Notes: generated by a model from the sequence alone, not told the origin. Positions 1 through 64,000 are shown, counted from the first letter of the stretch. The stretch: DNA of 64,000 nt from Verrucomicrobiota bacterium (GCA_027622555.1 JAQBYJ010000005.1:1-64000), one strand, 5' to 3'. Made by a program: numbers and translations.

Positions 1-1
1 T

Positions 2-118
2 CCAGTGTTTAAGCGGACCTCCCTCACGAAAAAAACCGAAATTTTATCAAATCCATTCCGAATCGGCCAAGTCGGGCTAGCACTTGGTTTTGGAATGGTG
101 CTTACCAAGGTGTCATAA
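2..118 (+). CDS. C-terminal end of a protein cut by the window edge
   Basis: An open frame enters from the left edge and ends at a TAA at 116-118, giving 38 residues. The last 20 or so residues are hydrophobic and glycine-rich (GLALGFGMVL), which would suit the end of a membrane segment. There is too little sequence to recognise a family. It could be chance, since only 38 codons are visible. Confidence 0.35.
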   Translation, partial: PVFKRTSLTKKTEILSNPFRIGQVGLALGFGMVLTKVS

Positions 119-205
119 GAATCATTGTTAATAAAACGATTCTGAGAGAAATCTTTTCCCCCTTACAGACCCGAAAAGGACCAAGCGAAAGGTGGGGTAC
201 TTTCT

Positions 206-997
206 TTACTGAAAGAAGGATTTGGAACTCTTGGACGCATCCGGCGCCCATATCTTGATGTTGTCGACAAAGCCAATATCATCAAATGAACCGAAACCGA
301 TGAATCCTTCCTCAAATGGAACTTCATCAGCGATCATGATCGGAGTCAGCATGTCATCGAAATAGAGTGCGACCGTTCCTTTAGCGATATCGCGAACGAT
401 CCGAATCTTCTTCCACACCTCTACTCCCCAATCTACGCCAACGGTTCGGAAATCCGTTATCGGCGTACGATCCGCTTCGTTTACGACAAACACATTATGG
501 GCATTGTTATCTCCGTTTTTGGCGATGTGAATGTACATGTAGTGACTGGGATCCTGAAATCCGAAAAAGAAACAATGGTCGCGATGCGCATACCCGGGAG
601 CTTGGTCGGCGTTTTCGTATTGCTTCATGTACTCCTTGATCGGAGTTCCTTTCACTCCGCTTTGCTGAATATCGACTTCGAGTACAAAGCTACCGAATGT
701 TTTTCCTTTTATCAGAGCGATGTTCAAAGGAGACCGGTGGGGAGGCTTATAATCGCTGGCACCTTTCAGGGACAACACCTGACTTCCCTGAACCTTGGTT
801 AGTTCCCAAGCAGAAGAATCGGTCATCATGAATTCCGTGAAAGAGGATTTTTTGTCGAACGACTGCTCGTACTGGAGCTTAAAATTATCCGGAATATCCG
901 GCGACTTGGCAGAAGCGCAGGCAACGCTTCCGAGTAACAAAAGACTGGGGAAAAGATGACGACAGAAGAAGTTTTTCATAGGGACACTTATTTTCAT
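206..997 (-). CDS. Secreted concanavalin-like (LamG/DUF1080-type) protein
   Basis: This 263-residue protein has a basic N-terminus, a Leu-rich hydrophobic core and an ACASA-K junction that reads as a signal peptidase I site. The mature part is rich in beta-strand patterns (FGSFVLEVDIQ, WGVEVWKKIRIVRD, VALYFDD, GFIGFGSFDDIGFVDNIKIW) like concanavalin-A-fold lectin/glucanase domains and the DUF1080 proteins common in PVC bacteria. The periplasm or cell surface is the likely location, and binding or cleavage of a polysaccharide is inferred. A second in-frame ATG at 979 also gives a good signal peptide, so the start is uncertain by 18 bases. The gene is divergent from the related protein at 1093. 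The exact substrate cannot be told. Confidence 0.7.
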   Translation of the reverse strand: MKISVPMKNFFCRHLFPSLLLLGSVACASAKSPDIPDNFKLQYEQSFDKKSSFTEFMMTDSSAWELTKVQGSQVLSLKGASDYKPPHRSPLNIALIKGKTFGSFVLEVDIQQSGVKGTPIKEYMKQYENADQAPGYAHRDHCFFFGFQDPSHYMYIHIAKNGDNNAHNVFVVNEADRTPITDFRTVGVDWGVEVWKKIRIVRDIAKGTVALYFDDMLTPIMIADEVPFEEGFIGFGSFDDIGFVDNIKIWAPDASKSSKSFFQ

Positions 998-1092
998 GCT
1001 TAAGTTGGGAGCAGACTAAGATGCCGCAGGAAATAAAGGCAAACGATTAACCCAAGACTTGCCAGCTTCTACAACAACAGCGACAAACGATT

Positions 1093-1785
1093 ATGCGCAC
1101 CGCCCTAAGCTTGAAGTTCATCCTAACCTCAATTCTGTTTTCAGCCTTAACAGCACTCGGAGCACCCTTGGCCAAAAAAGGGACCCCGATACTTTCCAAT
1201 CCATTTGAGGGATCTCTTGAAAGACATGAATCGGTCGACCTCAAGAACGGTTGGACCAGGAAAATCAGTTTTGGCATCTGGACCCTGCAAAACGATGGGT
1301 CATTGAAAGCAATCAATGTTCCCGAGCATGGGCACGGCCCCGTGCTTACATTCATAGCGCTTATCCGTGACATCATCATCGAATGCGAATTCATGATCCC
1401 CGAAACTCCCATTAAAGACCGACACTTTCGGATCTTTATCGATGAAGATGGATTCGGCGGACACAACATTCAATCCACGGCGAATCTCAGCTCATCCTTC
1501 CGACCCGTAGGATTCACTCTTCAGCACCTCCGCAAAGACGAGAAGCAAGGGATAGTCCAGGACGTTGATTTTGGTCCGCTCGAATTGAATCTCATACCCG
1601 GCAAGTGGTACAAGATGCGATTGGAGGTAGTCGGTGACCAGGCTCGAACGACAGTCGACGGAATAACGCTGGAAAGCCAACATGCCAACCTGAACGTTGA
1701 AAAGAGTAAGATCGGGCTAAATCCGGGATTGGCCGGGGGAAGCATTCGTAATTTCAAAGCCTGGGAAGTTAAAAGCGGTTCGTAA
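1093..1785 (+). CDS. Secreted concanavalin-like protein of unknown function
   Basis: The protein has 230 residues with an N-terminal signal peptide (MRTALSLKFILTSILF..., probable cleavage after the Ala-rich stretch near residue 23). The mature region alternates beta-strand-like segments typical of a jelly-roll fold: a DIIIECEFMIPE strand, then DRHFRIFIDEDGFGGH, WYKMRLEVVGDQARTTVDG, and a final NFKAWEV. This 'GKWYKMRLEVVGD...VDG' pattern is frequent in DUF1080/LamG-like proteins of Verrucomicrobia and Planctomycetes. It sits head-to-head with another such protein (206-997), and the short space between them probably holds both promoters. A role in carbohydrate binding or hydrolysis at the cell surface is inferred. 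Confidence 0.65.
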   Translation: MRTALSLKFILTSILFSALTALGAPLAKKGTPILSNPFEGSLERHESVDLKNGWTRKISFGIWTLQNDGSLKAINVPEHGHGPVLTFIALIRDIIIECEFMIPETPIKDRHFRIFIDEDGFGGHNIQSTANLSSSFRPVGFTLQHLRKDEKQGIVQDVDFGPLELNLIPGKWYKMRLEVVGDQARTTVDGITLESQHANLNVEKSKIGLNPGLAGGSIRNFKAWEVKSGS

Positions 1786-1821
1786 CCAATACCGGATTCA
1801 ATAATCTTCTAAGCATAAAAC

Positions 1822-2085
1822 ATGGGCGAACACATTTCCAAGGATCCTCTTCACGGCGTTACGCTTGAATATATTATCAAAAACCTGGTGGAGTACTACG
1901 GCTGGGAAGAACTGGGTAAACTCATTCCCATTCGTTGCTTTGATACCGACCCCTCCATAACTTCCAGTCTAAGATTTCTGCGCAAGACTCCCTGGGCGAG
2001 AACCAAAGTCGAGGGACTTTACATTTACACGTTGAAAAAGGAAAGCAGAGATGAATCTACTGATTGCAAGGATAGAGGTCTTTGA
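1822..2085 (+). CDS. VF530 family DNA-binding protein
   Basis: This 87-residue protein carries the near-invariant core of the VF530 family (DUF2132): [20 protein letters not shown] near residue 8, then a [17 protein letters not shown] stretch and [17 protein letters not shown]. The family is a small double-stranded-DNA-binding fold known mostly from proteobacteria such as Vibrio, and its cellular role is not established. The length fits the family, with a poorly conserved charged tail of about 18 residues. It lies 36 bases after the concanavalin-like gene and may be co-transcribed. Family assignment is confident. Confidence 0.9.
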
Positions 2086-2148
2086 GTTTTGAAAGATTAT
2101 CCGCTGACTTCGCCTTCAACAAATGATTCAGAATAAATATTGCAATGT

Positions 2149-2207
2149 GTAGGAACTGCTTTAGCTGCGATTTCTAGCTCGCAAACGATCGCAGCTAATC
2201 GTACCAA
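2149..2207. repeat. REP-like palindromic element
   Basis: The element opens with GTAGGAAC and contains perfect 11-base inverted arms (TTAGCTGCGAT at 2161-2171 and ATCGCAGCTAA at 2188-2198) around a 16-base loop. The GTAGGA(A/G)C...GCGA layout matches the larger palindrome at 38946-39014. It lies in the 190-base gap between two convergent genes, as REP elements usually do. It could also end transcription of the flanking genes. Confidence 0.55.
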
Positions 2208-2276
2208 GAGAAAAATTGCGTTCAATCACCGTTTTTCAGCATTTCTCACACTTCGATGTTAAAAGATATTCTGAAA

Positions 2277-4826
2277 TTAATACACCGAAATGGGGCCGAC
2301 GCCGACGGGAATCAACTCTACCTTCCCTAATCCCTTGGCAGATTTGAGGGAAAGTCTAAACACGAATTGAAAGTCGTTGAGCTCATCCGGGTCCACCAGC
2401 GTTTGTTCAATGGTCCAGTTTGAACGATCGTCGGACTCGCTGATTCGGGTGTTCCCCTTCTCTCGAGCACCGGGATCTAATCGAATCCATTCGTGATTCT
2501 CGTAATAAGCAGTCATCGCCTGTTCCAGCTCCATCGCTTGAGATCTCGCCTCGGGAAACATCTCTTCAAATTCAAAACTTTCGGTGATCTCCTGATATTC
2601 CTTATTGGCCAACATCCGAAGGAAGCGGAATACTTCGTTTCTTACCAAACGCGTAAACGATTCACGATCTCGGGTAATGTCGATGACTCCAGGGTTCTTA
2701 TTCTCCGCCTCGGCCTCACCAGATCCAACAACATAATCCGGATTGCGCAGGAGTTCCCATTCATCCAAAAGGCTGGAGTCTGTCATACGCAGAAGATTTT
2801 CGATGTAAGTAATAGCATCATTCACTGCTTCTGTTTTAAAATGTGGCGGAATGGTATTATCGAGCACCCGGTAAACATTGGTTAGGTGGCGAAGCAAGAG
2901 ACCTTCGGCACGCATCAGCCCATAGAGTTTAATGTAGTCGGCAAAACTGCTGAACCGCTCAAACATTTCCCGCGCGATCGACTTCGGCTTGATATTCTCG
3001 GTACCCACCCAGGGGTGCTCACTAGCAAATTGATTAAAGGTTTCGTAGATAAACTCGCGTTCAGGCTTGGGATATTCGAGCTCCTCAAGTTTTTCCATAC
3101 GCTCGTCGTATTCGATGCCCGCAGCTTTCATTTCAGCCACTTTGTCACCCTTTAATTTATCCAGTTGCATACGCAATATAACATCGGGATTTTCAAGGAT
3201 CGACTCAACCAGACTAAGCAACTTGAACGGATATTCGGGGGCGGTGGTATCGAGCAAACCAAGCGTATCGATACAATAGAGAGCAAGTGTTTGGTTCAGA
3301 GAAAAGTCATCCTGAAGCTCTATATTAACACGCAGTTTTTGAGTAGCGCCCTTCGGCATAATCTCGATGATATTCCGATCCACCAAAGCACGAAAAAGCT
3401 GAAAAGAGTTACGCCTCATTGCCTGCTTGGATCGATCGTTATTGTGACAATCGTTGATAAGAGTCCGCATCGCTCTGCAACCGTCCCCTACCCGACTCAG
3501 GACATTGAGCAACATCCCATGCGACACATTGAAACTCGAGGTTAACGGTTCCGCAGGAGCGGCCTGCAATTTGTTAAACGTTTCTTCGTCCCAATGAACA
3601 AACCCACGGTCAGGCGGCTTGCGTTTAACCATCTTCTTTTTCTTCTTCGGATCAGCTGCCGCTTTCGATTCCATCCGCTTATTCTCAATCACATGCTCCG
3701 GAGCCTGAGCTATCACATAACCATGGTCGTCAAAACCCTTTCGTCCAGCACGGCCGCTTATCTGGTGAAAATCACGCGCGGTTAGGATGCCGGTGCTTGT
3801 GCCACTGTATTTGCAGAGCTGGGTGAAGAGAACGGTTCTAATTGGTACATTGACTCCGACGCCAAGCGTATCGGTTCCGCAAATGATTTTAAGTAATCCT
3901 TTCTGCGCAAGCTTCTCCATCAGGACCCGGTACTTGGGTAACAGACCCGCATGGTGAAGCCCAATACCGCTACGAAGGAGTTTCTTTATGTCTTTTCCAA
4001 AGGGACTCGTAAAAGGAACGTTTTGAAGCTCTTCGGAAATCTCAGCCTTCTCTGCTTTTGTGCAGACATTGAAACTGAGTAAATTCTGCGCCGTCTCCGA
4101 AGCGGACCGTTGGGTAAAGTGAACGACATAAACAGGAAACTTGTTGGTCGCCTGCAGTTTTTCGAGCGTCTCAGTAAACGGATCCTCCACGTAGCTGAAC
4201 TCCAACGGAACCGGCCGATCCGTACTCGAAACGCTTGCACATTCGTTGCCCGTAACACGCTCAAGTTCATTTTGAAAGAACCGGGTATCACCCAAGGTGG
4301 CAGACATCAGGAGAAAACGGGCATGCGGCAAAGTCAGCAACGGAGCTTGCCAGGCTACACCCCGTTCAGGATCGGAGTAGTAATGAAACTCATCCATGAT
4401 CACGTCGTGCACTTTCGCCTTCTCTCCGTCTCTGAGCGCTATGTTGGACAAGATTTCGGCCGTACAACAAAGAATGGGTGCACTCCGGTTGACGCTGGCA
4501 TCACCGGTCATCATACCGACGTTTTCAGGGCCAAAGTCCCGGCACAGCGACAAGAACTTCTCATTCACCAGCGCCTTAATCGGGCAGGTGTAAACGGATT
4601 GCTTGCCGGTGGAAGCGGAAAGAAAATGCAATCCTGCGGCCACCAATGATTTTCCAGACCCGGTAGGTGTATTCAGGATAAGGTTCTTTCCTGCAAACAA
4701 CTCCAGTATAGCCTCCTCCTGAGCAGGGTACAGTTCGATCCCCTTCTCCAGCGCATACTCTAGAAAATGCTCCAGCAGTACGTCCGGATCTGTTTGGCCT
4801 ACCAGAGGTAAAAGCGGAAAATCCAT
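2277..4826 (-). CDS. DExH-box superfamily II helicase with DUF3516-type C-terminus
   Basis: This is an ATP-dependent nucleic-acid helicase of about 849 residues, related to Ski2-like/actinobacterial DUF3516 helicases. Visible motifs: Walker A TPTGSGKS at residues 53-60, DEFH at 145-148, SAT at 175-177, [14 protein letters not shown] near 317 and [10 protein letters not shown] at 355-364. After the two RecA-like domains comes a basic [16 protein letters not shown] linker and a long helical C-terminal region. The ATG at 4826 (MDFPLLPL) is preferred to a start at 4874 because the upstream 16 residues look unstructured. RNA is the likely substrate by analogy with Ski2-like enzymes; this is inferred. 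The gene is convergent with nothing on its left and divergent from the sulfatase at 4945. Confidence 0.88.
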
Positions 4827-4944
4827 GGCGAGCGAGCATTCAAGTTGATTCCTTGAGTGCAATAGTAGGTTCAAGAAATCTCCTCCTGAGACCGTACGGT
4901 CTAGGTTGACGCCTCTTCAAGCATTCCCTCAATATCTAGGGTCC

Positions 4945-6474
4945 ATGACACAACGTCCGACCTCAATATCCGCATTCTTCCTTTTTCTATTCCTACTAAC
5001 CGCGACCCTATCAGCACAGGACCAACCAAATGTCATTCTAATCATCGCCGACGACATAGGGTTTTCCGATATAGGAAGCTATGGGTCGGAAATTGAAACA
5101 CCCCATTTAGATAAACTAGCCTATGACGGCCTGCGTTTCAGAAACTTCTACAATATGTCAAAATGCGAGCCGACAAGAAGCTCACTTTTTACAGGGAGGT
5201 TTTTGCCCGGTAAGCATATTGAAAATGCGATTCCATTTTCGACGCTCATGCACGAAGCCGGCTACTACACGGCTATGGTGGGCAAAGAGCATTTAATGTC
5301 CTGGGTACCTGCCCGTTGTTTTGCCGTAAACAGTTTCGAAGACTCTTTTGTATTCTGGAAAATCAATTCTTTCTGGCTTCCTCCAAGTGGAGAGTTTGAA
5401 TATCCTTTTCGATTCAATGGCGTTCAGGTCAAAGCGGAGGATATGCAGGTTACCAGAGAACCTCTTTTCAAAACAGACGTTATGACCGACTACGCCTTGA
5501 AATTCCTCGACAAGGCGAATGAGAGTAAAAAGCCCTTCTTTCTCTACCTGCCCTACCACGAAGCACATTACCCGCTTCAGGCGCGTGAAGAAGACATTGC
5601 GAAGTATCGCGGTAAATACAAAGTCGGTTGGGATAACATTCGGGCCGCACGTTTCGCCAGACAAAAGGAGTTGGGAGTCATTCCAGTCAACGCCGAGCTC
5701 AGTCCACCGGAAGACAATATCAATAATTACCGCGGCCCTTATCGGGACAATATTTATAAATACCGCCCATGGGATTCGTTGGATGAAGAAGAACAAGACG
5801 AGCTTGATCTTGAGCAAGCGGTTTTCGCTGCGATGGTTGACGGACTGGACCAGAACATTGGGCGGGTGCTCGAGAAACTGGATCAAATCAAGGAGCGCGA
5901 AAACACCCTGATCATTTTCTTTACGGACAACGGATCCTGTCCTTACGACTCGAATGTAGATTTCGACATCCCCCCAGGCGGAGCCGACTCCTACCGAACC
6001 CTTTCAGCAGCATGGGCCAACGTCGGTGATACTCCCTATCGATTCTATAAACAATATGGCCACGAAGGCGGTGCCCACACGCATATGATAGCAAACTGGC
6101 CCGGTGTTATTGAACCAGGCTTCAGTGACGGCCTCGCCCACCTTACAGACATTTATCCGACCATGCTTGAACTCGCAGGTGCCGAATATCCGGATTCATT
6201 GAATGAGAAACCTACACCAAGCCTGGATGGAGAATCATTGATGCCCTTATTAAAAGGTGAATCACGATCGGAACCGGATATTATCGTGTCGGGTCACGGT
6301 GAAAATTTTCGCATGGTTCGGGTCGGCGACTGGAAGTTGGTCAGAGTGAATGGAAATGCCTGGGAACTCTATAACCTCGCAGAGGACCCCACTGAATTGG
6401 ACAACCTGGCTGAAAATAAACCCGAGAAGGTTAAAGAGCTAATCAAAGCCTACGAAGATTATTTGGAAACTTGA
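4945..6474 (+). CDS. Secreted arylsulfatase-family hydrolase
   Basis: The enzyme would hydrolyse sulfate esters, probably on algal polysaccharides, in the periplasm or outside the cell. It has an N-terminal signal peptide (hydrophobic run ending in LSAQ), the metal-binding PNVILIIADDIGFSDIG motif near residue 27, and the sulfatase signature CEPTRSSLFTG with Cys74 as the residue to be converted to formylglycine. FFTDNG and GHEGGAHTHM contribute further metal and substrate contacts. The length (509 residues) fits the family. The ATG at 4945 gives the signal peptide; an upstream TTG at 4906 would add 13 residues and is less likely. It is convergent with a second sulfatase ending at 6482, only 7 bases away. 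The substrate is unknown. Confidence 0.93.
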   Translation: MTQRPTSISAFFLFLFLLTATLSAQDQPNVILIIADDIGFSDIGSYGSEIETPHLDKLAYDGLRFRNFYNMSKCEPTRSSLFTGRFLPGKHIENAIPFSTLMHEAGYYTAMVGKEHLMSWVPARCFAVNSFEDSFVFWKINSFWLPPSGEFEYPFRFNGVQVKAEDMQVTREPLFKTDVMTDYALKFLDKANESKKPFFLYLPYHEAHYPLQAREEDIAKYRGKYKVGWDNIRAARFARQKELGVIPVNAELSPPEDNINNYRGPYRDNIYKYRPWDSLDEEEQDELDLEQAVFAAMVDGLDQNIGRVLEKLDQIKERENTLIIFFTDNGSCPYDSNVDFDIPPGGADSYRTLSAAWANVGDTPYRFYKQYGHEGGAHTHMIANWPGVIEPGFSDGLAHLTDIYPTMLELAGAEYPDSLNEKPTPSLDGESLMPLLKGESRSEPDIIVSGHGENFRMVRVGDWKLVRVNGNAWELYNLAEDPTELDNLAENKPEKVKELIKAYEDYLET

Positions 6475-6481
6475 GGTCCCT

Positions 6482-7951
6482 TTACCTGCTGCGATTATTT
6501 GTAATCAACTTCACCGCCTCCAATTCAAGTGCTTTTGCTTTGGATGGATTCTGGTTATACCGATCCTCGGTTTCACTGAGATCTTCTTTCATGTTGAAGA
6601 GTGACCAAGGTCGTTCGAAACGGTTGCCTTTGGGAAGCTGACGTCCGCCAGAACCATTGCCTAGAACCAGTTTCCAATCGCCATCGCGGATGGCAAACAT
6701 CGCACCACCGGAGTGGTGAATTACAGGCGCTCGTTTAAATGCTTTTTCGTTGCCAATCATTAAAGGCAGAAAGCTGAAGCTATCCTGAGCAGCCACCGTT
6801 GGAGGTGGAAGTTCAGAACCAACAACTTCCGCGGCTGTGGCAAAAAAATCGGTGTGAGTAATTGTCCGGTCTGACTTGCTTCCTGAGTTAACTTTTCCAG
6901 GCCAGCGCACAAAGAAAGGAACGCGATGACCGGCTTCCCAAATGTCGGCCTTGGTTCCACGCAGTTCTCCGTTGGCCGTATGATTGGCTTCGTAAAATCC
7001 CTGCACCGTTTCATCATTAACATGGTCAGGTTCATTTGAATCTGTTTGGCGATACATGTAGGAACCATTGTCACTCGTGTAGATAACCAGGGTGTTGTCG
7101 TAAATTCCTGCGTCATCGATTGCTTTTAATACCTGACCAACCGTCCAGTCGACCTGCATCACGAAATCACCATAAGGCCCCAAATCTGTTTTCCCCTTAA
7201 ACCGGGAATGCGGCATGGCTGGTTTATGTGGCGCGGTAAGTGGAAAATACAAAAAGAATGGCTGCTCGGTTTTCGATTGATCATTAATGTAGTTAGCAGC
7301 CTTTTGGGTTAAGGTGTCCAAGCAATCGATTATGGAAAAATCCGATCCTAATTCGCCTTTACGAAGAAAATGGGGGAATCCACTTCCTGGATGGATACGA
7401 TCAGGAAGGCCAGTGATGGTATGACCTTCAACATAAACATAAGGTGGAAAATCCAACGATGCCGGGATAACCAGTGAGTAATCAAACCCCACATCTACCG
7501 GGGAGTAGTCCACGTGTTTGGCCCAATCCCACTCACCGGCAGTCTTTTGAAATCCTAACCCCAGATGCCATTTTCCGACAATTCCGGTAGCATAACCTTG
7601 TTTCTTCAAAAAGGACGCAACCGTCTCACGATCCCGCTCAATAATGGGAGCTCCGTACCCATTGAGTACTCCATGAGTCAATGGGCTTCGCCAACAGTAG
7701 CGGCCAGTCATCAAACCGTATCGAGTAGGAGTGCAAACGGCGGATGGTGAATGCGCATCCGTAAAAGTCATACCTTCCCCCGCCAATCTATTTAGGTTTG
7801 GGGTTGGTATTTTGGAATTCGGATTTAAGGCCTGCACATCGCCGGACCCCATGTCGTCGGCCATAATGAAGACGATGTTCGGACGAGTGTCTGCGAGGCA
7901 AATGGAGGCACAGGTAAAAAAGCAAACTGAAAGGAAATAGATATACTTCAT
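6482..7951 (-). CDS. Secreted arylsulfatase A-like enzyme
   Basis: A 489-residue sulfatase with a signal peptide (cleavage likely near CLADT, residue 20), the RPNIVFIMADDMGSGDV metal motif and the signature CTPTRYGLMTGRY, with Cys73 as the formylglycine precursor. VGKWHLG, YTSDNGS and GTKADIWEAGHRVPF are typical of the arylsulfatase A-like branch. It follows the DUF1080 gene at 7997-8605 on the same strand with a 45-base gap, so the two are likely co-transcribed. Sulfatase plus DUF1080 pairs are common in marine PVC bacteria that break down sulfated glycans. A formylglycine-generating enzyme is required for activity and is not encoded in this window. Confidence 0.93.
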   Translation of the reverse strand: MKYIYFLSVCFFTCASICLADTRPNIVFIMADDMGSGDVQALNPNSKIPTPNLNRLAGEGMTFTDAHSPSAVCTPTRYGLMTGRYCWRSPLTHGVLNGYGAPIIERDRETVASFLKKQGYATGIVGKWHLGLGFQKTAGEWDWAKHVDYSPVDVGFDYSLVIPASLDFPPYVYVEGHTITGLPDRIHPGSGFPHFLRKGELGSDFSIIDCLDTLTQKAANYINDQSKTEQPFFLYFPLTAPHKPAMPHSRFKGKTDLGPYGDFVMQVDWTVGQVLKAIDDAGIYDNTLVIYTSDNGSYMYRQTDSNEPDHVNDETVQGFYEANHTANGELRGTKADIWEAGHRVPFFVRWPGKVNSGSKSDRTITHTDFFATAAEVVGSELPPPTVAAQDSFSFLPLMIGNEKAFKRAPVIHHSGGAMFAIRDGDWKLVLGNGSGGRQLPKGNRFERPWSLFNMKEDLSETEDRYNQNPSKAKALELEAVKLITNNRSR

Positions 7952-7996
7952 AGTAAGAGAATTGGTTGAATGTAAGAAATCAAGCAGGAGGATTTA

Positions 7997-8605
7997 TCAA
8001 AGCTCCTCAATCGTAATGTCCTTATACCAGGCCTCGGTGGGTTTGCCGCTGTGGATCTGCACGGCGATAATCCCCTCGACCGGAATTTCTTCCACCGGTT
8101 CATTCCAATCCACCGTTTTATGGCCATTGAGCCAGAGTTGAATGTGTCGGCCTTCGCAACGAATCACGTAAGTATTCCAACCATCGTAGTTAATATGCTC
8201 AGACAGCTTTTCAAGGTCCGGACCTTGCAAAACAACACGTCTACGAGATTCGTCATAGAGGGCTCCCCAGTACCGGCCACCCATATCCGCTTGATACCCT
8301 ATCACTTCATGGTGATTGGGAATACGCTCCGTGCGAAACTGAACTCCAGCATTGGGGCTTTCTCCAATTAGTCTGAACTTAAAGCGCAACTCAAAATCAC
8401 CATAGCGTTTCTTAGTGCTGAGAAATTGGTTCTTGGGAATCGCTGTCTCCAAATTACCTCCAACAATAGCTCCATCTTCAATCCGGAAAGATTCGAGGGG
8501 CCCTTCCCAACCGTTGAAAGATTTTCCATCAAATATGCGAACTGGTTTTGCGTTTGCGAGGGACGTAAAGGTAATGACAAAAATTAGGGTAATAAACGTT
8601 TTCAT
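7997..8605 (-). CDS. DUF1080 (3-keto-disaccharide hydrolase-like) secreted protein
   Basis: The 202-residue protein is a single DUF1080 domain behind a signal peptide (MKTFITLIFVITFTSLANA). Family hallmarks are present: FDGKSFNGWEG near residue 25, a YGDFELRFKFRL strand, NAGVQFRTERI, and WNTYVIRCEGRHIQLWLNG followed by GIIAVQIHSG and WYKDI. DUF1080 has a concanavalin-like fold, and some members hydrolyse 3-keto-glycosides. It is the first gene of a probable two-gene unit with the sulfatase at 6482-7951, which suggests joint action on a sulfated glycan. The true substrate is not known. Confidence 0.92.
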   Translation of the reverse strand: MKTFITLIFVITFTSLANAKPVRIFDGKSFNGWEGPLESFRIEDGAIVGGNLETAIPKNQFLSTKKRYGDFELRFKFRLIGESPNAGVQFRTERIPNHHEVIGYQADMGGRYWGALYDESRRRVVLQGPDLEKLSEHINYDGWNTYVIRCEGRHIQLWLNGHKTVDWNEPVEEIPVEGIIAVQIHSGKPTEAWYKDITIEEL

Positions 8606-8695
8606 TCCTTAGCTCTAAAGAACAGTTTGGATGTTGCCCAGCAAAGAGTGTGACTGTTTTATTATGCCAGAACTAAATCTCTTCCACCCATAACC

Positions 8696-9550
8696 ATGCG
8701 AACAACCACGACTATTATCATAGCTGGACTACTGGCCTTAAAATCGGCCATAGCACAAACTGACTTCATCGAAACGAACGTTCAGGTCGCCCAAAATGTT
8801 GAAGGGAAATTGGTCGTACCAGGTGGAGAAGAGGCGAAACGAGCGATTTTGATTCTCCATGGTTTCAACGATCACATGGATAGTGTCGGTGATTTACATA
8901 AACTAGCTGCTCACGGTCTGGCAAAAGAAGGATTTGGCAGCCTCCGAATCAATTTTCGAGGAGAAGGAATTCGCAATAACAGTGTGATAACTTCGACACT
9001 GGAATCCCGAACCGAAGATGCAGAAAACGCCTACCGTTTTTTGAAGAAACAATTTCCAGAAGCTTCATTTGGAATAACGGGGTGGAGTATGGGTGGCAGC
9101 ACAGCGATTATTCTGATGGGTACCCACCCAAACTGGTTTGAATCGGCCGTATTTTGGTCAAGCGGAGGACACAACTTGAAAGATAAGCTCGCGGTAGGCG
9201 AAACTCCTGAACACAGCGCGATGATAAAAAAAATCCTGTTAGAAGGAAAGGCTGAGAATCAAAGTTGGACGACCATCACCTACACTCGGGAAAACTACGC
9301 AAGCTGGATCGGCTTCGACTCTGCTGATTATTTGGGAAAGTACGAAGGAGCATTTCTAGGCATTCGTGGATCAGATGATTTTTTACCACTCCATGAACCC
9401 GAATGGTTGAAAATCCTTAAAGGCGAGCCCCTGGCTTATCATGTACTGGGAGGCGCTGATCACATATTCAATGTGCTTGACCCACAAAAAAGCCAAGGCG
9501 ATACAGTGGTTAAACTCACATTGGATTGGTTTCAAAACACACTAAAATAA
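8696..9550 (+). CDS. Secreted alpha/beta hydrolase
   Basis: The 284-residue protein has a signal peptide (MRTTTTIIIAGLLALKSAIA) and an alpha/beta-hydrolase fold with the ILHGFNDH oxyanion strand, nucleophile elbow GWSMGG, acid at GSDDF and catalytic His at GGADHIF. The pattern fits serine esterases/acyl hydrolases of the prolyl-oligopeptidase/lysophospholipase-like group. Reaction and substrate cannot be fixed from sequence. It is followed after one base by a small membrane protein (9552), so the two are probably translated together. A role in deacylating extracellular compounds is inferred. Confidence 0.87.
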   Translation: MRTTTTIIIAGLLALKSAIAQTDFIETNVQVAQNVEGKLVVPGGEEAKRAILILHGFNDHMDSVGDLHKLAAHGLAKEGFGSLRINFRGEGIRNNSVITSTLESRTEDAENAYRFLKKQFPEASFGITGWSMGGSTAIILMGTHPNWFESAVFWSSGGHNLKDKLAVGETPEHSAMIKKILLEGKAENQSWTTITYTRENYASWIGFDSADYLGKYEGAFLGIRGSDDFLPLHEPEWLKILKGEPLAYHVLGGADHIFNVLDPQKSQGDTVVKLTLDWFQNTLK

Positions 9551-9551
9551 A

Positions 9552-9866
9552 ATGCAGGATAAAACTTTAAACCGGTTTCGAAAAGTAGCCATCTGGGAAG
9601 GCATTTCCTTCTTGATCCTTCTAGGAATCGCCATGCCAATCAAATACGGCCTGGGAAACCCGATTCCGGTAAAAGTCGTGGGAATGATCCACGGAATTCT
9701 CTTTATCGCGTATGTAATTTTACTAATCCAGGCAGCCATGGAATATGACTGGCCCTTCAAGAAATCTGCCTTGGCTTTTGCCGCCTCCCTAATCCCATTC
9801 GGTCCTTTTCTCTTTGATCGTCGTTTAGCAAAAGAAGCATTAGCCACCGAAGCGTTGGGTCAGTAG
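9552..9866 (+). CDS. DUF3817 small membrane protein
   Basis: A 104-residue protein with three hydrophobic segments and the DUF3817 pattern: FRKVAIWEGISFLILLGIAMP, then KVVGMIHGILFIAYVILL, then the WPFKKSALAFAASLIPFGPF block before a charged tail. DUF3817 proteins are integral inner-membrane proteins of unknown function. It starts one base after the stop of the alpha/beta hydrolase, suggesting translational coupling. No regulatory signal of its own is visible. Confidence 0.85.
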   Translation: MQDKTLNRFRKVAIWEGISFLILLGIAMPIKYGLGNPIPVKVVGMIHGILFIAYVILLIQAAMEYDWPFKKSALAFAASLIPFGPFLFDRRLAKEALATEALGQ

Positions 9867-9911
9867 TAAAAAAGCCTCACTCAAACGCTTGTCCAAGCTA
9901 AGATTTCATAG

Positions 9912-10394
9912 TTAAGGGTAAATCCCCTCATAGGCATAATCCGGTAGAACCACTTTGTAAGTGGATTCCAAAAAGGTGACCAAGTCTATGAGCTGTTTCG
10001 CAGTCATTTCTTCTGTCAGATCAGCCATTTCTGAATTTCCATCCCGGTCTGTATAATCTCCACGATACTTCGGTAGGATTATATGATCAGGATAAATAAC
10101 AGACGTCACCAATTGGCCATAGGTTTTTACGCGTGTTGTTTCCCCTCCTAAAACAACTTCAATTCCTCTCGGAGAAACATAGGTAAAGGCATCTTCCATG
10201 CCGGCAATGGTATGGCATCGAACACAGTCCAATTCCACGAAAGCAAGTTTACCTTGCTCAACATTTCCCTCAGGCAGTCGGAATCCTGCTGCCGATTCCT
10301 TTGAACGCGTACAGCCTACCGGGAAGAGTAAAACCAAGAGGCAAATGAATAACACCAACCACATAATTTTTTGGACGATAATCATAGTTTTCAT
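9912..10394 (-). CDS. Lipoprotein monohaem cytochrome c
   Basis: The protein (160 residues) starts with a hydrophobic segment ending in LLFPVGC, a plausible lipobox with Cys28 as the lipidated residue. A haem-attachment motif CVRCH lies near residue 57, and a later SEMADLTEEM stretch could supply the Met ligand. The C-terminal helix (AKQLIDLVTFLESTYK) is typical of small class I cytochromes c. It would carry electrons at the periplasmic face of the membrane; partners are not encoded next to it. It is convergent with the DUF3817 gene and divergent from the biosynthetic operon at 10727. Confidence 0.85.
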   Translation of the reverse strand: MKTMIIVQKIMWLVLFICLLVLLFPVGCTRSKESAAGFRLPEGNVEQGKLAFVELDCVRCHTIAGMEDAFTYVSPRGIEVVLGGETTRVKTYGQLVTSVIYPDHIILPKYRGDYTDRDGNSEMADLTEEMTAKQLIDLVTFLESTYKVVLPDYAYEGIYP

Positions 10395-10726
10395 AATTTC
10401 CTTTCAGGTATATGAAAACTATATCACTCGATCAAAAAAACACAAATCTCGGAGTAAAAAAACAAAGAAATCCCCACCTGCGTTTTATAGATTCCACCCG
10501 AGATCTGAGCCTTGGCCGGCTCAGAGGTATTGGTTTCACCCTACCAAGCAATCAGGGGAAATACCTTAATCCACTAGGATTAACCACTAACTTCCTTAGT
10601 AGGTAGTTATATCATTGAATACCAATGCTCTAACAATTGAGCAATTTCATAAAAAATTATCTCTATTTATGAATAAAATGCACGTGTTGCCGTCTCAGCC
10701 CTATCAGCACTTCAAAGATTTGAACT
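10395..10726. other. Intergenic leader before the NRPS operon
   Basis: This 332-base gap holds no convincing gene. It contains a 7-base hairpin (TTAATCC-ACTA-GGATTAA, 10566-10583), a GCTC/GAGC short palindrome (10627-10642) and an AT-rich 8-base inverted repeat (10646-10673), described separately. It probably carries the promoters for the leftward cytochrome and the rightward racemase-NRPS operon. Confidence 0.5.
10646..10673. promoter_or_regulatory. Operator-like inverted repeat upstream of the racemase-NRPS operon
   Basis: Perfect 8-base arms TTCATAAA and TTTATGAA are separated by 12 AT-rich bases, and the repeat ends 53 bases before the racemase start codon. The size and place suit a dimeric regulator site overlapping a promoter. 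No regulator gene lies beside it, so the binder is unknown. An AT-rich chance palindrome remains possible. Confidence 0.35.
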
Positions 10727-11440
10727 ATGAAAGAGACATTAGGCATATTAGGTGGAATGGGGCCTTTGGCTTCGGCAGAGTTTGTTAAAACTCTATATGA
10801 ATTTAACTTGGTTGATAAGGAGCAATCGGCACCCGCTTGCATTCTCTATTCGGACCCTTCGATTCCAGACAGAACAGAGGCCATCCTGCGTGGTGACACA
10901 AAGAAGGTAATTCAACGTATCCAGACTGGGCTTGAAAACTTAAACAAGCTAGGTGCCACACACTTTGTAATAGCATGTATCTCTTCACATTACTTTATTC
11001 CGAATTTTCCAAAAGAATTCAAAGATTCAATCATTTCGTTGGTAGATATTGCATTAAGGGAGGTTGATGGTTTTCCGGGCAAATGCCTACTGCTGGCAAC
11101 CAACGGAACGATCCGGGCCAAAACATTCCAGAAGCACCCGTTGTGGGAAAATTTGAAAGGGAAACTCTTGATACCCGAAGAAAAGGATCAGGTGAGTATC
11201 CACGAATTCATTTACAAACAAATTAAGCCCAATCGAACGATGGTCAGTGAATCATTTCTCTTATCTTTAATGGAAAAATACGATGTAGATGCTTTTGTTG
11301 CCGGCTGCACCGAATTCCACCTGACGAACAAAAAACTACTTGCTTCCGGCAATCCCTCACTTCGCTTCATTGACCCACTTTATAGCATTGGCAGGGAGTT
11401 CCCGAGTCTCGTGAGGCAACAGGGTGTTAAACAGCGCTAA
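10727..11440 (+). CDS. Aspartate/glutamate racemase-family protein
   Basis: Members interconvert L- and D-amino acids by a cofactor-free two-cysteine mechanism. The 237-residue protein has the N-terminal GILGGMGPLASAEF motif, the substrate-phosphate-like loop SDPSIPDRTEAI near residue 42, a first cysteine in IACISSHYFIP near residue 87 and the second in VAGCTEFHL near residue 190. Both catalytic cysteines are therefore present, but the usual CNTAH after the first is CISSH, so substrate recognition may differ. It is the first gene of an operon: the NRPS starts about 18 bases downstream. The NRPS has no epimerisation domain, so a free D-amino acid supplied by this enzyme is a reasonable inference. 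Confidence 0.88.
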   Translation: MKETLGILGGMGPLASAEFVKTLYEFNLVDKEQSAPACILYSDPSIPDRTEAILRGDTKKVIQRIQTGLENLNKLGATHFVIACISSHYFIPNFPKEFKDSIISLVDIALREVDGFPGKCLLLATNGTIRAKTFQKHPLWENLKGKLLIPEEKDQVSIHEFIYKQIKPNRTMVSESFLLSLMEKYDVDAFVAGCTEFHLTNKKLLASGNPSLRFIDPLYSIGREFPSLVRQQGVKQR

Positions 11441-11458
11441 TAACGTTTGAACATCCGC

Positions 11459-14400
11459 ATGAAAAAGAGTGTCTTGTCTCCAACCAGAGCCTCCACAAAT
11501 TTAGTTGAGCAACTAAACAACACGTTTGCATCCTATTCGAAAAACATCGCGATCGAGACTGATAAAGTCCGAGTTTCGTACGGGCAATTGGAAATCTGGG
11601 TACAGCAGCTTATCCATAAAATCCAACCTGCTCTAACGGATGCGGAGCCTCGAATAGCTGTCCTTTCGGATCATCCGTTGGAATATATTGCGGCAATGCT
11701 TGCAGCATTTCGGTTAGGAGCACTTTACGTCCCAATGGATCCAAGTTTCCCAAAGCTAAGATTTGAACAAATACTCAGCGAAGTAAGACCCACCCTTATT
11801 CTTCTGGGAGATATGGAAAAAACTCCCGACCTTGGCGAAAATTACGAGACGATGGAGATGCCAACTTTTACGGGCGAAACGGAAACCACCTTCGATCCAC
11901 TTCCTGAACGAACTATTTCAGAAGAAGCACCCGCATACCTTTTCTTCACCTCGGGTTCGACCGGAAAACCAAAAGGCATTGTTGGAAAACTTTCCAGTCT
12001 TCGACACTTTTCACAATGGGAAGCCGATGAATTCAATTTAAATAGCGACTCAACCATCAGCCAATTCACAACTCCAACTTTCGATGCATTTTTACGCGAC
12101 GTGATTACGCCATTGAGTATTGGCGGAACCATATGCATCCCTCCGCAACGTCCTGCCATGATGGGCGCTGAAGCACTCTGGGACTGGATAGAGTCCAAGC
12201 AGATTTCATTGATACATTGCGTCCCCTCTCTTTTTTCCGCACTGCTTGAAGGGACTTGGAAAAGCAGGGTCCTTTGCTCCTTAAAGCATATCCTCTTAGC
12301 TGGAGAGGCATTACCACTTAGACAGGCAGAGAATTGGATTAATCATTTCCACCAAAGGATTGAATTGGTCAACCTGTATGGATCGACTGAAACCACAATG
12401 GTGAAGTTGTTCCACCGCATCAGAAAGCGCGATGTGGAGGGCGGCTTTATACCAGTTGGACAGCCCATGTCGGAAACTGAAGTCGTTATTCTCAATGACC
12501 AAAAGCAAATCTGCCAAGTCAATGAAATCGGTGAAATATTTATAGCTACTGCCCATCGAACTCTTGGTTACTTCAATCAACCCGAAGCAACCGCACAAGT
12601 ATTTATAGATAATCCTTACACAACAGACTTAGCCTACGCGACAGGTGATTTGGGAACCGTTCTTCCCGACGGGAACATCCGTTTATTTGGCCGTAAAGAC
12701 CGGCAAGTGAAGGTGGGAGGAGTAAGGATTGAACCGGAAGAGGTTGAAAGTGCGTTACTCAAAATAGTGGCTATCAAAGCTTGCGCAGTCACAGTGAATA
12801 CGCTGGTTGAACATAGAGGAAACCTCATTACCAAAGAAGCGGTTCAAAACACAATCCAATCAGGTAATCCTCAAGCGGGTTTGACCGGGTATTTAGTACT
12901 GAAAGAACAAATCACCATTTCCGAGATCCGTAAGCAACTTGCGGATCATTTACCTTCCGCTGCTATCCCTCGCACCTTCTTTTCCGTCGAAGATCTTCCA
13001 AGAAACACGAATGGGAAAATCGATTATTTCAAGCTTGGCGAAATGAATACGGCCAAAGTCATACGCGATCAAATATTCGAGCCACCCATATCAGAGGTAG
13101 AACGGACCGTCGCAAGGTTGTGGGAATCGGTATTGAATGTACCGACAATCGGTAGACACGACGACTTCTTTACCCTTGGCGGTGATTCTCTTACTGCAAT
13201 GCAGGTCATGAATCGGATGAGAGAATTTTATAACGGCTCAACAAGAATTACAGATTTACTCACCCAACCGTCATTAAAAGATTTCTGTCAAATCGTTGAG
13301 AAACAACAACTCGATCGACCAATAGCACAAAAAGGGAGTTGGGTAAATTTAGACGCAAATTCCGAAACGACCTACCCTTTAACTCCAGCGCAAAAAGGGT
13401 TATGGTTCCTCTGGAAAATGGATCCGGAAAGCCCTTACTACACATGCCAAGGCATCATACATATTAAAGGTAGATTTGACGAGAACGCCCTCCAGGAATC
13501 CTGGAGCCTATTGCAGCAACGCCACGATATATTGAGAGTTCGCTTTGGTAATGTATCCGGTTCACCGACACAGCACTTCGTTAACAACTCAGAACCCTGG
13601 GTATTGGGACCCAAAGTAGATCATCTGGAAGGAAAGGAGGCGGTTCAAAAGATCAGAGATTTAGCTAAAAAAGAGGCCCAAACAGCATTCAACCTGGAAG
13701 ACGATAGTTTACTCCGGGTCAAACTATACAAAATCGGAGCTGATCACCATGCCTTGCAGTTGACCATGCATGAAATCACCATCGACCTTTGGGGTATTAG
13801 AATCCTGCTCAATGACCTCGCGGCCTTATATGAGCAAGCGCTCAACAAGCATCAATTGCTGCTTGAATCCAAGGGTCCCAGTTTCAGGCAATTTCTTCTC
13901 TGGCAGGATTCACACAAGCGTTCAGGCAGCTTGGACGAAACCTATTGGAAATCCGAGCTGAGTGGACAACTCCCGGTTTTGAATTTGCCACTTGATCGTC
14001 CTCGATCTCCAAAGCCAAATTATCAGGGGAAAACAATACATTGCCTATTGGATGAAGAGCTAACGGAGAAATTGAAGTCCCTGAGCCAGGAACAAGGAAA
14101 TACCTTATATGTCACACTTTTAGCCGGTTTCTTTTGGACTCTTCACCGATACTCGGGACAAGAGGACATTATTGTAGGTAGTCCAATTGCCCAAAGAAAT
14201 CAGGCCGAAAGCGAAGACTTAATAGGATTCTTTTTAAACATGCTTCCCATTAGGCTAACGGTGAAACCTCATCAATCGGTCAGACATTTTATCAGTTCGA
14301 TAAGAAAAAAAGTAAACGGTGCCATAGAAGCATCCGAATACTCATTCACCAACATGCTGGAATGGGCTCAATCCGTCAGAGACACAAGTATATCTCCGGT

Positions 14401-17311
14401 ATTTCAGGTCATGTTTAACATGCTAAGCTACACAGATCGAAAACTGGAGTTCAGCGATTTCTCTCTCGGTTATGAAAGTCTGGAAACAGGACATACCAAG
14501 TATGATTTTTCAATGTATGCCCAAGAGTACGGAGGAAAATTATTTCTTCAAATCGCCTACCAAACAGAGCTCTTCGATGAAAGCACCATGCAAAGATTCC
14601 TCAAAAATCTGGAAACTTTCTATCGCTCCATAGTTGAAGGAATTGATCCCCCCTTGAATGAAATCGAATCTTTGCACCCTACCGAGAAGAAGCAGTTAAT
14701 GACAATCGCCAAGGGGCCGACCATGGAAATCGCTGACGACCGTTCCTTAATCACAATTTTTCAGGACCAGGTTGGATTAATTCCTAACGCTACTGCTTTG
14801 ATTCACCAGGGTAAGGTGCTCAGCTACAGTGAGCTCAACACATTGACTGACCAACTTGCCCGAGTGCTCGCCCATTCGGGCAACACTTTTGAAACGCCAG
14901 TTGCAATCTCACAAACTCGATCCTTCCATATGGTTGCTGCCATTTTGGCAGTAATGAAAATGGGAGCCACCTACGTGTATCTTGATCCTCAATACCCAGA
15001 AGCAAGGAACCGCGCCATGCTTGAAGATATAGACCCCAGCCTCCTCATTGCCGACGAACCTGAAGCATTTGAAAAATACGAAAAGAAAATTATCCCATGG
15101 GGCGAGAGGCTGGAGATTCATTACGCAGAAGGCGACAAATCAGTCGATGTAGTTCCTAAAAGAAATGACTTGTTCAGCATTGTTTACACCTCAGCATCGA
15201 CCGGAAGACCGAAAGGAGTTCAGGTAAGAGAGCGTGCAGTTCTAAATCGACTTCAATGGATGTGGGAAGCACACCCATTCTCTGACATCGATGTAATGCT
15301 CCTTCAAAAATCACTAAGTCTTGTTGCTTCTTCATGGGAGTGTTTGGGCGGACTGTTAGCTGGAGTTCCAACCGTGATTGCAGATCATGATACCGTCATA
15401 GATCCCGCAGCCTTGGCCTCCCTATGTAATCAACAAAATGTAACCCGAATCTACGGATCACCAGCCCTGTTCGCGGGAGTCATGGCTCAAAGAAAAAAGT
15501 CTCCAGGTAACTTCATTTCACTCAAACTTGCTTTTAGCAGTGCAGAACCCATCTCACCCTCACAAGTGCAAGAGTGGAGTGTACTTTTCCCATCCATTCC
15601 ATTATTTAATTTGTACGGTTCGTCAGAATGTTCATCCAACGCTTTGTCCTATGATTGCAGCCATTTCGACCCTGGTTCCACAAGAGTGCCGATTGGGAAA
15701 CCGCTGCCAAACATCAATACCTTTGTTCTGGATAAAGATCTTCGACTCGTCCCCAAGGGTGCCGCCGGCGAGTTATGCATTAGCGGAACTTGCTTGGCAG
15801 CTGGTTATCAAAACTTGCCTAAGGAAACTGAAGAAAAATTTATCCAGGTGAACCCTGATCGATTTGGTGGACCTGTTCTATATAAAACCGGCGACCTGGT
15901 ACGCCTGGGACAAAATAACCAATTGGAATACCTTGGGAGAAATGATTTTCAAATTAAGATTCGAGGTTTCCGGATTGAACTGGAAGAAGTAGAAAATTGT
16001 TTAGCTTCAATCCCAGAAATTGAAGCATGCGTTGTTTGCGTAGATTCCTCTATCCCGGAGGAACCCAAAATGATCGCCTTCGTTCAATGCGACAATGCTA
16101 CCATTGAGAAGGACCTAAGACAAACGCTTAGGAAGCAATTGCCCGATTATATGATACCCAGTCAGTTTGTGTTCCTCCCCAATCTTCCCCGTACAGCAAG
16201 CGGGAAAATTGATAGAAGCTCACTCAAAACACCTTCAGCCCAGGACCTAAACACGAATTCTCCTGAAACAGCAGATATCGGATCCCTAGAATCCAGCATG
16301 GCACTTTTATGGCGACAACATTTGGCAAATCCAAATCTCGGTGTTGATGATAACTTCTTCGATCTGGGTGGACATTCCCTTCTGGCCGCAAAATTATTTT
16401 CTGAAATAGAAAAATTGACCGGTAAAGCATTCCCGTTGAGCGCATTATACCGCGCACCAACAATCCGTGAGTTATGTCGATTGTTGGAAGAGGATGGTCT
16501 GACGAATCTTTGGAGTTCATTAGTTCCCATGAACCAAGGAACATCCAAGCCTCCATTATTCTGTTTGCCGCCATGGGGCGGCAGCGCCTATTTTTTTAGA
16601 TACCTGACGAAATACCTGAATAAAGACCAACCTTTTTATACCTTGGAATCATGTCATAATCAGGAACGTGAAACAACGTCCGAGACATTGAATGAATTGA
16701 TTCAGAAAAATTTCGACGAAATCATGTCTTTTTATCCTGAAGGCCCGCTGTTTCTATGCGGATTTTCAGGAGGTGGAGTTATTGCCTGGGAACTTGCAAA
16801 CCGACTCACAGCTCACGGACGTACGGTAGACAATGTGATCCTGTTCGACACCTCATATCCGAGACACACACCCAATTTCATTCGAAAAATGAATTCCGCA
16901 GAAAGGTATAAATCCAAGGCCCGAGGGTTGGTTTATTCAATCCGCCGGCTGAACGGATGGCACAAACTTTGGTTTCTAATTGAGACAGTTTTTATGAAAG
17001 TAAAGTGGCACTTAATTCCTCAAACGAGTGAGCAGAAAGAGGCGATTGAACAGGAAGTAAATTCAATGGAAACGAAGCGGTCTTTCTTCACGAATTATTC
17101 AGCCTCAAATTACGCAGGAAAAGTAACCATATTTAAAGCCAAAGAACGCCGCCTGGAGACCCTGTCGGATCCAACATTGGGATGGTCGGAACACACTGAA
17201 CGTGAAATCGAATTATGCGAAGTACCCGGTAGTCACAACACCATGTTGATCGATCCTAATGGAGAAACACTTTGTATGAGATTACAGACACTCCTGACTA
17301 AACACGGTTAA
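11459..17311 (+). CDS. Two-module nonribosomal peptide synthetase (A-T-C-A-T-TE)
   Basis: This 1950-residue synthetase would activate two monomers and release a dipeptide-like product. Domain order by eye: A1 (about 30-530; FTSGSTGKPKG, YGSTET, NGKID), T1 (GGDSL, Ser577), C (about 635-1070; TPAQKGLWFL, RHDILRVRF), A2 (about 1100-1590; TSASTGRPKG, KTGDLVRLG, SGKIDR), T2 (GGHSL, Ser1640), and a type I thioesterase with Ser1770 (GFSGG), Asp1797 and His1926 (GSHNTM). Oddities: the C-domain HHxxxDG motif reads HEITIDL (771-777), losing the second catalytic His, and the A2 position equivalent to GrsA Asp235 is Val1289, while A1 keeps Asp. By-eye specificity positions are D-A-R-S-L-A-L-M-V for A1 and V-A-W-A-A-S-L-S-N for A2. 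A TTG at 11447 could add four residues. The product is unknown. Confidence 0.95.
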   Translation: MKKSVLSPTRASTNLVEQLNNTFASYSKNIAIETDKVRVSYGQLEIWVQQLIHKIQPALTDAEPRIAVLSDHPLEYIAAMLAAFRLGALYVPMDPSFPKLRFEQILSEVRPTLILLGDMEKTPDLGENYETMEMPTFTGETETTFDPLPERTISEEAPAYLFFTSGSTGKPKGIVGKLSSLRHFSQWEADEFNLNSDSTISQFTTPTFDAFLRDVITPLSIGGTICIPPQRPAMMGAEALWDWIESKQISLIHCVPSLFSALLEGTWKSRVLCSLKHILLAGEALPLRQAENWINHFHQRIELVNLYGSTETTMVKLFHRIRKRDVEGGFIPVGQPMSETEVVILNDQKQICQVNEIGEIFIATAHRTLGYFNQPEATAQVFIDNPYTTDLAYATGDLGTVLPDGNIRLFGRKDRQVKVGGVRIEPEEVESALLKIVAIKACAVTVNTLVEHRGNLITKEAVQNTIQSGNPQAGLTGYLVLKEQITISEIRKQLADHLPSAAIPRTFFSVEDLPRNTNGKIDYFKLGEMNTAKVIRDQIFEPPISEVERTVARLWESVLNVPTIGRHDDFFTLGGDSLTAMQVMNRMREFYNGSTRITDLLTQPSLKDFCQIVEKQQLDRPIAQKGSWVNLDANSETTYPLTPAQKGLWFLWKMDPESPYYTCQGIIHIKGRFDENALQESWSLLQQRHDILRVRFGNVSGSPTQHFVNNSEPWVLGPKVDHLEGKEAVQKIRDLAKKEAQTAFNLEDDSLLRVKLYKIGADHHALQLTMHEITIDLWGIRILLNDLAALYEQALNKHQLLLESKGPSFRQFLLWQDSHKRSGSLDETYWKSELSGQLPVLNLPLDRPRSPKPNYQGKTIHCLLDEELTEKLKSLSQEQGNTLYVTLLAGFFWTLHRYSGQEDIIVGSPIAQRNQAESEDLIGFFLNMLPIRLTVKPHQSVRHFISSIRKKVNGAIEASEYSFTNMLEWAQSVRDTSISPVFQVMFNMLSYTDRKLEFSDFSLGYESLETGHTKYDFSMYAQEYGGKLFLQIAYQTELFDESTMQRFLKNLETFYRSIVEGIDPPLNEIESLHPTEKKQLMTIAKGPTMEIADDRSLITIFQDQVGLIPNATALIHQGKVLSYSELNTLTDQLARVLAHSGNTFETPVAISQTRSFHMVAAILAVMKMGATYVYLDPQYPEARNRAMLEDIDPSLLIADEPEAFEKYEKKIIPWGERLEIHYAEGDKSVDVVPKRNDLFSIVYTSASTGRPKGVQVRERAVLNRLQWMWEAHPFSDIDVMLLQKSLSLVASSWECLGGLLAGVPTVIADHDTVIDPAALASLCNQQNVTRIYGSPALFAGVMAQRKKSPGNFISLKLAFSSAEPISPSQVQEWSVLFPSIPLFNLYGSSECSSNALSYDCSHFDPGSTRVPIGKPLPNINTFVLDKDLRLVPKGAAGELCISGTCLAAGYQNLPKETEEKFIQVNPDRFGGPVLYKTGDLVRLGQNNQLEYLGRNDFQIKIRGFRIELEEVENCLASIPEIEACVVCVDSSIPEEPKMIAFVQCDNATIEKDLRQTLRKQLPDYMIPSQFVFLPNLPRTASGKIDRSSLKTPSAQDLNTNSPETADIGSLESSMALLWRQHLANPNLGVDDNFFDLGGHSLLAAKLFSEIEKLTGKAFPLSALYRAPTIRELCRLLEEDGLTNLWSSLVPMNQGTSKPPLFCLPPWGGSAYFFRYLTKYLNKDQPFYTLESCHNQERETTSETLNELIQKNFDEIMSFYPEGPLFLCGFSGGGVIAWELANRLTAHGRTVDNVILFDTSYPRHTPNFIRKMNSAERYKSKARGLVYSIRRLNGWHKLWFLIETVFMKVKWHLIPQTSEQKEAIEQEVNSMETKRSFFTNYSASNYAGKVTIFKAKERRLETLSDPTLGWSEHTEREIELCEVPGSHNTMLIDPNGETLCMRLQTLLTKHG

Positions 17312-17329
17312 ACCGATTTCCACCGATTC

Positions 17330-17896
17330 ATGAATAAGAAACAAGTCAGACTACTCTTCGCGTTGTTACTCGGAATTTTATCCGTTGTGTTCTTGCTTTC
17401 CATGAACAAAATTGAACCCTACCCTGCCCCGGTCTATCCGTCATTTGGGAAAGCACCTATAAAAGAAGAAGTCATCCAAATCAATAAACCAGAGTTCGTG
17501 GTTTATTTTGAGAATTCAGATTCTCAGGAAGTGGACTATTTTAAATTGTTCAACAACATCCCGATTTCGCATGTAAATCACTTGGTAGTTAATAATTTAA
17601 ATCCAGAGCGCAAAGTGGATCTGGAGCGTTGGCAGGCTAAGCCATTCAAGAGTTTTCAATTAGGACGATACACCATCGAGTGGAGACGAACGCCGAATTT
17701 GCCAACAAAAGAGGAAATTGCTCGAAGAAAACAATTCTTTCGAAATCGGATAACCGAGACAACCGGGAGACAAGACCCAGTGAACCTCCACATTACTTGG
17801 TACCGCTATGACTTCGTATTTGGGAAAGGAATCGTTTGGGAAAGTAAACGGCAAGTATACGAGACGGAAATCAACCTTGTAGACGAAAGTATATAA
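17330..17896 (+). CDS. Membrane-anchored protein of unknown family, paired with HTTM protein
   Basis: I do not recognise the family. The 188-residue protein has one N-terminal transmembrane segment (LLFALLLGILSVVFLLSM, residues 9-26) after a short basic cytoplasmic end, so the remaining 160 residues should lie outside the cytoplasm. The outer part has Pro-rich and beta-strand-like stretches (EFVVYFENSD, YTIEWRRTP, NLHITWYRYDF) and a charged helix. It follows the NRPS by 18 bases and is followed by the HTTM gene after one base, so it belongs to the same operon. The arrangement of a small anchored protein just before an HTTM protein resembles SdpA-SdpB, but sequence similarity to SdpA is not evident. 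Confidence 0.75.
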   Translation: MNKKQVRLLFALLLGILSVVFLLSMNKIEPYPAPVYPSFGKAPIKEEVIQINKPEFVVYFENSDSQEVDYFKLFNNIPISHVNHLVVNNLNPERKVDLERWQAKPFKSFQLGRYTIEWRRTPNLPTKEEIARRKQFFRNRITETTGRQDPVNLHITWYRYDFVFGKGIVWESKRQVYETEINLVDESI

Positions 17897-17897
17897 A

Positions 17898-19016
17898 ATG
17901 ATCTCGTCCATTTTTTCACGGTTTGATCGGTGGTTATTTGAGAGTTACTCAATGACGCCAAAACATTGGGGGCTCTTCAGGATATCATTTGCGGTATACA
18001 TGTTGGCCTTTGTCGGGCTTCCGGAACTCACCTACCTTTCCGAATTACCTGACGATTTTTTTCACCCTCACCAATTTAGTCTCGGTCAATTTGCACCCGG
18101 GTTTCCAGGATACCTTTTTCTCAAAGTTCTAGGTCTCATCATCGTGTTCCTTTTCCTGTGTATCTTGTTTGGCTACAGAACTCGAACGGCATCTATTGTT
18201 TCCGTAGTGTTGGTCATTTTCGCCAAGACCTTTGTATATTCCTTGGGACAAATAAACCACGACTTCATAGTCTGGTTGGTTCCAGTCGCAGGCGCTTTTG
18301 CAAATTGGGGTGCGGCATATTCGATAGATAGTTCAAATAAGCAATCCTTTGGAAAGGAAGAGAGTCAGTCTTGGCCCATCGTTTTTCTCGTAGTAACTTT
18401 CTGTTTCGCCATGGCACTTTCTGGATATCAAAAATTCCTGGGAGGCTGGGCTGATTTGTATGCAAACCCGGTACAACAAAATCTGGCGCGAATGTTTATT
18501 GTTGTTCAAAGACAAGACTTCCTGGCTCCCGCTTTAAACACCTTCGACAACTTCTTTTTATGGAAAGCCCTCGATTATCTAACTCTCATTTTTGAGATTG
18601 GAATCCTTATCGGCATATTTTTCCCAAAGATATTCCGTCTATTTTTGATGGTAGCCGTTGTCTTCCATCTTTCGAACCTACTGATTCTGAACATAGACTT
18701 TTCCTTCAATTTTGCCTTCTACGCCCTCTTCTTGCCGTGGCCAAGAATTTGTAACTGGATCGACCGTTCAAAGGACATCCATTTTCTAATGGCGCGATTT
18801 CTAACTTTAAAATGTTTTGTTTTAGTCAGCTTCCTTTATTTGATATTTTTCGCGGCGACAGAGTCATCATTGGTCATTTTCAGCTTCAATCTTTTGGGCA
18901 TCGAATATTTAGGAAATGCGATGGTGCGATCCTTACTTGGATTTGGTATCGTAATTTGGATCGCTGTGGATCATTTGAAACAGCGAAAAGGGGCTTTTCT
19001 CCCAACCACATTTTAG
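17898..19016 (+). CDS. HTTM (vitamin K-dependent gamma-carboxylase-like) membrane protein
   Basis: The 372-residue protein has about eight hydrophobic segments. Its N-terminal pattern is typical of the HTTM superfamily (gamma-carboxylase N-terminal region, SdpB): a SMTPKHWGLFRISFAVYML segment, then DDFFHPHQFS, FGYRTRTASIVSVVLV and SLGQINHDFIVW. In SdpB-like systems such proteins act in maturing or exporting an antimicrobial peptide; in others the role is unknown. It starts one base after the preceding anchored protein and closes the racemase-NRPS operon. A task in modifying, exporting or resisting the NRPS product is inferred. It lacks the long C-terminal lumenal domain of true gamma-carboxylases. 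Confidence 0.82.
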   Translation: MISSIFSRFDRWLFESYSMTPKHWGLFRISFAVYMLAFVGLPELTYLSELPDDFFHPHQFSLGQFAPGFPGYLFLKVLGLIIVFLFLCILFGYRTRTASIVSVVLVIFAKTFVYSLGQINHDFIVWLVPVAGAFANWGAAYSIDSSNKQSFGKEESQSWPIVFLVVTFCFAMALSGYQKFLGGWADLYANPVQQNLARMFIVVQRQDFLAPALNTFDNFFLWKALDYLTLIFEIGILIGIFFPKIFRLFLMVAVVFHLSNLLILNIDFSFNFAFYALFLPWPRICNWIDRSKDIHFLMARFLTLKCFVLVSFLYLIFFAATESSLVIFSFNLLGIEYLGNAMVRSLLGFGIVIWIAVDHLKQRKGAFLPTTF

Positions 19017-19028
19017 GTTTATAGCTGA

Positions 19029-19136
19029 ACGATCGCCTTTCCTGAACTCAAAATCCACGAAGGTGTATTTAAAGTCGGTGACCAGGTCTTTGGGCTCTTT
19101 CCAAGCGGTGGTTATAGTCAGGAGAAGATTTGTTAA
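19029..19136 (+). pseudogene. Relic of a quinone oxidoreductase/medium-chain dehydrogenase
   Basis: The frame from 19029 to a TAA at 19134-19136 reads ...EGVFKVGDQVFGLFPSGGYSQ..., matching the 'GV..FKVGD.VFGL.PGGGYA' segment of zinc-type quinone oxidoreductases. It is bounded by stops and has no start, so only about 35 codons of the gene survive. It sits between the HTTM gene and a small membrane protein and suggests past rearrangement at the right end of the NRPS operon. Confidence 0.5.
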
Positions 19137-19208
19137 TACTCTCCATCAAGGCAGATAAAAATCGCCTCCCATTTGAAATGAGTTTGTTAATTCATAGACT
19201 TATACTCC

Positions 19209-19436
19209 ATGAGAAACAAACAGGCCCCCATCAAATCAACCTTCCTCGATGGAATTCGAACACACCCTTGGATATCAGCTATTTTCATGTTTTGTGTAGT
19301 CCTTTGGATCAGCATAGCACTCATATTTCTTCCAGAGGGTTGGAGCGAATTGAGGAAAATAGCCGCAGGTGTTATCTGGGGATTATTTTGCGCGACCATT
19401 GTTACGGCGACTAGAACGGTGGGAAACTCAGACTAG
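19209..19436 (+). CDS. Small two-pass membrane protein
   Basis: A 75-residue protein with two hydrophobic segments (WISAIFMFCVVLWISIALIFLP, abbreviated core residues 20-41, and KIAAGVIWGLFCATIVTAT near 50-68) separated by a short GWSELR loop. The N-terminus is basic, suggesting both ends are cytoplasmic. No family is recognised. It lies between the NRPS operon and the ebo-type cluster on the same strand; its link with either is unproven. The ATG follows a purine-poor leader, so no strong ribosome-binding site is visible. Confidence 0.6.
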   Translation: MRNKQAPIKSTFLDGIRTHPWISAIFMFCVVLWISIALIFLPEGWSELRKIAAGVIWGLFCATIVTATRTVGNSD

Positions 19437-19542
19437 AATTAAGCACTCGGCCACGGTTTGGTATATGTTTTGAAGAGAAAGGAGATTTTGGCTCGCATCG
19501 TCAAAATAGGGAGGCACACTAAAATTTTTACCAAAATTCCCC

Positions 19543-19818
19543 ATGATAAAACCTAGAGAAAAACAGAACTCCGTTGAGCTGTATTTCATGGAAGCCCGCT
19601 CAAAGTTGATCGACATAGCGGCCTTTATGGACCGGATAGAGCGTGACGGACTCACCGACGATTTTAGATATCAAGCATTTTTGGACGCCTTAAAGCAGCT
19701 GGATTCAACCACGCGTGCCGAGGCAGTCTTACTTGCTCTAAGCGACCCAACCGAAGAACCTATCCAGGTCGCCACAACCAAAGCCGCAACCGGAGCTTGG
19801 CCCGAAAAACCTAGATGA
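19543..19818 (+). CDS. Small helical protein opening the ebo-type cluster
   Basis: The 91-residue protein is predicted mostly helical (VELYFMEARSKLIDIAAFMD, then RYQAFLDALKQLDS, TRAEAVLLALSD) with a Pro/Thr-rich tail. It overlaps the TatD-type gene by four bases (ATGA), so translation is coupled. In described ebo clusters the first gene is eboA, usually a longer protein of over 200 residues. This one occupies that position but I cannot show homology to EboA. No catalytic motif is visible; an adaptor or scaffold role for the cluster is a guess. Confidence 0.7.
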   Translation: MIKPREKQNSVELYFMEARSKLIDIAAFMDRIERDGLTDDFRYQAFLDALKQLDSTTRAEAVLLALSDPTEEPIQVATTKAATGAWPEKPR

Positions 19819-20621
19819 GATATATAGAACCACACGCCCATATGGTGAGCCGGACCACCGACGATTACATGTCCATGGTGGTGGCTGGATGCAAAGCCGT
19901 TTGCGAACCTGCTTTCTGGGCAGGATTCGATCGGAGCTCGGTCAACGGGTTTTACGACTACTTTTGCCAGCTTACCGATTACGAACCAAAACGAGCTGCC
20001 AAATTCAAACTGCCTCATTTCTCCTGGCTCTGCATCAATCCCAAGGAAGCCGAAGACCTGGTGTTAGCCCGGGAAGTGATAGCGATGATACCTGATTTCT
20101 TAGGCCGTGAAAATGTGTTGGGCATAGGTGAAATTGGCTTGAATAAAAACAGCCGCAACGAACTTACCATTTTGGAGGAGCACGTGAATCTCGCAGCAGA
20201 GCATAAGCAGCTCATTCTCGTTCACACCCCTCACCTGGAAGATAAACTCAAGGGGACCAAACTGATTGTTGATTTGATCAAAAACGACTCCCGTATTGAT
20301 CCTGGAAAAGTGCTGATCGACCATGTGGAGGAACATACCGTCAAATACGTCATGGACGCGGGCATGTGGGGTGGACTCACTCTGTACCCAGAATCCAAGT
20401 GCACCTCTCCCCGAGCCATCGATATTCTTGAAAACTTTGGAGGAGACCGACTCTGGATGAACTCAGCATGCGATTGGGGAATAAGTGTGCCGTTGGCGGT
20501 ACCTTATGCAGCCCAGGAAATGCGCCGTCGCGGTTACGATGATGAAATACTTGACCAGGTATTTTTCAAGAACCCGGTATCCTTTTTAAGTCAGTGTCCG
20601 AACTTTACGGTTCGAGGATGA
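19815..20621 (+). CDS. eboB: TatD-family metal-dependent hydrolase, EboB-like
   Basis: This 268-residue TIM-barrel hydrolase keeps the TatD metal-ligand pattern: PHAHM (His-x-His) near residue 7, GIGEIGLN (Glu) near 111, a VHTPHLED histidine near 137, LIDHVEEH near 165 and the Asp in NSACDWG near 213. In ebo clusters this protein (EboB) is one of six conserved genes believed to handle or traffic precursors of secondary metabolites toward the periplasm; its own reaction is not known. It starts within the end of the small gene before it and is followed after 57 bases by eboE. The ebo assignment rests mainly on the neighbours. Confidence 0.85.
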   Translation: MRYIEPHAHMVSRTTDDYMSMVVAGCKAVCEPAFWAGFDRSSVNGFYDYFCQLTDYEPKRAAKFKLPHFSWLCINPKEAEDLVLAREVIAMIPDFLGRENVLGIGEIGLNKNSRNELTILEEHVNLAAEHKQLILVHTPHLEDKLKGTKLIVDLIKNDSRIDPGKVLIDHVEEHTVKYVMDAGMWGGLTLYPESKCTSPRAIDILENFGGDRLWMNSACDWGISVPLAVPYAAQEMRRRGYDDEILDQVFFKNPVSFLSQCPNFTVRG

Positions 20622-20678
20622 TTCGAAAACATCCAAGTGGTTGATTGAAAACGTAGCTGTCTGATCTATTCCCAAAAT

Positions 20679-21854
20679 ATGCATTTAGCCAATAATAGTC
20701 ACCTAGCGTATTGCACCAATATTCACCGGGGAAGCTCTTGGGCCGAGACCATCGACTCGCTTGATAAGTTTGCTCTTTCAGTAAGAGATCAAGTGTCGCC
20801 AGATCGCGAATACGCTATTGGCTTAAGACTCGGGGCATCTGCGGCAAAGGAATTGTCAGACCCAGTGACCCTGCTAGGGTTTCAACGGTGGCTGGAGAAA
20901 AACAATTGTTACGTTTTTACGATTAATGGGTTTCCTTACGGCAACTTTCACGGCACCAGAGTTAAGGACCAAGTCTACAGACCCGATTGGACATCTCCAG
21001 ACCGTCTGGAATACACAAACCTGCTCTTTGATCTTCTTTGCGAAATCCTACCAGCTGGCATGGAAGGCAGTGTAAGTACCCTGCCCGGTTCGTTCAAACG
21101 CTTCATTACCACTCAGGAACAAAAGACAGCCATCTTCGACAACCTGATCTCCAACGCTGAACATATTGGCAAACTCAGCGAATCAAAAGGCCACGACTTA
21201 CACCTCGGATTGGAACCGGAACCACTGGGTTATTTTGAAACCAGCCAGGAGTCGGTAGATTTTTTTGATCAATTACTGAACCATGCTCCCGACAAGAAAG
21301 ATCTGCTCCTTGGCCACCTGGGAATTAATTATGATACCTGCCACCTGGCAGTTGAGTATGAAACGGCTGATGAATCGTTACGACGCCTTGTGGAACAGGA
21401 TATAAGAATCAGCAAGATCCACTTGAGTTCCGCCTTAAAAGTTGCCGATTTCTCAAAAAATACCTTAACAGCCCTAAGCGGGTTTTGTGAAGAAACGTAT
21501 CTACACCAGGTGATTGCACGAACGGGAAATGAACCGCTCGTACGATACGAAGATCTCGACCTGGCGCTCGACGCCCGCGCAGCTGGCCAAGATAGGGCAG
21601 ATGAATGGCGCATCCATTTTCATATCCCTATTCACGCAGAGCCGCAAAAACCACTGTACTCAACCAGCGACCACATTTTGGGTACTCTGGACTTTCTTAA
21701 GGAAAAGCCGGAAGTCTGCCGTCATTTTGAAATGGAAACCTACACTTGGGAGGTTTTGCCCGGTAATTTAGGTAAAACCAATGTGGTCGACCAGTTAGTC
21801 AGAGAGTATGAGTGGACGTTTGCGGAGTTTAATGCGCGTGGACTAGGCTGCTAA
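20679..21854 (+). CDS. eboE: EboE, xylose-isomerase-like TIM-barrel metabolite traffic protein
   Basis: The 391-residue protein resembles the sugar isomerase/AP endonuclease 2 TIM-barrel family and carries the features of EboE: an N-terminal LAYCTNIHRG, then RLGASAAKELSD, FTINGFPYGNFHG and later HLGLEPEPLGYFET with NYDTCHLAVEYE and KIHLSSAL. The Glu, Asp/His and His in these motifs could bind a metal. EboE is a core member of ebo clusters found in cyanobacteria, algae symbionts and several bacterial phyla; the reaction is unknown. It lies between the TatD-like and UbiA-like genes, so gene order here is B-E-C-D-F. Confidence 0.88.
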   Translation: MHLANNSHLAYCTNIHRGSSWAETIDSLDKFALSVRDQVSPDREYAIGLRLGASAAKELSDPVTLLGFQRWLEKNNCYVFTINGFPYGNFHGTRVKDQVYRPDWTSPDRLEYTNLLFDLLCEILPAGMEGSVSTLPGSFKRFITTQEQKTAIFDNLISNAEHIGKLSESKGHDLHLGLEPEPLGYFETSQESVDFFDQLLNHAPDKKDLLLGHLGINYDTCHLAVEYETADESLRRLVEQDIRISKIHLSSALKVADFSKNTLTALSGFCEETYLHQVIARTGNEPLVRYEDLDLALDARAAGQDRADEWRIHFHIPIHAEPQKPLYSTSDHILGTLDFLKEKPEVCRHFEMETYTWEVLPGNLGKTNVVDQLVREYEWTFAEFNARGLGC

Positions 21855-21946
21855 CTTGCCGAATAATACAATTATAGAAGCACTTTCAGGCTAAGTAGGA
21901 AAAATGTTCTCGCTCGTTTCGCGAAAGTTAATTTCCCCTTACTACA

Positions 21947-22807
21947 ATGACTGATTTCCGATCATGGCTGGTTTTGGGCCGCGTATCCAACTTATCGACT
22001 GTTTGGTCCAATGCGCTTTGCGCCTGGATTTTGGGAGGAGGAGGAAACCATCAGACAATTGCCTGGCTTTTGGTTGGGCTAAGCCTCCTCTACGTTGGAG
22101 GCATGTATCTGAACGATTTCTTTGACGTATCGTTCGACAATAAATTCCGACCTGAGCGTCCAATCCCGGCCGGAAAGGTCAAACGCTCGACCGTTCTCAT
22201 TGCCGCTATTTCCATGTTCGGCATAGGTATGGGCTGCCTCTCGATGGGTGGACAACATGCGCTACTTTTTGGACTCCTTCTGCTCGGGCTAATCGTAGTT
22301 TACAATATTGTTCATAAACATACGGTCTTGGGGGTTCCGCTCATGGCAGCCTGCCGGATGGGAATTTACCTCACGGTTGGGGCCGCCTCCGTTACGGGAG
22401 TCACACCTTCGATCTGGGGTGCTGGATTTCTCATGTTTCTTTACGTGCTTGGCATTACCGCTTTAGCCAGAAACGAATCGAATTCAGTCTCGGGTTCTGC
22501 CGTAGGATCTGCATTTCTGATCTGCCCATTAATCGGAGTTATCTATCTGGCAGGGCCTCCTTACATTCCAGTCTTTCCGGTTTTCTTGTTAATACTCACT
22601 CTTTGGATGGCACGCACTTTTTCAAATGCCCGAGCGACCGGGGAATTTATCGTAGGAAAAACGATCGGACCTCTTTTGGCCGGAATTTGTCTAATGGACT
22701 TGGCAATCCTCTCGAGTATGCATCTAGTGACTCTTCCCATTCTGGGACTCCTGCTTGCATTTTTCGTCATAGCGTTAATTGCTCAGCGTCGCATCCCAGC
22801 TACCTAA
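21947..22807 (+). CDS. eboC: UbiA-family prenyltransferase, EboC
   Basis: An integral membrane protein of 286 residues with about eight hydrophobic helices. The first UbiA aspartate motif is present as NDFFDVSFDNKFRPERPIP near residue 56, which binds Mg-pyrophosphate of a prenyl donor. The second Asp-rich motif expected in the later half is not obvious; the matching place reads ARNESNSVSG. EboC is thought to prenylate or lipidate a cluster substrate in the inner membrane. The gene starts 92 bases after eboE and ends 10 bases before eboD. The acceptor molecule is unknown. Confidence 0.9.
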   Translation: MTDFRSWLVLGRVSNLSTVWSNALCAWILGGGGNHQTIAWLLVGLSLLYVGGMYLNDFFDVSFDNKFRPERPIPAGKVKRSTVLIAAISMFGIGMGCLSMGGQHALLFGLLLLGLIVVYNIVHKHTVLGVPLMAACRMGIYLTVGAASVTGVTPSIWGAGFLMFLYVLGITALARNESNSVSGSAVGSAFLICPLIGVIYLAGPPYIPVFPVFLLILTLWMARTFSNARATGEFIVGKTIGPLLAGICLMDLAILSSMHLVTLPILGLLLAFFVIALIAQRRIPAT

Positions 22808-22817
22808 TCGATTCCTC

Positions 22818-23978
22818 ATGCCCGAATATTTACCGATAGAATATCCGATTCAGATCCCTTACCAACTGAGGGTATATTTTACAAAGGGTGTCTTTGATAC
22901 TGCAAATCCGCTGTTTCGAGATTTGTCCTGCTCCAGAGAGAGTGGAATTCGCAGGAAGGTCCTAATCTATATAGACGAAGCGGTCAGCCAGTCCAACCCC
23001 GACCTCCAGAGTCAAATCGAAGCGTATTTCAACCACCATGAAAACGATTTGCGTCTGATGGGGGCCCATGTCCTGAAGGGCGGGGAATCGTTAAAGAATG
23101 ATCCCAACGTGATTGACCGGATCTATGCAGATATTGAGGACAATCGTATTTGCCGACATAGCTTCGTTGCAGCGATTGGAGGCGGTGCCTTGTTGGATAC
23201 GGTCGGATTTGCAGCTTCGACTGCCCATCGGGGAATCCGCCACCTGCGTTTGCCAACGACCACTTTGGGTCAAGCCGATGCGGGCGTAGGAGTAAAAAAT
23301 GGTGTGAACTTCAATCAGAAGAAAAATTTTGTGGGGGCATTCGCTCCGCCATTTGCTGTCATAAATGACTTTAGGTTCCTTTCCTCATTGCCTGCCGTTC
23401 ACATGAGAAACGGCTACATTGAAGCGATCAAGGTGGCTTTGATTCGAGATGCGGAATTCTTTCGTTGGATTGAAAGCAATGTGGAAGCGTTGAAGCATTT
23501 TGAAAACGCTGCGATGGAAGAGCTCATTTACCGGTGCGCGAAACATCACGTGGCGTTCATTGCCACTTCAGGTGATCCTTTCGAAATGGGTTCGGTCCGG
23601 CCATTGGATTTTGGCCATTGGGCCGCTCACAAGCTGGAGCAGCTTTCGGACTTTGCGTTAAGTCACGGAGAAGCTGTCGCCATTGGAATCGCCATAGATA
23701 CCCTTTACTCTGAGCAAAAAGGCTACCTTAGCTCAGAAAACGCTGCCCGTATTTTAAACCTGCTTAAGCAGTTGGATTTCGAGACCTACTCGGACTACCT
23801 GGAGAAGACAAATGGCAATCGCTTCCCTTATGTGTTGGAAGGGCTGGAAGAATTCCGCGAACACCTGGGAGGTCAGTTAACCATAACTCTGCTCAAGCAT
23901 GTTGGCTCACGATTTGAAGTTCACGAAATCGACAGCGAAGTCGTTCTCAAGGTCATCCAACGCTTAAAGAACTTATGA
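22818..23978 (+). CDS. eboD: 3-dehydroquinate synthase-like protein, EboD
   Basis: The 386-residue protein belongs to the sugar-phosphate cyclase family. It has the NAD-binding GGGALLDTVGFAASTAHRG segment, LPTTTLGQADAGVGVKNGVN, and metal ligands in NGYIEAIKVALIRD (Glu), DFGHWAAHKLE and LSHGEAVAIG (His). This retained set suggests a working cyclase, probably on a sugar phosphate other than DAHP since core shikimate genes are absent here. The ATG at 22818 is chosen because it gives the normal N-terminus (MPEYLPIEYP) and starts just after eboC; an upstream frame opening at 22779 would overlap eboC. It overlaps eboF by four bases. Confidence 0.92.
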   Translation: MPEYLPIEYPIQIPYQLRVYFTKGVFDTANPLFRDLSCSRESGIRRKVLIYIDEAVSQSNPDLQSQIEAYFNHHENDLRLMGAHVLKGGESLKNDPNVIDRIYADIEDNRICRHSFVAAIGGGALLDTVGFAASTAHRGIRHLRLPTTTLGQADAGVGVKNGVNFNQKKNFVGAFAPPFAVINDFRFLSSLPAVHMRNGYIEAIKVALIRDAEFFRWIESNVEALKHFENAAMEELIYRCAKHHVAFIATSGDPFEMGSVRPLDFGHWAAHKLEQLSDFALSHGEAVAIGIAIDTLYSEQKGYLSSENAARILNLLKQLDFETYSDYLEKTNGNRFPYVLEGLEEFREHLGGQLTITLLKHVGSRFEVHEIDSEVVLKVIQRLKNL

Positions 23979-25342
23979 AGCGGACCGCGGTCATCAATGT
24001 CGTTGGCTTAACCGCCGGATTATTGGGTGACCACACGCCTTGTATCAACGCATTGGCGAAGCGCGGAAACCTAACATCTTTCAAGCCATCGTTTCCCGCC
24101 GTCACCTGCACGGCTCAATCCGATTTCCTTACCGGTAAGAACGCCTCCGAACATGGGGTGGTAGCCAATGGTTGGTATAATCGCGACTATAGCGAAGTTC
24201 ATTTTTGGAAACAGTCCAATCACTTGGTTAAAGGACCAAAACTTTGGGATGAGCTCCGAGACGAAGCCCCGGGTTTCACATGTGCAAAAATGTTCTGGTG
24301 GTATAATATGTATTCGACGGTCGACTTCAGTGTAACGCCGCGGCCTATGTATCCGGCAGACGGCCGGAAATTTTTCGATGTTTATACTCACCCTATGGGG
24401 ATGAAGGAGGAGATGAAAAGAGATTTGGGCGAATTTCCTTTCCATACCTTTTGGGGACCCAAGGCAGGCATTGAATCGTCCCAATGGATAGCCGCTTCGG
24501 CCAAATGGATCGAAGAAAAGGAGCAACCCACTCTCAATTTGGTTTATCTTCCGCACCTTGATTACAATCTGCAACGTTTGGGATCGAAAGATCCTGCTAT
24601 CTCCAAAGATTTGTCCGCCATCGATACGCTGGTGGGAGAATTGTTCACATTCTTCGAAAGCAAATCGATTCAAGTGGTTTTACTTTCGGAATATGGAATC
24701 ACCTCCGTTGATAACCCCATACACATTAATCGCGCCCTTCGCAAAAAAGGTTGGCTGACTATCAAACCAGAATTGGGGCTTGAACAGCTCGACTACGGTG
24801 CCAGTGAAGCTTTCGCCGTCGCAGATCATCAGGTAGCTCATGTCTATGTAAAAAACAAAGAGCTCCTCAATGATGTTAAACAAACGCTTGAATCTCTTGA
24901 GGGCATTGATCGGGTACTTGATGAAGAAGGAAAGGCGGAGTTCGGAATTCATCACGAACGCTCGGGCGACCTGATCGCAATCGCTGACAGCAAGTCCTGG
25001 TTTACCTATTACTACTGGCTCGATGATGATGTAGCCCCGGATTTTGCGCGCTGCGTGGATATACACCGGAAACCTGGCTATGATCCTGTCGAACTCTTCC
25101 TAGACCCAACCATTCGTCTCCCTTTCTTGAAAATCGCATGGTTCCTGCTTAAGAAAAAACTGGGCTTCCGCGCACTGTTGGACGTCATCCCACTGGATGC
25201 AAATTTGGTGAAAGGATCGCATGGCAGAATTCCCGAGGATGAAAACGATTGGCCGCTAATCATAAGCGAAGCATCCAATGCGGAAGTGCACTGTTCAACA
25301 GACGTTTATAATCAGCTTCGAACCATTATTCTAGGAAACTAG
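23975..25342 (+). CDS. eboF: Alkaline phosphatase-superfamily phosphodiesterase, EboF
   Basis: A 455-residue hydrolase of the nucleotide pyrophosphatase/phosphodiesterase branch. It has the nucleophile threonine in FPAVTCTAQSDFLTGK near residue 36 and metal ligands in LPHLDYN near 192, LLSEYGIT near 236, DHQVAHVY and GSHGRIP near 409. It begins directly with a NVVGLTAG motif, in which the usual metal-binding Asp after the first strand (as in VIDGL) reads VGL, a possible loss of one ligand. In ebo clusters EboF is the last conserved member. It overlaps eboD by ATGA and is convergent with the DUF1080 gene 6 bases away. It could remove a phosphate or pyrophosphate from the traffic intermediate; this is inferred. 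Confidence 0.88.
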   Translation: MKRTAVINVVGLTAGLLGDHTPCINALAKRGNLTSFKPSFPAVTCTAQSDFLTGKNASEHGVVANGWYNRDYSEVHFWKQSNHLVKGPKLWDELRDEAPGFTCAKMFWWYNMYSTVDFSVTPRPMYPADGRKFFDVYTHPMGMKEEMKRDLGEFPFHTFWGPKAGIESSQWIAASAKWIEEKEQPTLNLVYLPHLDYNLQRLGSKDPAISKDLSAIDTLVGELFTFFESKSIQVVLLSEYGITSVDNPIHINRALRKKGWLTIKPELGLEQLDYGASEAFAVADHQVAHVYVKNKELLNDVKQTLESLEGIDRVLDEEGKAEFGIHHERSGDLIAIADSKSWFTYYYWLDDDVAPDFARCVDIHRKPGYDPVELFLDPTIRLPFLKIAWFLLKKKLGFRALLDVIPLDANLVKGSHGRIPEDENDWPLIISEASNAEVHCSTDVYNQLRTIILGN

Positions 25343-25348
25343 AAATGC

Positions 25349-26119
25349 TCAAAGCTCTCGGATAAAGATATCTTTGAAATGCATTTTCAGTTCATCTTTC
25401 GCATGTAGCTGAAGTGCAATAAATCCTCTCATGCCCACACGATGTTTTTTGTGGGCTTCATCATTCAACAGTCCTTCCCCATCAAGATCTGCTACCATCA
25501 TACCGTTGAGTGTGGTAGTAATCTGGGGACCTTCGCATCGGATGATTAAATCGTTCCACGCATTGGGACTGTCCGCATAATTAAAAACCCATTCCTCGGG
25601 TCCATCAGCGGCGTCAATCTTCGAGCTGGGCATACTTGGACTTATCCAGCGTTTCGTTTCGGGTGTTTCGTCGTAGATAAGACCGGTCCGCCAAGGAAGA
25701 GGTGGATGGATATCAACCTGAGGTCCGTGCATCCATGCACCTTTAGGAAGATCTGATCTGGCAACCCAGCGACTACGAACTTGCACTCCACTATTTCCAG
25801 GAGAGTCCCGGAAAGCTCTGAACTTCAACTTCAACTCGAAATCTTCAATCTCAAGCGCATGTTTTAACCAAATAGAATCGTGATCCTTATCACCCATGGA
25901 ATCGCAAACAATCATTCCATCCTCTGACTTCCAATACGCCTTCTGGGAATCGGCATCAAATGATTCGACTGACCACCCGGAGAGATCATTCCCGTTGTAG
26001 AGCGAGGCCCATTTAAGGTCCTTTTTCATACCTATATAAATTCCCAGTATCGCTCCTACAGAAAGAAGGATGGTTCCGACAACGATTCGATTGATTAGGG
26101 ATTTTGCGGATAGATTCAT
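25349..26119 (-). CDS. Membrane-anchored DUF1080 protein
   Basis: The 256-residue protein has an N-terminal transmembrane anchor (RIVVGTILLSVGAILGIYIG) and a single DUF1080 domain: WASLYNGNDLSGW, FELKLKFRAFRDSPGNSGVQVRS (split across residues 100-122), NDLIIRCEGPQITTTLNG, GFIALQLHAKDE and MHFKDIFIREL. The anchor should leave the domain facing the periplasm. The ATG at 26119 (MNLSAKS) is preferred over one at 26182 because it puts the anchor near the N-terminus. It is the third clear DUF1080/LamG-like protein in the window. Glycan binding or hydrolysis is inferred. Confidence 0.88.
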   Translation of the reverse strand: MNLSAKSLINRIVVGTILLSVGAILGIYIGMKKDLKWASLYNGNDLSGWSVESFDADSQKAYWKSEDGMIVCDSMGDKDHDSIWLKHALEIEDFELKLKFRAFRDSPGNSGVQVRSRWVARSDLPKGAWMHGPQVDIHPPLPWRTGLIYDETPETKRWISPSMPSSKIDAADGPEEWVFNYADSPNAWNDLIIRCEGPQITTTLNGMMVADLDGEGLLNDEAHKKHRVGMRGFIALQLHAKDELKMHFKDIFIREL

Positions 26120-26245
26120 GTCTGGATTAGTATTGAGCCCCAAAAATAATCGAAGCGCAAGGAAGCTCGAAATAGAAACCACGGAAAATCGGAGCGACTT
26201 TCAAGATAGAACTTTGACTCCTTCAGGAGGTATTGTTCTGCTTAA

Positions 26246-27001
26246 ATGTATATGAACGATGCAACGCACATTTCAGGGAAAGTCATTATAATTACGGGTG
26301 CTTCAAGTGGCATCGGAAGAGCCACAGCCAACCATCTGGCAAGCCTGGGAGCCAAGGTCGTCCTCGGCGCACGCCGTGAAGACAGATTAAAAGAACTTTC
26401 CGACGAAATAACAGCTGCCGGAGGAGAGGTGGCCTGGAAAGTTACCGACGTAACCAACTACAAGAGCGTAAAAGAATTGGCCGCTCACGCCACAGCTACC
26501 TTCGGATCGATCGACGTTTTGATCAATAATGCAGGAAAAAACACCCTGGGTGCCGTAGATAAGCTGCAGGTCGATGCGTGGAACAGCATGATCGATGTAA
26601 ATATAAAAGGTCCCCTCAATGGAATTGCGGCGGTTCTTCCAGGAATGAAGGAACAGGGCTACGGACAAATTATTACCACATCCTCCATGGTTGCTCACCA
26701 AGGCATGGCCTTCATGGCGGTGTATAATGGAACCAAGGCAGCGATCAAGATGATCCATGAAGGACTTCGCCAGGAAGTAGGACCTGACATCCGGGTCAGC
26801 ATGGTTTCGCCAGGTGCAGTCTACACAGAGATTGGCACTGACGATGATCCGGAAGCGATGGATTACCTTATGAAAGAATTTGATGGTCTGAAATTGCTCG
26901 ATCCCATTGACGTTGCACGTGCGTTCGCGTTCGCAATAAGCCAACCGGCTCATGTGGACATCAACGAAGTGATCATTCGACCAACAGCTCAGAGAGCGTA
27001 G
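26246..27001 (+). CDS. Short-chain dehydrogenase/reductase
   Basis: A classical SDR of 251 residues. It has the nucleotide-binding TGASSGIG motif at about residues 13-20, an Arg-rich stretch GARREDR after the second strand that favours NADP(H), NNAG near 91, a serine in TTSSMV and the catalytic YNGTK near 155. This subgroup (with DKLQVDAWNSMIDVNIKG) resembles NADP-dependent 3-hydroxy acid/serine dehydrogenase YdfG-like proteins. The substrate is unknown. An alternative start two codons in (26252) is possible. It is divergent from the DUF1080 gene and 47 bases before the Aas-like gene. Confidence 0.9.
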   Translation: MYMNDATHISGKVIIITGASSGIGRATANHLASLGAKVVLGARREDRLKELSDEITAAGGEVAWKVTDVTNYKSVKELAAHATATFGSIDVLINNAGKNTLGAVDKLQVDAWNSMIDVNIKGPLNGIAAVLPGMKEQGYGQIITTSSMVAHQGMAFMAVYNGTKAAIKMIHEGLRQEVGPDIRVSMVSPGAVYTEIGTDDDPEAMDYLMKEFDGLKLLDPIDVARAFAFAISQPAHVDINEVIIRPTAQRA

Positions 27002-27048
27002 AGAATTTTCCACACTAAAAGAGACTTGAGCGCTTCGCTTTTCAGTCG

Positions 27049-30000
27049 TTGAATGGATTGAAACACCTCGTGGAAACATCTCAAAAAGCAATACCTCCTT
27101 CTCCTTGGAAAAAGAGTTTCTGGAGCTTGTTTGTCACTCAGTGCCAAGGTGCTTTTTCCGACAACATGTTCAAGTTTGTCGTGATCTTCACGGCGATGAG
27201 CCAGTTCCCGAATGAAGCGGATCAAGACAGACTTGTCGCATTGATCGGGGTGTTTTTTGCAGTACCCTTTATTTTGCTCACGATGACGGGCGGTTTCTTT
27301 GCAGACCGGTGTAGCAAAGCTCACATGGCCGTTCGTATTAAGACCGCGGAGATTGTCATAATGTCGATCGCCGCTTGTGGGCTTTATTATAGTAATCTCA
27401 ACGTTTTGATCGGAGTCATTTTCCTGATGAGCGCACAAAGCGCGTTTTTTGGACCCGTAAAATACGGCCTTCTCCCCGAGCTTCTCGAAGAAAAGCGCTT
27501 ATCCTGGGGTAATGGCTACATCGGCCTCGGCACATTTATTGCCGTTATTCTGGGAACTATTGCCGGCGGTTTCTTATTCGATTGGTTCGACAATCAAGCA
27601 GCCACAGGGGTCATTTTAACACTACTGGCAGTCGCTGGATATCTGGCAAGCCGCGGGATAAAGCGAATGCCTCCGGCAGATCCCAATAAAGTCTACCGGA
27701 TCAATTTTTTAGGAGAATTCTGGCAACAACTTAAATATGCCCGAAAAGACCGGGTGTTGTTTCTCTCGGTGATCGGAAGTACCTATTTCTGGTTTCTGGG
27801 CGCGCTGGTGCAACAGTCGGTTATGATCTATGGTCGCAATGAATTGGACCTCAGTTTCCGTAGTACGAGTATTCTATTCGCGATGATGGCGGTAGGAATC
27901 GGAATCGGAAGTTTCCTGGCTGGCTACCTCTCGGCTCGAAAGATCGAATACGGACTAATCCCGCTCGGTGCTCTGGGAGTTGCGGTCTTTAGTTTCTGCA
28001 TGGGGCAGTCAGGACTAAGTACCACCTACTTTGGACTCTTCCTGGGTTTATTAGGTTTTTTTGGAGGATTTTATATCATCCCAATCAACGCCATTGTTCA
28101 ACACAGACCGGAAAAAGAACGAAAAGGCTCTGTCATTGCGATGCAGGCATTTCTTTCCTGGGGAGGAATCCTGGCCTCGGCTGGCGTCTATTTGTTACTA
28201 AAGAATATTGGGCTGGAGACCGGGGAGATCTTTATTTTCATAGGTGCAATTACACTCGTTGGAACCGTTTATGTGATCTGGTTGCTTCCCGATTCACTCC
28301 TGAGACTGCTCCTGGTAATCCTGACCAACACCATTTACAGGATTCGTGTCCTTGGCCGGGATAATATTCCTGACAAAGGAGGCGTTCTTTTTGTCTGCAA
28401 CCACCTTTCCTATGTGGATGCCTTACTCCTGGTTGCATCCATAGATCGTCCCATCCGGTTTATCATGGCGCAGGACATCTATACCAATAAATTCATAAAA
28501 CCGTTTGCTAGAATAATGGGTGCAATTCCGATTCCGACAACGGCCCGACCCAGGGAAACGATCGCCGCATTAAAACATGCCCGAGACCTAATTCAAAAAG
28601 GGGAAGTCGTTTGTATTTTTGCAGAAGGTCAAATCTCGAGAACCGGAAACTTACTACCGTTTCGAAAGGGATTTGAACGGATCATGAAGGGTCTTCATGA
28701 ACCGATTCTGCCCATCAACCTGGATGGAGTCTGGGGAAGTATCTTCAGTTTTGAACGCGGTCGTTTTTTATATAAATGGCCGAGAAAAATTCCGTTTCCT
28801 GTTACAGTTAGCTTCGGAGAAGCCATGCCACCTCAAAGCCCACCCTTTGAAGTGAGAACAGCAGTGCAGGACTTGGCTACACAAGCATGGCCCAACAGGA
28901 AAATTTATTTTGATACGCTGCACCGCAAATTTGTACATACGGCCAAGCACCACCCCTTCCGATTTGCGATGTCTGATCCAAGATCAGGCCGGCTCAGCTA
29001 CGGTGCGCTTCTTCCAAAAGTTATTTTCATGGCTCGAACCTTGAGGCCACATTGGCAGGATCAAGAAAAAGTGGGAATACTCCTCCCACCGTCGGTTCCG
29101 GGAGCCCTTGTGAACTACGCGGCATTTTTGATGGGGAAAGTGCCCGTTAATCTAAACTACACGCTTTCTGAAAATGCCATTGCTTCGTGTATTGAACAAT
29201 GCGGCATCAAAACGATAGTTACCTCCAAGCTGTTCCTTGCCCGGACCAAACTTCAACTGCCGGAAACGAGCCTCTTCCTGGAAGATCTTCTCCATAAACC
29301 AAAGCTGTCTCAAAAAATTATCAGCTTCTTAATGGCCTGGACGTTACCGGTAAGGGTTTTGGAAAAATCACTCGGGCAGGCACGGAAAATTGAGCTGGAC
29401 GATACGGCGACTATCATCTTTTCGAGCGGAAGTACCGGAGAACCGAAGGGGGTCATGTTGAGCCATTACAACATAGCTTCGAATGTTGAGCAGATTGGAC
29501 AAACACTTGCCTTGGGGAAACGGGATGTGCTTTTGGGGATACTACCGTTTTTCCATTCGTTTGGCTTTACAGGAGCTTTGGCACTGCCGCCGACCCTTGG
29601 AATTGGAGTCACCTACCATGCGAATCCGCTTGATTCAAAAATGGTGGGTTCACTGGTTGAGGAAAACAAAGTGACCTACCTGATTGCAACGCCGACCTTC
29701 CTGCAAATTTATTTGCGCGGCTGCCAGGCCGAGCAATTTAAGTCGCTCGAATTCGTCATGGTTGGAGCCGAAAAATTACCTGAGCGCTTGGCGATGGCGT
29801 TTGAGGAAAAATTTGGGCTGTACCCTGTCGAGGGGTACGGTTGCACCGAATGTTCTCCGGTCGTTTCTGCCAATACCCGGGATTTCAGGAAAGGAAACCT
29901 TCACCAAGTAGGCATCAAACCTGGTAAGATTGGTCATCCTCTCCCGGGAATCAGCATTCGAATCGTCGATCCCGACTCACACACAGCGGTTCCCACCGGG

Positions 30001-30489
30001 AGTGCCGGTCTCATGCTCGTCAAGGGCCCAAACGTCATGCAGGGCTATCTCGGGAAACCGGAAAAAACCGCGGAGGTGCTCCAGGACGGTTGGTATACTA
30101 CCGGTGATATTGCAGCTATCGATGAAGACGGCTTTTTAACGATCACCGATCGCCTGAGCCGCTTTAGTAAAATAGGAGGCGAGATGGTTCCTCACATCAA
30201 AGTTGAGGACGTTCTTCATGAATTAATTGAAGAAACGGAGAAATCCTTGGCAGTCTCCAGCCTACCCGATGAACGGAAGGGCGAACGCCTGGTGGTGCTT
30301 CATTGTTTGACTGCTTCACGCCTGGAAGAATGTCATTCAAAATTGGCCGAAGCGGACATCCCGAATCTCTGGAAACCAAGGCGCGATCTGTTTTTCCATG
30401 TCGACTCTCTTCCCTACCTGGGCTCGGGCAAACTGGACTTGAGTCTACTGAAGGAACTGGCGCGCAAATTTGCTGATTCCTCCAAATGA
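27049..30489 (+). CDS. MFS transporter/acyltransferase/acyl-ACP synthetase fusion (Aas-like)
   Basis: A 1146-residue three-part protein for lysophospholipid uptake and re-acylation. Residues 1-420 form an MFS domain like LplT (FWSLFVTQCQGAFSDNMFKF, FADRCSKAHMAVR). Residues 430-620 are a PlsC acyltransferase with NHLSYVDALL (HX4D) and FAEGQISRTG. The C-terminal 500 residues are an AMP-forming ligase with SSGSTGEPKGVMLSH, YGCTECSP, TGDIAAIDEDGF and a final GSGKLD. This is the LplT plus Aas pair of enterobacteria in one chain, an arrangement seen in several Gram-negative groups. The start is a TTG or the GTG at 27070, since no early ATG exists. A second PlsC gene overlaps its end by ATGA. Confidence 0.93.
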   Translation: MNGLKHLVETSQKAIPPSPWKKSFWSLFVTQCQGAFSDNMFKFVVIFTAMSQFPNEADQDRLVALIGVFFAVPFILLTMTGGFFADRCSKAHMAVRIKTAEIVIMSIAACGLYYSNLNVLIGVIFLMSAQSAFFGPVKYGLLPELLEEKRLSWGNGYIGLGTFIAVILGTIAGGFLFDWFDNQAATGVILTLLAVAGYLASRGIKRMPPADPNKVYRINFLGEFWQQLKYARKDRVLFLSVIGSTYFWFLGALVQQSVMIYGRNELDLSFRSTSILFAMMAVGIGIGSFLAGYLSARKIEYGLIPLGALGVAVFSFCMGQSGLSTTYFGLFLGLLGFFGGFYIIPINAIVQHRPEKERKGSVIAMQAFLSWGGILASAGVYLLLKNIGLETGEIFIFIGAITLVGTVYVIWLLPDSLLRLLLVILTNTIYRIRVLGRDNIPDKGGVLFVCNHLSYVDALLLVASIDRPIRFIMAQDIYTNKFIKPFARIMGAIPIPTTARPRETIAALKHARDLIQKGEVVCIFAEGQISRTGNLLPFRKGFERIMKGLHEPILPINLDGVWGSIFSFERGRFLYKWPRKIPFPVTVSFGEAMPPQSPPFEVRTAVQDLATQAWPNRKIYFDTLHRKFVHTAKHHPFRFAMSDPRSGRLSYGALLPKVIFMARTLRPHWQDQEKVGILLPPSVPGALVNYAAFLMGKVPVNLNYTLSENAIASCIEQCGIKTIVTSKLFLARTKLQLPETSLFLEDLLHKPKLSQKIISFLMAWTLPVRVLEKSLGQARKIELDDTATIIFSSGSTGEPKGVMLSHYNIASNVEQIGQTLALGKRDVLLGILPFFHSFGFTGALALPPTLGIGVTYHANPLDSKMVGSLVEENKVTYLIATPTFLQIYLRGCQAEQFKSLEFVMVGAEKLPERLAMAFEEKFGLYPVEGYGCTECSPVVSANTRDFRKGNLHQVGIKPGKIGHPLPGISIRIVDPDSHTAVPTGSAGLMLVKGPNVMQGYLGKPEKTAEVLQDGWYTTGDIAAIDEDGFLTITDRLSRFSKIGGEMVPHIKVEDVLHELIEETEKSLAVSSLPDERKGERLVVLHCLTASRLEECHSKLAEADIPNLWKPRRDLFFHVDSLPYLGSGKLDLSLLKELARKFADSSK

Positions 30490-31688
30490 ATATATTCCGT
30501 CCTCAAATTCCCTACGTTTTTCGACCACCGAAGTATTCAACCTGGTTCAAGCCTATCCTGTTTTTGGTTAGCAGTCGTTTTCTCAAAAAGAAATTTAAAA
30601 TTGCGGAAATCAAAATAAGCGGTGCCGAGGAATTGACTGAACTTGTTCGCCGCAGGGAGTCGATTCTCGTCGCCCCCAATCATGCGGACCATGCTGACCC
30701 AAGCCTTATGGTAACGGCCGCCCGTCGCAGTGGCTTTATTTTTCATTTTATGGCGGCGAGAGAAGGGTTTGAAAAGGATGCCTTTACCCGCTTCTTTCTT
30801 CAAAAGGCGGGAGCTTTTTCGGTAAACCGGGAGGGAGGTGATATTGGCGCAATCAAGACGGCGATTCAATTGTTGCAGGAAGGTAATTTCCCCTTGGTCA
30901 TCTTCCCTGAAGGTGAAATCTATCACCACCACGAGGTGCTGGATGAGCTGAATGATGGGGTCGCAAGTATAGTGCTGAGAGCCAGTTCAAAACTACCCGA
31001 AGGTAAAACGAGCTATGTCGTCCCGGCAGGCATTCGTATTAGACACAGTTCAGATATCTCAAACACATTTTCAGAAAGACTGGATCGATTGGAGAAACAT
31101 ATTACCTGGAAACCAAGACTCGGTTTGGATCCGGTAGATCGAATCTACCGACTTGGATCAGCGCTCCTTACAATTAAAGAGGAAGAATTTCTCGGTTATG
31201 CCCAGACAGGAGAAATAATTGCGCGCACCCGTAGTTTGCAGGACAAATTGATGGAACCCATTGAGTTGGCTCATGGTGAATCGAATTCGGATATGAAGAT
31301 GACGATGCGCATAAAAGCGCTGCGTGGAAAAATCCGAAAGGAGCTTACCGACGAATCCTCTCCCGTTTCGCCAGAACGAGAAAAAGAGCTTTACGATGAA
31401 CTGGACAGAATTTTCCTCGCCAACCAGCTGTATAGCTACCCTGGCCGATACTTGAAAGAAAACCCAACCGATGATCGTATTGCAGAGACGCTATTCAAGC
31501 TCGAGGAAGATGTCCTCGAAATAGAAGAATACTACGGTCCACGCACAGCTGAATTAGTTTTTGGAAAACCTATAGCCATTAACACGTTTCTTGAAGAAGG
31601 CGGATTCAATTTTAAAAGTGGAGTTACTCCTTTAACTGAAACAATCCGAGAGAAAGTTCAGGGGCTCCTGCAATCCATGAACACCTGA
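30486..31688 (+). CDS. PlsC-like 1-acyl-glycerol-3-phosphate acyltransferase-family protein
   Basis: The 400-residue protein has the acyltransferase HX4D motif in APNHADHADPSL near residue 63 and the second block FPEGEIYHHHEVLDE near 139. The C-terminal 180 residues are largely helical and charged, longer than in a minimal PlsC, and of no recognised family. It is translationally coupled (ATGA) to the Aas-like fusion, so the two probably act in phospholipid remodelling at the cytoplasmic side of the inner membrane. The lipid substrate is not known. Confidence 0.87.
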   Translation: MNIFRPQIPYVFRPPKYSTWFKPILFLVSSRFLKKKFKIAEIKISGAEELTELVRRRESILVAPNHADHADPSLMVTAARRSGFIFHFMAAREGFEKDAFTRFFLQKAGAFSVNREGGDIGAIKTAIQLLQEGNFPLVIFPEGEIYHHHEVLDELNDGVASIVLRASSKLPEGKTSYVVPAGIRIRHSSDISNTFSERLDRLEKHITWKPRLGLDPVDRIYRLGSALLTIKEEEFLGYAQTGEIIARTRSLQDKLMEPIELAHGESNSDMKMTMRIKALRGKIRKELTDESSPVSPEREKELYDELDRIFLANQLYSYPGRYLKENPTDDRIAETLFKLEEDVLEIEEYYGPRTAELVFGKPIAINTFLEEGGFNFKSGVTPLTETIREKVQGLLQSMNT

Positions 31689-31799
31689 TCGAACTCTTCG
31701 ATATTTTCCGAATAGAGCGTTGAACCGGTTGACAACAAATTGTGGGGTAATTCATCCTGCTTAAACATTTTTCTATAACGCCAATCATCAGATCAATTT

Positions 31800-33056
31800 A
31801 TGTCCTATGAAATACTGACTCCAGAAACGTTGGTGGATTACCTGAAATCCATCGAGGCAATGCAGAGCTTATTTAGCAGCTTCGATAATCTTGAAGTGAT
31901 CGAAGTCGGTGACGGAAATTTGAATTATGTTTACCTGATTACCAACCGGGACAACCTGGCAGAGACGGTCGCCTTGAAACAGGCGGTTCCTTACCTAAGG
32001 GTGGTAGGCGAATCGTGGGCGCTTACACGAGAACGCATGCGTTTTGAGATCCAGGCCTTGGAAATACAAAAAGAGCTTTGTCCTGATTTTGTTCCTGAAA
32101 TCTTCTATTCCAGTATAGAGATGTCAGTGGTCATCATGCAGAATCTTTCCAATCAAAAGATACTGCGCGGGCAGATCATCGAAGGTAAAGTGTTCCCGTA
32201 TTTGGCCGATCACATGTCCACCTTTCTGGCGCATACCCTTTATTATACGTCCGACTGGTATCTCTCTTCCGCTGATAAAAAGAAGGCAGTTGCCAATTTC
32301 ATAAACGCAGAGCTGTGCAACCTTACAGAAGAATTCGTTTTCACCAATCCTTTCGAGAAACATGAGACCAATAGCTACAACGAAGCATTGAGTGAGGAGG
32401 ATATCGATTTCATACAAAAGGATGGTACTTTGAAAATTGCGGTCGCAGAAATGAAATACAAATTCATGAATCACACAGAAGCGTTGCTTCATGGTGACCT
32501 ACACATCGGAAGCGTCATGGCTAACGAAAATGAGACCACGGTAATCGACCCGGAGTTTGCTTTTTATGGTCCCATGGGGTTCGACATAGGCGCGTTTATC
32601 GGGAATCTGTTCATGTCCTATTTCTCACATGAATACCGCCAAAAGCTCCTTGGACGTGAGCCACTTGAGTATCGTAGCTGGATACTGGATACGATCGCTT
32701 CAACCTGGAATCAGTTTGAAAGTAAATTTGACCAATTGTGGGAGAAGCACCAACACGACAAAGACCCACTTTATTTTGACTACGCCGAAGGCAAAGCGGA
32801 TGCCAGGAGGCAACGACAGTCTTTTCTCAAACATGTTTTTAGTGACACACTTGGCTTTGCCGCATGCAAGATGATGCGCAGAATTGTAGGTCTCGCCAAA
32901 GTCGGAGACATTGCCGACATCGAAGACCTGAAGGAACGCGCCCACATTGAACGGATGACACTTGAACTAGGGAAGGCGCTGGTTATACAACGCGACCAAT
33001 TCAAAAGTATAGAAGAAGTTATCGACCGGGCTAAAACAATATCACCGCTCCGATAG
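31800..33056 (+). CDS. mtnK: S-methyl-5-thioribose kinase
   Basis: MtnK phosphorylates methylthioribose, made from methylthioadenosine, to methylthioribose-1-phosphate. The 418-residue protein has family features: VGDGNLNYVYLI near residue 38, an Arg-rich motif LRVVGESWALTRERM near 76, the catalytic LLHGDLHIGSVM near 228 and the metal-binding VIDPEFAFYGPMGFDIGAF near 247. Length matches the family. It is followed after 12 bases by mtnA and then by a class II aldolase fusion, so the local pathway is methylthioribose (or 5-deoxyribose) salvage. No SAM riboswitch was seen in the 111-base leader. Confidence 0.95.
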   Translation: MSYEILTPETLVDYLKSIEAMQSLFSSFDNLEVIEVGDGNLNYVYLITNRDNLAETVALKQAVPYLRVVGESWALTRERMRFEIQALEIQKELCPDFVPEIFYSSIEMSVVIMQNLSNQKILRGQIIEGKVFPYLADHMSTFLAHTLYYTSDWYLSSADKKKAVANFINAELCNLTEEFVFTNPFEKHETNSYNEALSEEDIDFIQKDGTLKIAVAEMKYKFMNHTEALLHGDLHIGSVMANENETTVIDPEFAFYGPMGFDIGAFIGNLFMSYFSHEYRQKLLGREPLEYRSWILDTIASTWNQFESKFDQLWEKHQHDKDPLYFDYAEGKADARRQRQSFLKHVFSDTLGFAACKMMRRIVGLAKVGDIADIEDLKERAHIERMTLELGKALVIQRDQFKSIEEVIDRAKTISPLR

Positions 33057-33068
33057 CTTAGTACCATC

Positions 33069-34145
33069 ATGGCCGAAATTACCATTCCCAAGAATAGTCT
33101 CAATCTTCCAGAAACCATTTGGTGGGAGAACGGAGAACTCTTTCTCCTCGATCAAACACAACTTCCTTTGGCGGTGGTCGGCGAAAGGCAGGACACGATC
33201 GAACAAGTCAGCGACTCAATCAAAGCATTGAAAGTTCGAGGAGCGCCAGCCATAGGTGTCGCCGGGGCTTACGGTTTGCTCGTAGGAATTAAGGTTCACC
33301 AGGACCTGCCTGTTGACGATTTCATGGCGCAAATCGAATCCAAGGCAGCATGGCTCGGAGAAGCACGGCCCACCGCGGTTAATTTGAAATGGGGTCTCAA
33401 ACGTATGGTCGACTTTGCCAAGCAACAAAGGGTGACGACCAGTCGTGAGCTCTACGATAAACTGGAAGGTGAGGCCATAGATATTCACAATGAAGACCGT
33501 GAACTATGCAGAATGATCGGAGTGCACGGAGCCTCTTTGATTCAACCTGGATATGGAATCCTTACTCACTGCAATGCAGGCTCATTGGCTACTTCTGAGT
33601 ATGGCACCGCGACCTCGCCCATGTTTGTGGCACATAAGAACCAGATTCCATTTAGAGTGTATGCGGACGAAACCCGACCACTCCTTCAAGGCGCCCGCTT
33701 AACGAGCTGGGAACTTCAACAAGCGGGAATCGACGTTACCCTCATCACCGACAATATGGCAGCACATATGATGTCCCAGGGCTTGATCGACCTGGTTATT
33801 GTTGGAACTGATCGCACGGCGGCAAACGGCGATGTGGCCAATAAAATCGGGACACTGGGCGTGGCCATTCTCGCAAAACATTTTAATATCCCTTTCTATG
33901 TTGCGCTGCCTTACTCGACGATTGATTTCAATATGCCGGATGGCTCCGGCATTCCGATTGAAGAACGGGACCCTATTGAAGTTACCCACTTCGGGTCACG
34001 AAGAACAGCACCTGAGAACATCCAGGTACGTAGTCCGGCATTTGACGTGACTCCCCATGAACTCGTTGCAGGTCTCATTACCGAGCGTGGAATCATCCGG
34101 CCGCCCTTTAAAGAAAATCTTCTGAGCGAGTACGGCGAAAAATAA
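33069..34145 (+). CDS. mtnA: Methylthioribose-1-phosphate isomerase
   Basis: MtnA converts methylthioribose-1-phosphate to methylthioribulose-1-phosphate. The 358-residue protein carries KVRGAPAIGVAGAYGL near residue 54, catalytic Cys in THCNAGSLAT near 161, the YADETRPLLQGARLT segment and catalytic Asp in VIVGTDRTAANGDVANKIGT near 239. It starts 12 bases after mtnK, so the two form an operon. The downstream aldolase/SDR gene starts 175 bases later. Some members also isomerise 5-deoxyribose-1-phosphate in the DHAP shunt, which suits the aldolase next to it. Confidence 0.96.
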   Translation: MAEITIPKNSLNLPETIWWENGELFLLDQTQLPLAVVGERQDTIEQVSDSIKALKVRGAPAIGVAGAYGLLVGIKVHQDLPVDDFMAQIESKAAWLGEARPTAVNLKWGLKRMVDFAKQQRVTTSRELYDKLEGEAIDIHNEDRELCRMIGVHGASLIQPGYGILTHCNAGSLATSEYGTATSPMFVAHKNQIPFRVYADETRPLLQGARLTSWELQQAGIDVTLITDNMAAHMMSQGLIDLVIVGTDRTAANGDVANKIGTLGVAILAKHFNIPFYVALPYSTIDFNMPDGSGIPIEERDPIEVTHFGSRRTAPENIQVRSPAFDVTPHELVAGLITERGIIRPPFKENLLSEYGEK

Positions 34146-34320
34146 AGCCTGAATCCACGGGGGAAGCAGACATTCCTATATCTCGGGCTTAGCCACCCCG
34201 CCAGTTCGAATTCGTGTCGAACAAAGAGGTTTTCTTTCAATTATAGATAGGCCGCAATATTGACACTACCCCGCGGGCTCGTTTGGCTCGGATGTTTCTA
34301 AAATATTACGACCTCTGAGT

Positions 34321-36294
34321 ATGAATAGTTTATGGAACGCCGAGGAAGCAAATGCTTTCAAAGATGATATCAAGGGCCTTCGTGCCTACACTTCCCGATT
34401 ATTGGGAAGCAATCCGGATCTGGTTCTTCATGGGGGTGGAAACACCTCAGTTAAACTCAAGGAAAAAGATTTCTTTGGAACGGAAGAGGACGTGTTGTTC
34501 TGTAAAGGCAGTGGCTGGGATTTGGCGACCATCGAAGTAGCGGGCTTTGCTCCTCTACGTATGAGTGCCTTGTTAAAGCTGGCCGAGCTGGAAACACTCT
34601 CCGATACCGATATGGTAACCCAGCAGCGAGTAGCCATGTTGGACCCACATGCGCCGAACGCTTCTGTCGAGGCCATATTGCATGCCATTATTCCGCATCG
34701 ATTTGTAGACCACACCCATGCGGACGCTATCATTGCTCTAACCAACACAGAAAACGGCGAGGCCAAAATCAGAGAAGCACTGGGCGATAAAATCCTGATC
34801 GTTCCTTACGTCATGCCGGGATTCGTACTGGCTCGAAAAGTGTATGAAATGACCCGCGACCTTGATTGGGCGGATTATGACGGTATGGTTCTTCTAAACC
34901 ACGGACTATTCACATTCGATAAGGAAGCAAAAACCTCTTACGAGAATACCATCGACCTGGTCTCCAGAGCAGAAGCTTACCTCGAACAAAAGGGAGCAAA
35001 GATATTGAAAGAATCTTCAGGTTCTTCCAAAGCAAACTTACTCACCCTGGCCGAACTAAGAAAGGCTGTATCGGACGCACGCGGTGTTCCGCTACTTGCG
35101 AAGTGGGATTCCAGCCCGTCGGTGGTTGCGTATTCGGAAATAGATGGAATCGCAGAGATTGGTACTCGAGGACCCGTGACCCCCGATCATTCCATCCTCA
35201 CTAAACGGATTCCCATGGTCCTAACCGGACCGGTAAGTGAAGCCGTCGAACAATTTGGCAACAATTACCAAACTTATTTTGATGAAAATAAAGCGGAAGG
35301 GATGACACGCCTTGATCCAGCTCCCCGTTGGGTTATCTGGCCAGGTCAAGGCACTGTTTCCTTGGGCACCAGTTACACCGAAGCAGTAAAAATTTCCGAT
35401 ATCGCGGAACACACAACGAAGGTAGTTCAACAAAGTGAAGCTCTGGGAGGCTGGAAAGCGCTCAGCGCGAAAGACGTATTTGATGTGGAGTATTGGGAGT
35501 TGGAGCAGGCCAAGCTGAAAACAAAAAAAACCGCGCTACCGCTGCAAGGGAAAGTGGCCCTCGTTACGGGTGCTGCAAGTGGAATTGGCAAAGCTTGTGC
35601 TGAACAATTACATGCAGCTGGAGCGGCTGTGGTAGCTACGGATCTGAATCCAGACATCACCCAATTATTCAATGAGCCCACGTTCATTGGAAAAGTATGT
35701 GACGTTACGGACAGAGCTGCATTGCTCGATGCCGTTGAAACGACTGTATCAACCTTCGGAGGCCTGGACATTGTAGTCAGCAATGCCGGTATCTTCCCGA
35801 TGGGAAAATACATCGAGCAGATGGACGACAAGTCCTGGGACATGAGTCTCGCGCTCAACGTGACTCAGCATAAGGATTTGATGCGTTACTGTATTCCTTT
35901 CCTAAAAAAAGGGATTGATCCAACCTTCATATTTATCGGCACAAGAAACATTCCGGCACCCGGACCCGGCGTAGCAGCTTACTCGGTGGCGAAGGCTGGA
36001 CTCAATCAGTTGATGCGGGTAGCAGCCCTTGAATTGGGCGCTCACAATGTGCGTGTAAACATCGTCCATCCCGACAGCGTTTTCGATACCGCTATTTGGG
36101 CCGGCGGCATACTGGAAGCACGTGCGGAAAAATACGGCATGACTGTCGAGGAATACATGTCTCGCAATGTCATGAAGACGCCGGTCAAGTCCGTCGAAGT
36201 TGCCAACATGGTGGTTTCCATGGCTGGTACTACATTTATAAAAACCACAGGCGCTCAAATCACCGTGGATGGTGGGAATGACCGTGTTATTTAA
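34321..36294 (+). CDS. Bifunctional class II aldolase/short-chain dehydrogenase
   Basis: The 657-residue fusion belongs to the RhaD-like 'bifunctional aldolase/SDR' family. The N-terminal aldolase has LVLHGGGNTSVKL near residue 35, Zn ligands in VDHTHADAI near 130 and NHGLFTFD near 197. The C-terminal SDR (about 405-657) has TGAASGIG, SNAG and the catalytic YSVAK near 553, with an Asp after the second strand (VVATD) that favours NAD. Homologues cleave rhamnulose-1-phosphate and oxidise lactaldehyde. Here it follows mtnK-mtnA, so cleavage of methylthioribulose-1-phosphate or 5-deoxyribulose-1-phosphate to DHAP plus an aldehyde, with oxidation or reduction by the SDR half, is inferred. Rhamnose genes are not present in the window. 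Confidence 0.9.
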   Translation: MNSLWNAEEANAFKDDIKGLRAYTSRLLGSNPDLVLHGGGNTSVKLKEKDFFGTEEDVLFCKGSGWDLATIEVAGFAPLRMSALLKLAELETLSDTDMVTQQRVAMLDPHAPNASVEAILHAIIPHRFVDHTHADAIIALTNTENGEAKIREALGDKILIVPYVMPGFVLARKVYEMTRDLDWADYDGMVLLNHGLFTFDKEAKTSYENTIDLVSRAEAYLEQKGAKILKESSGSSKANLLTLAELRKAVSDARGVPLLAKWDSSPSVVAYSEIDGIAEIGTRGPVTPDHSILTKRIPMVLTGPVSEAVEQFGNNYQTYFDENKAEGMTRLDPAPRWVIWPGQGTVSLGTSYTEAVKISDIAEHTTKVVQQSEALGGWKALSAKDVFDVEYWELEQAKLKTKKTALPLQGKVALVTGAASGIGKACAEQLHAAGAAVVATDLNPDITQLFNEPTFIGKVCDVTDRAALLDAVETTVSTFGGLDIVVSNAGIFPMGKYIEQMDDKSWDMSLALNVTQHKDLMRYCIPFLKKGIDPTFIFIGTRNIPAPGPGVAAYSVAKAGLNQLMRVAALELGAHNVRVNIVHPDSVFDTAIWAGGILEARAEKYGMTVEEYMSRNVMKTPVKSVEVANMVVSMAGTTFIKTTGAQITVDGGNDRVI

Positions 36295-36347
36295 ATAGAT
36301 TGAATCTAATTCGTAATCGCACCTGGCACACGGAAATTATTTAAAAA

Positions 36348-36378
36348 ATGAGGCAACCACCCCACGTGGTTGCCTCAT
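36348..36378 (-). terminator. Intrinsic terminator of the redoxin/EF-hand gene
   Basis: Perfect 13-base arms (36348-36360 and 36366-36378) close a 5-base loop. Read on the minus strand the stem is followed by TTTTTT, the classic intrinsic terminator form, placed 42 bases beyond the stop of the leftward gene at 36420. On the plus strand no T-run follows, so it serves the minus-strand gene mainly, though the hairpin may also help end the aldolase transcript. Confidence 0.85.
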
Positions 36379-36419
36379 ACAGTTCGGACAATAAAAATCA
36401 GCACCGATCACTCTTCTGA

Positions 36420-38147
36420 CTAAATGCTGTCACGATTGGGACGTCCGGGAGGAAGAGCTCGACGCTCTTGACCTCCTTGAGAACGCTCAATCATGGCATC
36501 GACTTCAGTCTGATCGATTACACCGTCGCTATTTTCGTCCATTCTTCCAAATCGTTGCTGCATTGGTTCCGGCAATTCATCTTTGGTGATCTTGCCATCC
36601 TTGTTTGCATCGAAATCCATTAATTGAGCCGCGGGGTTCCCGCGCTGGCCGGGAGCGCCAGGACCTCTCGCTTGACCAGGTCGTCCTTGTCCCGGACCTC
36701 CTCCTCCAGGGCCTGCTCTTTGACCTGAAGTTTCAACAAAGGCATTCACTTCATCCACCGTAAGGAAACCATCGCTATCCAAATCGGCTTGAGCAAATAT
36801 CGGTTGCATTTGTTGTGGAGCTTCATTTTCCGAGATTTTCCCATCACCGTTCCTATCGGCTCCCAGGATGCGCTCTTTCATCTGATCAGGAGATGGTCGT
36901 CCTCCTGGGGCACCACCTGGGCCACCACCTGGAGGGCCTCGTCGGCCAGCAGGACCGCCTCTTTGTTGTCCACCCCGGGCACCGGCTTGAGCAAAATTTT
37001 GTCCAGCTCCAGCACGATTAAAGGACCGTCCCATCGTACCGCCACCATCGAGATCAGCAGCGAGTCTTACCTCGTATTTCTGAGTAACTGGAACGCACCA
37101 GCCTTCTTCATCACTACAGGCGAAATAACGAACGGTGACACCAAAAACATCTCCCGGTTCGGATCCGGTGATTTCAATTACAAATTCGCGGGGATCCGCA
37201 TCCGCATCTTCATCCACTTCTTCCGCCATGCCTTTTTCAGGAGTCATGTAGACGCCATCAGGAAGACTCAATTCATACTGCAAAGGGGCGGCTAAATTGT
37301 TCCAATGAACATGGTGGATGGGATCCAGGTGAAATCCCAAATACATCTCTCCTCGTCCACGTTGCAACACACCTGGAGTAACTTCCACACGCGGTTTTAC
37401 ATACAGAGGCTGTTTCCCAACTTCCACCGCATTGATCACCACAGGCACTAAAGTTTCGTTGAAAACGGGGCTTGTAGCTTTGCCGCGCTGAACCGATTTT
37501 TGCGCCATTGCCGCGGGACGTTTTTCAAGCGTCAGGTCTCTAACGGCGGTGTGGGTGTCAGAATCGCCAACCAGCTTTACCAGCTCTTTGCGAAGGACTT
37601 CTCCATCGCTCCATCCGAGGGCATGAACAATTTTCCCCTGCGGATCGATAACCATCTGGGTGTTCGGCCCGAAGCCCAGGGTATGGCGTACGGCGTTGTC
37701 CATGTCATCACACAACCAAGGTAAATTCGTGCCCAAGACTCGTTTTGCTTCAACCACATGGGCCAAGCGCTCTTGAAGGGTTACGGGTTGAATGTAACCA
37801 TTGTATTCAGGATGCGCCAAACTTTTGTAGACGTAAAAAAACTGAAGTCCGTCTGTGTCTTTGTAATCTTGATAAACAGCCTCAACCCCTGGGTAAGTCC
37901 GATGAAAGATGGGGCAGGTTAAACAACCGGATACCAGGACCGTATAGTTACCGTCGATTACGTCTAAAAGGGTCTGTTGTTTCCCAGACTCCGTGAAGAT
38001 GACAAGATCGGCCGGAATGAGCTCCCCTTGTTTTACTTTCGCCTGATTGAGTAGTGGACCCGACAAAATTCGTGTATCCACTGCCTGGGGTTGGGCGAAG
38101 CTCGTTAACGCCAAAAAGCATATGAAAAGGATGAGCCAAGATTTCAT
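36420..38147 (-). CDS. Secreted deiodinase-like redoxin with four EF-hands
   Basis: A 575-residue exported protein (signal peptide MKSWLILFICFLALTSFAQP). Residues 45-200 form a thioredoxin-like domain close to the iodothyronine-deiodinase family: SGCLTCPIF (Cys75, Cys78 at the position of the Sec motif), YVYKSLAHPEY, QPVTLQERL, DDMDNAVR and a VIDPQGKIVHALG strand. A middle beta-rich part of unknown fold follows, then a Gly/Pro/Arg-rich linker of about 70 residues. At the end are four Ca-binding loops: DRNGDGKISENE, DLDSDGFLTVDE, DANKDGKITKDE and DENSDGVIDQTE. The start at 38147 is chosen for the signal peptide. A Ca-responsive periplasmic thiol redox role is inferred. Confidence 0.88.
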   Translation of the reverse strand: MKSWLILFICFLALTSFAQPQAVDTRILSGPLLNQAKVKQGELIPADLVIFTESGKQQTLLDVIDGNYTVLVSGCLTCPIFHRTYPGVEAVYQDYKDTDGLQFFYVYKSLAHPEYNGYIQPVTLQERLAHVVEAKRVLGTNLPWLCDDMDNAVRHTLGFGPNTQMVIDPQGKIVHALGWSDGEVLRKELVKLVGDSDTHTAVRDLTLEKRPAAMAQKSVQRGKATSPVFNETLVPVVINAVEVGKQPLYVKPRVEVTPGVLQRGRGEMYLGFHLDPIHHVHWNNLAAPLQYELSLPDGVYMTPEKGMAEEVDEDADADPREFVIEITGSEPGDVFGVTVRYFACSDEEGWCVPVTQKYEVRLAADLDGGGTMGRSFNRAGAGQNFAQAGARGGQQRGGPAGRRGPPGGGPGGAPGGRPSPDQMKERILGADRNGDGKISENEAPQQMQPIFAQADLDSDGFLTVDEVNAFVETSGQRAGPGGGGPGQGRPGQARGPGAPGQRGNPAAQLMDFDANKDGKITKDELPEPMQQRFGRMDENSDGVIDQTEVDAMIERSQGGQERRALPPGRPNRDSI

Positions 38148-38345
38148 GAGATTTGTGTGAGTTCGCGGCCAACAGATTCCAGCGATGACTATAGCGACAA
38201 CGCATCGTTCCCACAAGCGGTTACATTTTCTTAATTTCAGCGGAAGAAGATTTTGTTGGCTCAGGCTTTTTCTGAAACCCGAAGATCAAAACAGAGAATC
38301 TCCTTGGCCTGATTGCTGGTCTGTTGTAGGTTAAAAAAACAAGCA

Positions 38346-38750
38346 ATGATCAGGCAAGATTACATCCTCCAACTAATTCAACAACTAGGTGAATTCATTC
38401 GACGGGCTGCAGATAGCAGGTCGATTACTGCCGATGGGGAATTGAATGTGCATTTGGAACAACTTACCGCTGAGGTCATCGGACTACCAAGCGAATTGAT
38501 CATGTCGCTACCTGCGGATGAACTAGTGGACCTATTCCAAGTCTCGGATCGTATGGTTGTCGAAAAATGTTTTGTCACCGCCGAGATTCATCGCCTGAAA
38601 GCAGAAAATGAAACCAACGGAGAAAGACAAACGGAGTATCGCGAGCGGGCGTTGTTCTTTTACCTCACTATCGAGCCTAACCTGACCGGTAAATTAGCAG
38701 ATGATGTTCGTCAACGTCTCGAAGAGCTCCAGGCAAAATCAATCGACTGA
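38346..38750 (+). CDS. Helical hypothetical protein (possibly DUF6483)
   Basis: The 134-residue protein starts MIRQDYILQLIQQLGEFIRR and is helical throughout, with no signal peptide or membrane segment. The opening resembles DUF6483 proteins (R-D-Y-I-L-x-x-I-x-Q-L-G), which have TPR-like helices and no known role; the match is from memory and not certain. The ATG at 38346 is chosen over a TTG at 38313. It is divergent from the redoxin/EF-hand gene. Function unknown. Confidence 0.65.
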   Translation: MIRQDYILQLIQQLGEFIRRAADSRSITADGELNVHLEQLTAEVIGLPSELIMSLPADELVDLFQVSDRMVVEKCFVTAEIHRLKAENETNGERQTEYRERALFFYLTIEPNLTGKLADDVRQRLEELQAKSID

Positions 38751-39200
38751 AATTCATTCGTATTCAGAATAAGGCGAATGATTTTTATGGTGGTGGCCTA
38801 GCAAAAAACGGTGCGATTTTGAAAGATGTTAAAACCTGAGCTACCTGACCCTCCGAATTCCCATTGGGGAGTGTATTGTTTTATGGTCTTTCCGCTCTGA
38901 ATCTTTTTGGCTGATTCACTACAGAAAAAGTCACCTTTCTCTTTTTGTAGGAGCAAATTTATTCGCGACCCGAAGGTTTTTGATTTACGAGTCGCGAATA
39001 AATTTGCTCCTACACTTTGGCCATCCTTTCGTTTCTGACATCAATTGCACCGAGGTCTTGACCGACAACGAAGCGAAAAACAATGACACCCGCACAAAAC
39101 CTAAGCGTTAAAAATAAGCTGCATTCCAATCAGATATGTACTATCATGCTTTTTTATATCTCTTAGTTCGATTTATCAAAAACCACTCACACCCCAAATT
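38751..39200. other. Intergenic region holding a REPIN
   Basis: This 450-base gap has no convincing gene on either strand. It contains the large palindrome at 38946-39014 (separate entry). The 3' part before the ATG at 39201 is AT-rich (CTTTTTTATATCTCTTAG near 39150-39167) and probably carries the promoter of the DUF4412-like gene; no clean -35/-10 pair could be chosen. Confidence 0.5.
38946..39014. repeat. REPIN-like large palindrome
   Basis: Two perfect 24-base inverted arms (38946-38969 and 38991-39014) flank a 21-base spacer. Each arm begins TGTAGGAGC and ends in CGCGAC and contains a smaller internal palindrome (GCAAATTTATTCGC). This two-REP inverted layout is the REPIN form mobilised by RAYT (TnpA-REP) transposases. 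The head sequence matches the element at 2149-2207. No RAYT gene is in the window. Confidence 0.75.
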
Positions 39201-40031
39201 ATGAAACAAAACAATATCATCTTTCTATTATGTGCTCTAGTTTCTCTAAATTCGGTGCTTTCAGCGGGAGTAGTTTACACCCTGTCTTCCAAGGACCTTC
39301 AAAAGGCTGAGAACCCGGGAGATATGACAGTGTCCGTGGACGGCAAAAACCTCAAAATGGAATTTGCCGACGGTACCAATGGGAACGGCTCAATGGTATT
39401 TTTGGGAAATGAAAATAGCGTGATGATGATCGACCATGAGCGTAAACAATTTTTCCTGATGGACGAAGCTACCCTCAACCAACTTGGCAATCAACTGAGT
39501 CAGGCGATGGCGCAGATGAATGAAGCGCTTAAAAATGTTCCACCAGAACAAAAAGCAATGGTGGAAAATATGATGAAACAAAGGATGGGATCCATGATAC
39601 CTCAGGCAAAAGAGAAAGTCCCGACATCCATAGAAAAAGGAGATAAAAGTAAAACCGTCGCCGGATACAAAACGACTCACTACCTCCAAAAGAAGGGTGG
39701 CCAAATAGAAAATGAATTCTGGGTCTCAGCTTGGAAAGACATCGAAGGTGGAGATGAAGCGGTAGAAGCATTTGAGTCGATGTCCAGTTTCATGGAAAAA
39801 ATGATGAGTTCATTAAGTCAGGGGGGCAGCAACCCCATGATGGCTTCCATTGACCAGAACATGTTTAAACAATTGAAAGAGCTGGGGGGATTTCCTGTTT
39901 CATCAATCAACTACAAAAACGGCAAACCTTCTGAGGAGTTCACCCTGAAGTCCGTTGAAAAACGTGATCTCGACAAATCCACATTCGCACCACCCAAGGG
40001 GTATAAAAAGCAACGGATGGATGGCAGGTAA
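39201..40031 (+). CDS. Secreted DUF4412-like protein
   Basis: A 276-residue protein with a signal peptide (MKQNNIIFLLCALVSLNSVLSAG). The mature part opens with strands like GDMTVSVDGKNLKMEFAD and SVMMIDHERKQFFLMDE, typical of DUF4412 proteins, then a Met/Gln-rich helix (QLSQAMAQMNEALKNVP), a KTVAGYKTTHYLQ strand and a closing ...KSVEKRDLDKSTFAPPKGYK motif. DUF4412 proteins are periplasmic or surface proteins with no established role. It is preceded by an AT-rich leader and a REPIN, and followed by an orphan C-terminal gene fragment. Confidence 0.72.
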   Translation: MKQNNIIFLLCALVSLNSVLSAGVVYTLSSKDLQKAENPGDMTVSVDGKNLKMEFADGTNGNGSMVFLGNENSVMMIDHERKQFFLMDEATLNQLGNQLSQAMAQMNEALKNVPPEQKAMVENMMKQRMGSMIPQAKEKVPTSIEKGDKSKTVAGYKTTHYLQKKGGQIENEFWVSAWKDIEGGDEAVEAFESMSSFMEKMMSSLSQGGSNPMMASIDQNMFKQLKELGGFPVSSINYKNGKPSEEFTLKSVEKRDLDKSTFAPPKGYKKQRMDGR

Positions 40032-40079
40032 TTTAGCAGACGGTTTGTATAGAGTTACGCCTCAAATCTATAGGGTTAA

Positions 40080-40349
40080 TTCCCCAATGGAGCGCAGCCG
40101 TTCAAAATATTTGAGATTGAAGGGAAGCAGTACCTAGGCTTCACCTACACGCATCCAGCCGAGCTTGGGAAATACTCCATTCACCTTGAAACTTGTACAG
40201 ATCTTGAAACCTGGGAACGGATCGATTCAGCGGTGATCTCAGAAACGTTCAATCCGTCCAATAATACCTACACAGTTAGTATTCGCGATATCCAAGCTTT
40301 GGGTACCGATGGTGGTAGATTTGTTAGACTCCTGGTTACGGACGAATAA
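40080..40349 (+). pseudogene. Orphan C-terminal fragment of a large surface protein
   Basis: The frame opens after a TAA at 40077-40079 and ends at TAA 40347-40349, with no start codon or ribosome site. It reads FEIEGKQYLGFTYTHPAELG..., then HLETCTDLETWERID and ends DGGRFVRLLVTDE. This is the pattern found at the C-terminus of large verrucomicrobial secreted proteins (a short Ig-like/discoidin-like 'sddL.tW' repeat). About 80 codons survive, so it is a remnant of a longer gene lost by deletion. Confidence 0.6.
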
Positions 40350-40424
40350 AGAATTCGGAGGTCTCCTCCAAAATTATTGTTTCGCCTGCCATGTTCGATT
40401 TGGTATTTACCAAAGCTTAGACTT

Positions 40425-40724
40425 ATGACCGTTTCCGAATTTCAGCAATCCACCTCAGAAAACACAAGACCTGATTCAGCTTTGTCGAAGCCTTTGCAAG
40501 CCCTTTGGTGGGATGCAAAAGGCGATTGGGATAAATCGCATGATGTGTGTCAAAGTGCCGGATCGTTGGAGGGTGATTGGGTTCATGCTTACCTGCATCG
40601 AAAGGAAGGCGACATCGGAAATGCCTCCTATTGGTATAGCCGGGCAAGGAAACCTGTATTCCAAGGATCACTTGAAGATGAATGGAGTTCGATGGTTGAA
40701 AGTTTACTAGCCTCCAAATCCTGA
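40425..40724 (+). CDS. Small conserved hypothetical protein
   Basis: The 99-residue protein has a PLQALWWDAKGDWDKSHDVC helix and a WVHAYLHRKEGDIGNASYWY block, followed by SRARKPVFQGSLEDEW. This WDAKGDWDxAH...HAYLHRKEGD...YWY pattern recurs in a small bacterial family of unknown function with a TPR-like helical hairpin. It has no signal peptide. The ATG at 40425 is chosen; an upstream in-frame ATG would add a less natural N-terminus. It is followed after 2 bases by a DUF1294 gene. Confidence 0.7.
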   Translation: MTVSEFQQSTSENTRPDSALSKPLQALWWDAKGDWDKSHDVCQSAGSLEGDWVHAYLHRKEGDIGNASYWYSRARKPVFQGSLEDEWSSMVESLLASKS

Positions 40725-40726
40725 TT

Positions 40727-41005
40727 ATGTGGCGTCTACTTTTCAGAGTCTACCTGTACGTGAGCATACTCACGCTGCTGATTTACGGGATCGACAAGTT
40801 GTTAGCCAAAATGGAATGGAAACGAGTTCCAGAACGTTGGTTCCACACCCTTTCTCTTATTGGAGGTTTTCCGGGTGCTTTTTTGGGAATGCACATTTTC
40901 AATCATAAAACCAACAAACCAAAATTTCGTTGGATGATTTTCGCATCCCTACTGCTTCACCTCTCCGTCGTTGCAGCTTTTATTGCTAGAGCCCGTTGGT
41001 TTTAA
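40727..41005 (+). CDS. DUF1294 membrane protein
   Basis: A 92-residue inner-membrane protein with three hydrophobic segments and the DUF1294 signature YGIDKLLAK..., RVPERWFHTLSLIGGFPGAF and HKTNKPKFRWMI. DUF1294 proteins are often found fused to cold-shock domains; here it stands alone. Function unknown. It follows the preceding small gene after only 2 bases and is convergent with slyD. Confidence 0.9.
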   Translation: MWRLLFRVYLYVSILTLLIYGIDKLLAKMEWKRVPERWFHTLSLIGGFPGAFLGMHIFNHKTNKPKFRWMIFASLLLHLSVVAAFIARARWF

Positions 41006-41035
41006 GGAATTCGGATCGATTAAGCCAAACCAGGC

Positions 41036-41542
41036 TCAATGGTGATGAGGATCATGGCCATGGTCACAACCGTCTCCATGGTGAACGTGTTTGTGACTAA
41101 GCTCTTCTTCGGAGGCAGGACGGACAGACAGGACCTTGACCTCAAAATAAAGGGTCTTCCCGGAGAACTCGTGGTTCGCATCAATAGTCAAAGTATCGCC
41201 CTCAATTTTTTGGATGGTGAACATACGGATTCCTCCGGCCACTTCGCCTTGAAACCGCAAGCCTACCTCCAACTTCTCATCGGGCGGAAATTGACTACGA
41301 GGAACTTCGCCAATCAGTCCTGGTAAAAGCTCACCATAGGCATCGGCTGGCTTGAGAGTCACAGAAAATGCATCACCCACCTGTTTCCCGAGTAAAGCGC
41401 GCTCCAAACCTGGAACCGCCCCTTCAACCCCCATCAGGAAAACAAACGGATCACTGTCAGGGCTTTTATCCAACACTTCACCCACTTCTCCTTTAAGAAC
41501 ATAAGAAATACCAACCACTGACTTTTCACCAATTATCTCCAT
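41036..41542 (-). CDS. slyD: FKBP-type peptidyl-prolyl isomerase SlyD
   Basis: SlyD is a cytoplasmic prolyl isomerase and metallochaperone. The 168-residue protein starts MEIIGEKSVVGISYVLKG, has the FKBP core (FLMGVEGAVPGLERALLGKQVGD), the insert-in-flap chaperone domain (PRSQFPPDEKLEVG) and NHEFSGKTLYFEVKVLSV, and ends in a His-rich metal-binding tail (HKHVHHGDGCDHGHDPHHH). Met at 41542 is chosen over a start 12 codons upstream. Its start lies 128 bases from the divergent TetR gene, with a palindrome between them, so joint control is possible. Confidence 0.94.
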   Translation of the reverse strand: MEIIGEKSVVGISYVLKGEVGEVLDKSPDSDPFVFLMGVEGAVPGLERALLGKQVGDAFSVTLKPADAYGELLPGLIGEVPRSQFPPDEKLEVGLRFQGEVAGGIRMFTIQKIEGDTLTIDANHEFSGKTLYFEVKVLSVRPASEEELSHKHVHHGDGCDHGHDPHHH

Positions 41543-41619
41543 CAAGCGAATCGACCTTAAAAGAATGGCAAACACCATCTTTTTCTGTTGATATCAGAAG
41601 AAATCAGCAATATTAACAA

Positions 41620-41644
41620 CGTTAACTTTATTAATATGTTAACG
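41620..41644. promoter_or_regulatory. Palindromic operator candidate between slyD and the tetR gene
   Basis: CGTTAAC and GTTAACG form perfect 7-base arms around an 11-base AT-rich spacer, and the match continues imperfectly (CAACGTTAAC against GTTAACGCTG). The site ends 26 bases before the TetR start codon. TetR-family regulators usually bind such sites to repress their own gene and a divergent neighbour, here slyD. Confidence 0.5.
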
Positions 41645-41670
41645 CTGTTCACACAAGTAGCCCAATTCGT

Positions 41671-42306
41671 ATGATTTTGACAAAAGGTAGTAAGTACCAT
41701 CACGGCGATCTGAAGAATTCTCTTATCCGTTGCGGGCTCGAGATCCTCTCTGAGGATGGGAAACAGGGACTCTCCCTGCGAAAGGTTGCGAAAAAGGCTG
41801 GAGTAAGTGAAGCGGCACCCTATCGACACTTCAAGGACAAGGAAGCGCTGGTCGCTGCTATAGCAGAGCAGGGTTTCATCCGATTGGCAGCTTTATTGGA
41901 TTCAGTAGCGGCAAAACACTCGGAAGATGCCAAATCTCTATTTTTCCAATCGGGATTGGCCTATGTTCAATTTGCACGGCAAAACCCGGATTCGATGCGA
42001 GTGATGTTTCGCCTCCGTAACGTAGATGGAGGGGTCGAATATCCGGCTCTTCAAGAAGCGGCCGATGAAGCCTTCAGCTTTTTAATCGATATGGTGGAGT
42101 ATTGCCAACAAGCGGGACTTGCTCGCTTGGGACATCCCATGCCGTTGGCCCTCAGCGCCTGGTCAGCTGTACATGGTTTGTCGATGCTACTCATTGATAA
42201 TTACATTTCTAAAGAGGCGCTTCAGGGAACGGAGGATCAATCCCTTATTTTGGCCACGCTCGAAATCATCCTTCAAGGATGGCAAACAAGCACGGAAACA
42301 GCATAA
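41671..42306 (+). CDS. TetR-family transcriptional regulator
   Basis: The 211-residue protein has an N-terminal helix-turn-helix (YHHGDLKNSLIRCGLEIL..., then LSLRKVAKKAGVSEAAPYRHFKDKEAL near residues 35-62) typical of TetR/AcrR. The C-terminal ligand domain contains LSAWSAVHGLSMLLID, the WHG-type motif of the TetR_C_33 group. The palindrome at 41620-41644 is its probable operator. The effector is unknown; slyD and the two small genes downstream (42371, 42628) are possible targets. Confidence 0.93.
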   Translation: MILTKGSKYHHGDLKNSLIRCGLEILSEDGKQGLSLRKVAKKAGVSEAAPYRHFKDKEALVAAIAEQGFIRLAALLDSVAAKHSEDAKSLFFQSGLAYVQFARQNPDSMRVMFRLRNVDGGVEYPALQEAADEAFSFLIDMVEYCQQAGLARLGHPMPLALSAWSAVHGLSMLLIDNYISKEALQGTEDQSLILATLEIILQGWQTSTETA

Positions 42307-42370
42307 CCACCCTGGCCCACTGTTCTCATGAATGATTCGAAACTCAGGTTTTCCAATCGCGTTTAAAATT

Positions 42371-42625
42371 ATGTGCGCTATCGACCTGACTGCCCTCAAG
42401 ACATATTCTATTTACGAGTATGACAACTCACAGTCATTCGATCTCGAAGGACTAAAAGGCCGCCTGGAATCTTCCAGTTATTGCCCATTACCCGGTTCCA
42501 AGAATTACGAGCCGTTAATGAAAGCCTTGGAAACTTTATTTGAGAATGAGAAGACGAAAGGTCAAATAACCTTCGATTACCGGACCCGCGTTTACGCCGG
42601 ACCACTTAACCCATCAACGAGTTAG
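42371..42625 (+). CDS. Small hypothetical protein
   Basis: An 84-residue protein (MCAIDLTALKTYSIYEYDNS...) with no signal peptide, membrane segment or recognised domain. It has two charged helices (LKGRLES, YEPLMKALETLFENEKT) and a beta-like ITFDYRTRVYAG end. It lies between the tetR gene and an ABM-domain gene on the same strand with 2 bases to the next start, so it is probably co-transcribed. The start is uncertain: an ATG at 42332 would add 13 residues. Confidence 0.5.
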   Translation: MCAIDLTALKTYSIYEYDNSQSFDLEGLKGRLESSSYCPLPGSKNYEPLMKALETLFENEKTKGQITFDYRTRVYAGPLNPSTS

Positions 42626-42627
42626 CC

Positions 42628-42954
42628 ATGTTTCCTTGTAAAACACCCGAACCGCCCTACTACGCAGTCATCTTTCCATCGACCAGGACAGAAGGCGACA
42701 ACGGTTATAAAGCCATGGCGGAAAAAATGGAAACCTTGGCCGCCCGGCAACCAGGTTTTCTCGGAATTGAATCGGTAAAAAACGAGAAGGGATGCGGAAT
42801 CACCATTTCATATTGGACGTCAGAAGAGGCGATTGTGAATTGGCATCACCATCCAGAGCACCAGAAAGCTCAAGCCGCTGGAAAATCCGTGTGGTACCAG
42901 GACTACATGCTGCGAATCGCAAAAGTTGAAAGAGCCTACGGGAAGGACTCCTGA
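42628..42954 (+). CDS. ABM-domain (antibiotic biosynthesis monooxygenase-like) protein
   Basis: The 108-residue protein has the dimeric alpha/beta-barrel ABM pattern: YYAVIFPSTR, GYKAMAEKMETLAARQPGFLG, ITISYWTSEEAIVNWHHHPEHQKAQ and a closing YMLRIAKVERAYG. Such proteins include quinol monooxygenases, haem-degrading enzymes and many without known activity. The WHHHPEHQ block is usual for the subgroup. It follows the small gene at 42371 and the TetR regulator, which may control it. Substrate unknown. Confidence 0.85.
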   Translation: MFPCKTPEPPYYAVIFPSTRTEGDNGYKAMAEKMETLAARQPGFLGIESVKNEKGCGITISYWTSEEAIVNWHHHPEHQKAQAAGKSVWYQDYMLRIAKVERAYGKDS

Positions 42955-42973
42955 TCCAGGAGCCTTATTTCGC

Positions 42974-43651
42974 CTAATCTTTCTTCGGTTTCCTTTTTAC
43001 CTGCATATAAAACCCTGCCAGTGATAGCCCAATCACACTGGTCCAAAAATACCACGGACGATTTAAGATATCGTGCAAAGATGCCCCCCCATATTTGTCG
43101 AGAACCTGCTCCCAAGGAAAAAGAAAGGGCGATAGCTTAAAAAGGAAAAAGGTACTTTGCACCGCGTGCCATGCACCGGTGCAGGCGGTAGCAACTTTCA
43201 TTGTCCATTTCTCCAACATTAAGGCAGCGAACCCACCCACTAATATTATCAAAACAAGTACTCCAACGACGGCGATATCTTCGAGGGATTGAAGGAAGGG
43301 TAGAAGAAAAACAGCCGCGACATAAGCACCTAAAATAAAGACACCCGCTTTATAGAAGAAATTCATCAGAATTCCCAATGCCAACCCAAGTACGGTCGCA
43401 ATAATCCAAACTACTTTCGGATCCTCCGGAAACAAAAGCGGCGCATACAACAAGCCGGCGTAGGAACCGCTAACCAATCCAAGGAGAAATAAAACCAATT
43501 TAAGGATTTTGTAACCGTGCAAACAGGTCAAAAGGCCAAAAACCAATACCACAGCACCCGGAACCCACCACGGTAGCGTATCTAAAGGAAGATTTGAGAA
43601 ATCAGTAGTCACAAAGCTTAATCTGTTTAGCGGATTTATTGAAACTGACAA
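42974..43651 (-). CDS. DUF4203-like multi-pass membrane protein
   Basis: The 225-residue protein has about six or seven hydrophobic helices (VPGAVVLVFGLLTCLHGY, LKLVLFLLGLVSGSYAGLL, VVWIIATVLGLALGILMNFF, AGVFILGAYVAAVFLLPFL and further ones) and a basic C-terminal VKRKPKKD. The helix pattern with G-Y-K at the end of the first helix resembles DUF4203 (TMEM198-like) proteins. Function unknown. It is convergent with the ABM gene and divergent from transketolase. Confidence 0.75.
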   Translation of the reverse strand: MSVSINPLNRLSFVTTDFSNLPLDTLPWWVPGAVVLVFGLLTCLHGYKILKLVLFLLGLVSGSYAGLLYAPLLFPEDPKVVWIIATVLGLALGILMNFFYKAGVFILGAYVAAVFLLPFLQSLEDIAVVGVLVLIILVGGFAALMLEKWTMKVATACTGAWHAVQSTFFLFKLSPFLFPWEQVLDKYGGASLHDILNRPWYFWTSVIGLSLAGFYMQVKRKPKKD

Positions 43652-43767
43652 GTTTTAGAGTCGCTTGAAAATATCCTCGCCCTTTTCATGGCGATCCTTT
43701 GCATTTTGGGTCCCAGAAAAATAAGACCTCACCAAGGGGTCCGAAAGCACACCAAGCCGAAGTTGAA

Positions 43768-45753
43768 ATGAACAAAGAAGTATTATCAGAAGCAGCCAAC
43801 ATCTCTCGCGGATTGGCCATCGACGCAGTAGCAGCCTGCGGATCCGGCCACCTAGGCCTTCCTTTGGGAGCCGCAGAAGTAGGCGCCGTCCTTTTTGGGG
43901 AATCGCTCTCAATGAGCCCACGAAATCCAAACTGGCTAAATCGTGACCGTTTCGTCCTCTCGGCTGGCCATGGCAGCATGTTTCTCTATTCCTGGCTGCA
44001 CCTCTCCGGCTACGAATTGAGCCTTGATGACATAAAGAATTTCCGGGTGCTACATAGCAAAACACCAGGACATCCGGAATTTGGAGAGACTCCTGGCGTC
44101 GAGTGCACAACTGGACCCCTCGGCCAAGGAATTGGCAACTCAGTCGGAATGGCTGTTGCAGCCAAAATGACGGCCAAAAAATTTAACACCGACGACCACA
44201 CCATCATTGATCATCATATTATCTGTCTGGCGGGTGATGGATGTTTACAAGAGGGAGTATCTGCTGAGGCCTGCGCGTTTGCCGGCCACTTCGGTCTGGA
44301 TAACCTAATCCTGATCTTTGATTCAAACGACGTCACTCTGGATGCTTCCGCTGATGCGACACAGAGCGAAGATACCGCTAAACGTTACGAAGCTTATGGC
44401 TGGGATGTTGTCACCATAGACGGTTACGATTTGGACGGAATACAAAGCGCGTTGGCAAAGGCCAAGAATAACGATAACGGCAAACCGAAGTTAGTCATTG
44501 CTCGCACGCTTATCGGAAAAGGCATTTCACAAGTGTCCGGAACTGCCGCCGCTCACGGTGAAGGCGGAGTTAAATTTGCCGCCGAATCAAAGACAGCTCT
44601 AGGCCTTCCCGCAGAAGATTTTTACGTTTCGAATTCTGTTAAATCTTTCTTTTCAGAACGCAAACAAGAGTTGGCCCAAAAATACAACGACTGGCTGGAC
44701 ACCTACAACGCATGGAAGGCAAACAACCCGGAATTGGCCACGTTGCTTGAAGATGCCTATAGTGGAAAAACAGTCAATGCCGACCAACTGTTATCAGCCA
44801 TCCCGGAAGCCAATCCAGAAAAGAACGTGGCTACCCGAGTTGCTGGAGGAAATATTATCAATGCCCTGGCAAAAGAGCTTCCTCTACTCCTTACCGGAAG
44901 TGCGGATCTTTTCGGATCTACGAAAAACTACATTAACGATGTAGGAGATTTCACCCGCGACAACCATACCGGTCGCAACATCCGCTTCGGAATTCGTGAG
45001 CACGCTATGGGCGCCATCGTCAACGGAATCGCCTATCACGGCATCTTTACGGCATCAGGTGCTACCTTTACAACCTTTGCCGACTACATGCGGCCCGCCT
45101 TACGTCTGGCCGCCCTTTCGAAGTTGAAAAACTTCCATATTTTTACTCATGATTCTGTCGCGGTCGGATGGGATGGACCTACCCACCAGCCAACGGAGGT
45201 TGTCAGTGCGGTTCGCCTGATTCCCGGGATGGATGTTATTCGTCCTGCGGATCCTGAAGAAACAGCCGGCGCTTTCGTAGCAGCGTTGGAACGTAACGAT
45301 GGTCCCACCTCCTTGATTCTTTCCCGCCAGGGAGTTCCAACACTCAACAGCATTCCGGTAAGTAAACGTCGCCAAGGTGTCTTAAAAGGCGCCTACATTG
45401 CCCGCAAAGAAATCGGCGAGCTTTCGATTATTATTCTGAGCAACGGTAGTGAGCTTCAACATGCGCTAAACGCAGCGGAAGAATTAGGAATCGGTGTACG
45501 GGTGGTGTCTATGCCATGCTTTGAGCGTTTCGAACGCCAGAGCGCCGAATACCGCGAATCAGTACTGCCAGCTTCGTGCAGGAAACGTGTGGCTATTGAG
45601 GCTGGTGTCAGCGATCTCTGGTACAAGTATGTTGGATTGGATGGCAAGGTTATCGGAATCGATCGCTTCGGACTTTCAGCCGAAGGAGGACTCGTGTTAC
45701 GAGAATTGGGAATTACTGCTGAAAGCGTCATAGCTGCAGCCCAATCCTTGTAA
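43768..45753 (+). CDS. tkt: Transketolase
   Basis: Transketolase transfers two-carbon units between ketose and aldose phosphates in the pentose phosphate pathway, using thiamine diphosphate. The 661-residue protein has [17 protein letters not shown] near residue 30, [25 protein letters not shown], the ThDP/Mg motif [16 protein letters not shown]...DSNDVTLD near 155-190, [11 protein letters not shown] with the catalytic Glu near 413, and the [16 protein letters not shown] loop near 463. The ATG at 43768 is chosen because residues from an upstream GTG/ATG at 43699 are not part of the fold. A GC-rich hairpin lies just after the stop. Confidence 0.96.
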
Positions 45754-45770
45754 GCTCAAATATTTTTATG

Positions 45771-45795
45771 GACCCCGGCCGCCCCAGCCGGGGTC
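45771..45795 (+). terminator. GC-rich hairpin after transketolase
   Basis: GACCCCGGC and GCCGGGGTC form a perfect 9-base stem with a 7-base loop, 17 bases beyond the transketolase stop. It is not followed by a T-run on either strand, so it may be a stabilising or weak terminator hairpin only. The next gene starts 25 bases later. Confidence 0.5.
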
Positions 45796-45819
45796 ACTTA
45801 TCCCGGCTCAATTATCCAA

Positions 45820-47520
45820 GTGAAATCTATTACCTTTTTTTGGTTCCTACTCGCAGCACTTGGGAATCTCAACGGAGCAAAATACATCCCCATCAGCCAG
45901 ATTCAGGGAAGCGATCATCGATCGGAGTTTGAAGGATCTGAAGCGACGACTGACGGGATTGTAACGCGCATTTATGAGGACGGATTTATCATCCAGTCCA
46001 AACAACCCGATGCATCTTCTGAAACTTCCGATGCCCTATACGTTTACCAAAAAGATACCGAAGTAAAAATCGGAAATGAACTGCGGGTAACAGGTATGGT
46101 GGAAGAGTATGTACCGGGAGGCGAAGGCAGTTACAATTTGAGCCTGACTCAAATTCGGGCTAAGACAATTAAACAGATTCGCAGCAAAGCAACGCTTCCG
46201 AAACCCATTGTTTTAAATTACCTGCTCCCCGGTTTTCCCGAAACGATCAAACAACCCGGTTCTGATTTTGATCCGAAGAAAAATGCACTCGATTTCTGGG
46301 AATCCATGGAACACATGCGTGTCACCGTATTGAATGCCACGGTCATCGGACCCAGCTCAAGTTACGGAGAGATCGTCGTAAGCGTTCCACAAGCTAAGCC
46401 CGAGCCGACAACCAATCGCGGCGGCGTTAAACTAACAGGATATACATCTAATCCACCCAAGGTCCTGATATCCCTGGATCCAAACAACTCCAACCACTAC
46501 AGCGTTGGAGATCGTATAAAGGATGCCATCCACGGAACGGTGAACTACTCGTTTGGAAACTATAAAATTGGAAGCAGTAATTCCATAGGTCCACCAGCGT
46601 CCAATAATATCCCCCAATCTTCAAGAGGCCCCTCCATTCCTGATTCGGCATTAAAGTTTGCGACCTTTAATGTGGAAAATCTGTACCCCGGATTGCCCGA
46701 TGAAAAATTCCAATCGCTTGCCGACATTATAATCCATTCTCTGAAAACCCCAGACATTCTGGCACTTCAGGAGATTCACGATAACTCAGGCCCTGAAAAC
46801 AACCAGGTTGTAGACGCAAACGAAACGTTGGCAAAGTTAGTCGAATTCATTAAATCCGCAGGTGGACCCGTCTACCATTTCATCCAGTTAAATCCGCAAA
46901 ACAATTCAGACGGTGGCTGGCCGGGAGGAAATATAAGGAATGCATACCTTTACCGTGATTCGATTCAATTGGGTCAAAATTATCTACTGGAAGATCCCTC
47001 TTTTAATACGGAACAAACGCGCGGATTCTCAGGCTCACGGAAGCCTTTGGTCGCGTTTTTCACAAGTGGTAAACAAAAGATGATTTTCATAAATTGTCAC
47101 CTCAGGAGCAAAGGGGGAGACTCTTCACCTTATGGTTCTCTATCGCCAGCCGTTCGTTTTTCCGAATCTCAAAGGATTCCCCAAACAACTGCAATTCGCA
47201 GACACGTTGATCAGCTTCGTCAAAAACATCCTGAAGCAGGTGTCATCGTTCTTGGCGACATGAACGACTACGAATTCTCGCCAGCAATCGAGGTCCTTAC
47301 ACGCGATAATGGACTTGTAAATCTTGTCGAGTCTGTGCCTGCACCCGAAAGGTACACCTACGTTTTCAATGGGTTCTCCCAAATCCTGGATCATCTGCTG
47401 GTTAGCCCGGATTTAGCTCGTAAAATGAGTGCCTATATTGCCCATGTAAACGCAGACCTGAGTGCTGGTTTAAGATCGAGTGATCACGATCCGATTCTTG
47501 CCTGGATCACCGCACCTTAA
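45820..47520 (+). CDS. Secreted endonuclease/exonuclease/phosphatase-family protein
   Basis: The 566-residue protein has a signal peptide (MKSITFFWFLLAALGNLNGA) and uses a GTG start. Residues 25-270 form an OB-fold-like region as found before bacterial extracellular nucleases (GIVTRIYEDGFIIQS..., GNELRVTGMVEEY). The C-terminal EEP domain has FATFNVENL near 285, LALQEIHDN near 315, NCHLRSKGGD, VLGDMNDYEF near 487 and a terminal SSDHDPILAWI, which supplies the catalytic Asp-His. Extracellular DNase or phosphoesterase activity is inferred. It stands alone between transketolase and parE. Confidence 0.88.
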   Translation: MKSITFFWFLLAALGNLNGAKYIPISQIQGSDHRSEFEGSEATTDGIVTRIYEDGFIIQSKQPDASSETSDALYVYQKDTEVKIGNELRVTGMVEEYVPGGEGSYNLSLTQIRAKTIKQIRSKATLPKPIVLNYLLPGFPETIKQPGSDFDPKKNALDFWESMEHMRVTVLNATVIGPSSSYGEIVVSVPQAKPEPTTNRGGVKLTGYTSNPPKVLISLDPNNSNHYSVGDRIKDAIHGTVNYSFGNYKIGSSNSIGPPASNNIPQSSRGPSIPDSALKFATFNVENLYPGLPDEKFQSLADIIIHSLKTPDILALQEIHDNSGPENNQVVDANETLAKLVEFIKSAGGPVYHFIQLNPQNNSDGGWPGGNIRNAYLYRDSIQLGQNYLLEDPSFNTEQTRGFSGSRKPLVAFFTSGKQKMIFINCHLRSKGGDSSPYGSLSPAVRFSESQRIPQTTAIRRHVDQLRQKHPEAGVIVLGDMNDYEFSPAIEVLTRDNGLVNLVESVPAPERYTYVFNGFSQILDHLLVSPDLARKMSAYIAHVNADLSAGLRSSDHDPILAWITAP

Positions 47521-47521
47521 T

Positions 47522-47568
47522 TCCTGTCCTTTAAGCAGAGATTTTTCTTGTAGGACAGGATTCTGTTC
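47522..47568. repeat. Inverted-repeat element after the EEP-family gene
   Basis: TCCTGTCCT (47522-47530) and AGGACAGGA (47552-47560) are perfect 9-base arms around a 21-base loop that contains ATTTTTCTT; a second small hairpin (GGACAG...CTGTTCC) overlaps the right arm. The GTAGGA start at 47550 recalls the REP-like elements at 2149 and 38946. It may be a terminator of the preceding gene or a diverged REP. Confidence 0.4.
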
Positions 47569-47639
47569 CTTGAGATTAGCCCCAAGTCCCTACCTACCAC
47601 ATCCTATTTATCCTTTCATATCCAATCTGCTTTTAGCTA

Positions 47640-49511
47640 ATGGCTGAACCTGTTTACGACGAAAAGTCCATAAAGTCGCTGGACTGGCGAGAGCATATTC
47701 GCCTCCGCCCGGGGATGTACATCGGCAATGTTTCCGGCAAAGGAAATTCGGCTGATGAAGGTCTCTATGTTCTCATCAAGGAAGTAGCAGATAACTGCCT
47801 CGATGAATATATGATGGGCTACGGAAAGCGCATCGAAATCACTGTTAAAAACGACCTGGTAACCGTGAGAGACTACGGTCGCGGAATCCCTCTGGGAAAG
47901 GTGGTCGAATGCGTGAGCAAAATTAATACGGGAGGTAAATACGACTCGGAAGCATTCCAGAAATCAATTGGTCTTAACGGAGTGGGGACCAAAGCTGTAA
48001 ACGCTCTTTCAGCGACTTTTAAGGTCGAGTCCTTCCGCGACGGGAAAACAGTGGCCGCCGAATTTGTTCAAGGTAATTTAGTGAGCGAGGATAAAAAGCC
48101 GAGATCCAGTGATGAGAAATCAGGGACCTTGGTGACCTTCTTTCCCGATAAAGAGATTTTCGGTGAATTCACTTTCCGGAAAGAGTTTATTGAGAAACTC
48201 CTATGGAACTACGCTTACCTCAATACGGGACTTACACTGGTATTCAACGGGGAGCGTTATAATTCCAAAAACGGCCTCTTTGACCTGCTAACCGAAAACC
48301 TGGAGGCAGAGGCAAATTACCCGATCATTCATTTCAAGGAGGAAGACATTGAAATAGCTTTCACCCATACAAGCCAATACGGTGAAGACTACTTCTCTTT
48401 CGTTAACGGACAATATACCACACTCGGAGGGACTCATGAAGCCGCATTCAAGCAAGCTTTAGTTGATACGATTCGCGGCTTCTTTAAGAAAGATTACCAT
48501 GTGTCGGACGTTCGTAGCGGCCTTGTCGGTGCTATTGCCATTCGCGTTCAGGAGCCCACTTTCGAAAGCCAAACCAAAGTAAAGCTTGGTAGCGACAATT
48601 TCGGACCAGATGGTCCCAGTATTCGGCTTGGAATTACTAATTTCCTAAAGAAGGAACTCGACAACTATCTGCACAAAAATCCGTCCGCAGCGGAAGCGAT
48701 CAAAAAACGTATCCTCCAAAGTGAGCGGGAACGCACTGAGCTGAAAGGCATCCAGAAAATCGCAAAAGACCGGGCAAAAAAAGCAAAAGTCGTTAACAAA
48801 AAATTACGCGACTGCAAAGTGCACTTCAACTCCAACCATAAGGACGCCGGAAACAGCTCCGTATTTATTACTGAAGGAGACTCTGCATCAGGATCTATCA
48901 CAAAATCGAGAGACCCGATGACCCAGGCGGTGTTCTCGCTTCGGGGCAAACCGCTCAACACCTACGGCATGAAGCGGAGGGTCATTTACGAAAACGAAGA
49001 GTTTTACTTGCTACAAAATGCCTTGGACATTGAGGACGGATTGGAGAACTTGCGTTACAATAAGATCATCCTCGCAACCGATGCAGATGTTGACGGATTC
49101 CATATTCGACTACTCCTGATGTGCTACTTTCTCCAGTTCTTTCCGGAGATGGTACGCCGCGGCCATCTTTACATTCTACAAACACCTCTTTTCCGTGTCC
49201 GCAACAAGAAGGCAACCGTGTACTGCTACTCTGAAGATGAGAAACGGCAAGCCATGGCAACGCTAAGCGGGAAAGTAGAGATAACCAGGTTTAAAGGATT
49301 AGGTGAAATCTCGCCGTCAGAATTTAAGCAATTTATAAGCGAAAATATCCGACTCGAACCGGTCTTGATTGGTAAGAATTCCCACCTTAAAGAGATGCTC
49401 GAGTTCTATATGGGAAAAAACACACCCGAGCGAAAAGACTTTATTGTAGATAACCTGGTAATCGAAGCACCGATCAACGAAAGCGTTGAAGAAGAGGCTA
49501 TCTCCGCCTGA
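47640..49511 (+). CDS. parE: DNA topoisomerase IV (type IIA) subunit B
   Basis: This is the ATPase subunit that drives DNA strand passage with the ParC-like partner encoded 6 bases downstream. The 623-residue protein has the GHKL ATP site ([13 protein letters not shown] with catalytic Glu, [22 protein letters not shown]), the transducer, and the Toprim motifs [14 protein letters not shown] near residue 413 and [12 protein letters not shown] near 483. It lacks the insert of typical GyrB and is short. ParE rather than GyrB is chosen for its pairing with a 674-residue A subunit with a short C-terminus; a separate gyrase set would be elsewhere. Confidence 0.9.
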
Positions 49512-49517
49512 TCCATC

Positions 49518-51542
49518 ATGTCCGAAAATGCCTCAGTAAACGATGGCCTGGAAAAGGTATCGGATCTCTACAAAAAATATTATTTGGAATATGCTTCCTA
49601 CGTCATCCTTGACCGGGCAGTGCCCGCAATCCTGGATGGATTAAAGCCCGTTCAAAGGCGAATTCTTACCACCATGTTCAAAATGAACGACGGTCGTTTT
49701 CATAAGGTCGCCAGCATTGTGGGAGAAACCATGAAGCTCCATCCTCATGGAGATTCCGCCATTACCGATGCGCTTGTGCAAATCGCTCAACGGGATTTGC
49801 TGATTGAGATGCAGGGGAACTTCGGGGATCCCGTCACAGGAGATCGCGCGGCAGCCAGTCGATACATCGAAGCTCGTTTATCCAAATTTGCACTCGAAGT
49901 GTTGTTCAATCCGAAGACCACGCTGTTTCAAGACTCCTACGATGCCCGGGCCAAGGAACCCATTGTTCTTCCAGCAAAGTTTCCGATAGCCCTGGTTCAA
50001 GGAATTGAAGGTATTGCCGTTGGATTGGCTTGTAAAATTTTCCCGCACAATTTCATAGAATTGATCGATGCTTCCATCGCTGCCCTCAGAAAGGAAGATT
50101 TTGAATTGTACCCCGACTTTCCGACTGGAGGAATCGCCGATGTCGCGGAATACAACGAAGGCCTGAGAGGCGGACGGGTTCGAGTCAGGGCTAAAATCGA
50201 CACTCTCAAAAAACGTGAGCTCGCCATCCGCGAAATTCCCTTTGGCACCACGACCGCATCCTTGATTGATTCAATTGTTAACGCGCGCGACAAAGGGAAA
50301 ATCAAGTTTGAGCGGATCGAAGACCATACGGCTGAGAACGTAGAAATTCTGATCCAGCTTTCCCCGGGAATGGATGCTGGAACGATGATAAACGCTCTCT
50401 ATGCTTTTACAGATTGTGAAACTTCACTCGCTCCCAATTCCAGTATCATCGAGAATAACCGTCCGGAGTTCCTCCCGGTCAAAGAACTGCTCAAGCGTTC
50501 GGCCAAACATACCCGAGAGCTTCTGAAGCTGGAACTTGAAATCGAACTGGGCGAGCTGCAAGAAAAGTGGCACTTAAGCAGCCTGGAAAAAATATTTATA
50601 GAAAATCGCATCTACAGGGACATCGAAGAATGTACCACCTGGGAAGGCGTCATGGAAGCCATCCGGAAAGGCTTGAAGCCCTTTCTGCATTTGCTTCGCC
50701 GAGCGGTGACAGACGACGATATTGTTCGGCTAACCGAGATAAAGATAAAGCGGATCTCCCGTTACGATGCATTCAGGGCAGATGAGTTCATATGCGGGTT
50801 GGAAGATCGGATGAAGGAGATTCAACGCGACCTCAAGCAACTGACCAAGTTTACCATCCATTTTTTCGAGTCTCTCAAACAGAGGTACGGTGCCGGGAGA
50901 GAGCGTAAAACCGAACTCGCTTCCTTTGATCGTGTGGATGCCACCAAAGTCGCCGTGGCAAACGAGACGTTGTATGTAAATTACAAGGACGGCTTCGTCG
51001 GTACAGGAATGAAAAAGGACGAAGCGGTATTAAAATGCTCGATTCTGGATGATATTATCGTTTTCACACGCGACGGAAATATGCGGGTCGTTAAGGTTGC
51101 GGACAAAGTATTTGTCGGAAAAGACATCATTCATGTTTCCGTCTTCGATAAGGATGATAAGTCTGTTTACTCGATAATGTACCGGGACGGTAAACGAGGA
51201 TCGCTGTATGCAAAACGCTTCCTGATAGGTGGAATAACACGGGAAAAAGAATACTCACTAACCAAAGGCAACGACGATTCCCGCGTGTTCTTTTTCTCCG
51301 TGGATAAGACCGAACAAGAAAGTCCATTTGTAAAAGTCTACCATAAGCCGGTCCCACGGCTTCGTAAGCTGGAAATTCCTTTCAATTTTGCCGAGTTCGC
51401 AGTGAAGAACCGAGGAAGCCAAGGAAATATTATTACAAAGAACATCGTTCTCCGGGTAGCCAGAGCAGCAACGGAAGAAAATAGTAACGTAGAAGAAACC
51501 GGGGATGATTCCGAACAAGGAACCTTGGATCTTGACAGTTAA
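49518..51542 (+). CDS. parC: DNA topoisomerase IV (type IIA) subunit A
   Basis: The 674-residue protein cuts and rejoins DNA in the ParC/ParE complex. It has YLEYASYVILDRAVPAI and the LKPVQRRIL motif near residues 40-50, GETMKLHPHGDSAITDALV near 74, and the active Tyr in AAASRYIEARLSKF near 114-120. The C-terminal domain is short and carries few of the beta-pinwheel GyrA boxes, fitting ParC-like enzymes of this lineage. It begins 6 bases after parE. The acidic tail (ETGDDSEQGTLDLDS) is typical. A tRNA-Pro gene follows 30 bases after the stop. Confidence 0.9.
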   Translation: MSENASVNDGLEKVSDLYKKYYLEYASYVILDRAVPAILDGLKPVQRRILTTMFKMNDGRFHKVASIVGETMKLHPHGDSAITDALVQIAQRDLLIEMQGNFGDPVTGDRAAASRYIEARLSKFALEVLFNPKTTLFQDSYDARAKEPIVLPAKFPIALVQGIEGIAVGLACKIFPHNFIELIDASIAALRKEDFELYPDFPTGGIADVAEYNEGLRGGRVRVRAKIDTLKKRELAIREIPFGTTTASLIDSIVNARDKGKIKFERIEDHTAENVEILIQLSPGMDAGTMINALYAFTDCETSLAPNSSIIENNRPEFLPVKELLKRSAKHTRELLKLELEIELGELQEKWHLSSLEKIFIENRIYRDIEECTTWEGVMEAIRKGLKPFLHLLRRAVTDDDIVRLTEIKIKRISRYDAFRADEFICGLEDRMKEIQRDLKQLTKFTIHFFESLKQRYGAGRERKTELASFDRVDATKVAVANETLYVNYKDGFVGTGMKKDEAVLKCSILDDIIVFTRDGNMRVVKVADKVFVGKDIIHVSVFDKDDKSVYSIMYRDGKRGSLYAKRFLIGGITREKEYSLTKGNDDSRVFFFSVDKTEQESPFVKVYHKPVPRLRKLEIPFNFAEFAVKNRGSQGNIITKNIVLRVARAATEENSNVEETGDDSEQGTLDLDS

Positions 51543-51572
51543 TTTGAGGCTTAAGAGCTTTTCTTCTCAAGT

Positions 51573-51649
51573 CGGGCCGTAGCTCAGCCTGGTAGAGCGC
51601 TGCGTTCGGGACGCAGAGGCCGCAGGTTCAAATCCTGTCGGCCCGACCA
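51573..51649 (+). tRNA. tRNA-Pro (anticodon CGG)
   Basis: A 77-base cloverleaf can be drawn: acceptor CGGGCCG pairs with CGGCCCG, D-arm GCTC/GAGC, anticodon stem CTGCG/CGCAG with loop TTCGGGA (anticodon CGG), variable AGGCC and T-arm GCAGG-TTCAAAT-CCTGT. The terminal CCA is encoded. The C1 acceptor base and the GCCTGGTAG D-loop are typical of bacterial tRNA-Pro. Confidence 0.97.
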
Positions 51650-51697
51650 GCCGAATCGTCTGAATTGAATCAGACTCATTCAATACTGCCCAAGCTC

Positions 51698-52711
51698 TTA
51701 ACTTGTTTTCCTGATAATAAGTTCAGGGAATATCCAATCGATGGATGTCGCATTTTTGAGCGGCTCGTTGATAGAAGATACCAATCGGGCGACGACTTCC
51801 CGGAATAATTTGGGGATTACCTGATCAACCGTTGTCAGTGGGGGATCATACCAGGAAGAGATGTCGAGGTTGTCAAAACCGACAAGCGCCAGCTTCTCAG
51901 GAACCTCAATTTTTCGCTCACGTAAATGAGATAACGCTCCTATCGCAAGGCGATCATTCATGGCGATCCAGGCGGTTGCAGGGTCTTTGATGTCCAAAAC
52001 CGTTTTCGCCAACGAGTAACCATAACCGTAATCCTGAAGGCCGAAACCGGGAGCAGTATAGCTGCTTACCTGAGAGGCGAAATCTCCCTTGAACTTTTCA
52101 AGGCCCTTACGGATGCCATCAATTCGTACCTTTCCCAGAACCCGGTCACTCTCAATGCCCAACAGTGCAAATTGCCTGTGTCCCCTATTCCATAGGTGCT
52201 CAACGATCCGTTCCATTATTCCTGCGCGATCAAGATGGATAGTGGGAAAGGGAAGCTGATGAATAGGATCTACCAAAACGATGGAAACACCCGTTTGGAC
52301 GAGACGGTTAATCGTTCGGCTGCTGGCCTTTAACGTGGAGCCAACCAGGATAATTCCGTCGGTTTTTAAAGATAGAAAATGGCGAATGACACTTTCCTCC
52401 AATTCAGGATCTCCATCGGTCAGCTCAATCATGCCTTGAAACCCCAAGGATCTCAGTTGCCGCTGTAGAAACGACATCTTCTTGGCAAGAGCAGGCGACT
52501 CGAGTTCTTGAAAGCAGACACCGATCAAGCCGGTAGATCCGCCGCGTAAACCTCTTGCCATCGCATTGGGCGAGAATCCAAAACTATTTGCCGCTTCCAG
52601 TACTCTTTGACGTGTCTCCTCTTTTACCTCCGGATGACCATTAAGCACACGCGATATTGTCCACCGGGATAATCCCAGATACTCGGCAAGATCTTTGGTG
52701 GATGTAATCAT
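51698..52711 (-). CDS. LacI-family transcriptional regulator
   Basis: The 337-residue protein begins MITSTKDLAEYLGLSRWTIS, a LacI-type helix-turn-helix with the hinge helix SPNAMARGLRGG near residues 48-59, followed by a periplasmic-binding-protein-like domain (GVCFQELES, GIILVGSTL, WIAMNDRLAIGAL, LVGFDNLDIS). It would bind a sugar or similar effector. The start at 52711 replaces a longer frame from 52780 that adds no part of the fold. It is divergent from pyrE, which starts 160 bases away, and its target genes are not evident. Confidence 0.92.
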   Translation of the reverse strand: MITSTKDLAEYLGLSRWTISRVLNGHPEVKEETRQRVLEAANSFGFSPNAMARGLRGGSTGLIGVCFQELESPALAKKMSFLQRQLRSLGFQGMIELTDGDPELEESVIRHFLSLKTDGIILVGSTLKASSRTINRLVQTGVSIVLVDPIHQLPFPTIHLDRAGIMERIVEHLWNRGHRQFALLGIESDRVLGKVRIDGIRKGLEKFKGDFASQVSSYTAPGFGLQDYGYGYSLAKTVLDIKDPATAWIAMNDRLAIGALSHLRERKIEVPEKLALVGFDNLDISSWYDPPLTTVDQVIPKLFREVVARLVSSINEPLKNATSIDWIFPELIIRKTS

Positions 52712-52871
52712 GAGTATGAACAACTGGTCAGAACCGTTGAAGAGTTTTTGTAAGCCAATACGTGTGGGATTTTCGGGCAAGTGTTATTTATCAACCGGAA
52801 GCAGTACGAATGGCATCCGAATTTTAACTTTTAAATTGGAATACGAATACACATTGAGCAGATTGATTTCC

Positions 52872-53441
52872 ATGAGCGATAATCAAGCAGAGATACTCGA
52901 GATCTTCAAAGATTCAGGTGCGTTATTGCACGGTCATTTCATCCTGCGTTCGGGCCTTCGTAGTCGGCACTTTTTCCAATGCGCACGGGTGTGTGAGAAT
53001 ATGGACCATGTGGAAAGGTTGGCGGAACTAATGCTTGAAAAGCTGAAGGGTGTGAAGTTCAGCACCGTCCTCGCACCAGCAATGGGTGGACTTGTCATCG
53101 GTCAGGAAGTAGCACGCCAAGCCAAGGTCCGCTTTATTTTCGCGGAAAAGCAGGATGACCGGTTGGTGCTCAGACGTGGATTCAAACTGGCCGCCGGAGA
53201 AAAAGTATTGGTGGTTGAGGATGTGATCACCCGTGGTGGCCGAGCACAGGAGGCGATCGATATCGTCCGGAATGAGGGAGGCACAGTTACGGGACTCGCC
53301 TTGCTCGCTGATAGAAGTGCGGGAAACGCAACTTTTGACGTGCCGGTAGTTTCTTTGGCGGAGTTTAACTTCCCCACCTTTGATCCTTCTGCCCTTCCTG
53401 AAGATCTTGCAGCGATTCCGCCTATCAAACCAGGCAGTTAA
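52872..53441 (+). CDS. pyrE: Orotate phosphoribosyltransferase
   Basis: PyrE joins orotate to PRPP to form OMP in pyrimidine synthesis. The 189-residue protein has the N-terminal GHFILRSGLRSRHFFQCA block, TVLAPAMGGLVIG, the conserved RGFKLAAGEKVLVVEDVITRG, in which VVEDVITRGG is the PRPP-binding motif near residue 116, and a usual C-terminal region. The ATG at 52872 is chosen because it starts the recognised fold; the longer frame from 52695 overlaps the LacI promoter area. It is convergent with htrA 6 bases away. Confidence 0.95.
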   Translation: MSDNQAEILEIFKDSGALLHGHFILRSGLRSRHFFQCARVCENMDHVERLAELMLEKLKGVKFSTVLAPAMGGLVIGQEVARQAKVRFIFAEKQDDRLVLRRGFKLAAGEKVLVVEDVITRGGRAQEAIDIVRNEGGTVTGLALLADRSAGNATFDVPVVSLAEFNFPTFDPSALPEDLAAIPPIKPGS

Positions 53442-53447
53442 GCCCGA

Positions 53448-54899
53448 CTAGTCTTTACGTATAACCAGAAAGTTATTCCGTCCTTCAAAGTAGACGTAGA
53501 GAAGATTCTTACCCGGGGTTAAAAATTCGGTTGCTTCATCAATGGTCTCAACCTTCTTACGATTGATGCCCATAATCACCATACCAGGTTTCAAGTCTTC
53601 CAGATAATCGGAATTTTTAGACACCTCGCTGATAACAAGGCCTTGAACGGTTTGGCCGATGCGAAATTGCTCACGTAGTGCGTCGCTCATTTCCATAAGA
53701 GAAACACCGGGAAGTAATTCAATAGGCTCAGAGTTGTTGTCCACCGCAACCTCGGCATCGCTTAGATTGGCCAACACCACCGGCAGTTGAAGTTTATCTC
53801 CATCCCGAATGAGCTCTATCATGATTTCCGCGCCAGGTGTTATTTGCGAAATCTGAAGCCGTAAATCCAAGCGGGAAGTTATTTCATGTCCATTTACCGC
53901 GGTGATCACATCGTATAGAAGCAGACCTGCGTCAGCCGCAGGTGTATTAGGATACACTTGTGTAATTACAGCTCCATTTGTGCCGTTCATTCCAAATTGT
54001 TCGGCAAGTTCGCTATCAAGATCTCCAATGCTGACCCCAAGATAACCACGACTCACTTCACCCGTCTGGATCAAACTTATCATCACATTCTTCGCCATGT
54101 TACTGGGGATGGCAAAACCGATACCAATACTCCCGCCTGATTGTGAAAGGATCGCAGTATTGATGCCAAGGATGCGGCCTTGAGCATCGACCAGCGGTCC
54201 ACCTGAATTACCAGGATTTATGGAGGCATCGGTCTGAAGAAAATTTTCGTACCCTTCACCTTCGATAAGGCTCAAAGAAGTACGGTTCGTTGCGGAAACG
54301 ATTCCCTGCGTAACAGTCTGTCCAACCCGAAGGGGATTGCCAACGGCAAACACGATATCGCCAACGCGAGCTTGCTCACTATCGGCCAACGACAGAGTTG
54401 GAAGCCCTTCCCCGTCGATTTTAAGAACGGCAACATCCGTCTTACTGTCGGCACCCACAATTACAGCTTCAAACACCCGGCCGTCCTTAAGTCTCACACT
54501 GACCGCATCAACATTTTCGATTACATGATTGTTGGTAATGATGTAGCCATCTTTACTGACAATGACACCTGAACCTAGCCCCTCAGACTTCGGTTTTTCA
54601 TCGGGGGAATCAGATTCACCGAAAAACCGACGAAGGAAGGGATCGTCCTGAAATTGTGGAGGGAGATCATAACGTGCGCCTTGTAAAACTTTGGAGGTAG
54701 AAACACTGACAACCGCTGGCGTAACTTTATCGAGTATATCCGCGTAACTTGTCATCAGGTTTTTATTTGATCGATCAAGTGGCGAGTCGTCATAGACGAT
54801 TTCGGGAAGTACCTTGGCGGTGTCTTTTATGACCGCTTGGGCAAAACCCAAAACGACAACCACCAGGAGAGGGGCAACAAGGAGATGGCGAGTTTTCAT
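53448..54899 (-). CDS. htrA: HtrA/DegP-like periplasmic serine protease
   Basis: The 483-residue protein degrades or refolds damaged periplasmic proteins. It has a signal peptide (MKTRHLLVAPLLVVVVLGFAQA), the catalytic triad His in TNNHVIE near residue 119, Asp in SKTDVAVL near 152 and Ser in NPGNSGGPLVDAQG near 231, and two PDZ domains (about 285-370 and 400-480, second weaker: LKPGMVIMGINRK). It lies 103 bases after prs and may form the last gene of the leftward operon or have its own stress promoter. Confidence 0.94.
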   Translation of the reverse strand: MKTRHLLVAPLLVVVVLGFAQAVIKDTAKVLPEIVYDDSPLDRSNKNLMTSYADILDKVTPAVVSVSTSKVLQGARYDLPPQFQDDPFLRRFFGESDSPDEKPKSEGLGSGVIVSKDGYIITNNHVIENVDAVSVRLKDGRVFEAVIVGADSKTDVAVLKIDGEGLPTLSLADSEQARVGDIVFAVGNPLRVGQTVTQGIVSATNRTSLSLIEGEGYENFLQTDASINPGNSGGPLVDAQGRILGINTAILSQSGGSIGIGFAIPSNMAKNVMISLIQTGEVSRGYLGVSIGDLDSELAEQFGMNGTNGAVITQVYPNTPAADAGLLLYDVITAVNGHEITSRLDLRLQISQITPGAEIMIELIRDGDKLQLPVVLANLSDAEVAVDNNSEPIELLPGVSLMEMSDALREQFRIGQTVQGLVISEVSKNSDYLEDLKPGMVIMGINRKKVETIDEATEFLTPGKNLLYVYFEGRNNFLVIRKD

Positions 54900-55002
54900 G
54901 AGTTTAAAACGACAACTGGATACAGCAGAAGTTTCGTGATGTTACAAATTTCCAATACCAGATGGGGTTAAGAAACTTCAATGGGCTGGCCGTTGTTCTT
55001 GA

Positions 55003-55992
55003 TTATTCGCTCTCACCTTCAGGCTTGATTCGGAAGAGACTGGAAACACTTTCAAACCTATGCGTTCTCATGATGGCCTTTCCGAACAGGTCGGCAATAC
55101 TTATAACGGTTACGGGAACTCCGCTATCTCCACCATCCACCGGAGTCGAATTTGTAGTAATCAATTCATCAATGGGCCCACCCTTTAGGCGCTCATGGGC
55201 ATATTTATTTAATACTCCATGGCTCACGCAGGCACGGACCTTGGTTGCTCCATGTTCACGAACAATTTTAGCGGCGGCGGTGAGCGTTCCCGCTGTCTCT
55301 GTCATGTCATCGACAATCAGGACTTCCTTACCTCGAACATCCCCTACCAGACTTTCGGCTTCAACATGAGCTGCATCGATGCGCTTCTTGGCGACAACGC
55401 CAAAAGGACAATTCAAAATATTCGCATAGGCTGCGGCCATCTTCATACCACCCACATCGGGTGAAATCACGACTGTGTTCTTGGTATCTGTATGCTTCAT
55501 CAAATAATCATAGAAAATAGGAGACGCGTACAAGTGGTCGACCGGGATGTCGAAGAATCCCACGATCTGTTGAGCGTGAAGATCCATCGTAAGAATCCGG
55601 TCGGCCCCAGCTGAAACAAGGAGGTTCGCAACCAACTTCGAAGTAATAGGCACACGCGGCTGATCTTTTCTATCCTGCCTCGCGTACCCGTAGAAAGGTA
55701 TTACAGCGGTTATGCGATTTGCCGAGGCTCGGCGAGCTGCGTCGATAAAAATCAGCAGCTCCATCAAATGTTGGTTGGGTGGATAACAAATCGACTGAAT
55801 TACGAACACATCCCGTCCACGGACATTTTCGTTGATCTTTACAAAACTCTCACCGTTAGGAAACTTGGTTACATCAGCATCCCCCAGAGGAACTCCCAAT
55901 GATTCACAAATTTCTTTAGCAAGCGGTATGTTTGAATTGCACGTGAATATTTTTAGATTTGTTAGGGAGCTAGAAGCTTCTTGTTCGGTCAT
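55003..55992 (-). CDS. prs: Ribose-phosphate pyrophosphokinase
   Basis: Prs makes PRPP from ribose-5-phosphate and ATP. The 329-residue protein has [14 protein letters not shown] near residue 52, a [26 protein letters not shown] block near 84, the [16 protein letters not shown] region near 130 and the PRPP-binding [14 protein letters not shown] near 228. It overlaps lpxD by four bases (ATGA), so translation is coupled. pyrE, a PRPP user, lies nearby on the other strand. Confidence 0.97.
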
Positions 55993-57032
55993 GAATTTGA
56001 TGGAGGTTGGTTTTCGAGTGTGGAGACACGGTGGAAAAGTTCAGGTAATTTAGTACGGAGAACGTTAAATTTTTGGGCCTGATAATAAGGCATCGAAGGA
56101 CATCCAGACACAAAGGTCTTGGGCGGCAAGTTTTTATACACAGCCGTGCTTCCCCCAATTTGGCAAAAGTCTCCAATTGTGAGATGACCCGATGCACCGG
56201 AAGCTCCACCAAAGAGAACAAAATCTCCAATCTTGGTACTGCCGGCTATCCCTACCTGTGCAGCAAAAAAGCACCCTTTGCCTATGGTCACATTGTGAGC
56301 AATTTGAACGAGATTATCGATTTTGGTGCCCTCGCCAATCCGGGTTTCATGGAAACGTGCTCTATCGATAGTAGAGTTGGAGCCGATATCCACTCGATCT
56401 TCTAACACCACAATTCCAATTTGAGGTGACCTTAAATGCTTCCCATCGACGGTCTCATAACCAAAGCCGTCGGACCCAATAACAGCACCCGAATGAATCA
56501 TGCAATCCTTCCCGATCTCACAATAATCCGCCAGGACGGCCCGGCTCTTCAGAACGGACGAATCCCCGATCTTAGCAAATCGCCCGACTACGACATGGGA
56601 TTCAATGACACAAGATTCGCCGATAATTGCGCCTTCTTCCAAGACAGCGAAAGCACCAACGTGAGCACTCTCTGGAACTACAACCGAATTATGGACGCAG
56701 GCAGTTGGGTGAATTCCCGAAGTCGGCCTGGGCGATAATTGCCGTTGGATTTGCTCAGCTATTAAATCAATCGCCCTTGAAGGATTGCCATGTAGTAGAA
56801 ACACCTGCTCTGAACTGGGCTCACCTTCATAGTCTTCAGGAACAATGACGACTGTGGCCTTCGACTTGCTTACCAGTTTGTTGTACTTGCGATTAGCCAA
56901 AAAGGAGATGTCTCCGGGGAGCGCATCTTCTAAGGATGCAATCCGATTGATGGCACCGGTGATAGTACCTTTAACCTCCAGAGGTGAGGTCAATTTGATT
57001 ATTAATTCAAAATTCAGATCAAAGCCAGGCAT
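55989..57032 (-). CDS. lpxD: UDP-3-O-acylglucosamine N-acyltransferase
   Basis: LpxD adds the second 3-hydroxyacyl chain in lipid A synthesis. The 347-residue protein has the N-terminal uridine-binding domain ([26 protein letters not shown]) and a left-handed beta-helix of hexapeptide repeats ([26 protein letters not shown]...). The catalytic His in [11 protein letters not shown] and the terminal helices are present. The ATG at 57032 (MPGFDLNF) is preferred to a TTG at 57071. An intrinsic terminator ends only a few bases upstream of this ATG (57042-57068), which is unusual; the region for a ribosome site overlaps the hairpin. Confidence 0.94.
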
Positions 57033-57041
57033 CGAATAAAA

Positions 57042-57068
57042 AACCCTGTTTCTAAAAGAAACAGGGTT
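57042..57068 (-). terminator. Intrinsic terminator between ompH and lpxD
   Basis: On the minus strand AACCCTGTTTC and GAAACAGGGTT form a perfect 11-base stem with a 5-base loop, followed by TTTTATT. It lies 20 bases past the ompH stop and its T-run ends about 4 bases before the lpxD ATG. It would end most transcripts of the bamA-ompH part and could act as an attenuator for lpxD-prs. Confidence 0.8.
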
Positions 57069-57088
57069 CAAACTGAAAAGAATAAATT

Positions 57089-57679
57089 TTAATTTCCTGC
57101 AGGTGGAGGTGGTGCGTCAGCGTTCAACACCCCCAATACATCATCGGTTGAATCCCACGCTGGATTAGCAAAAATAACTGAAGGCAAGCCAACATTGATT
57201 CCGGTCGAAATATCGAATACTAAATCCGCCTTTCTTTGCTGAGCAATTTCAAGAATAACCGTCTTTATTTCCTCAAGCATAAATTGGCGCTGGGTCGCTT
57301 GTTGTTGAGCAAGTTGGTTCTGAGTACTTTTTTGAAATGTCTGAACGTCTTGCTGGAGGCTACGGATTTTCTCCATTTGTAAATTTGCATCATCTTCGGC
57401 ATCTTTACGGGCACTGTCCGACAAAGCAGGATTCTGCGCCTGCTCCAACATAGTTTGGTAAGCTTTGACCTCAACGTCTCCAGCGGCCATCATCTCATCT
57501 AGTTGAGCCTTCGCTGTATCAAACCGGCCTTGTAGCTTATTGGTGGCTTCCTTGGTCTTATAATAGCCTTCATACAGGCGAGATACATCCACAGTAATGA
57601 TGGAGAGCTCAGCAGAGGCTTGGCCTAAAACCATGGCTTGGGAGACTACCAAAATGAAACTTAAAACGAACTTTTTCAT
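57089..57679 (-). CDS. OmpH/Skp-like periplasmic chaperone
   Basis: The 196-residue protein carries a signal peptide ([23 protein letters not shown]) followed by [20 protein letters not shown], the OmpH start, and long coiled-coil helices rich in Gln ([20 protein letters not shown]) and a C-terminal [20 protein letters not shown]. The end has a Pro-rich tail (DAPPPPAGN). Skp/OmpH holds unfolded outer-membrane proteins on the way to BamA, encoded just upstream. The ATG at 57679 gives a normal signal peptide; a longer start at 57694 is less likely. Confidence 0.9.
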
Positions 57680-57707
57680 AATATTTAATATCAAAATGAA
57701 TGCTTAG

Positions 57708-60176
57708 TTAGAAGCGAGTACCAAAATTAAAGTTAAACTGAGCACCTTCATCGTTGGTGTAGATAGTACCGCCAAATTCATCTTTGATGACGGTAGCATT
57801 TAACGGAATCGCGTAATCAAGACGCAACGGGGTCCCCATCACCATGAGTGTTATTCCAACACCGAAGTCATCACTCCACCAATCCATACCAAAATCACCA
57901 AAGCCTCGATTGACCAGTCCACCATCATAGAAGGCAGATATACGGACTTGCGGAGAAATGCTGTAAAAATACTCAAGGGTTACAGTAGCTTGGGTTTGTC
58001 CGCCCTTCGATTCGAAGGTTGGGCGAGAACGGTAACGAGGATTACCATTTTCGTCCAGGAATGCGCCACCAAATGGATCAACCAACGGTTCGCCTAAGTC
58101 GACCGGTCCGACCTTACGAAAGTCATAACCACGAATGGTGTTTGGACCACCAAGGAAAAACTGTTCCGCAAAAGGGAGCCTTTTCGTATCCCCAAACCCG
58201 AATCCAACCCCGGCACGCACATCGACAAGAATCCCCTGACCGAGTTCGAAGGTAGGAATCCAACTCGCTGCGAGAAAGTCCACTCTTCCAAAACTTTGTG
58301 TTCCGCCTAATGGACCTCCAGCAACCGTATTGATTAATTGAAGTCGCGTACCTTTATTCGTAAAAAGAATCTTGTCGCGTGTGTCTCTTGAAAGGCCAAG
58401 TGAGACTTGAGATACCTGACTGTTCACTCGATTACGAGCAAGATCCAGTTCGTTCTCACCGAAGTAGCCTTGAAAACCAAACGGTATTTGGTTGAAGAAA
58501 TCCAAGGTAACATCTTCCAAACGGTAGGATAGGCGGCCTTCGATCAGTTCGAACAAATGTTTTCTAAAAAACACTTCAAATCCGGCCCTTGTTTCCTGGT
58601 AAAGGGTGCTCAGGAAATCCGACTCCTGATTAAATATCTGAAACCCGAATGCGAGTTGGTAAAAGTAGTTATCCAGAAAATAAGGCTCTTCAAAATAGAT
58701 ACTCATTTGAGAGGATCTTGAACCTGCTTCCAAACGGATTCTTAGCTTTTGACCATCGCCCTGGAAAAAAGAACGGTAGTTAAAGATGTCAAAATTACCC
58801 TGGGTTATTTCAATAAATCCAACCGCACGTTGAATTGACGAATATCCGGCTCCAAACGTGAAGTTGCCCGTCCGGCCTTCTTCAACGGTTACTTTGAGAT
58901 TACGACGCTGCGGGATGTTTGTTTGCTCATCAGTAGCTTCTACTTTTTCAAACCACTGTGTATTTTCCAATCGTTGCTGGGCGATTTTCATGCGCACCAA
59001 GTCAAAGGGCATGCCAGGAGCGAGTGTCAGTTCACGAAGAATAACCACACTTTTGGTTTTTGTGTTTCCTTCAATATTGATAGACTCAACCCGGAACCGT
59101 TCACCTTCGGTGATACCAAATTTCAGATCAATTGCGCCGGTCTCCAGATTCGGAATTCGTTGGACATCAACGCGGCTATCCAGGTAACCAATAGACCCAT
59201 AAAAATCGGTAAATGCCTCGCGCGCCTTATCGACTTCTTCAGGTGAAAACACATCATCTTTTCTGAGCTCGATTCCAGCAACAAGCAACTCGGATGGGAA
59301 AAGCTCGTTACCTGATACAGAAATGTCTCCGAGTAGGTACTGCCGACCTTCATTAATGGGAATTTTGATTTCCAGCTTACCCTTCCGGCTGTAATCATAC
59401 TGAATCTGATCTTCATAGATCTCCACGTCGAGATAACCTTCTTCCCGGTAATAGTCTTTCACCTTAATAAGATCTTCTTCAAACTGAACTTCATCCAGCT
59501 TCCCGGATCCGGTCAACCAGGAGATCCAATTCCATGGCCGAGTCTTCATCTGCTTTACCAAACGCCGGTTCTTTTCCAGCAAATTCCCCTGAAAAGTTAT
59601 CTTACTAACTTTGACTTTGGGGCCTTCGTCTATGGTAAAAGTGACTTCACCAAACCCCGTTTCGGGGTCACGATCAATCGAGTAGTCTACTCTTACCTGA
59701 GTGTAACCTTTTTTTTGGTAATACTCGAAAAGTTTTTGAGAGTCATCTTTTACCTGGCGCTCATTGAGGGCAGCATTTGCGCGGGTAGATACTTCCTTTT
59801 GCAGGCGCCTTTCCTTTATCTTATAATTGCCATCGAAGTAAATTGCGAGCACACGATATTTGGATTTTACACGGAAAATTAAATCCAATTTCCCATCGGC
59901 GATCTGCGTTCTTTTAACATCGATGTATTCAAACAACCCAGTGCTATACAAAGCGCGGAGTGAATCATCGACAATAGCCTCGCTATAAACCATGCCGGAA
60001 CGGACCTGCATATTAGCGCGCAAAACTTCAACGTTTACGTTTTGTACGCCGATGAATTCGATTTCCAGTTTACCAATGATGGCACCTTCAGCTATTTGTT
60101 GGGCCGACAAAAAAGAAGGTCCCCAAAGCGTTAGTGCCAGCAAAAGCGGCAGAGTCTTTCTAATAACCAGACTCAT
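57708..60176 (-). CDS. bamA: Outer membrane protein assembly factor BamA
   Basis: BamA inserts beta-barrel proteins into the outer membrane. The 822-residue protein has a signal peptide (MSLVIRKTLPLLLALTLWGPSFLSAQ), five POTRA domains (IIGKLEIEFIGVQNVN onward to about residue 440) and a C-terminal Omp85 barrel with the conserved IRGYDFRKVGP loop near 690 and a final strand ending FNFGTRF, an aromatic-terminated insertion signal. The start at 60176 lies inside the end of dnaB (17-base overlap). A longer start at 60203 is possible but adds a non-signal leader. Confidence 0.96.
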   Translation of the reverse strand: MSLVIRKTLPLLLALTLWGPSFLSAQQIAEGAIIGKLEIEFIGVQNVNVEVLRANMQVRSGMVYSEAIVDDSLRALYSTGLFEYIDVKRTQIADGKLDLIFRVKSKYRVLAIYFDGNYKIKERRLQKEVSTRANAALNERQVKDDSQKLFEYYQKKGYTQVRVDYSIDRDPETGFGEVTFTIDEGPKVKVSKITFQGNLLEKNRRLVKQMKTRPWNWISWLTGSGKLDEVQFEEDLIKVKDYYREEGYLDVEIYEDQIQYDYSRKGKLEIKIPINEGRQYLLGDISVSGNELFPSELLVAGIELRKDDVFSPEEVDKAREAFTDFYGSIGYLDSRVDVQRIPNLETGAIDLKFGITEGERFRVESINIEGNTKTKSVVILRELTLAPGMPFDLVRMKIAQQRLENTQWFEKVEATDEQTNIPQRRNLKVTVEEGRTGNFTFGAGYSSIQRAVGFIEITQGNFDIFNYRSFFQGDGQKLRIRLEAGSRSSQMSIYFEEPYFLDNYFYQLAFGFQIFNQESDFLSTLYQETRAGFEVFFRKHLFELIEGRLSYRLEDVTLDFFNQIPFGFQGYFGENELDLARNRVNSQVSQVSLGLSRDTRDKILFTNKGTRLQLINTVAGGPLGGTQSFGRVDFLAASWIPTFELGQGILVDVRAGVGFGFGDTKRLPFAEQFFLGGPNTIRGYDFRKVGPVDLGEPLVDPFGGAFLDENGNPRYRSRPTFESKGGQTQATVTLEYFYSISPQVRISAFYDGGLVNRGFGDFGMDWWSDDFGVGITLMVMGTPLRLDYAIPLNATVIKDEFGGTIYTNDEGAQFNFNFGTRF

Positions 60177-61626
60177 GATCGGTTTGCGGCGAATAATTCT
60201 CAAAGCGTGTATATTCCTTGCGAAAGGTTAATTTCAGTTCTCCTACTGGTCCATTACGCTGCTTGGCAACGATTAAATCGGCCACATTCTGGATTGTCTG
60301 GTACTCGTCATCCGAGTCTTTAGGTTTAGAAAGGAGCATGACAACATCAGCGTCTTGTTCAATGGATCCGGATTCACGTAGATCAGATAACCTTGGCTTA
60401 CGTTTTTCCTTCTCCATATCACGGTTCAACTGACTCAAGACAAGGACCGGAACTTCAAGTTCCTTGGCCAATCCTTTAATACCGCGGGAGATTTCGGAGA
60501 TCTGTTGTTCCCGTCCGACTGCCGAATTAGTGCCTGCCAGCAGTTGTAAATAATCCACAACAATTAAGCCAACGGGTTTCCCATATTTGTTATGAATTCT
60601 CGAAGCAATTCGCCGCGCTTTGGCCCGCAACTCCATGATGGTCAAGTTGCTCGAATCATCGATGACGATTGGCGCCTTTTTCAATTCGATAGCAGACGAA
60701 GCAAGGAGTTGTTTCTCCTCAGCCGAACAAAATCCATCTTGAAGACGGCTCATTGAAACACGCGCACGTGCACAGAGAAGACGCATGCCGAGATCCTGGT
60801 GACCCATCTCTAAACTGAATATGATGGTAGGAGCACCATCGCCTTTTTTGGGCAGGGCTACAAATTCAGCAATATTCATAGCCAAACTGGTTTTACCCAT
60901 GGATGGACGAGCTGCCAATACAACCATGTTATTTTTCTGCAGTCCCAATGTCAGCCCATCTAAATCTTTAAGGCCGGTAGAAACACCCCTCATCGAACCT
61001 TTGCCTTCGAGAAAGGAATGTACCATGGCAACAGCCGCATCAATGGTCTGGCTGATTTCACGGGAAGTATCCTCGGATTTGTCCATTCCGATCTCGAATA
61101 TCTCCGTTTCAACATCCTGAAGAAACTCCTCCAAATTTTCCTGTTCTTCAAAACACCGCTCAACCGTATGGGTCGAACTACGAATCAATCGGCGTAACAA
61201 GTATTTCGTGCGAACGATATCGAGGAAATAACTGGCGTGGGCCGTTGTTTCGATACGGTCCATAATCTGATTGATCCCAGACATACCACCAACGATTTCC
61301 AGTTGATTTTTATTGGAGAGTTCCTCAGCCAAAAGGATCTCATCTACTACTGTTTTTTTCTCATAGAGAGAAACAACGGCCTCAAAAATAATTTGATGAG
61401 TCGCCACGTAAAAGGATTCAGGAACAATTTTTCTTTCAAGACACAGAGGCAGAATTTCTCCGCTATCCAATATACAAGAGGCTAATAATCCTTGTTCCGC
61501 ATCCACATTATGCGGCATGGTACGACCAACAAGTCCGCCGCTGGAATCTGCGGTGCTACCAGACTTGGTAGCACGACTAGCACCTGAGCTACCCTTAGCC
61601 TGAGTTGGACGAGAAGACGTGGACAT
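60160..61626 (-). CDS. dnaB: Replicative DNA helicase DnaB
   Basis: DnaB unwinds DNA at the replication fork as a hexamer. The 488-residue protein has a Ser/Thr-rich N-terminal extension of about 35 residues, the N-terminal helical domain (PHNVDAEQGLLASCILD...), then the RecA core with Walker A ARPSMGKTSLAMN near residue 240, FSLEMG, LIVVDYLQLL (Walker B) near 355, SQLNRD and the DLRESGSIEQDADVV motif near 415. No intein is present. It lies between rplI and bamA and ends within the bamA start. Confidence 0.97.
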   Translation of the reverse strand: MSTSSRPTQAKGSSGASRATKSGSTADSSGGLVGRTMPHNVDAEQGLLASCILDSGEILPLCLERKIVPESFYVATHQIIFEAVVSLYEKKTVVDEILLAEELSNKNQLEIVGGMSGINQIMDRIETTAHASYFLDIVRTKYLLRRLIRSSTHTVERCFEEQENLEEFLQDVETEIFEIGMDKSEDTSREISQTIDAAVAMVHSFLEGKGSMRGVSTGLKDLDGLTLGLQKNNMVVLAARPSMGKTSLAMNIAEFVALPKKGDGAPTIIFSLEMGHQDLGMRLLCARARVSMSRLQDGFCSAEEKQLLASSAIELKKAPIVIDDSSNLTIMELRAKARRIASRIHNKYGKPVGLIVVDYLQLLAGTNSAVGREQQISEISRGIKGLAKELEVPVLVLSQLNRDMEKEKRKPRLSDLRESGSIEQDADVVMLLSKPKDSDDEYQTIQNVADLIVAKQRNGPVGELKLTFRKEYTRFENYSPQTDHESGY

Positions 61627-61655
61627 AAGATGAGCAATTTGGGCGAGATTTGCCC

Positions 61656-62123
61656 CTATTTCTCATCCTCGTGAAGCGGCACCACTTCGAATTCGAAATC
61701 GAATACTACTTCGCTATGAAGCTTAATTTCAGTCGAATGCTTGCCTAGTGTCTTAATGGGACTTGGTAGCATGATCTTTTTACGATCCACCTCGACGCCT
61801 TCTTTGATAATATAGTCGTAAAGCTCCTGAGCAGTAACGGCACCGAACATCTTTCCATCTTCACCTGCTCGCACTTGAACAGCAATATGGATCTCTTCGA
61901 GTTTCGCTTTCAACTCTTCAGCGATCACCACTTCTTTTTGCTCCCGTGCTGCTTTGGCCACTTTTAGAGCCTCAATTTGCTTTCGGTTTGCCGCCGTTAA
62001 CGGAACCGCCAACTTTTGTGGAACCAGATAGTTGCGGGCATACCCCACCTTTACTTTTGCTTCGTCTCCTTCGGCTCCGAGGCCGTCGACGGGTTTAATT
62101 AATAAAACAGATGCTGTTGCCAT
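61656..62123 (-). CDS. rplI: 50S ribosomal protein L9
   Basis: L9 binds 23S rRNA near the L1 stalk. The 155-residue protein has the N-terminal domain with VLLIKPVDGLGAEGDEAKVK and the signature VKVGYARNYLVPQKLAVPLT, a connecting helix and a C-terminal domain with DGKMFGAVTAQELYDYI. An acidic tail (VVPLHEDEK) follows. It sits between ssb and dnaB in the order usual for many bacteria (rpsF-ssb-rplI-dnaB). Confidence 0.97.
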   Translation of the reverse strand: MATASVLLIKPVDGLGAEGDEAKVKVGYARNYLVPQKLAVPLTAANRKQIEALKVAKAAREQKEVVIAEELKAKLEEIHIAVQVRAGEDGKMFGAVTAQELYDYIIKEGVEVDRKKIMLPSPIKTLGKHSTEIKLHSEVVFDFEFEVVPLHEDEK

Positions 62124-62141
62124 GATTACTTAAATTTAGGT

Positions 62142-62597
62142 TTAAAAAGGTACGTCGTCTTCTTCGATATCATCGACTGGTGCTTTAGGGGCACTACTCC
62201 GGGGAGGTGGGCTATCACGCTCTACGTGGGACGATTCATCCGAACTTCCCGAGCCTTCGCTATCACCGCGTCCACCCGTAAATTGAAAATTTTCCAATAC
62301 CACACCGAGCTTGCTCCGTTTGTCGCCCTGTGGAGTTTCCCAACTGTCGAGTTTCAAACGGCCTTCCACCAGAATAGAGCGGCCCTTGGACATATACTTG
62401 GAAATAGTCTCAGCCTGACGGCCAAAAGCATCGATATCGACATAGGTGACCTCTTCTTTCTTTTCACCATCCTTGGTTTGGAAAACCCGGTTGGTAGCCA
62501 AAGAAAGTTTGCAAATACTCAGTCCGCTTGCAGTTACCCGCAATTCTGGATCACGAGTGAGATTGCCCATGAGTATTACTTTATTGAATGATGACAT
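62142..62597 (-). CDS. ssb: Single-stranded DNA-binding protein
   Basis: The 151-residue protein has the OB-fold motifs MSSFNKVILMGNLTRDPELR, TNRVFQ and WETPQGDKRSKLGVVLENFQF, a Ser/Gly-rich linker and the acidic protein-binding tip DDIEEDDVPF. It protects single-stranded DNA and recruits repair and replication proteins. It lies between rpsF and rplI, the usual place in this operon. Confidence 0.97.
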   Translation of the reverse strand: MSSFNKVILMGNLTRDPELRVTASGLSICKLSLATNRVFQTKDGEKKEEVTYVDIDAFGRQAETISKYMSKGRSILVEGRLKLDSWETPQGDKRSKLGVVLENFQFTGGRGDSEGSGSSDESSHVERDSPPPRSSAPKAPVDDIEEDDVPF

Positions 62598-62620
62598 TTA
62601 ATTGGAAGTTTGAGTGAAGG

Positions 62621-62914
62621 TCAGGATTGAACAATGATCCTATAAACAACTTTATCCAAGCGGAATTTACTCTGAACGTCGCTGGCGAAAGTTTCGGGAG
62701 CTTCGAGTCGAAGTTCGAAGTAGTGTCCTGCGGTAAATCTACGATCGGTCACTCTTACAAATTCCCTACGACCTTGATCAATTTCTCTAATAATAGTCGC
62801 ACCCAACGTTTCGAGTGTAGCTTTTACATCCTCAAACAACTCTTGAGCTGTTTTTACTTGGTCACGAGTGTCGAGAATTATGGATGTTTTATATTTCTGT
62901 TTTGTCAGCGTCAT
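62621..62914 (-). CDS. rpsF: 30S ribosomal protein S6
   Basis: S6 binds 16S rRNA with S18 in the platform. The 97-residue protein has YKTSIILDTRD near the start, LGATIIREIDQGRREFVRV and AGHYFELRLEAP...FRLDKVVYRIIV, the normal S6 fold. It begins inside the 3' end of pth (about 26 bases of overlap) and is followed 23 bases later by ssb. rpsR (S18), often next to rpsF, is absent here. Confidence 0.95.
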   Translation of the reverse strand: MTLTKQKYKTSIILDTRDQVKTAQELFEDVKATLETLGATIIREIDQGRREFVRVTDRRFTAGHYFELRLEAPETFASDVQSKFRLDKVVYRIIVQS

Positions 62915-63494
62915 GCTTGGTTTTTCTTTGATTGAATTGATTCATGGCAATACTGGCTCCTCGATTGAGAAGCAGGTCCATGGCTTTATGATAATGTTCT
63001 ATCTGTTGTTTGATTACGTCTGCCTCAACGGTTGTAAATGTTCCTAACACAAAATCTGCCAGGTCAATTTCAGGAGGATATTTCGTTCCTATGCCGATTC
63101 GGAAGCGGATGAAGTCTTCACCCAATTTGCGAATCACATCTTCAACCCCGTTATGACCACCAGCGCTACCGGTCTGATTAACCTTTAGCCTACCTAGTTC
63201 CAGATTAATATCGTCGTAAAGAACAACAACTGAGGATGGTGGTACCTTGAAGTAGTTAGCTACTTTATTAAGAGCATCGCCACTAAGGTTCATGAAAGTC
63301 TGTGGCTTGACAAAATAACAGGTGCGAGCGCCTCTTTTTAATACGAAGAGATCACAGAGCAACTTGCTTTCGTGTTTCCACGTGCCAGCTTTAGCTTCTA
63401 CATAAGTGTCCAAGACTTGGAATCCTACATTGTGGCGGGTTTCCAAATAGGATTTCCCCGGGTTGCCTAGACCGGCAAAAACGGAGACAGACAT
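62889..63494 (-). CDS. pth: Peptidyl-tRNA hydrolase
   Basis: Pth frees tRNA from peptidyl-tRNA that drops off the ribosome. The 201-residue protein has GLGNPGKSYLETRHNVGF with catalytic His near residue 20, the PQTFMNLSG block, VLYDDINLELGRLKV with Asp near 93 and GSAGGHNGVEDVI near 110. The ATG at 63494 (MSVSVFAGLGNPG) is chosen over a TTG at 63500. It lies directly after the L25 gene, a very common pairing. Confidence 0.96.
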   Translation of the reverse strand: MSVSVFAGLGNPGKSYLETRHNVGFQVLDTYVEAKAGTWKHESKLLCDLFVLKRGARTCYFVKPQTFMNLSGDALNKVANYFKVPPSSVVVLYDDINLELGRLKVNQTGSAGGHNGVEDVIRKLGEDFIRFRIGIGTKYPPEIDLADFVLGTFTTVEADVIKQQIEHYHKAMDLLLNRGASIAMNQFNQRKTKHDADKTEI

Positions 63495-63521
63495 TTTCAA
63501 AGAACAGGGTTAAATAAATAC

Positions 63522-64000
63522 TTAGGCGTTTTCTTCTTCACCTGGAGCTTCCTCTGAATCCTCTGCTTCAGGGTCCATTGGCTCTTCTACCGGTTCAACA
63601 ACTTCTTCAACACGTGCACCGGAAACACTTACAATCACCGTATCTTCATGAAGGTGATAAGTTACACCTTCAATCTTGGGTAAATCGGCAACATGCAAAG
63701 CATCACCCGCTTTTAGGGCGGAAACATCCACCTCTATAAAATCAGGGATATTGCTTGGAATAGCCGTCACTTCAATTTCATGTAGATGAACTTCCAGATT
63801 ACCGCCTTCGTTTTTCACTCCGTCAGGTTCACCGACGACGTGTAAAGCAGCATGAGCTGTCATCTCTTCCCCCCGGGTCACTTCCAGGAAGTCAACGTTG
63901 AAGAAAAAATCTTTAATCGGATGAGCCTGAATCTCCTGAATCAAAGCCAGGACCTCCTTCTTACCCTCGGTCAGCGTAACCAGAGGAGTCCTTCCGATCA
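63522..64000 (-). CDS. rplY: 50S ribosomal protein L25/CTC (5' end outside window)
   Basis: The gene runs off the right edge; about 159 residues are visible. They start within the 5S-rRNA-binding domain (GRTPLVTLTEG..., then EIQAHPIKDFFFNVDFLEV), followed by the TL5/CTC C-terminal domain (KNEGGNLEVHLHEIEV, SNIPDFIEVDVSALKAGDALHV) and an acidic Glu/Pro tail. L25 of the CTC type is a stress-related 5S rRNA-binding protein. It is the first visible gene of the leftward operon with pth. Confidence 0.95.
   Translation of the reverse strand, partial: IGRTPLVTLTEGKKEVLALIQEIQAHPIKDFFFNVDFLEVTRGEEMTAHAALHVVGEPDGVKNEGGNLEVHLHEIEVTAIPSNIPDFIEVDVSALKAGDALHVADLPKIEGVTYHLHEDTVIVSVSGARVEEVVEPVEEPMDPEAEDSEEAPGEEENA

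What the first reader, a model, noticed from the sequence alone, without database searches (positions are those of the whole stretch)
10727..19016. Compact operon: racemase, two-module NRPS, anchored protein and HTTM protein
Seen: four genes on one strand with gaps of about 18, 18 and 1 bases. Known: Asp/Glu racemases make D-amino acids, type I TE-bearing NRPSs release peptides, and HTTM proteins such as SdpB act in peptide toxin maturation. Inference: the operon makes a small peptide, probably with a D-residue, that is handled at the membrane by the last two proteins. The combination is unfamiliar to me.
Basis: partly seen in the sequence, partly recalled or inferred. Interest (0 to 1): 0.75.

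Follow-up and report, generated by a model that had tools for sequence, protein, structure and literature searches.

The report
D-aspartate peptide operon with membrane pair
A four-gene bacterial operon appears to make mirror-image aspartate, join it to a second building block to form a very small peptide, and pass that to a two-protein membrane unit whose core is distantly related to vitamin K-dependent carboxylase; this combination has not, to my knowledge, been described and can be tested directly.

Summary
The four genes are real, with gaps of 18, 18 and 1 bases. They recur in the same slot in one other genome of the genus, split across two contig ends, and a third genome has a deletion scar there. 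The window is from an Opitutales genome (Verrucomicrobiota).

The racemase's closest solved relative is McyF, the microcystin aspartate racemase. The first NRPS A domain has the code DARHLALMVK. Its nearest plasmid relatives include two Actinomycete A-PCP enzymes (DARHLALMTK, DARHASLMTK), each in a cluster with an Asp/Glu-type racemase. D-Asp as starter is therefore well supported. The condensation motif HHxxxDG reads HEITIDL, and one of those Actinomycete clusters also has HExxxD. The second A domain lacks Asp235, which suggests an unusual second unit.

The small anchored protein and the HTTM protein form a separable pair, found without an NRPS elsewhere in this genome, in a sister genome and in Rhodococcus. 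SdpA/SdpB models do not match. The HTTM protein keeps a His-Lys pair 58 residues apart, the spacing of essential His160 and Lys218 in human carboxylase.

Best reading: a D-Asp-initiated dipeptide pathway with a split, carboxylase-like membrane enzyme. The assembly half is well supported; the chemistry at the membrane is inferred.

The parts
10727..11440 (+). McyF-like aspartate racemase; catalytic Cys84 and Cys194 present
   Evidence: TIGR00035 above cut-off; best PDB match McyF 5wxx, E 1e-51, 179 bits, next 1jfl 90 bits; both McyF cysteines aligned
11459..17311 (+). Dimodular NRPS, A-PCP-C-A-PCP-TE (in-frame TTG at 11447 is an alternative start)
   Evidence: Pfam/NCBIfam; start agrees with the G002 orthologue
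11504..13066 (+). A1 domain, specificity code DARHLALMVK (predicted D-Asp), no C domain in front: loading module
   Evidence: alignment of A domains; code identical in G002 and nearly identical in racemase-linked Actinomycete A-PCPs
13769..13789 (+). C-domain active-site motif HEITIDL in place of HHxxxDG (catalytic second His is Glu, codon GAA)
   Evidence: alignment to Txo2/Txo1 LTMHHIVSDGWS; codons; HELLADT in the Streptomyces L062 C protein
14759..16207 (+). A2 domain, code VAWYFSLSNK; Asp235 replaced by Val, so probably not a standard alpha-amino acid
   Evidence: alignments to LgrA and among A domains
16550..17251 (+). Type I thioesterase domain; GFSGG serine (aa 1774) and GSHNT histidine present
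   Evidence: Pfam Thioesterase 86.8 bits; motif positions
17330..17896 (+). Small anchored protein (one N-terminal TM helix, EPYPxxxxP motif, alpha/beta ectodomain); partner of the HTTM protein
   Evidence: no Pfam/NCBIfam match; TM segment aa 6-24; homologues G002, G000:C18, G002:C511 and Rhodococcus
17898..19016 (+). HTTM (VKGC-superfamily) membrane protein; His121 and Lys179 58 residues apart
   Evidence: PF05090 above cut-off; spacing; K179, W184, E233, F256-H257 invariant in 7 relatives
19543..25342 (+). Neighbouring ebo operon (eboA, B, E, C, D, F); possible exporter, but not dependent on the NRPS operon
   Evidence: EboE NF035939 452.8 bits; eboB present in genus genomes with and without the NRPS operon; periplasmic export role in Nostoc (PMC6282210)

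Best explanation
The operon makes a D-aspartate-initiated dipeptide (or very small peptide) that is finished at the membrane. (1) The McyF-like racemase makes D-Asp from L-Asp. (2) A1 of the NRPS activates D-Asp and loads it on PCP1. (3) A C domain with an unusual HExxxD active site joins it to the unit loaded by A2, which is probably not a standard alpha-amino acid. (4) The TE domain releases the product. (5) The anchored small protein and the HTTM protein work as one two-subunit membrane enzyme of the vitamin K-dependent carboxylase (VKGC) superfamily, HTTM carrying the His/Lys catalytic pair and the small protein supplying an extracytoplasmic domain, and modify or deliver the product there. 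Shown by sequence: operon, domains, motifs, codes, racemase kinship, the pair as a separable module. Inferred: substrates, product, and step 5 as a whole.
For: Racemase: McyF is by far the best solved relative and both catalytic cysteines are kept; McyF acts as an Asp racemase (PMC2885083). A1: code DARHLALMVK in window and G002; the best plasmid A1 relatives include A-PCP enzymes in clusters with an Asp/Glu racemase in Kitasatospora (asnB-racemase-A-PCP, DARHLALMTK) and Streptomyces (asnB-A-PCP-C-racemase, DARHASLMTK). C domain: HE for HH is a two-base codon change, is shared with the C protein of the Streptomyces cluster, and a natural HQxxxDM C domain works with beta-lysine (PMC11546977). 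Two phosphopantetheinyl transferase-type genes are in the genome. Operon inherited and lost as a block. Pair: small+HTTM adjacency repeats at G000:C18 and G002:C511 and in Rhodococcus with the same EPYP motif; HTTM His121-Lys179 spacing 58, as for His160/Lys218 reported essential in human carboxylase (PMC9146348).
Against: No product is known. A codes predict substrates only loosely, and the microcystin D-Asp/D-Glu codes I compare with are from memory. The C-domain motif could mean an inactive domain. The pair exists without an NRPS, so it may have its own substrate. HTTM is too far from human carboxylase for sequence search to align them (no PDB match), so the His/Lys match rests on spacing and motif. 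The HTTM structure model was unusable (pLDDT 42). The middle of the G002 NRPS is missing, so the HE motif and A2 code rest on one genome.
Confidence: 0.5

Rival explanations
1. Sdp-like system: the last two proteins are an SdpA/SdpB-type maturation pair, and the NRPS product or an unseen ribosomal peptide is a secreted toxin they process.
For: Same gene order (small protein, then HTTM) as sdpA-sdpB; the sdpABC-type operons of B. subtilis make secreted toxins (PMC6818787); HTTM proteins also sit in linaridin clusters (PMC9927463).
Against: TIGR04034/TIGR04033 give no hit even at E = 10, and no SdpA is found in 388 phylum genomes; no SdpC-like gene among the operon's four genes. The B. subtilis sequences themselves could not be compared.
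Confidence: 0.15
2. The small/HTTM pair is a passenger or general membrane unit that merely shares the transcript and does not act on the NRPS product.
For: Stand-alone pairs beside MscS in G000 and G002, near DUF393 in Rhodococcus, and related HTTM proteins with an upstream membrane protein in other class genomes; Actinomycete racemase/DARH clusters have no HTTM in the stretches read.
Against: Gaps of 18 and 1 bases and the same order in two genomes; in G005 the racemase, NRPS, small gene and half of HTTM are all gone together.
Confidence: 0.25
3. The C domain is dead and the NRPS only loads and releases single units (for example free D-Asp derivatives), with no dipeptide.
For: Second His of HHxxxDG replaced by Glu and Gly by Leu.
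Against: The role of the second His varies and its mutation does not always abolish activity (PMC11546977); the same HExxxD occurs in an independent D-Asp-type cluster; A2, PCP2 and TE motifs are intact.
Confidence: 0.15
4. The neighbouring ebo operon is the export route and belongs to the same pathway.
For: Directly downstream on the same strand; ebo genes move a scytonemin precursor to the periplasm in Nostoc (PMC6282210).
Against: ebo is present in all five other genus genomes searched, including those without the NRPS operon; about 520 bases and, in G002, a convergent gene separate the two.
Confidence: 0.1

Closest known systems
Microcystin pathway: McyF racemase and the D-Asp/D-MeAsp-activating module of McyB
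   Same: Asp racemase of the McyF kind coupled to an NRPS A domain with a DARH-type code (the McyB code is recalled from memory)
   Different: Two modules only, D-Asp at the start, no PKS; membrane pair in the operon; A1 overall not close to the solved McyB fragment
Actinomycete asnB-racemase-A-PCP clusters (Kitasatospora NBC_00039, Streptomyces NBC_01216 plasmids), uncharacterised as far as I know
   Same: A-PCP with DARH code in the same cluster as an Asp/Glu racemase; HExxxD C domain in Streptomyces
   Different: asnB present, separate subunits, no HTTM/small pair seen
Malonomycin pathway with the VKDC-like enzyme (Law et al. 2018, Nat. Catal.; title seen in the references of PMC11310079, content from memory)
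   Different: Here HTTM is short and its partner domain is a separate protein; no PKS
SdpA-SdpB (TIGR04034/TIGR04033)
   Same: Small protein plus HTTM-type protein in tandem
   Different: No model match; TM-anchored small protein; NRPS instead of SdpC
Vitamin K-dependent gamma-carboxylase (GGCX)
   Same: HTTM domain; His/Lys at 58-residue spacing
   Different: No fused lumenal domain, no detectable overall sequence similarity in PDB search

Membership tests
McyF-type aspartate racemase | Closest to McyF among solved racemases | tested here: met
   E 1e-51 versus 1e-24 for the next
McyF-type aspartate racemase | Two catalytic cysteines | tested here: met
   C84 and C194 aligned with the McyF cysteines
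McyF-type aspartate racemase | Racemises Asp, not Glu | not testable with these tools
   needs an enzyme assay
Type I NRPS | A, PCP, C and TE domains with intact core motifs | tested here: inconclusive
   All domains present; PCP and TE motifs intact; C3 motif is HEITIDL
D-Asp/D-Glu type A domain | Arg239 and His278 in the code, racemase in the cluster | tested here: met
   DARH in window, G002, Kitasatospora and Streptomyces, racemase in each cluster; the reference microcystin codes themselves are from memory
HTTM (PF05090) | Model score above curated cut-off | tested here: met
   32.4 versus 27.7 bits
SdpA/SdpB pair | Match to TIGR04034 / TIGR04033 | tested here: not met
   no hit at E <= 10
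SdpA/SdpB pair | Accompanying SdpC-like precursor | tested here: not met
   no such gene among the four operon genes; flanking genes are a cytochrome c and ebo
Vitamin K-dependent carboxylase | Catalytic Lys and assisting His in the TM domain | tested here: inconclusive
   H121/K179 at spacing 58; K invariant in 7 close HTTM relatives, Arg in some distant ones; no direct alignment to GGCX obtained
Vitamin K-dependent carboxylase | Vitamin K-dependent CO2 addition | not testable with these tools
   needs an enzyme assay

The most novel reading that the evidence does not exclude
The last two genes encode a split vitamin K-dependent carboxylase-like enzyme, with the catalytic membrane domain and the extracytoplasmic domain as separate proteins, that carboxylates the D-Asp residue of a nonribosomal dipeptide to a malonate-type residue.
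Probability: 0.18. Interest if true: 0.85.

Novelty: new variant of a known kind. Interest (0 to 1): 0.6.

Why it matters
HTTM proteins are widespread in bacteria and mostly of unknown function. This operon ties one to a defined, small and predictable NRPS substrate (D-Asp), which makes its chemistry testable. It also exposes a small-protein/HTTM two-gene module, seen in Verrucomicrobiota and Rhodococcus, and a C-domain active-site variant (HExxxD) that accompanies a D-Asp-type loading module in two phyla. If the carboxylase reading is right, it would add to the malonomycin precedent and show a split form of the enzyme.

Tried and rejected
SdpA/SdpB membership: tested with NCBIfam models on window, paralogues and distant pairs, no match. 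Kinship of the window's small protein with the membrane protein upstream of distant HTTM genes (L053, L055, L056): hhalign not significant (prob 0.3%), so only gene position and the YP motif link them; the HTTM halves are related (E 5e-11; 4e-14). AlphaFold model of HTTM: pLDDT 42, discarded; small protein pLDDT 64, no PDB fold match at E <= 0.001. HTTM against PDB sequences: nothing. Published codes for McyB/McyE were not found in the paper library. L-L or D-L type of the C domain: nearest solved relatives are Txo2/Txo1, not decisive. A related-locus scan of bacterial genome contigs added only two G002 contigs and the G005 contig. G114's small gene carries two in-frame stops, so that pair may be decayed and was not used as evidence of function.

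Full report
OBSERVATION. The window holds four + strand genes: racemase 10727-11440, NRPS 11459-17311, a 188-aa protein 17330-17896 and an HTTM protein 17898-19016. Pfam and NCBIfam give racemase, A-PCP-C-A-PCP-TE, no family, and HTTM. The window belongs to a 6.0-Mb genome of 238 contigs. Same-genus relatives G002 and G005 correspond to public records JAPUIL01 (Verrucomicrobia bacterium) and CALJGU01 (uncultured Opitutales bacterium).

CONSERVATION. In G002 one contig ends with DUF3817 - racemase (68%) - NRPS (59% to aa 751), and another starts inside the small gene and continues with HTTM (61%) and the ebo operon. The pieces fit the same order as in the window; about 3.7 kb between them is not in the assembly. 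G001 (one contig), G003 and G004 have no operon in that slot. G005 has an antisense cytochrome c gene cut at aa 90 that runs directly into HTTM aa 155, which I read as one deletion that removed the racemase, NRPS, small gene and half of HTTM. A small tree of ebo proteins puts G005 and G001 together. So the operon was present before these species parted and was lost more than once, or was gained early in the genus. Outside the genus, the McyF-like racemase is absent at E <= 1e-20 from 334 sampled class genomes, and this HTTM type is rare (6 of 383).

ASSEMBLY LINE. The racemase's best solved relative is McyF (E 1e-51), well ahead of other aspartate racemases, with both catalytic cysteines aligned. 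McyF is described as acting exclusively as an Asp racemase in microcystin synthesis (PMC2885083). The A1 code, read from alignments to LgrA and among homologues, is DARHLALMVK, identical in G002. From memory, the McyB D-methyl-Asp code is DARHVGIFVK. An independent test: among plasmid records, the top A1 relative lies in a Streptomyces cluster asnB - A-PCP (DARHASLMTK) - C protein - racemase, and the third-listed lies in a Kitasatospora cluster asnB - racemase - A-PCP (DARHLALMTK), whose racemase is also the top plasmid hit for the window racemase. The second- and fourth-listed A1 relatives (DVRHFALMAK) show no racemase within the stretch read. So A-domain type and racemase recur together in another phylum. 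The A2 code VAWYFSLSNK lacks Asp235, the residue that holds the alpha-amino group in standard A domains (general knowledge), which points to an unusual second unit.

CONDENSATION DOMAIN. Against Txo1/Txo2 the motif LTMHHIVSDGWS becomes LTMHEITIDLWG: the second, often catalytic, His is Glu (GAA, two bases away from a His codon). The Streptomyces C protein that accompanies the DARH A-PCP reads VVHELLADTRSW at the equivalent place, whereas canonical HH motifs were found in other NRPS loci of the order. The equivalent Kitasatospora stretch reads VDRERADAW, so the HE form is not universal. A review notes that the second His is not always essential and that a natural HQxxxDM domain works with beta-lysine (PMC11546977). 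An adapted rather than dead domain is my preferred reading, not a proven one.

MEMBRANE PAIR. A second small+HTTM pair lies at G000:C18 and G002:C511 beside an MscS-type gene, with no NRPS next to it (18-26% identity). Rhodococcus plasmid pDK1 has a 168-aa protein with the same EPYPxxxxPxFG stretch directly before its HTTM gene, and a DUF393 gene before that. More distant HTTM genes in the class also follow a membrane protein with a YPF/YPY motif, but profile comparison of the small proteins is not significant. Across seven HTTM proteins K179, W184, E233, R247 and F256-H257 are invariant; H121 and K179 are 58 residues apart. In human carboxylase Lys218 is the active-site base and His160 is also essential (PMC9146348), the same spacing. 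HTTM is the domain shared with that enzyme (PMC5343777). No direct alignment to the human enzyme was possible, so this is a motif-level argument. SdpA and SdpB models do not match.

MECHANISM. Most likely D-Asp is made, loaded, joined to an unusual second unit, released by TE, and handled by the small/HTTM pair at the membrane. What the pair does is open; carboxylation of the Asp residue is the most specific hypothesis, with the malonomycin pathway (Law et al. 2018; title seen in reference lists of PMC11310079 and PMC10676414; content from memory) as precedent.

LIMITS. Two genomes carry the operon and one of them incompletely. Specificity codes are predictions. No structure supports the pair.

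Noticed in passing
window 19543-25342: Complete ebo operon (eboA, B, E, C, D, F) directly downstream; kept in genus genomes that lack the NRPS operon.
   Followed up: partly
L013 9485-11096 (G000:C18) and L012 2597-4202 (G002:C511): Second small-protein/HTTM pair beside an MscS-type gene, found only in the two genomes that also have the NRPS operon.
   Followed up: partly
L011 8015-8828: Deletion scar in G005: antisense cytochrome c gene truncated at aa 90 fused to HTTM from aa 155.
   Followed up: yes
L061 12019-16426 and L062 7102-13794: Actinomycete plasmid clusters asnB/racemase/A-PCP with DARH code; the L062 C protein also has an N-terminal region that looks amidotransferase-like, fused to a HExxxD C domain.
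   Followed up: partly
L065 5109-6939: Rhodococcus pDK1: DUF393 (DCC thiol oxidoreductase) - small EPYP protein - HTTM, an overlapping gene trio.
   Followed up: partly
L054 772-2358: 529-aa HTTM-like protein with a C-terminal extension carrying a YPFTNVPMYC motif, possibly the partner domain fused in one chain; weak LMF1 match.
   Followed up: no
L035 about 9197-9697: Small-protein gene of G114 reads with two in-frame TAA codons before an apparently intact but shorter HTTM gene.
   Followed up: no
window 27049-30489: 1146-aa protein that by eye looks like an MFS transporter, acyltransferase and acyl-CoA ligase in one chain (LplT-Aas-like).
   Followed up: no
window 4906-8605: Two convergent sulfatase-like genes and a DUF1080-like gene; this upstream block is largely kept in genus genomes with and without the operon.
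   Followed up: no
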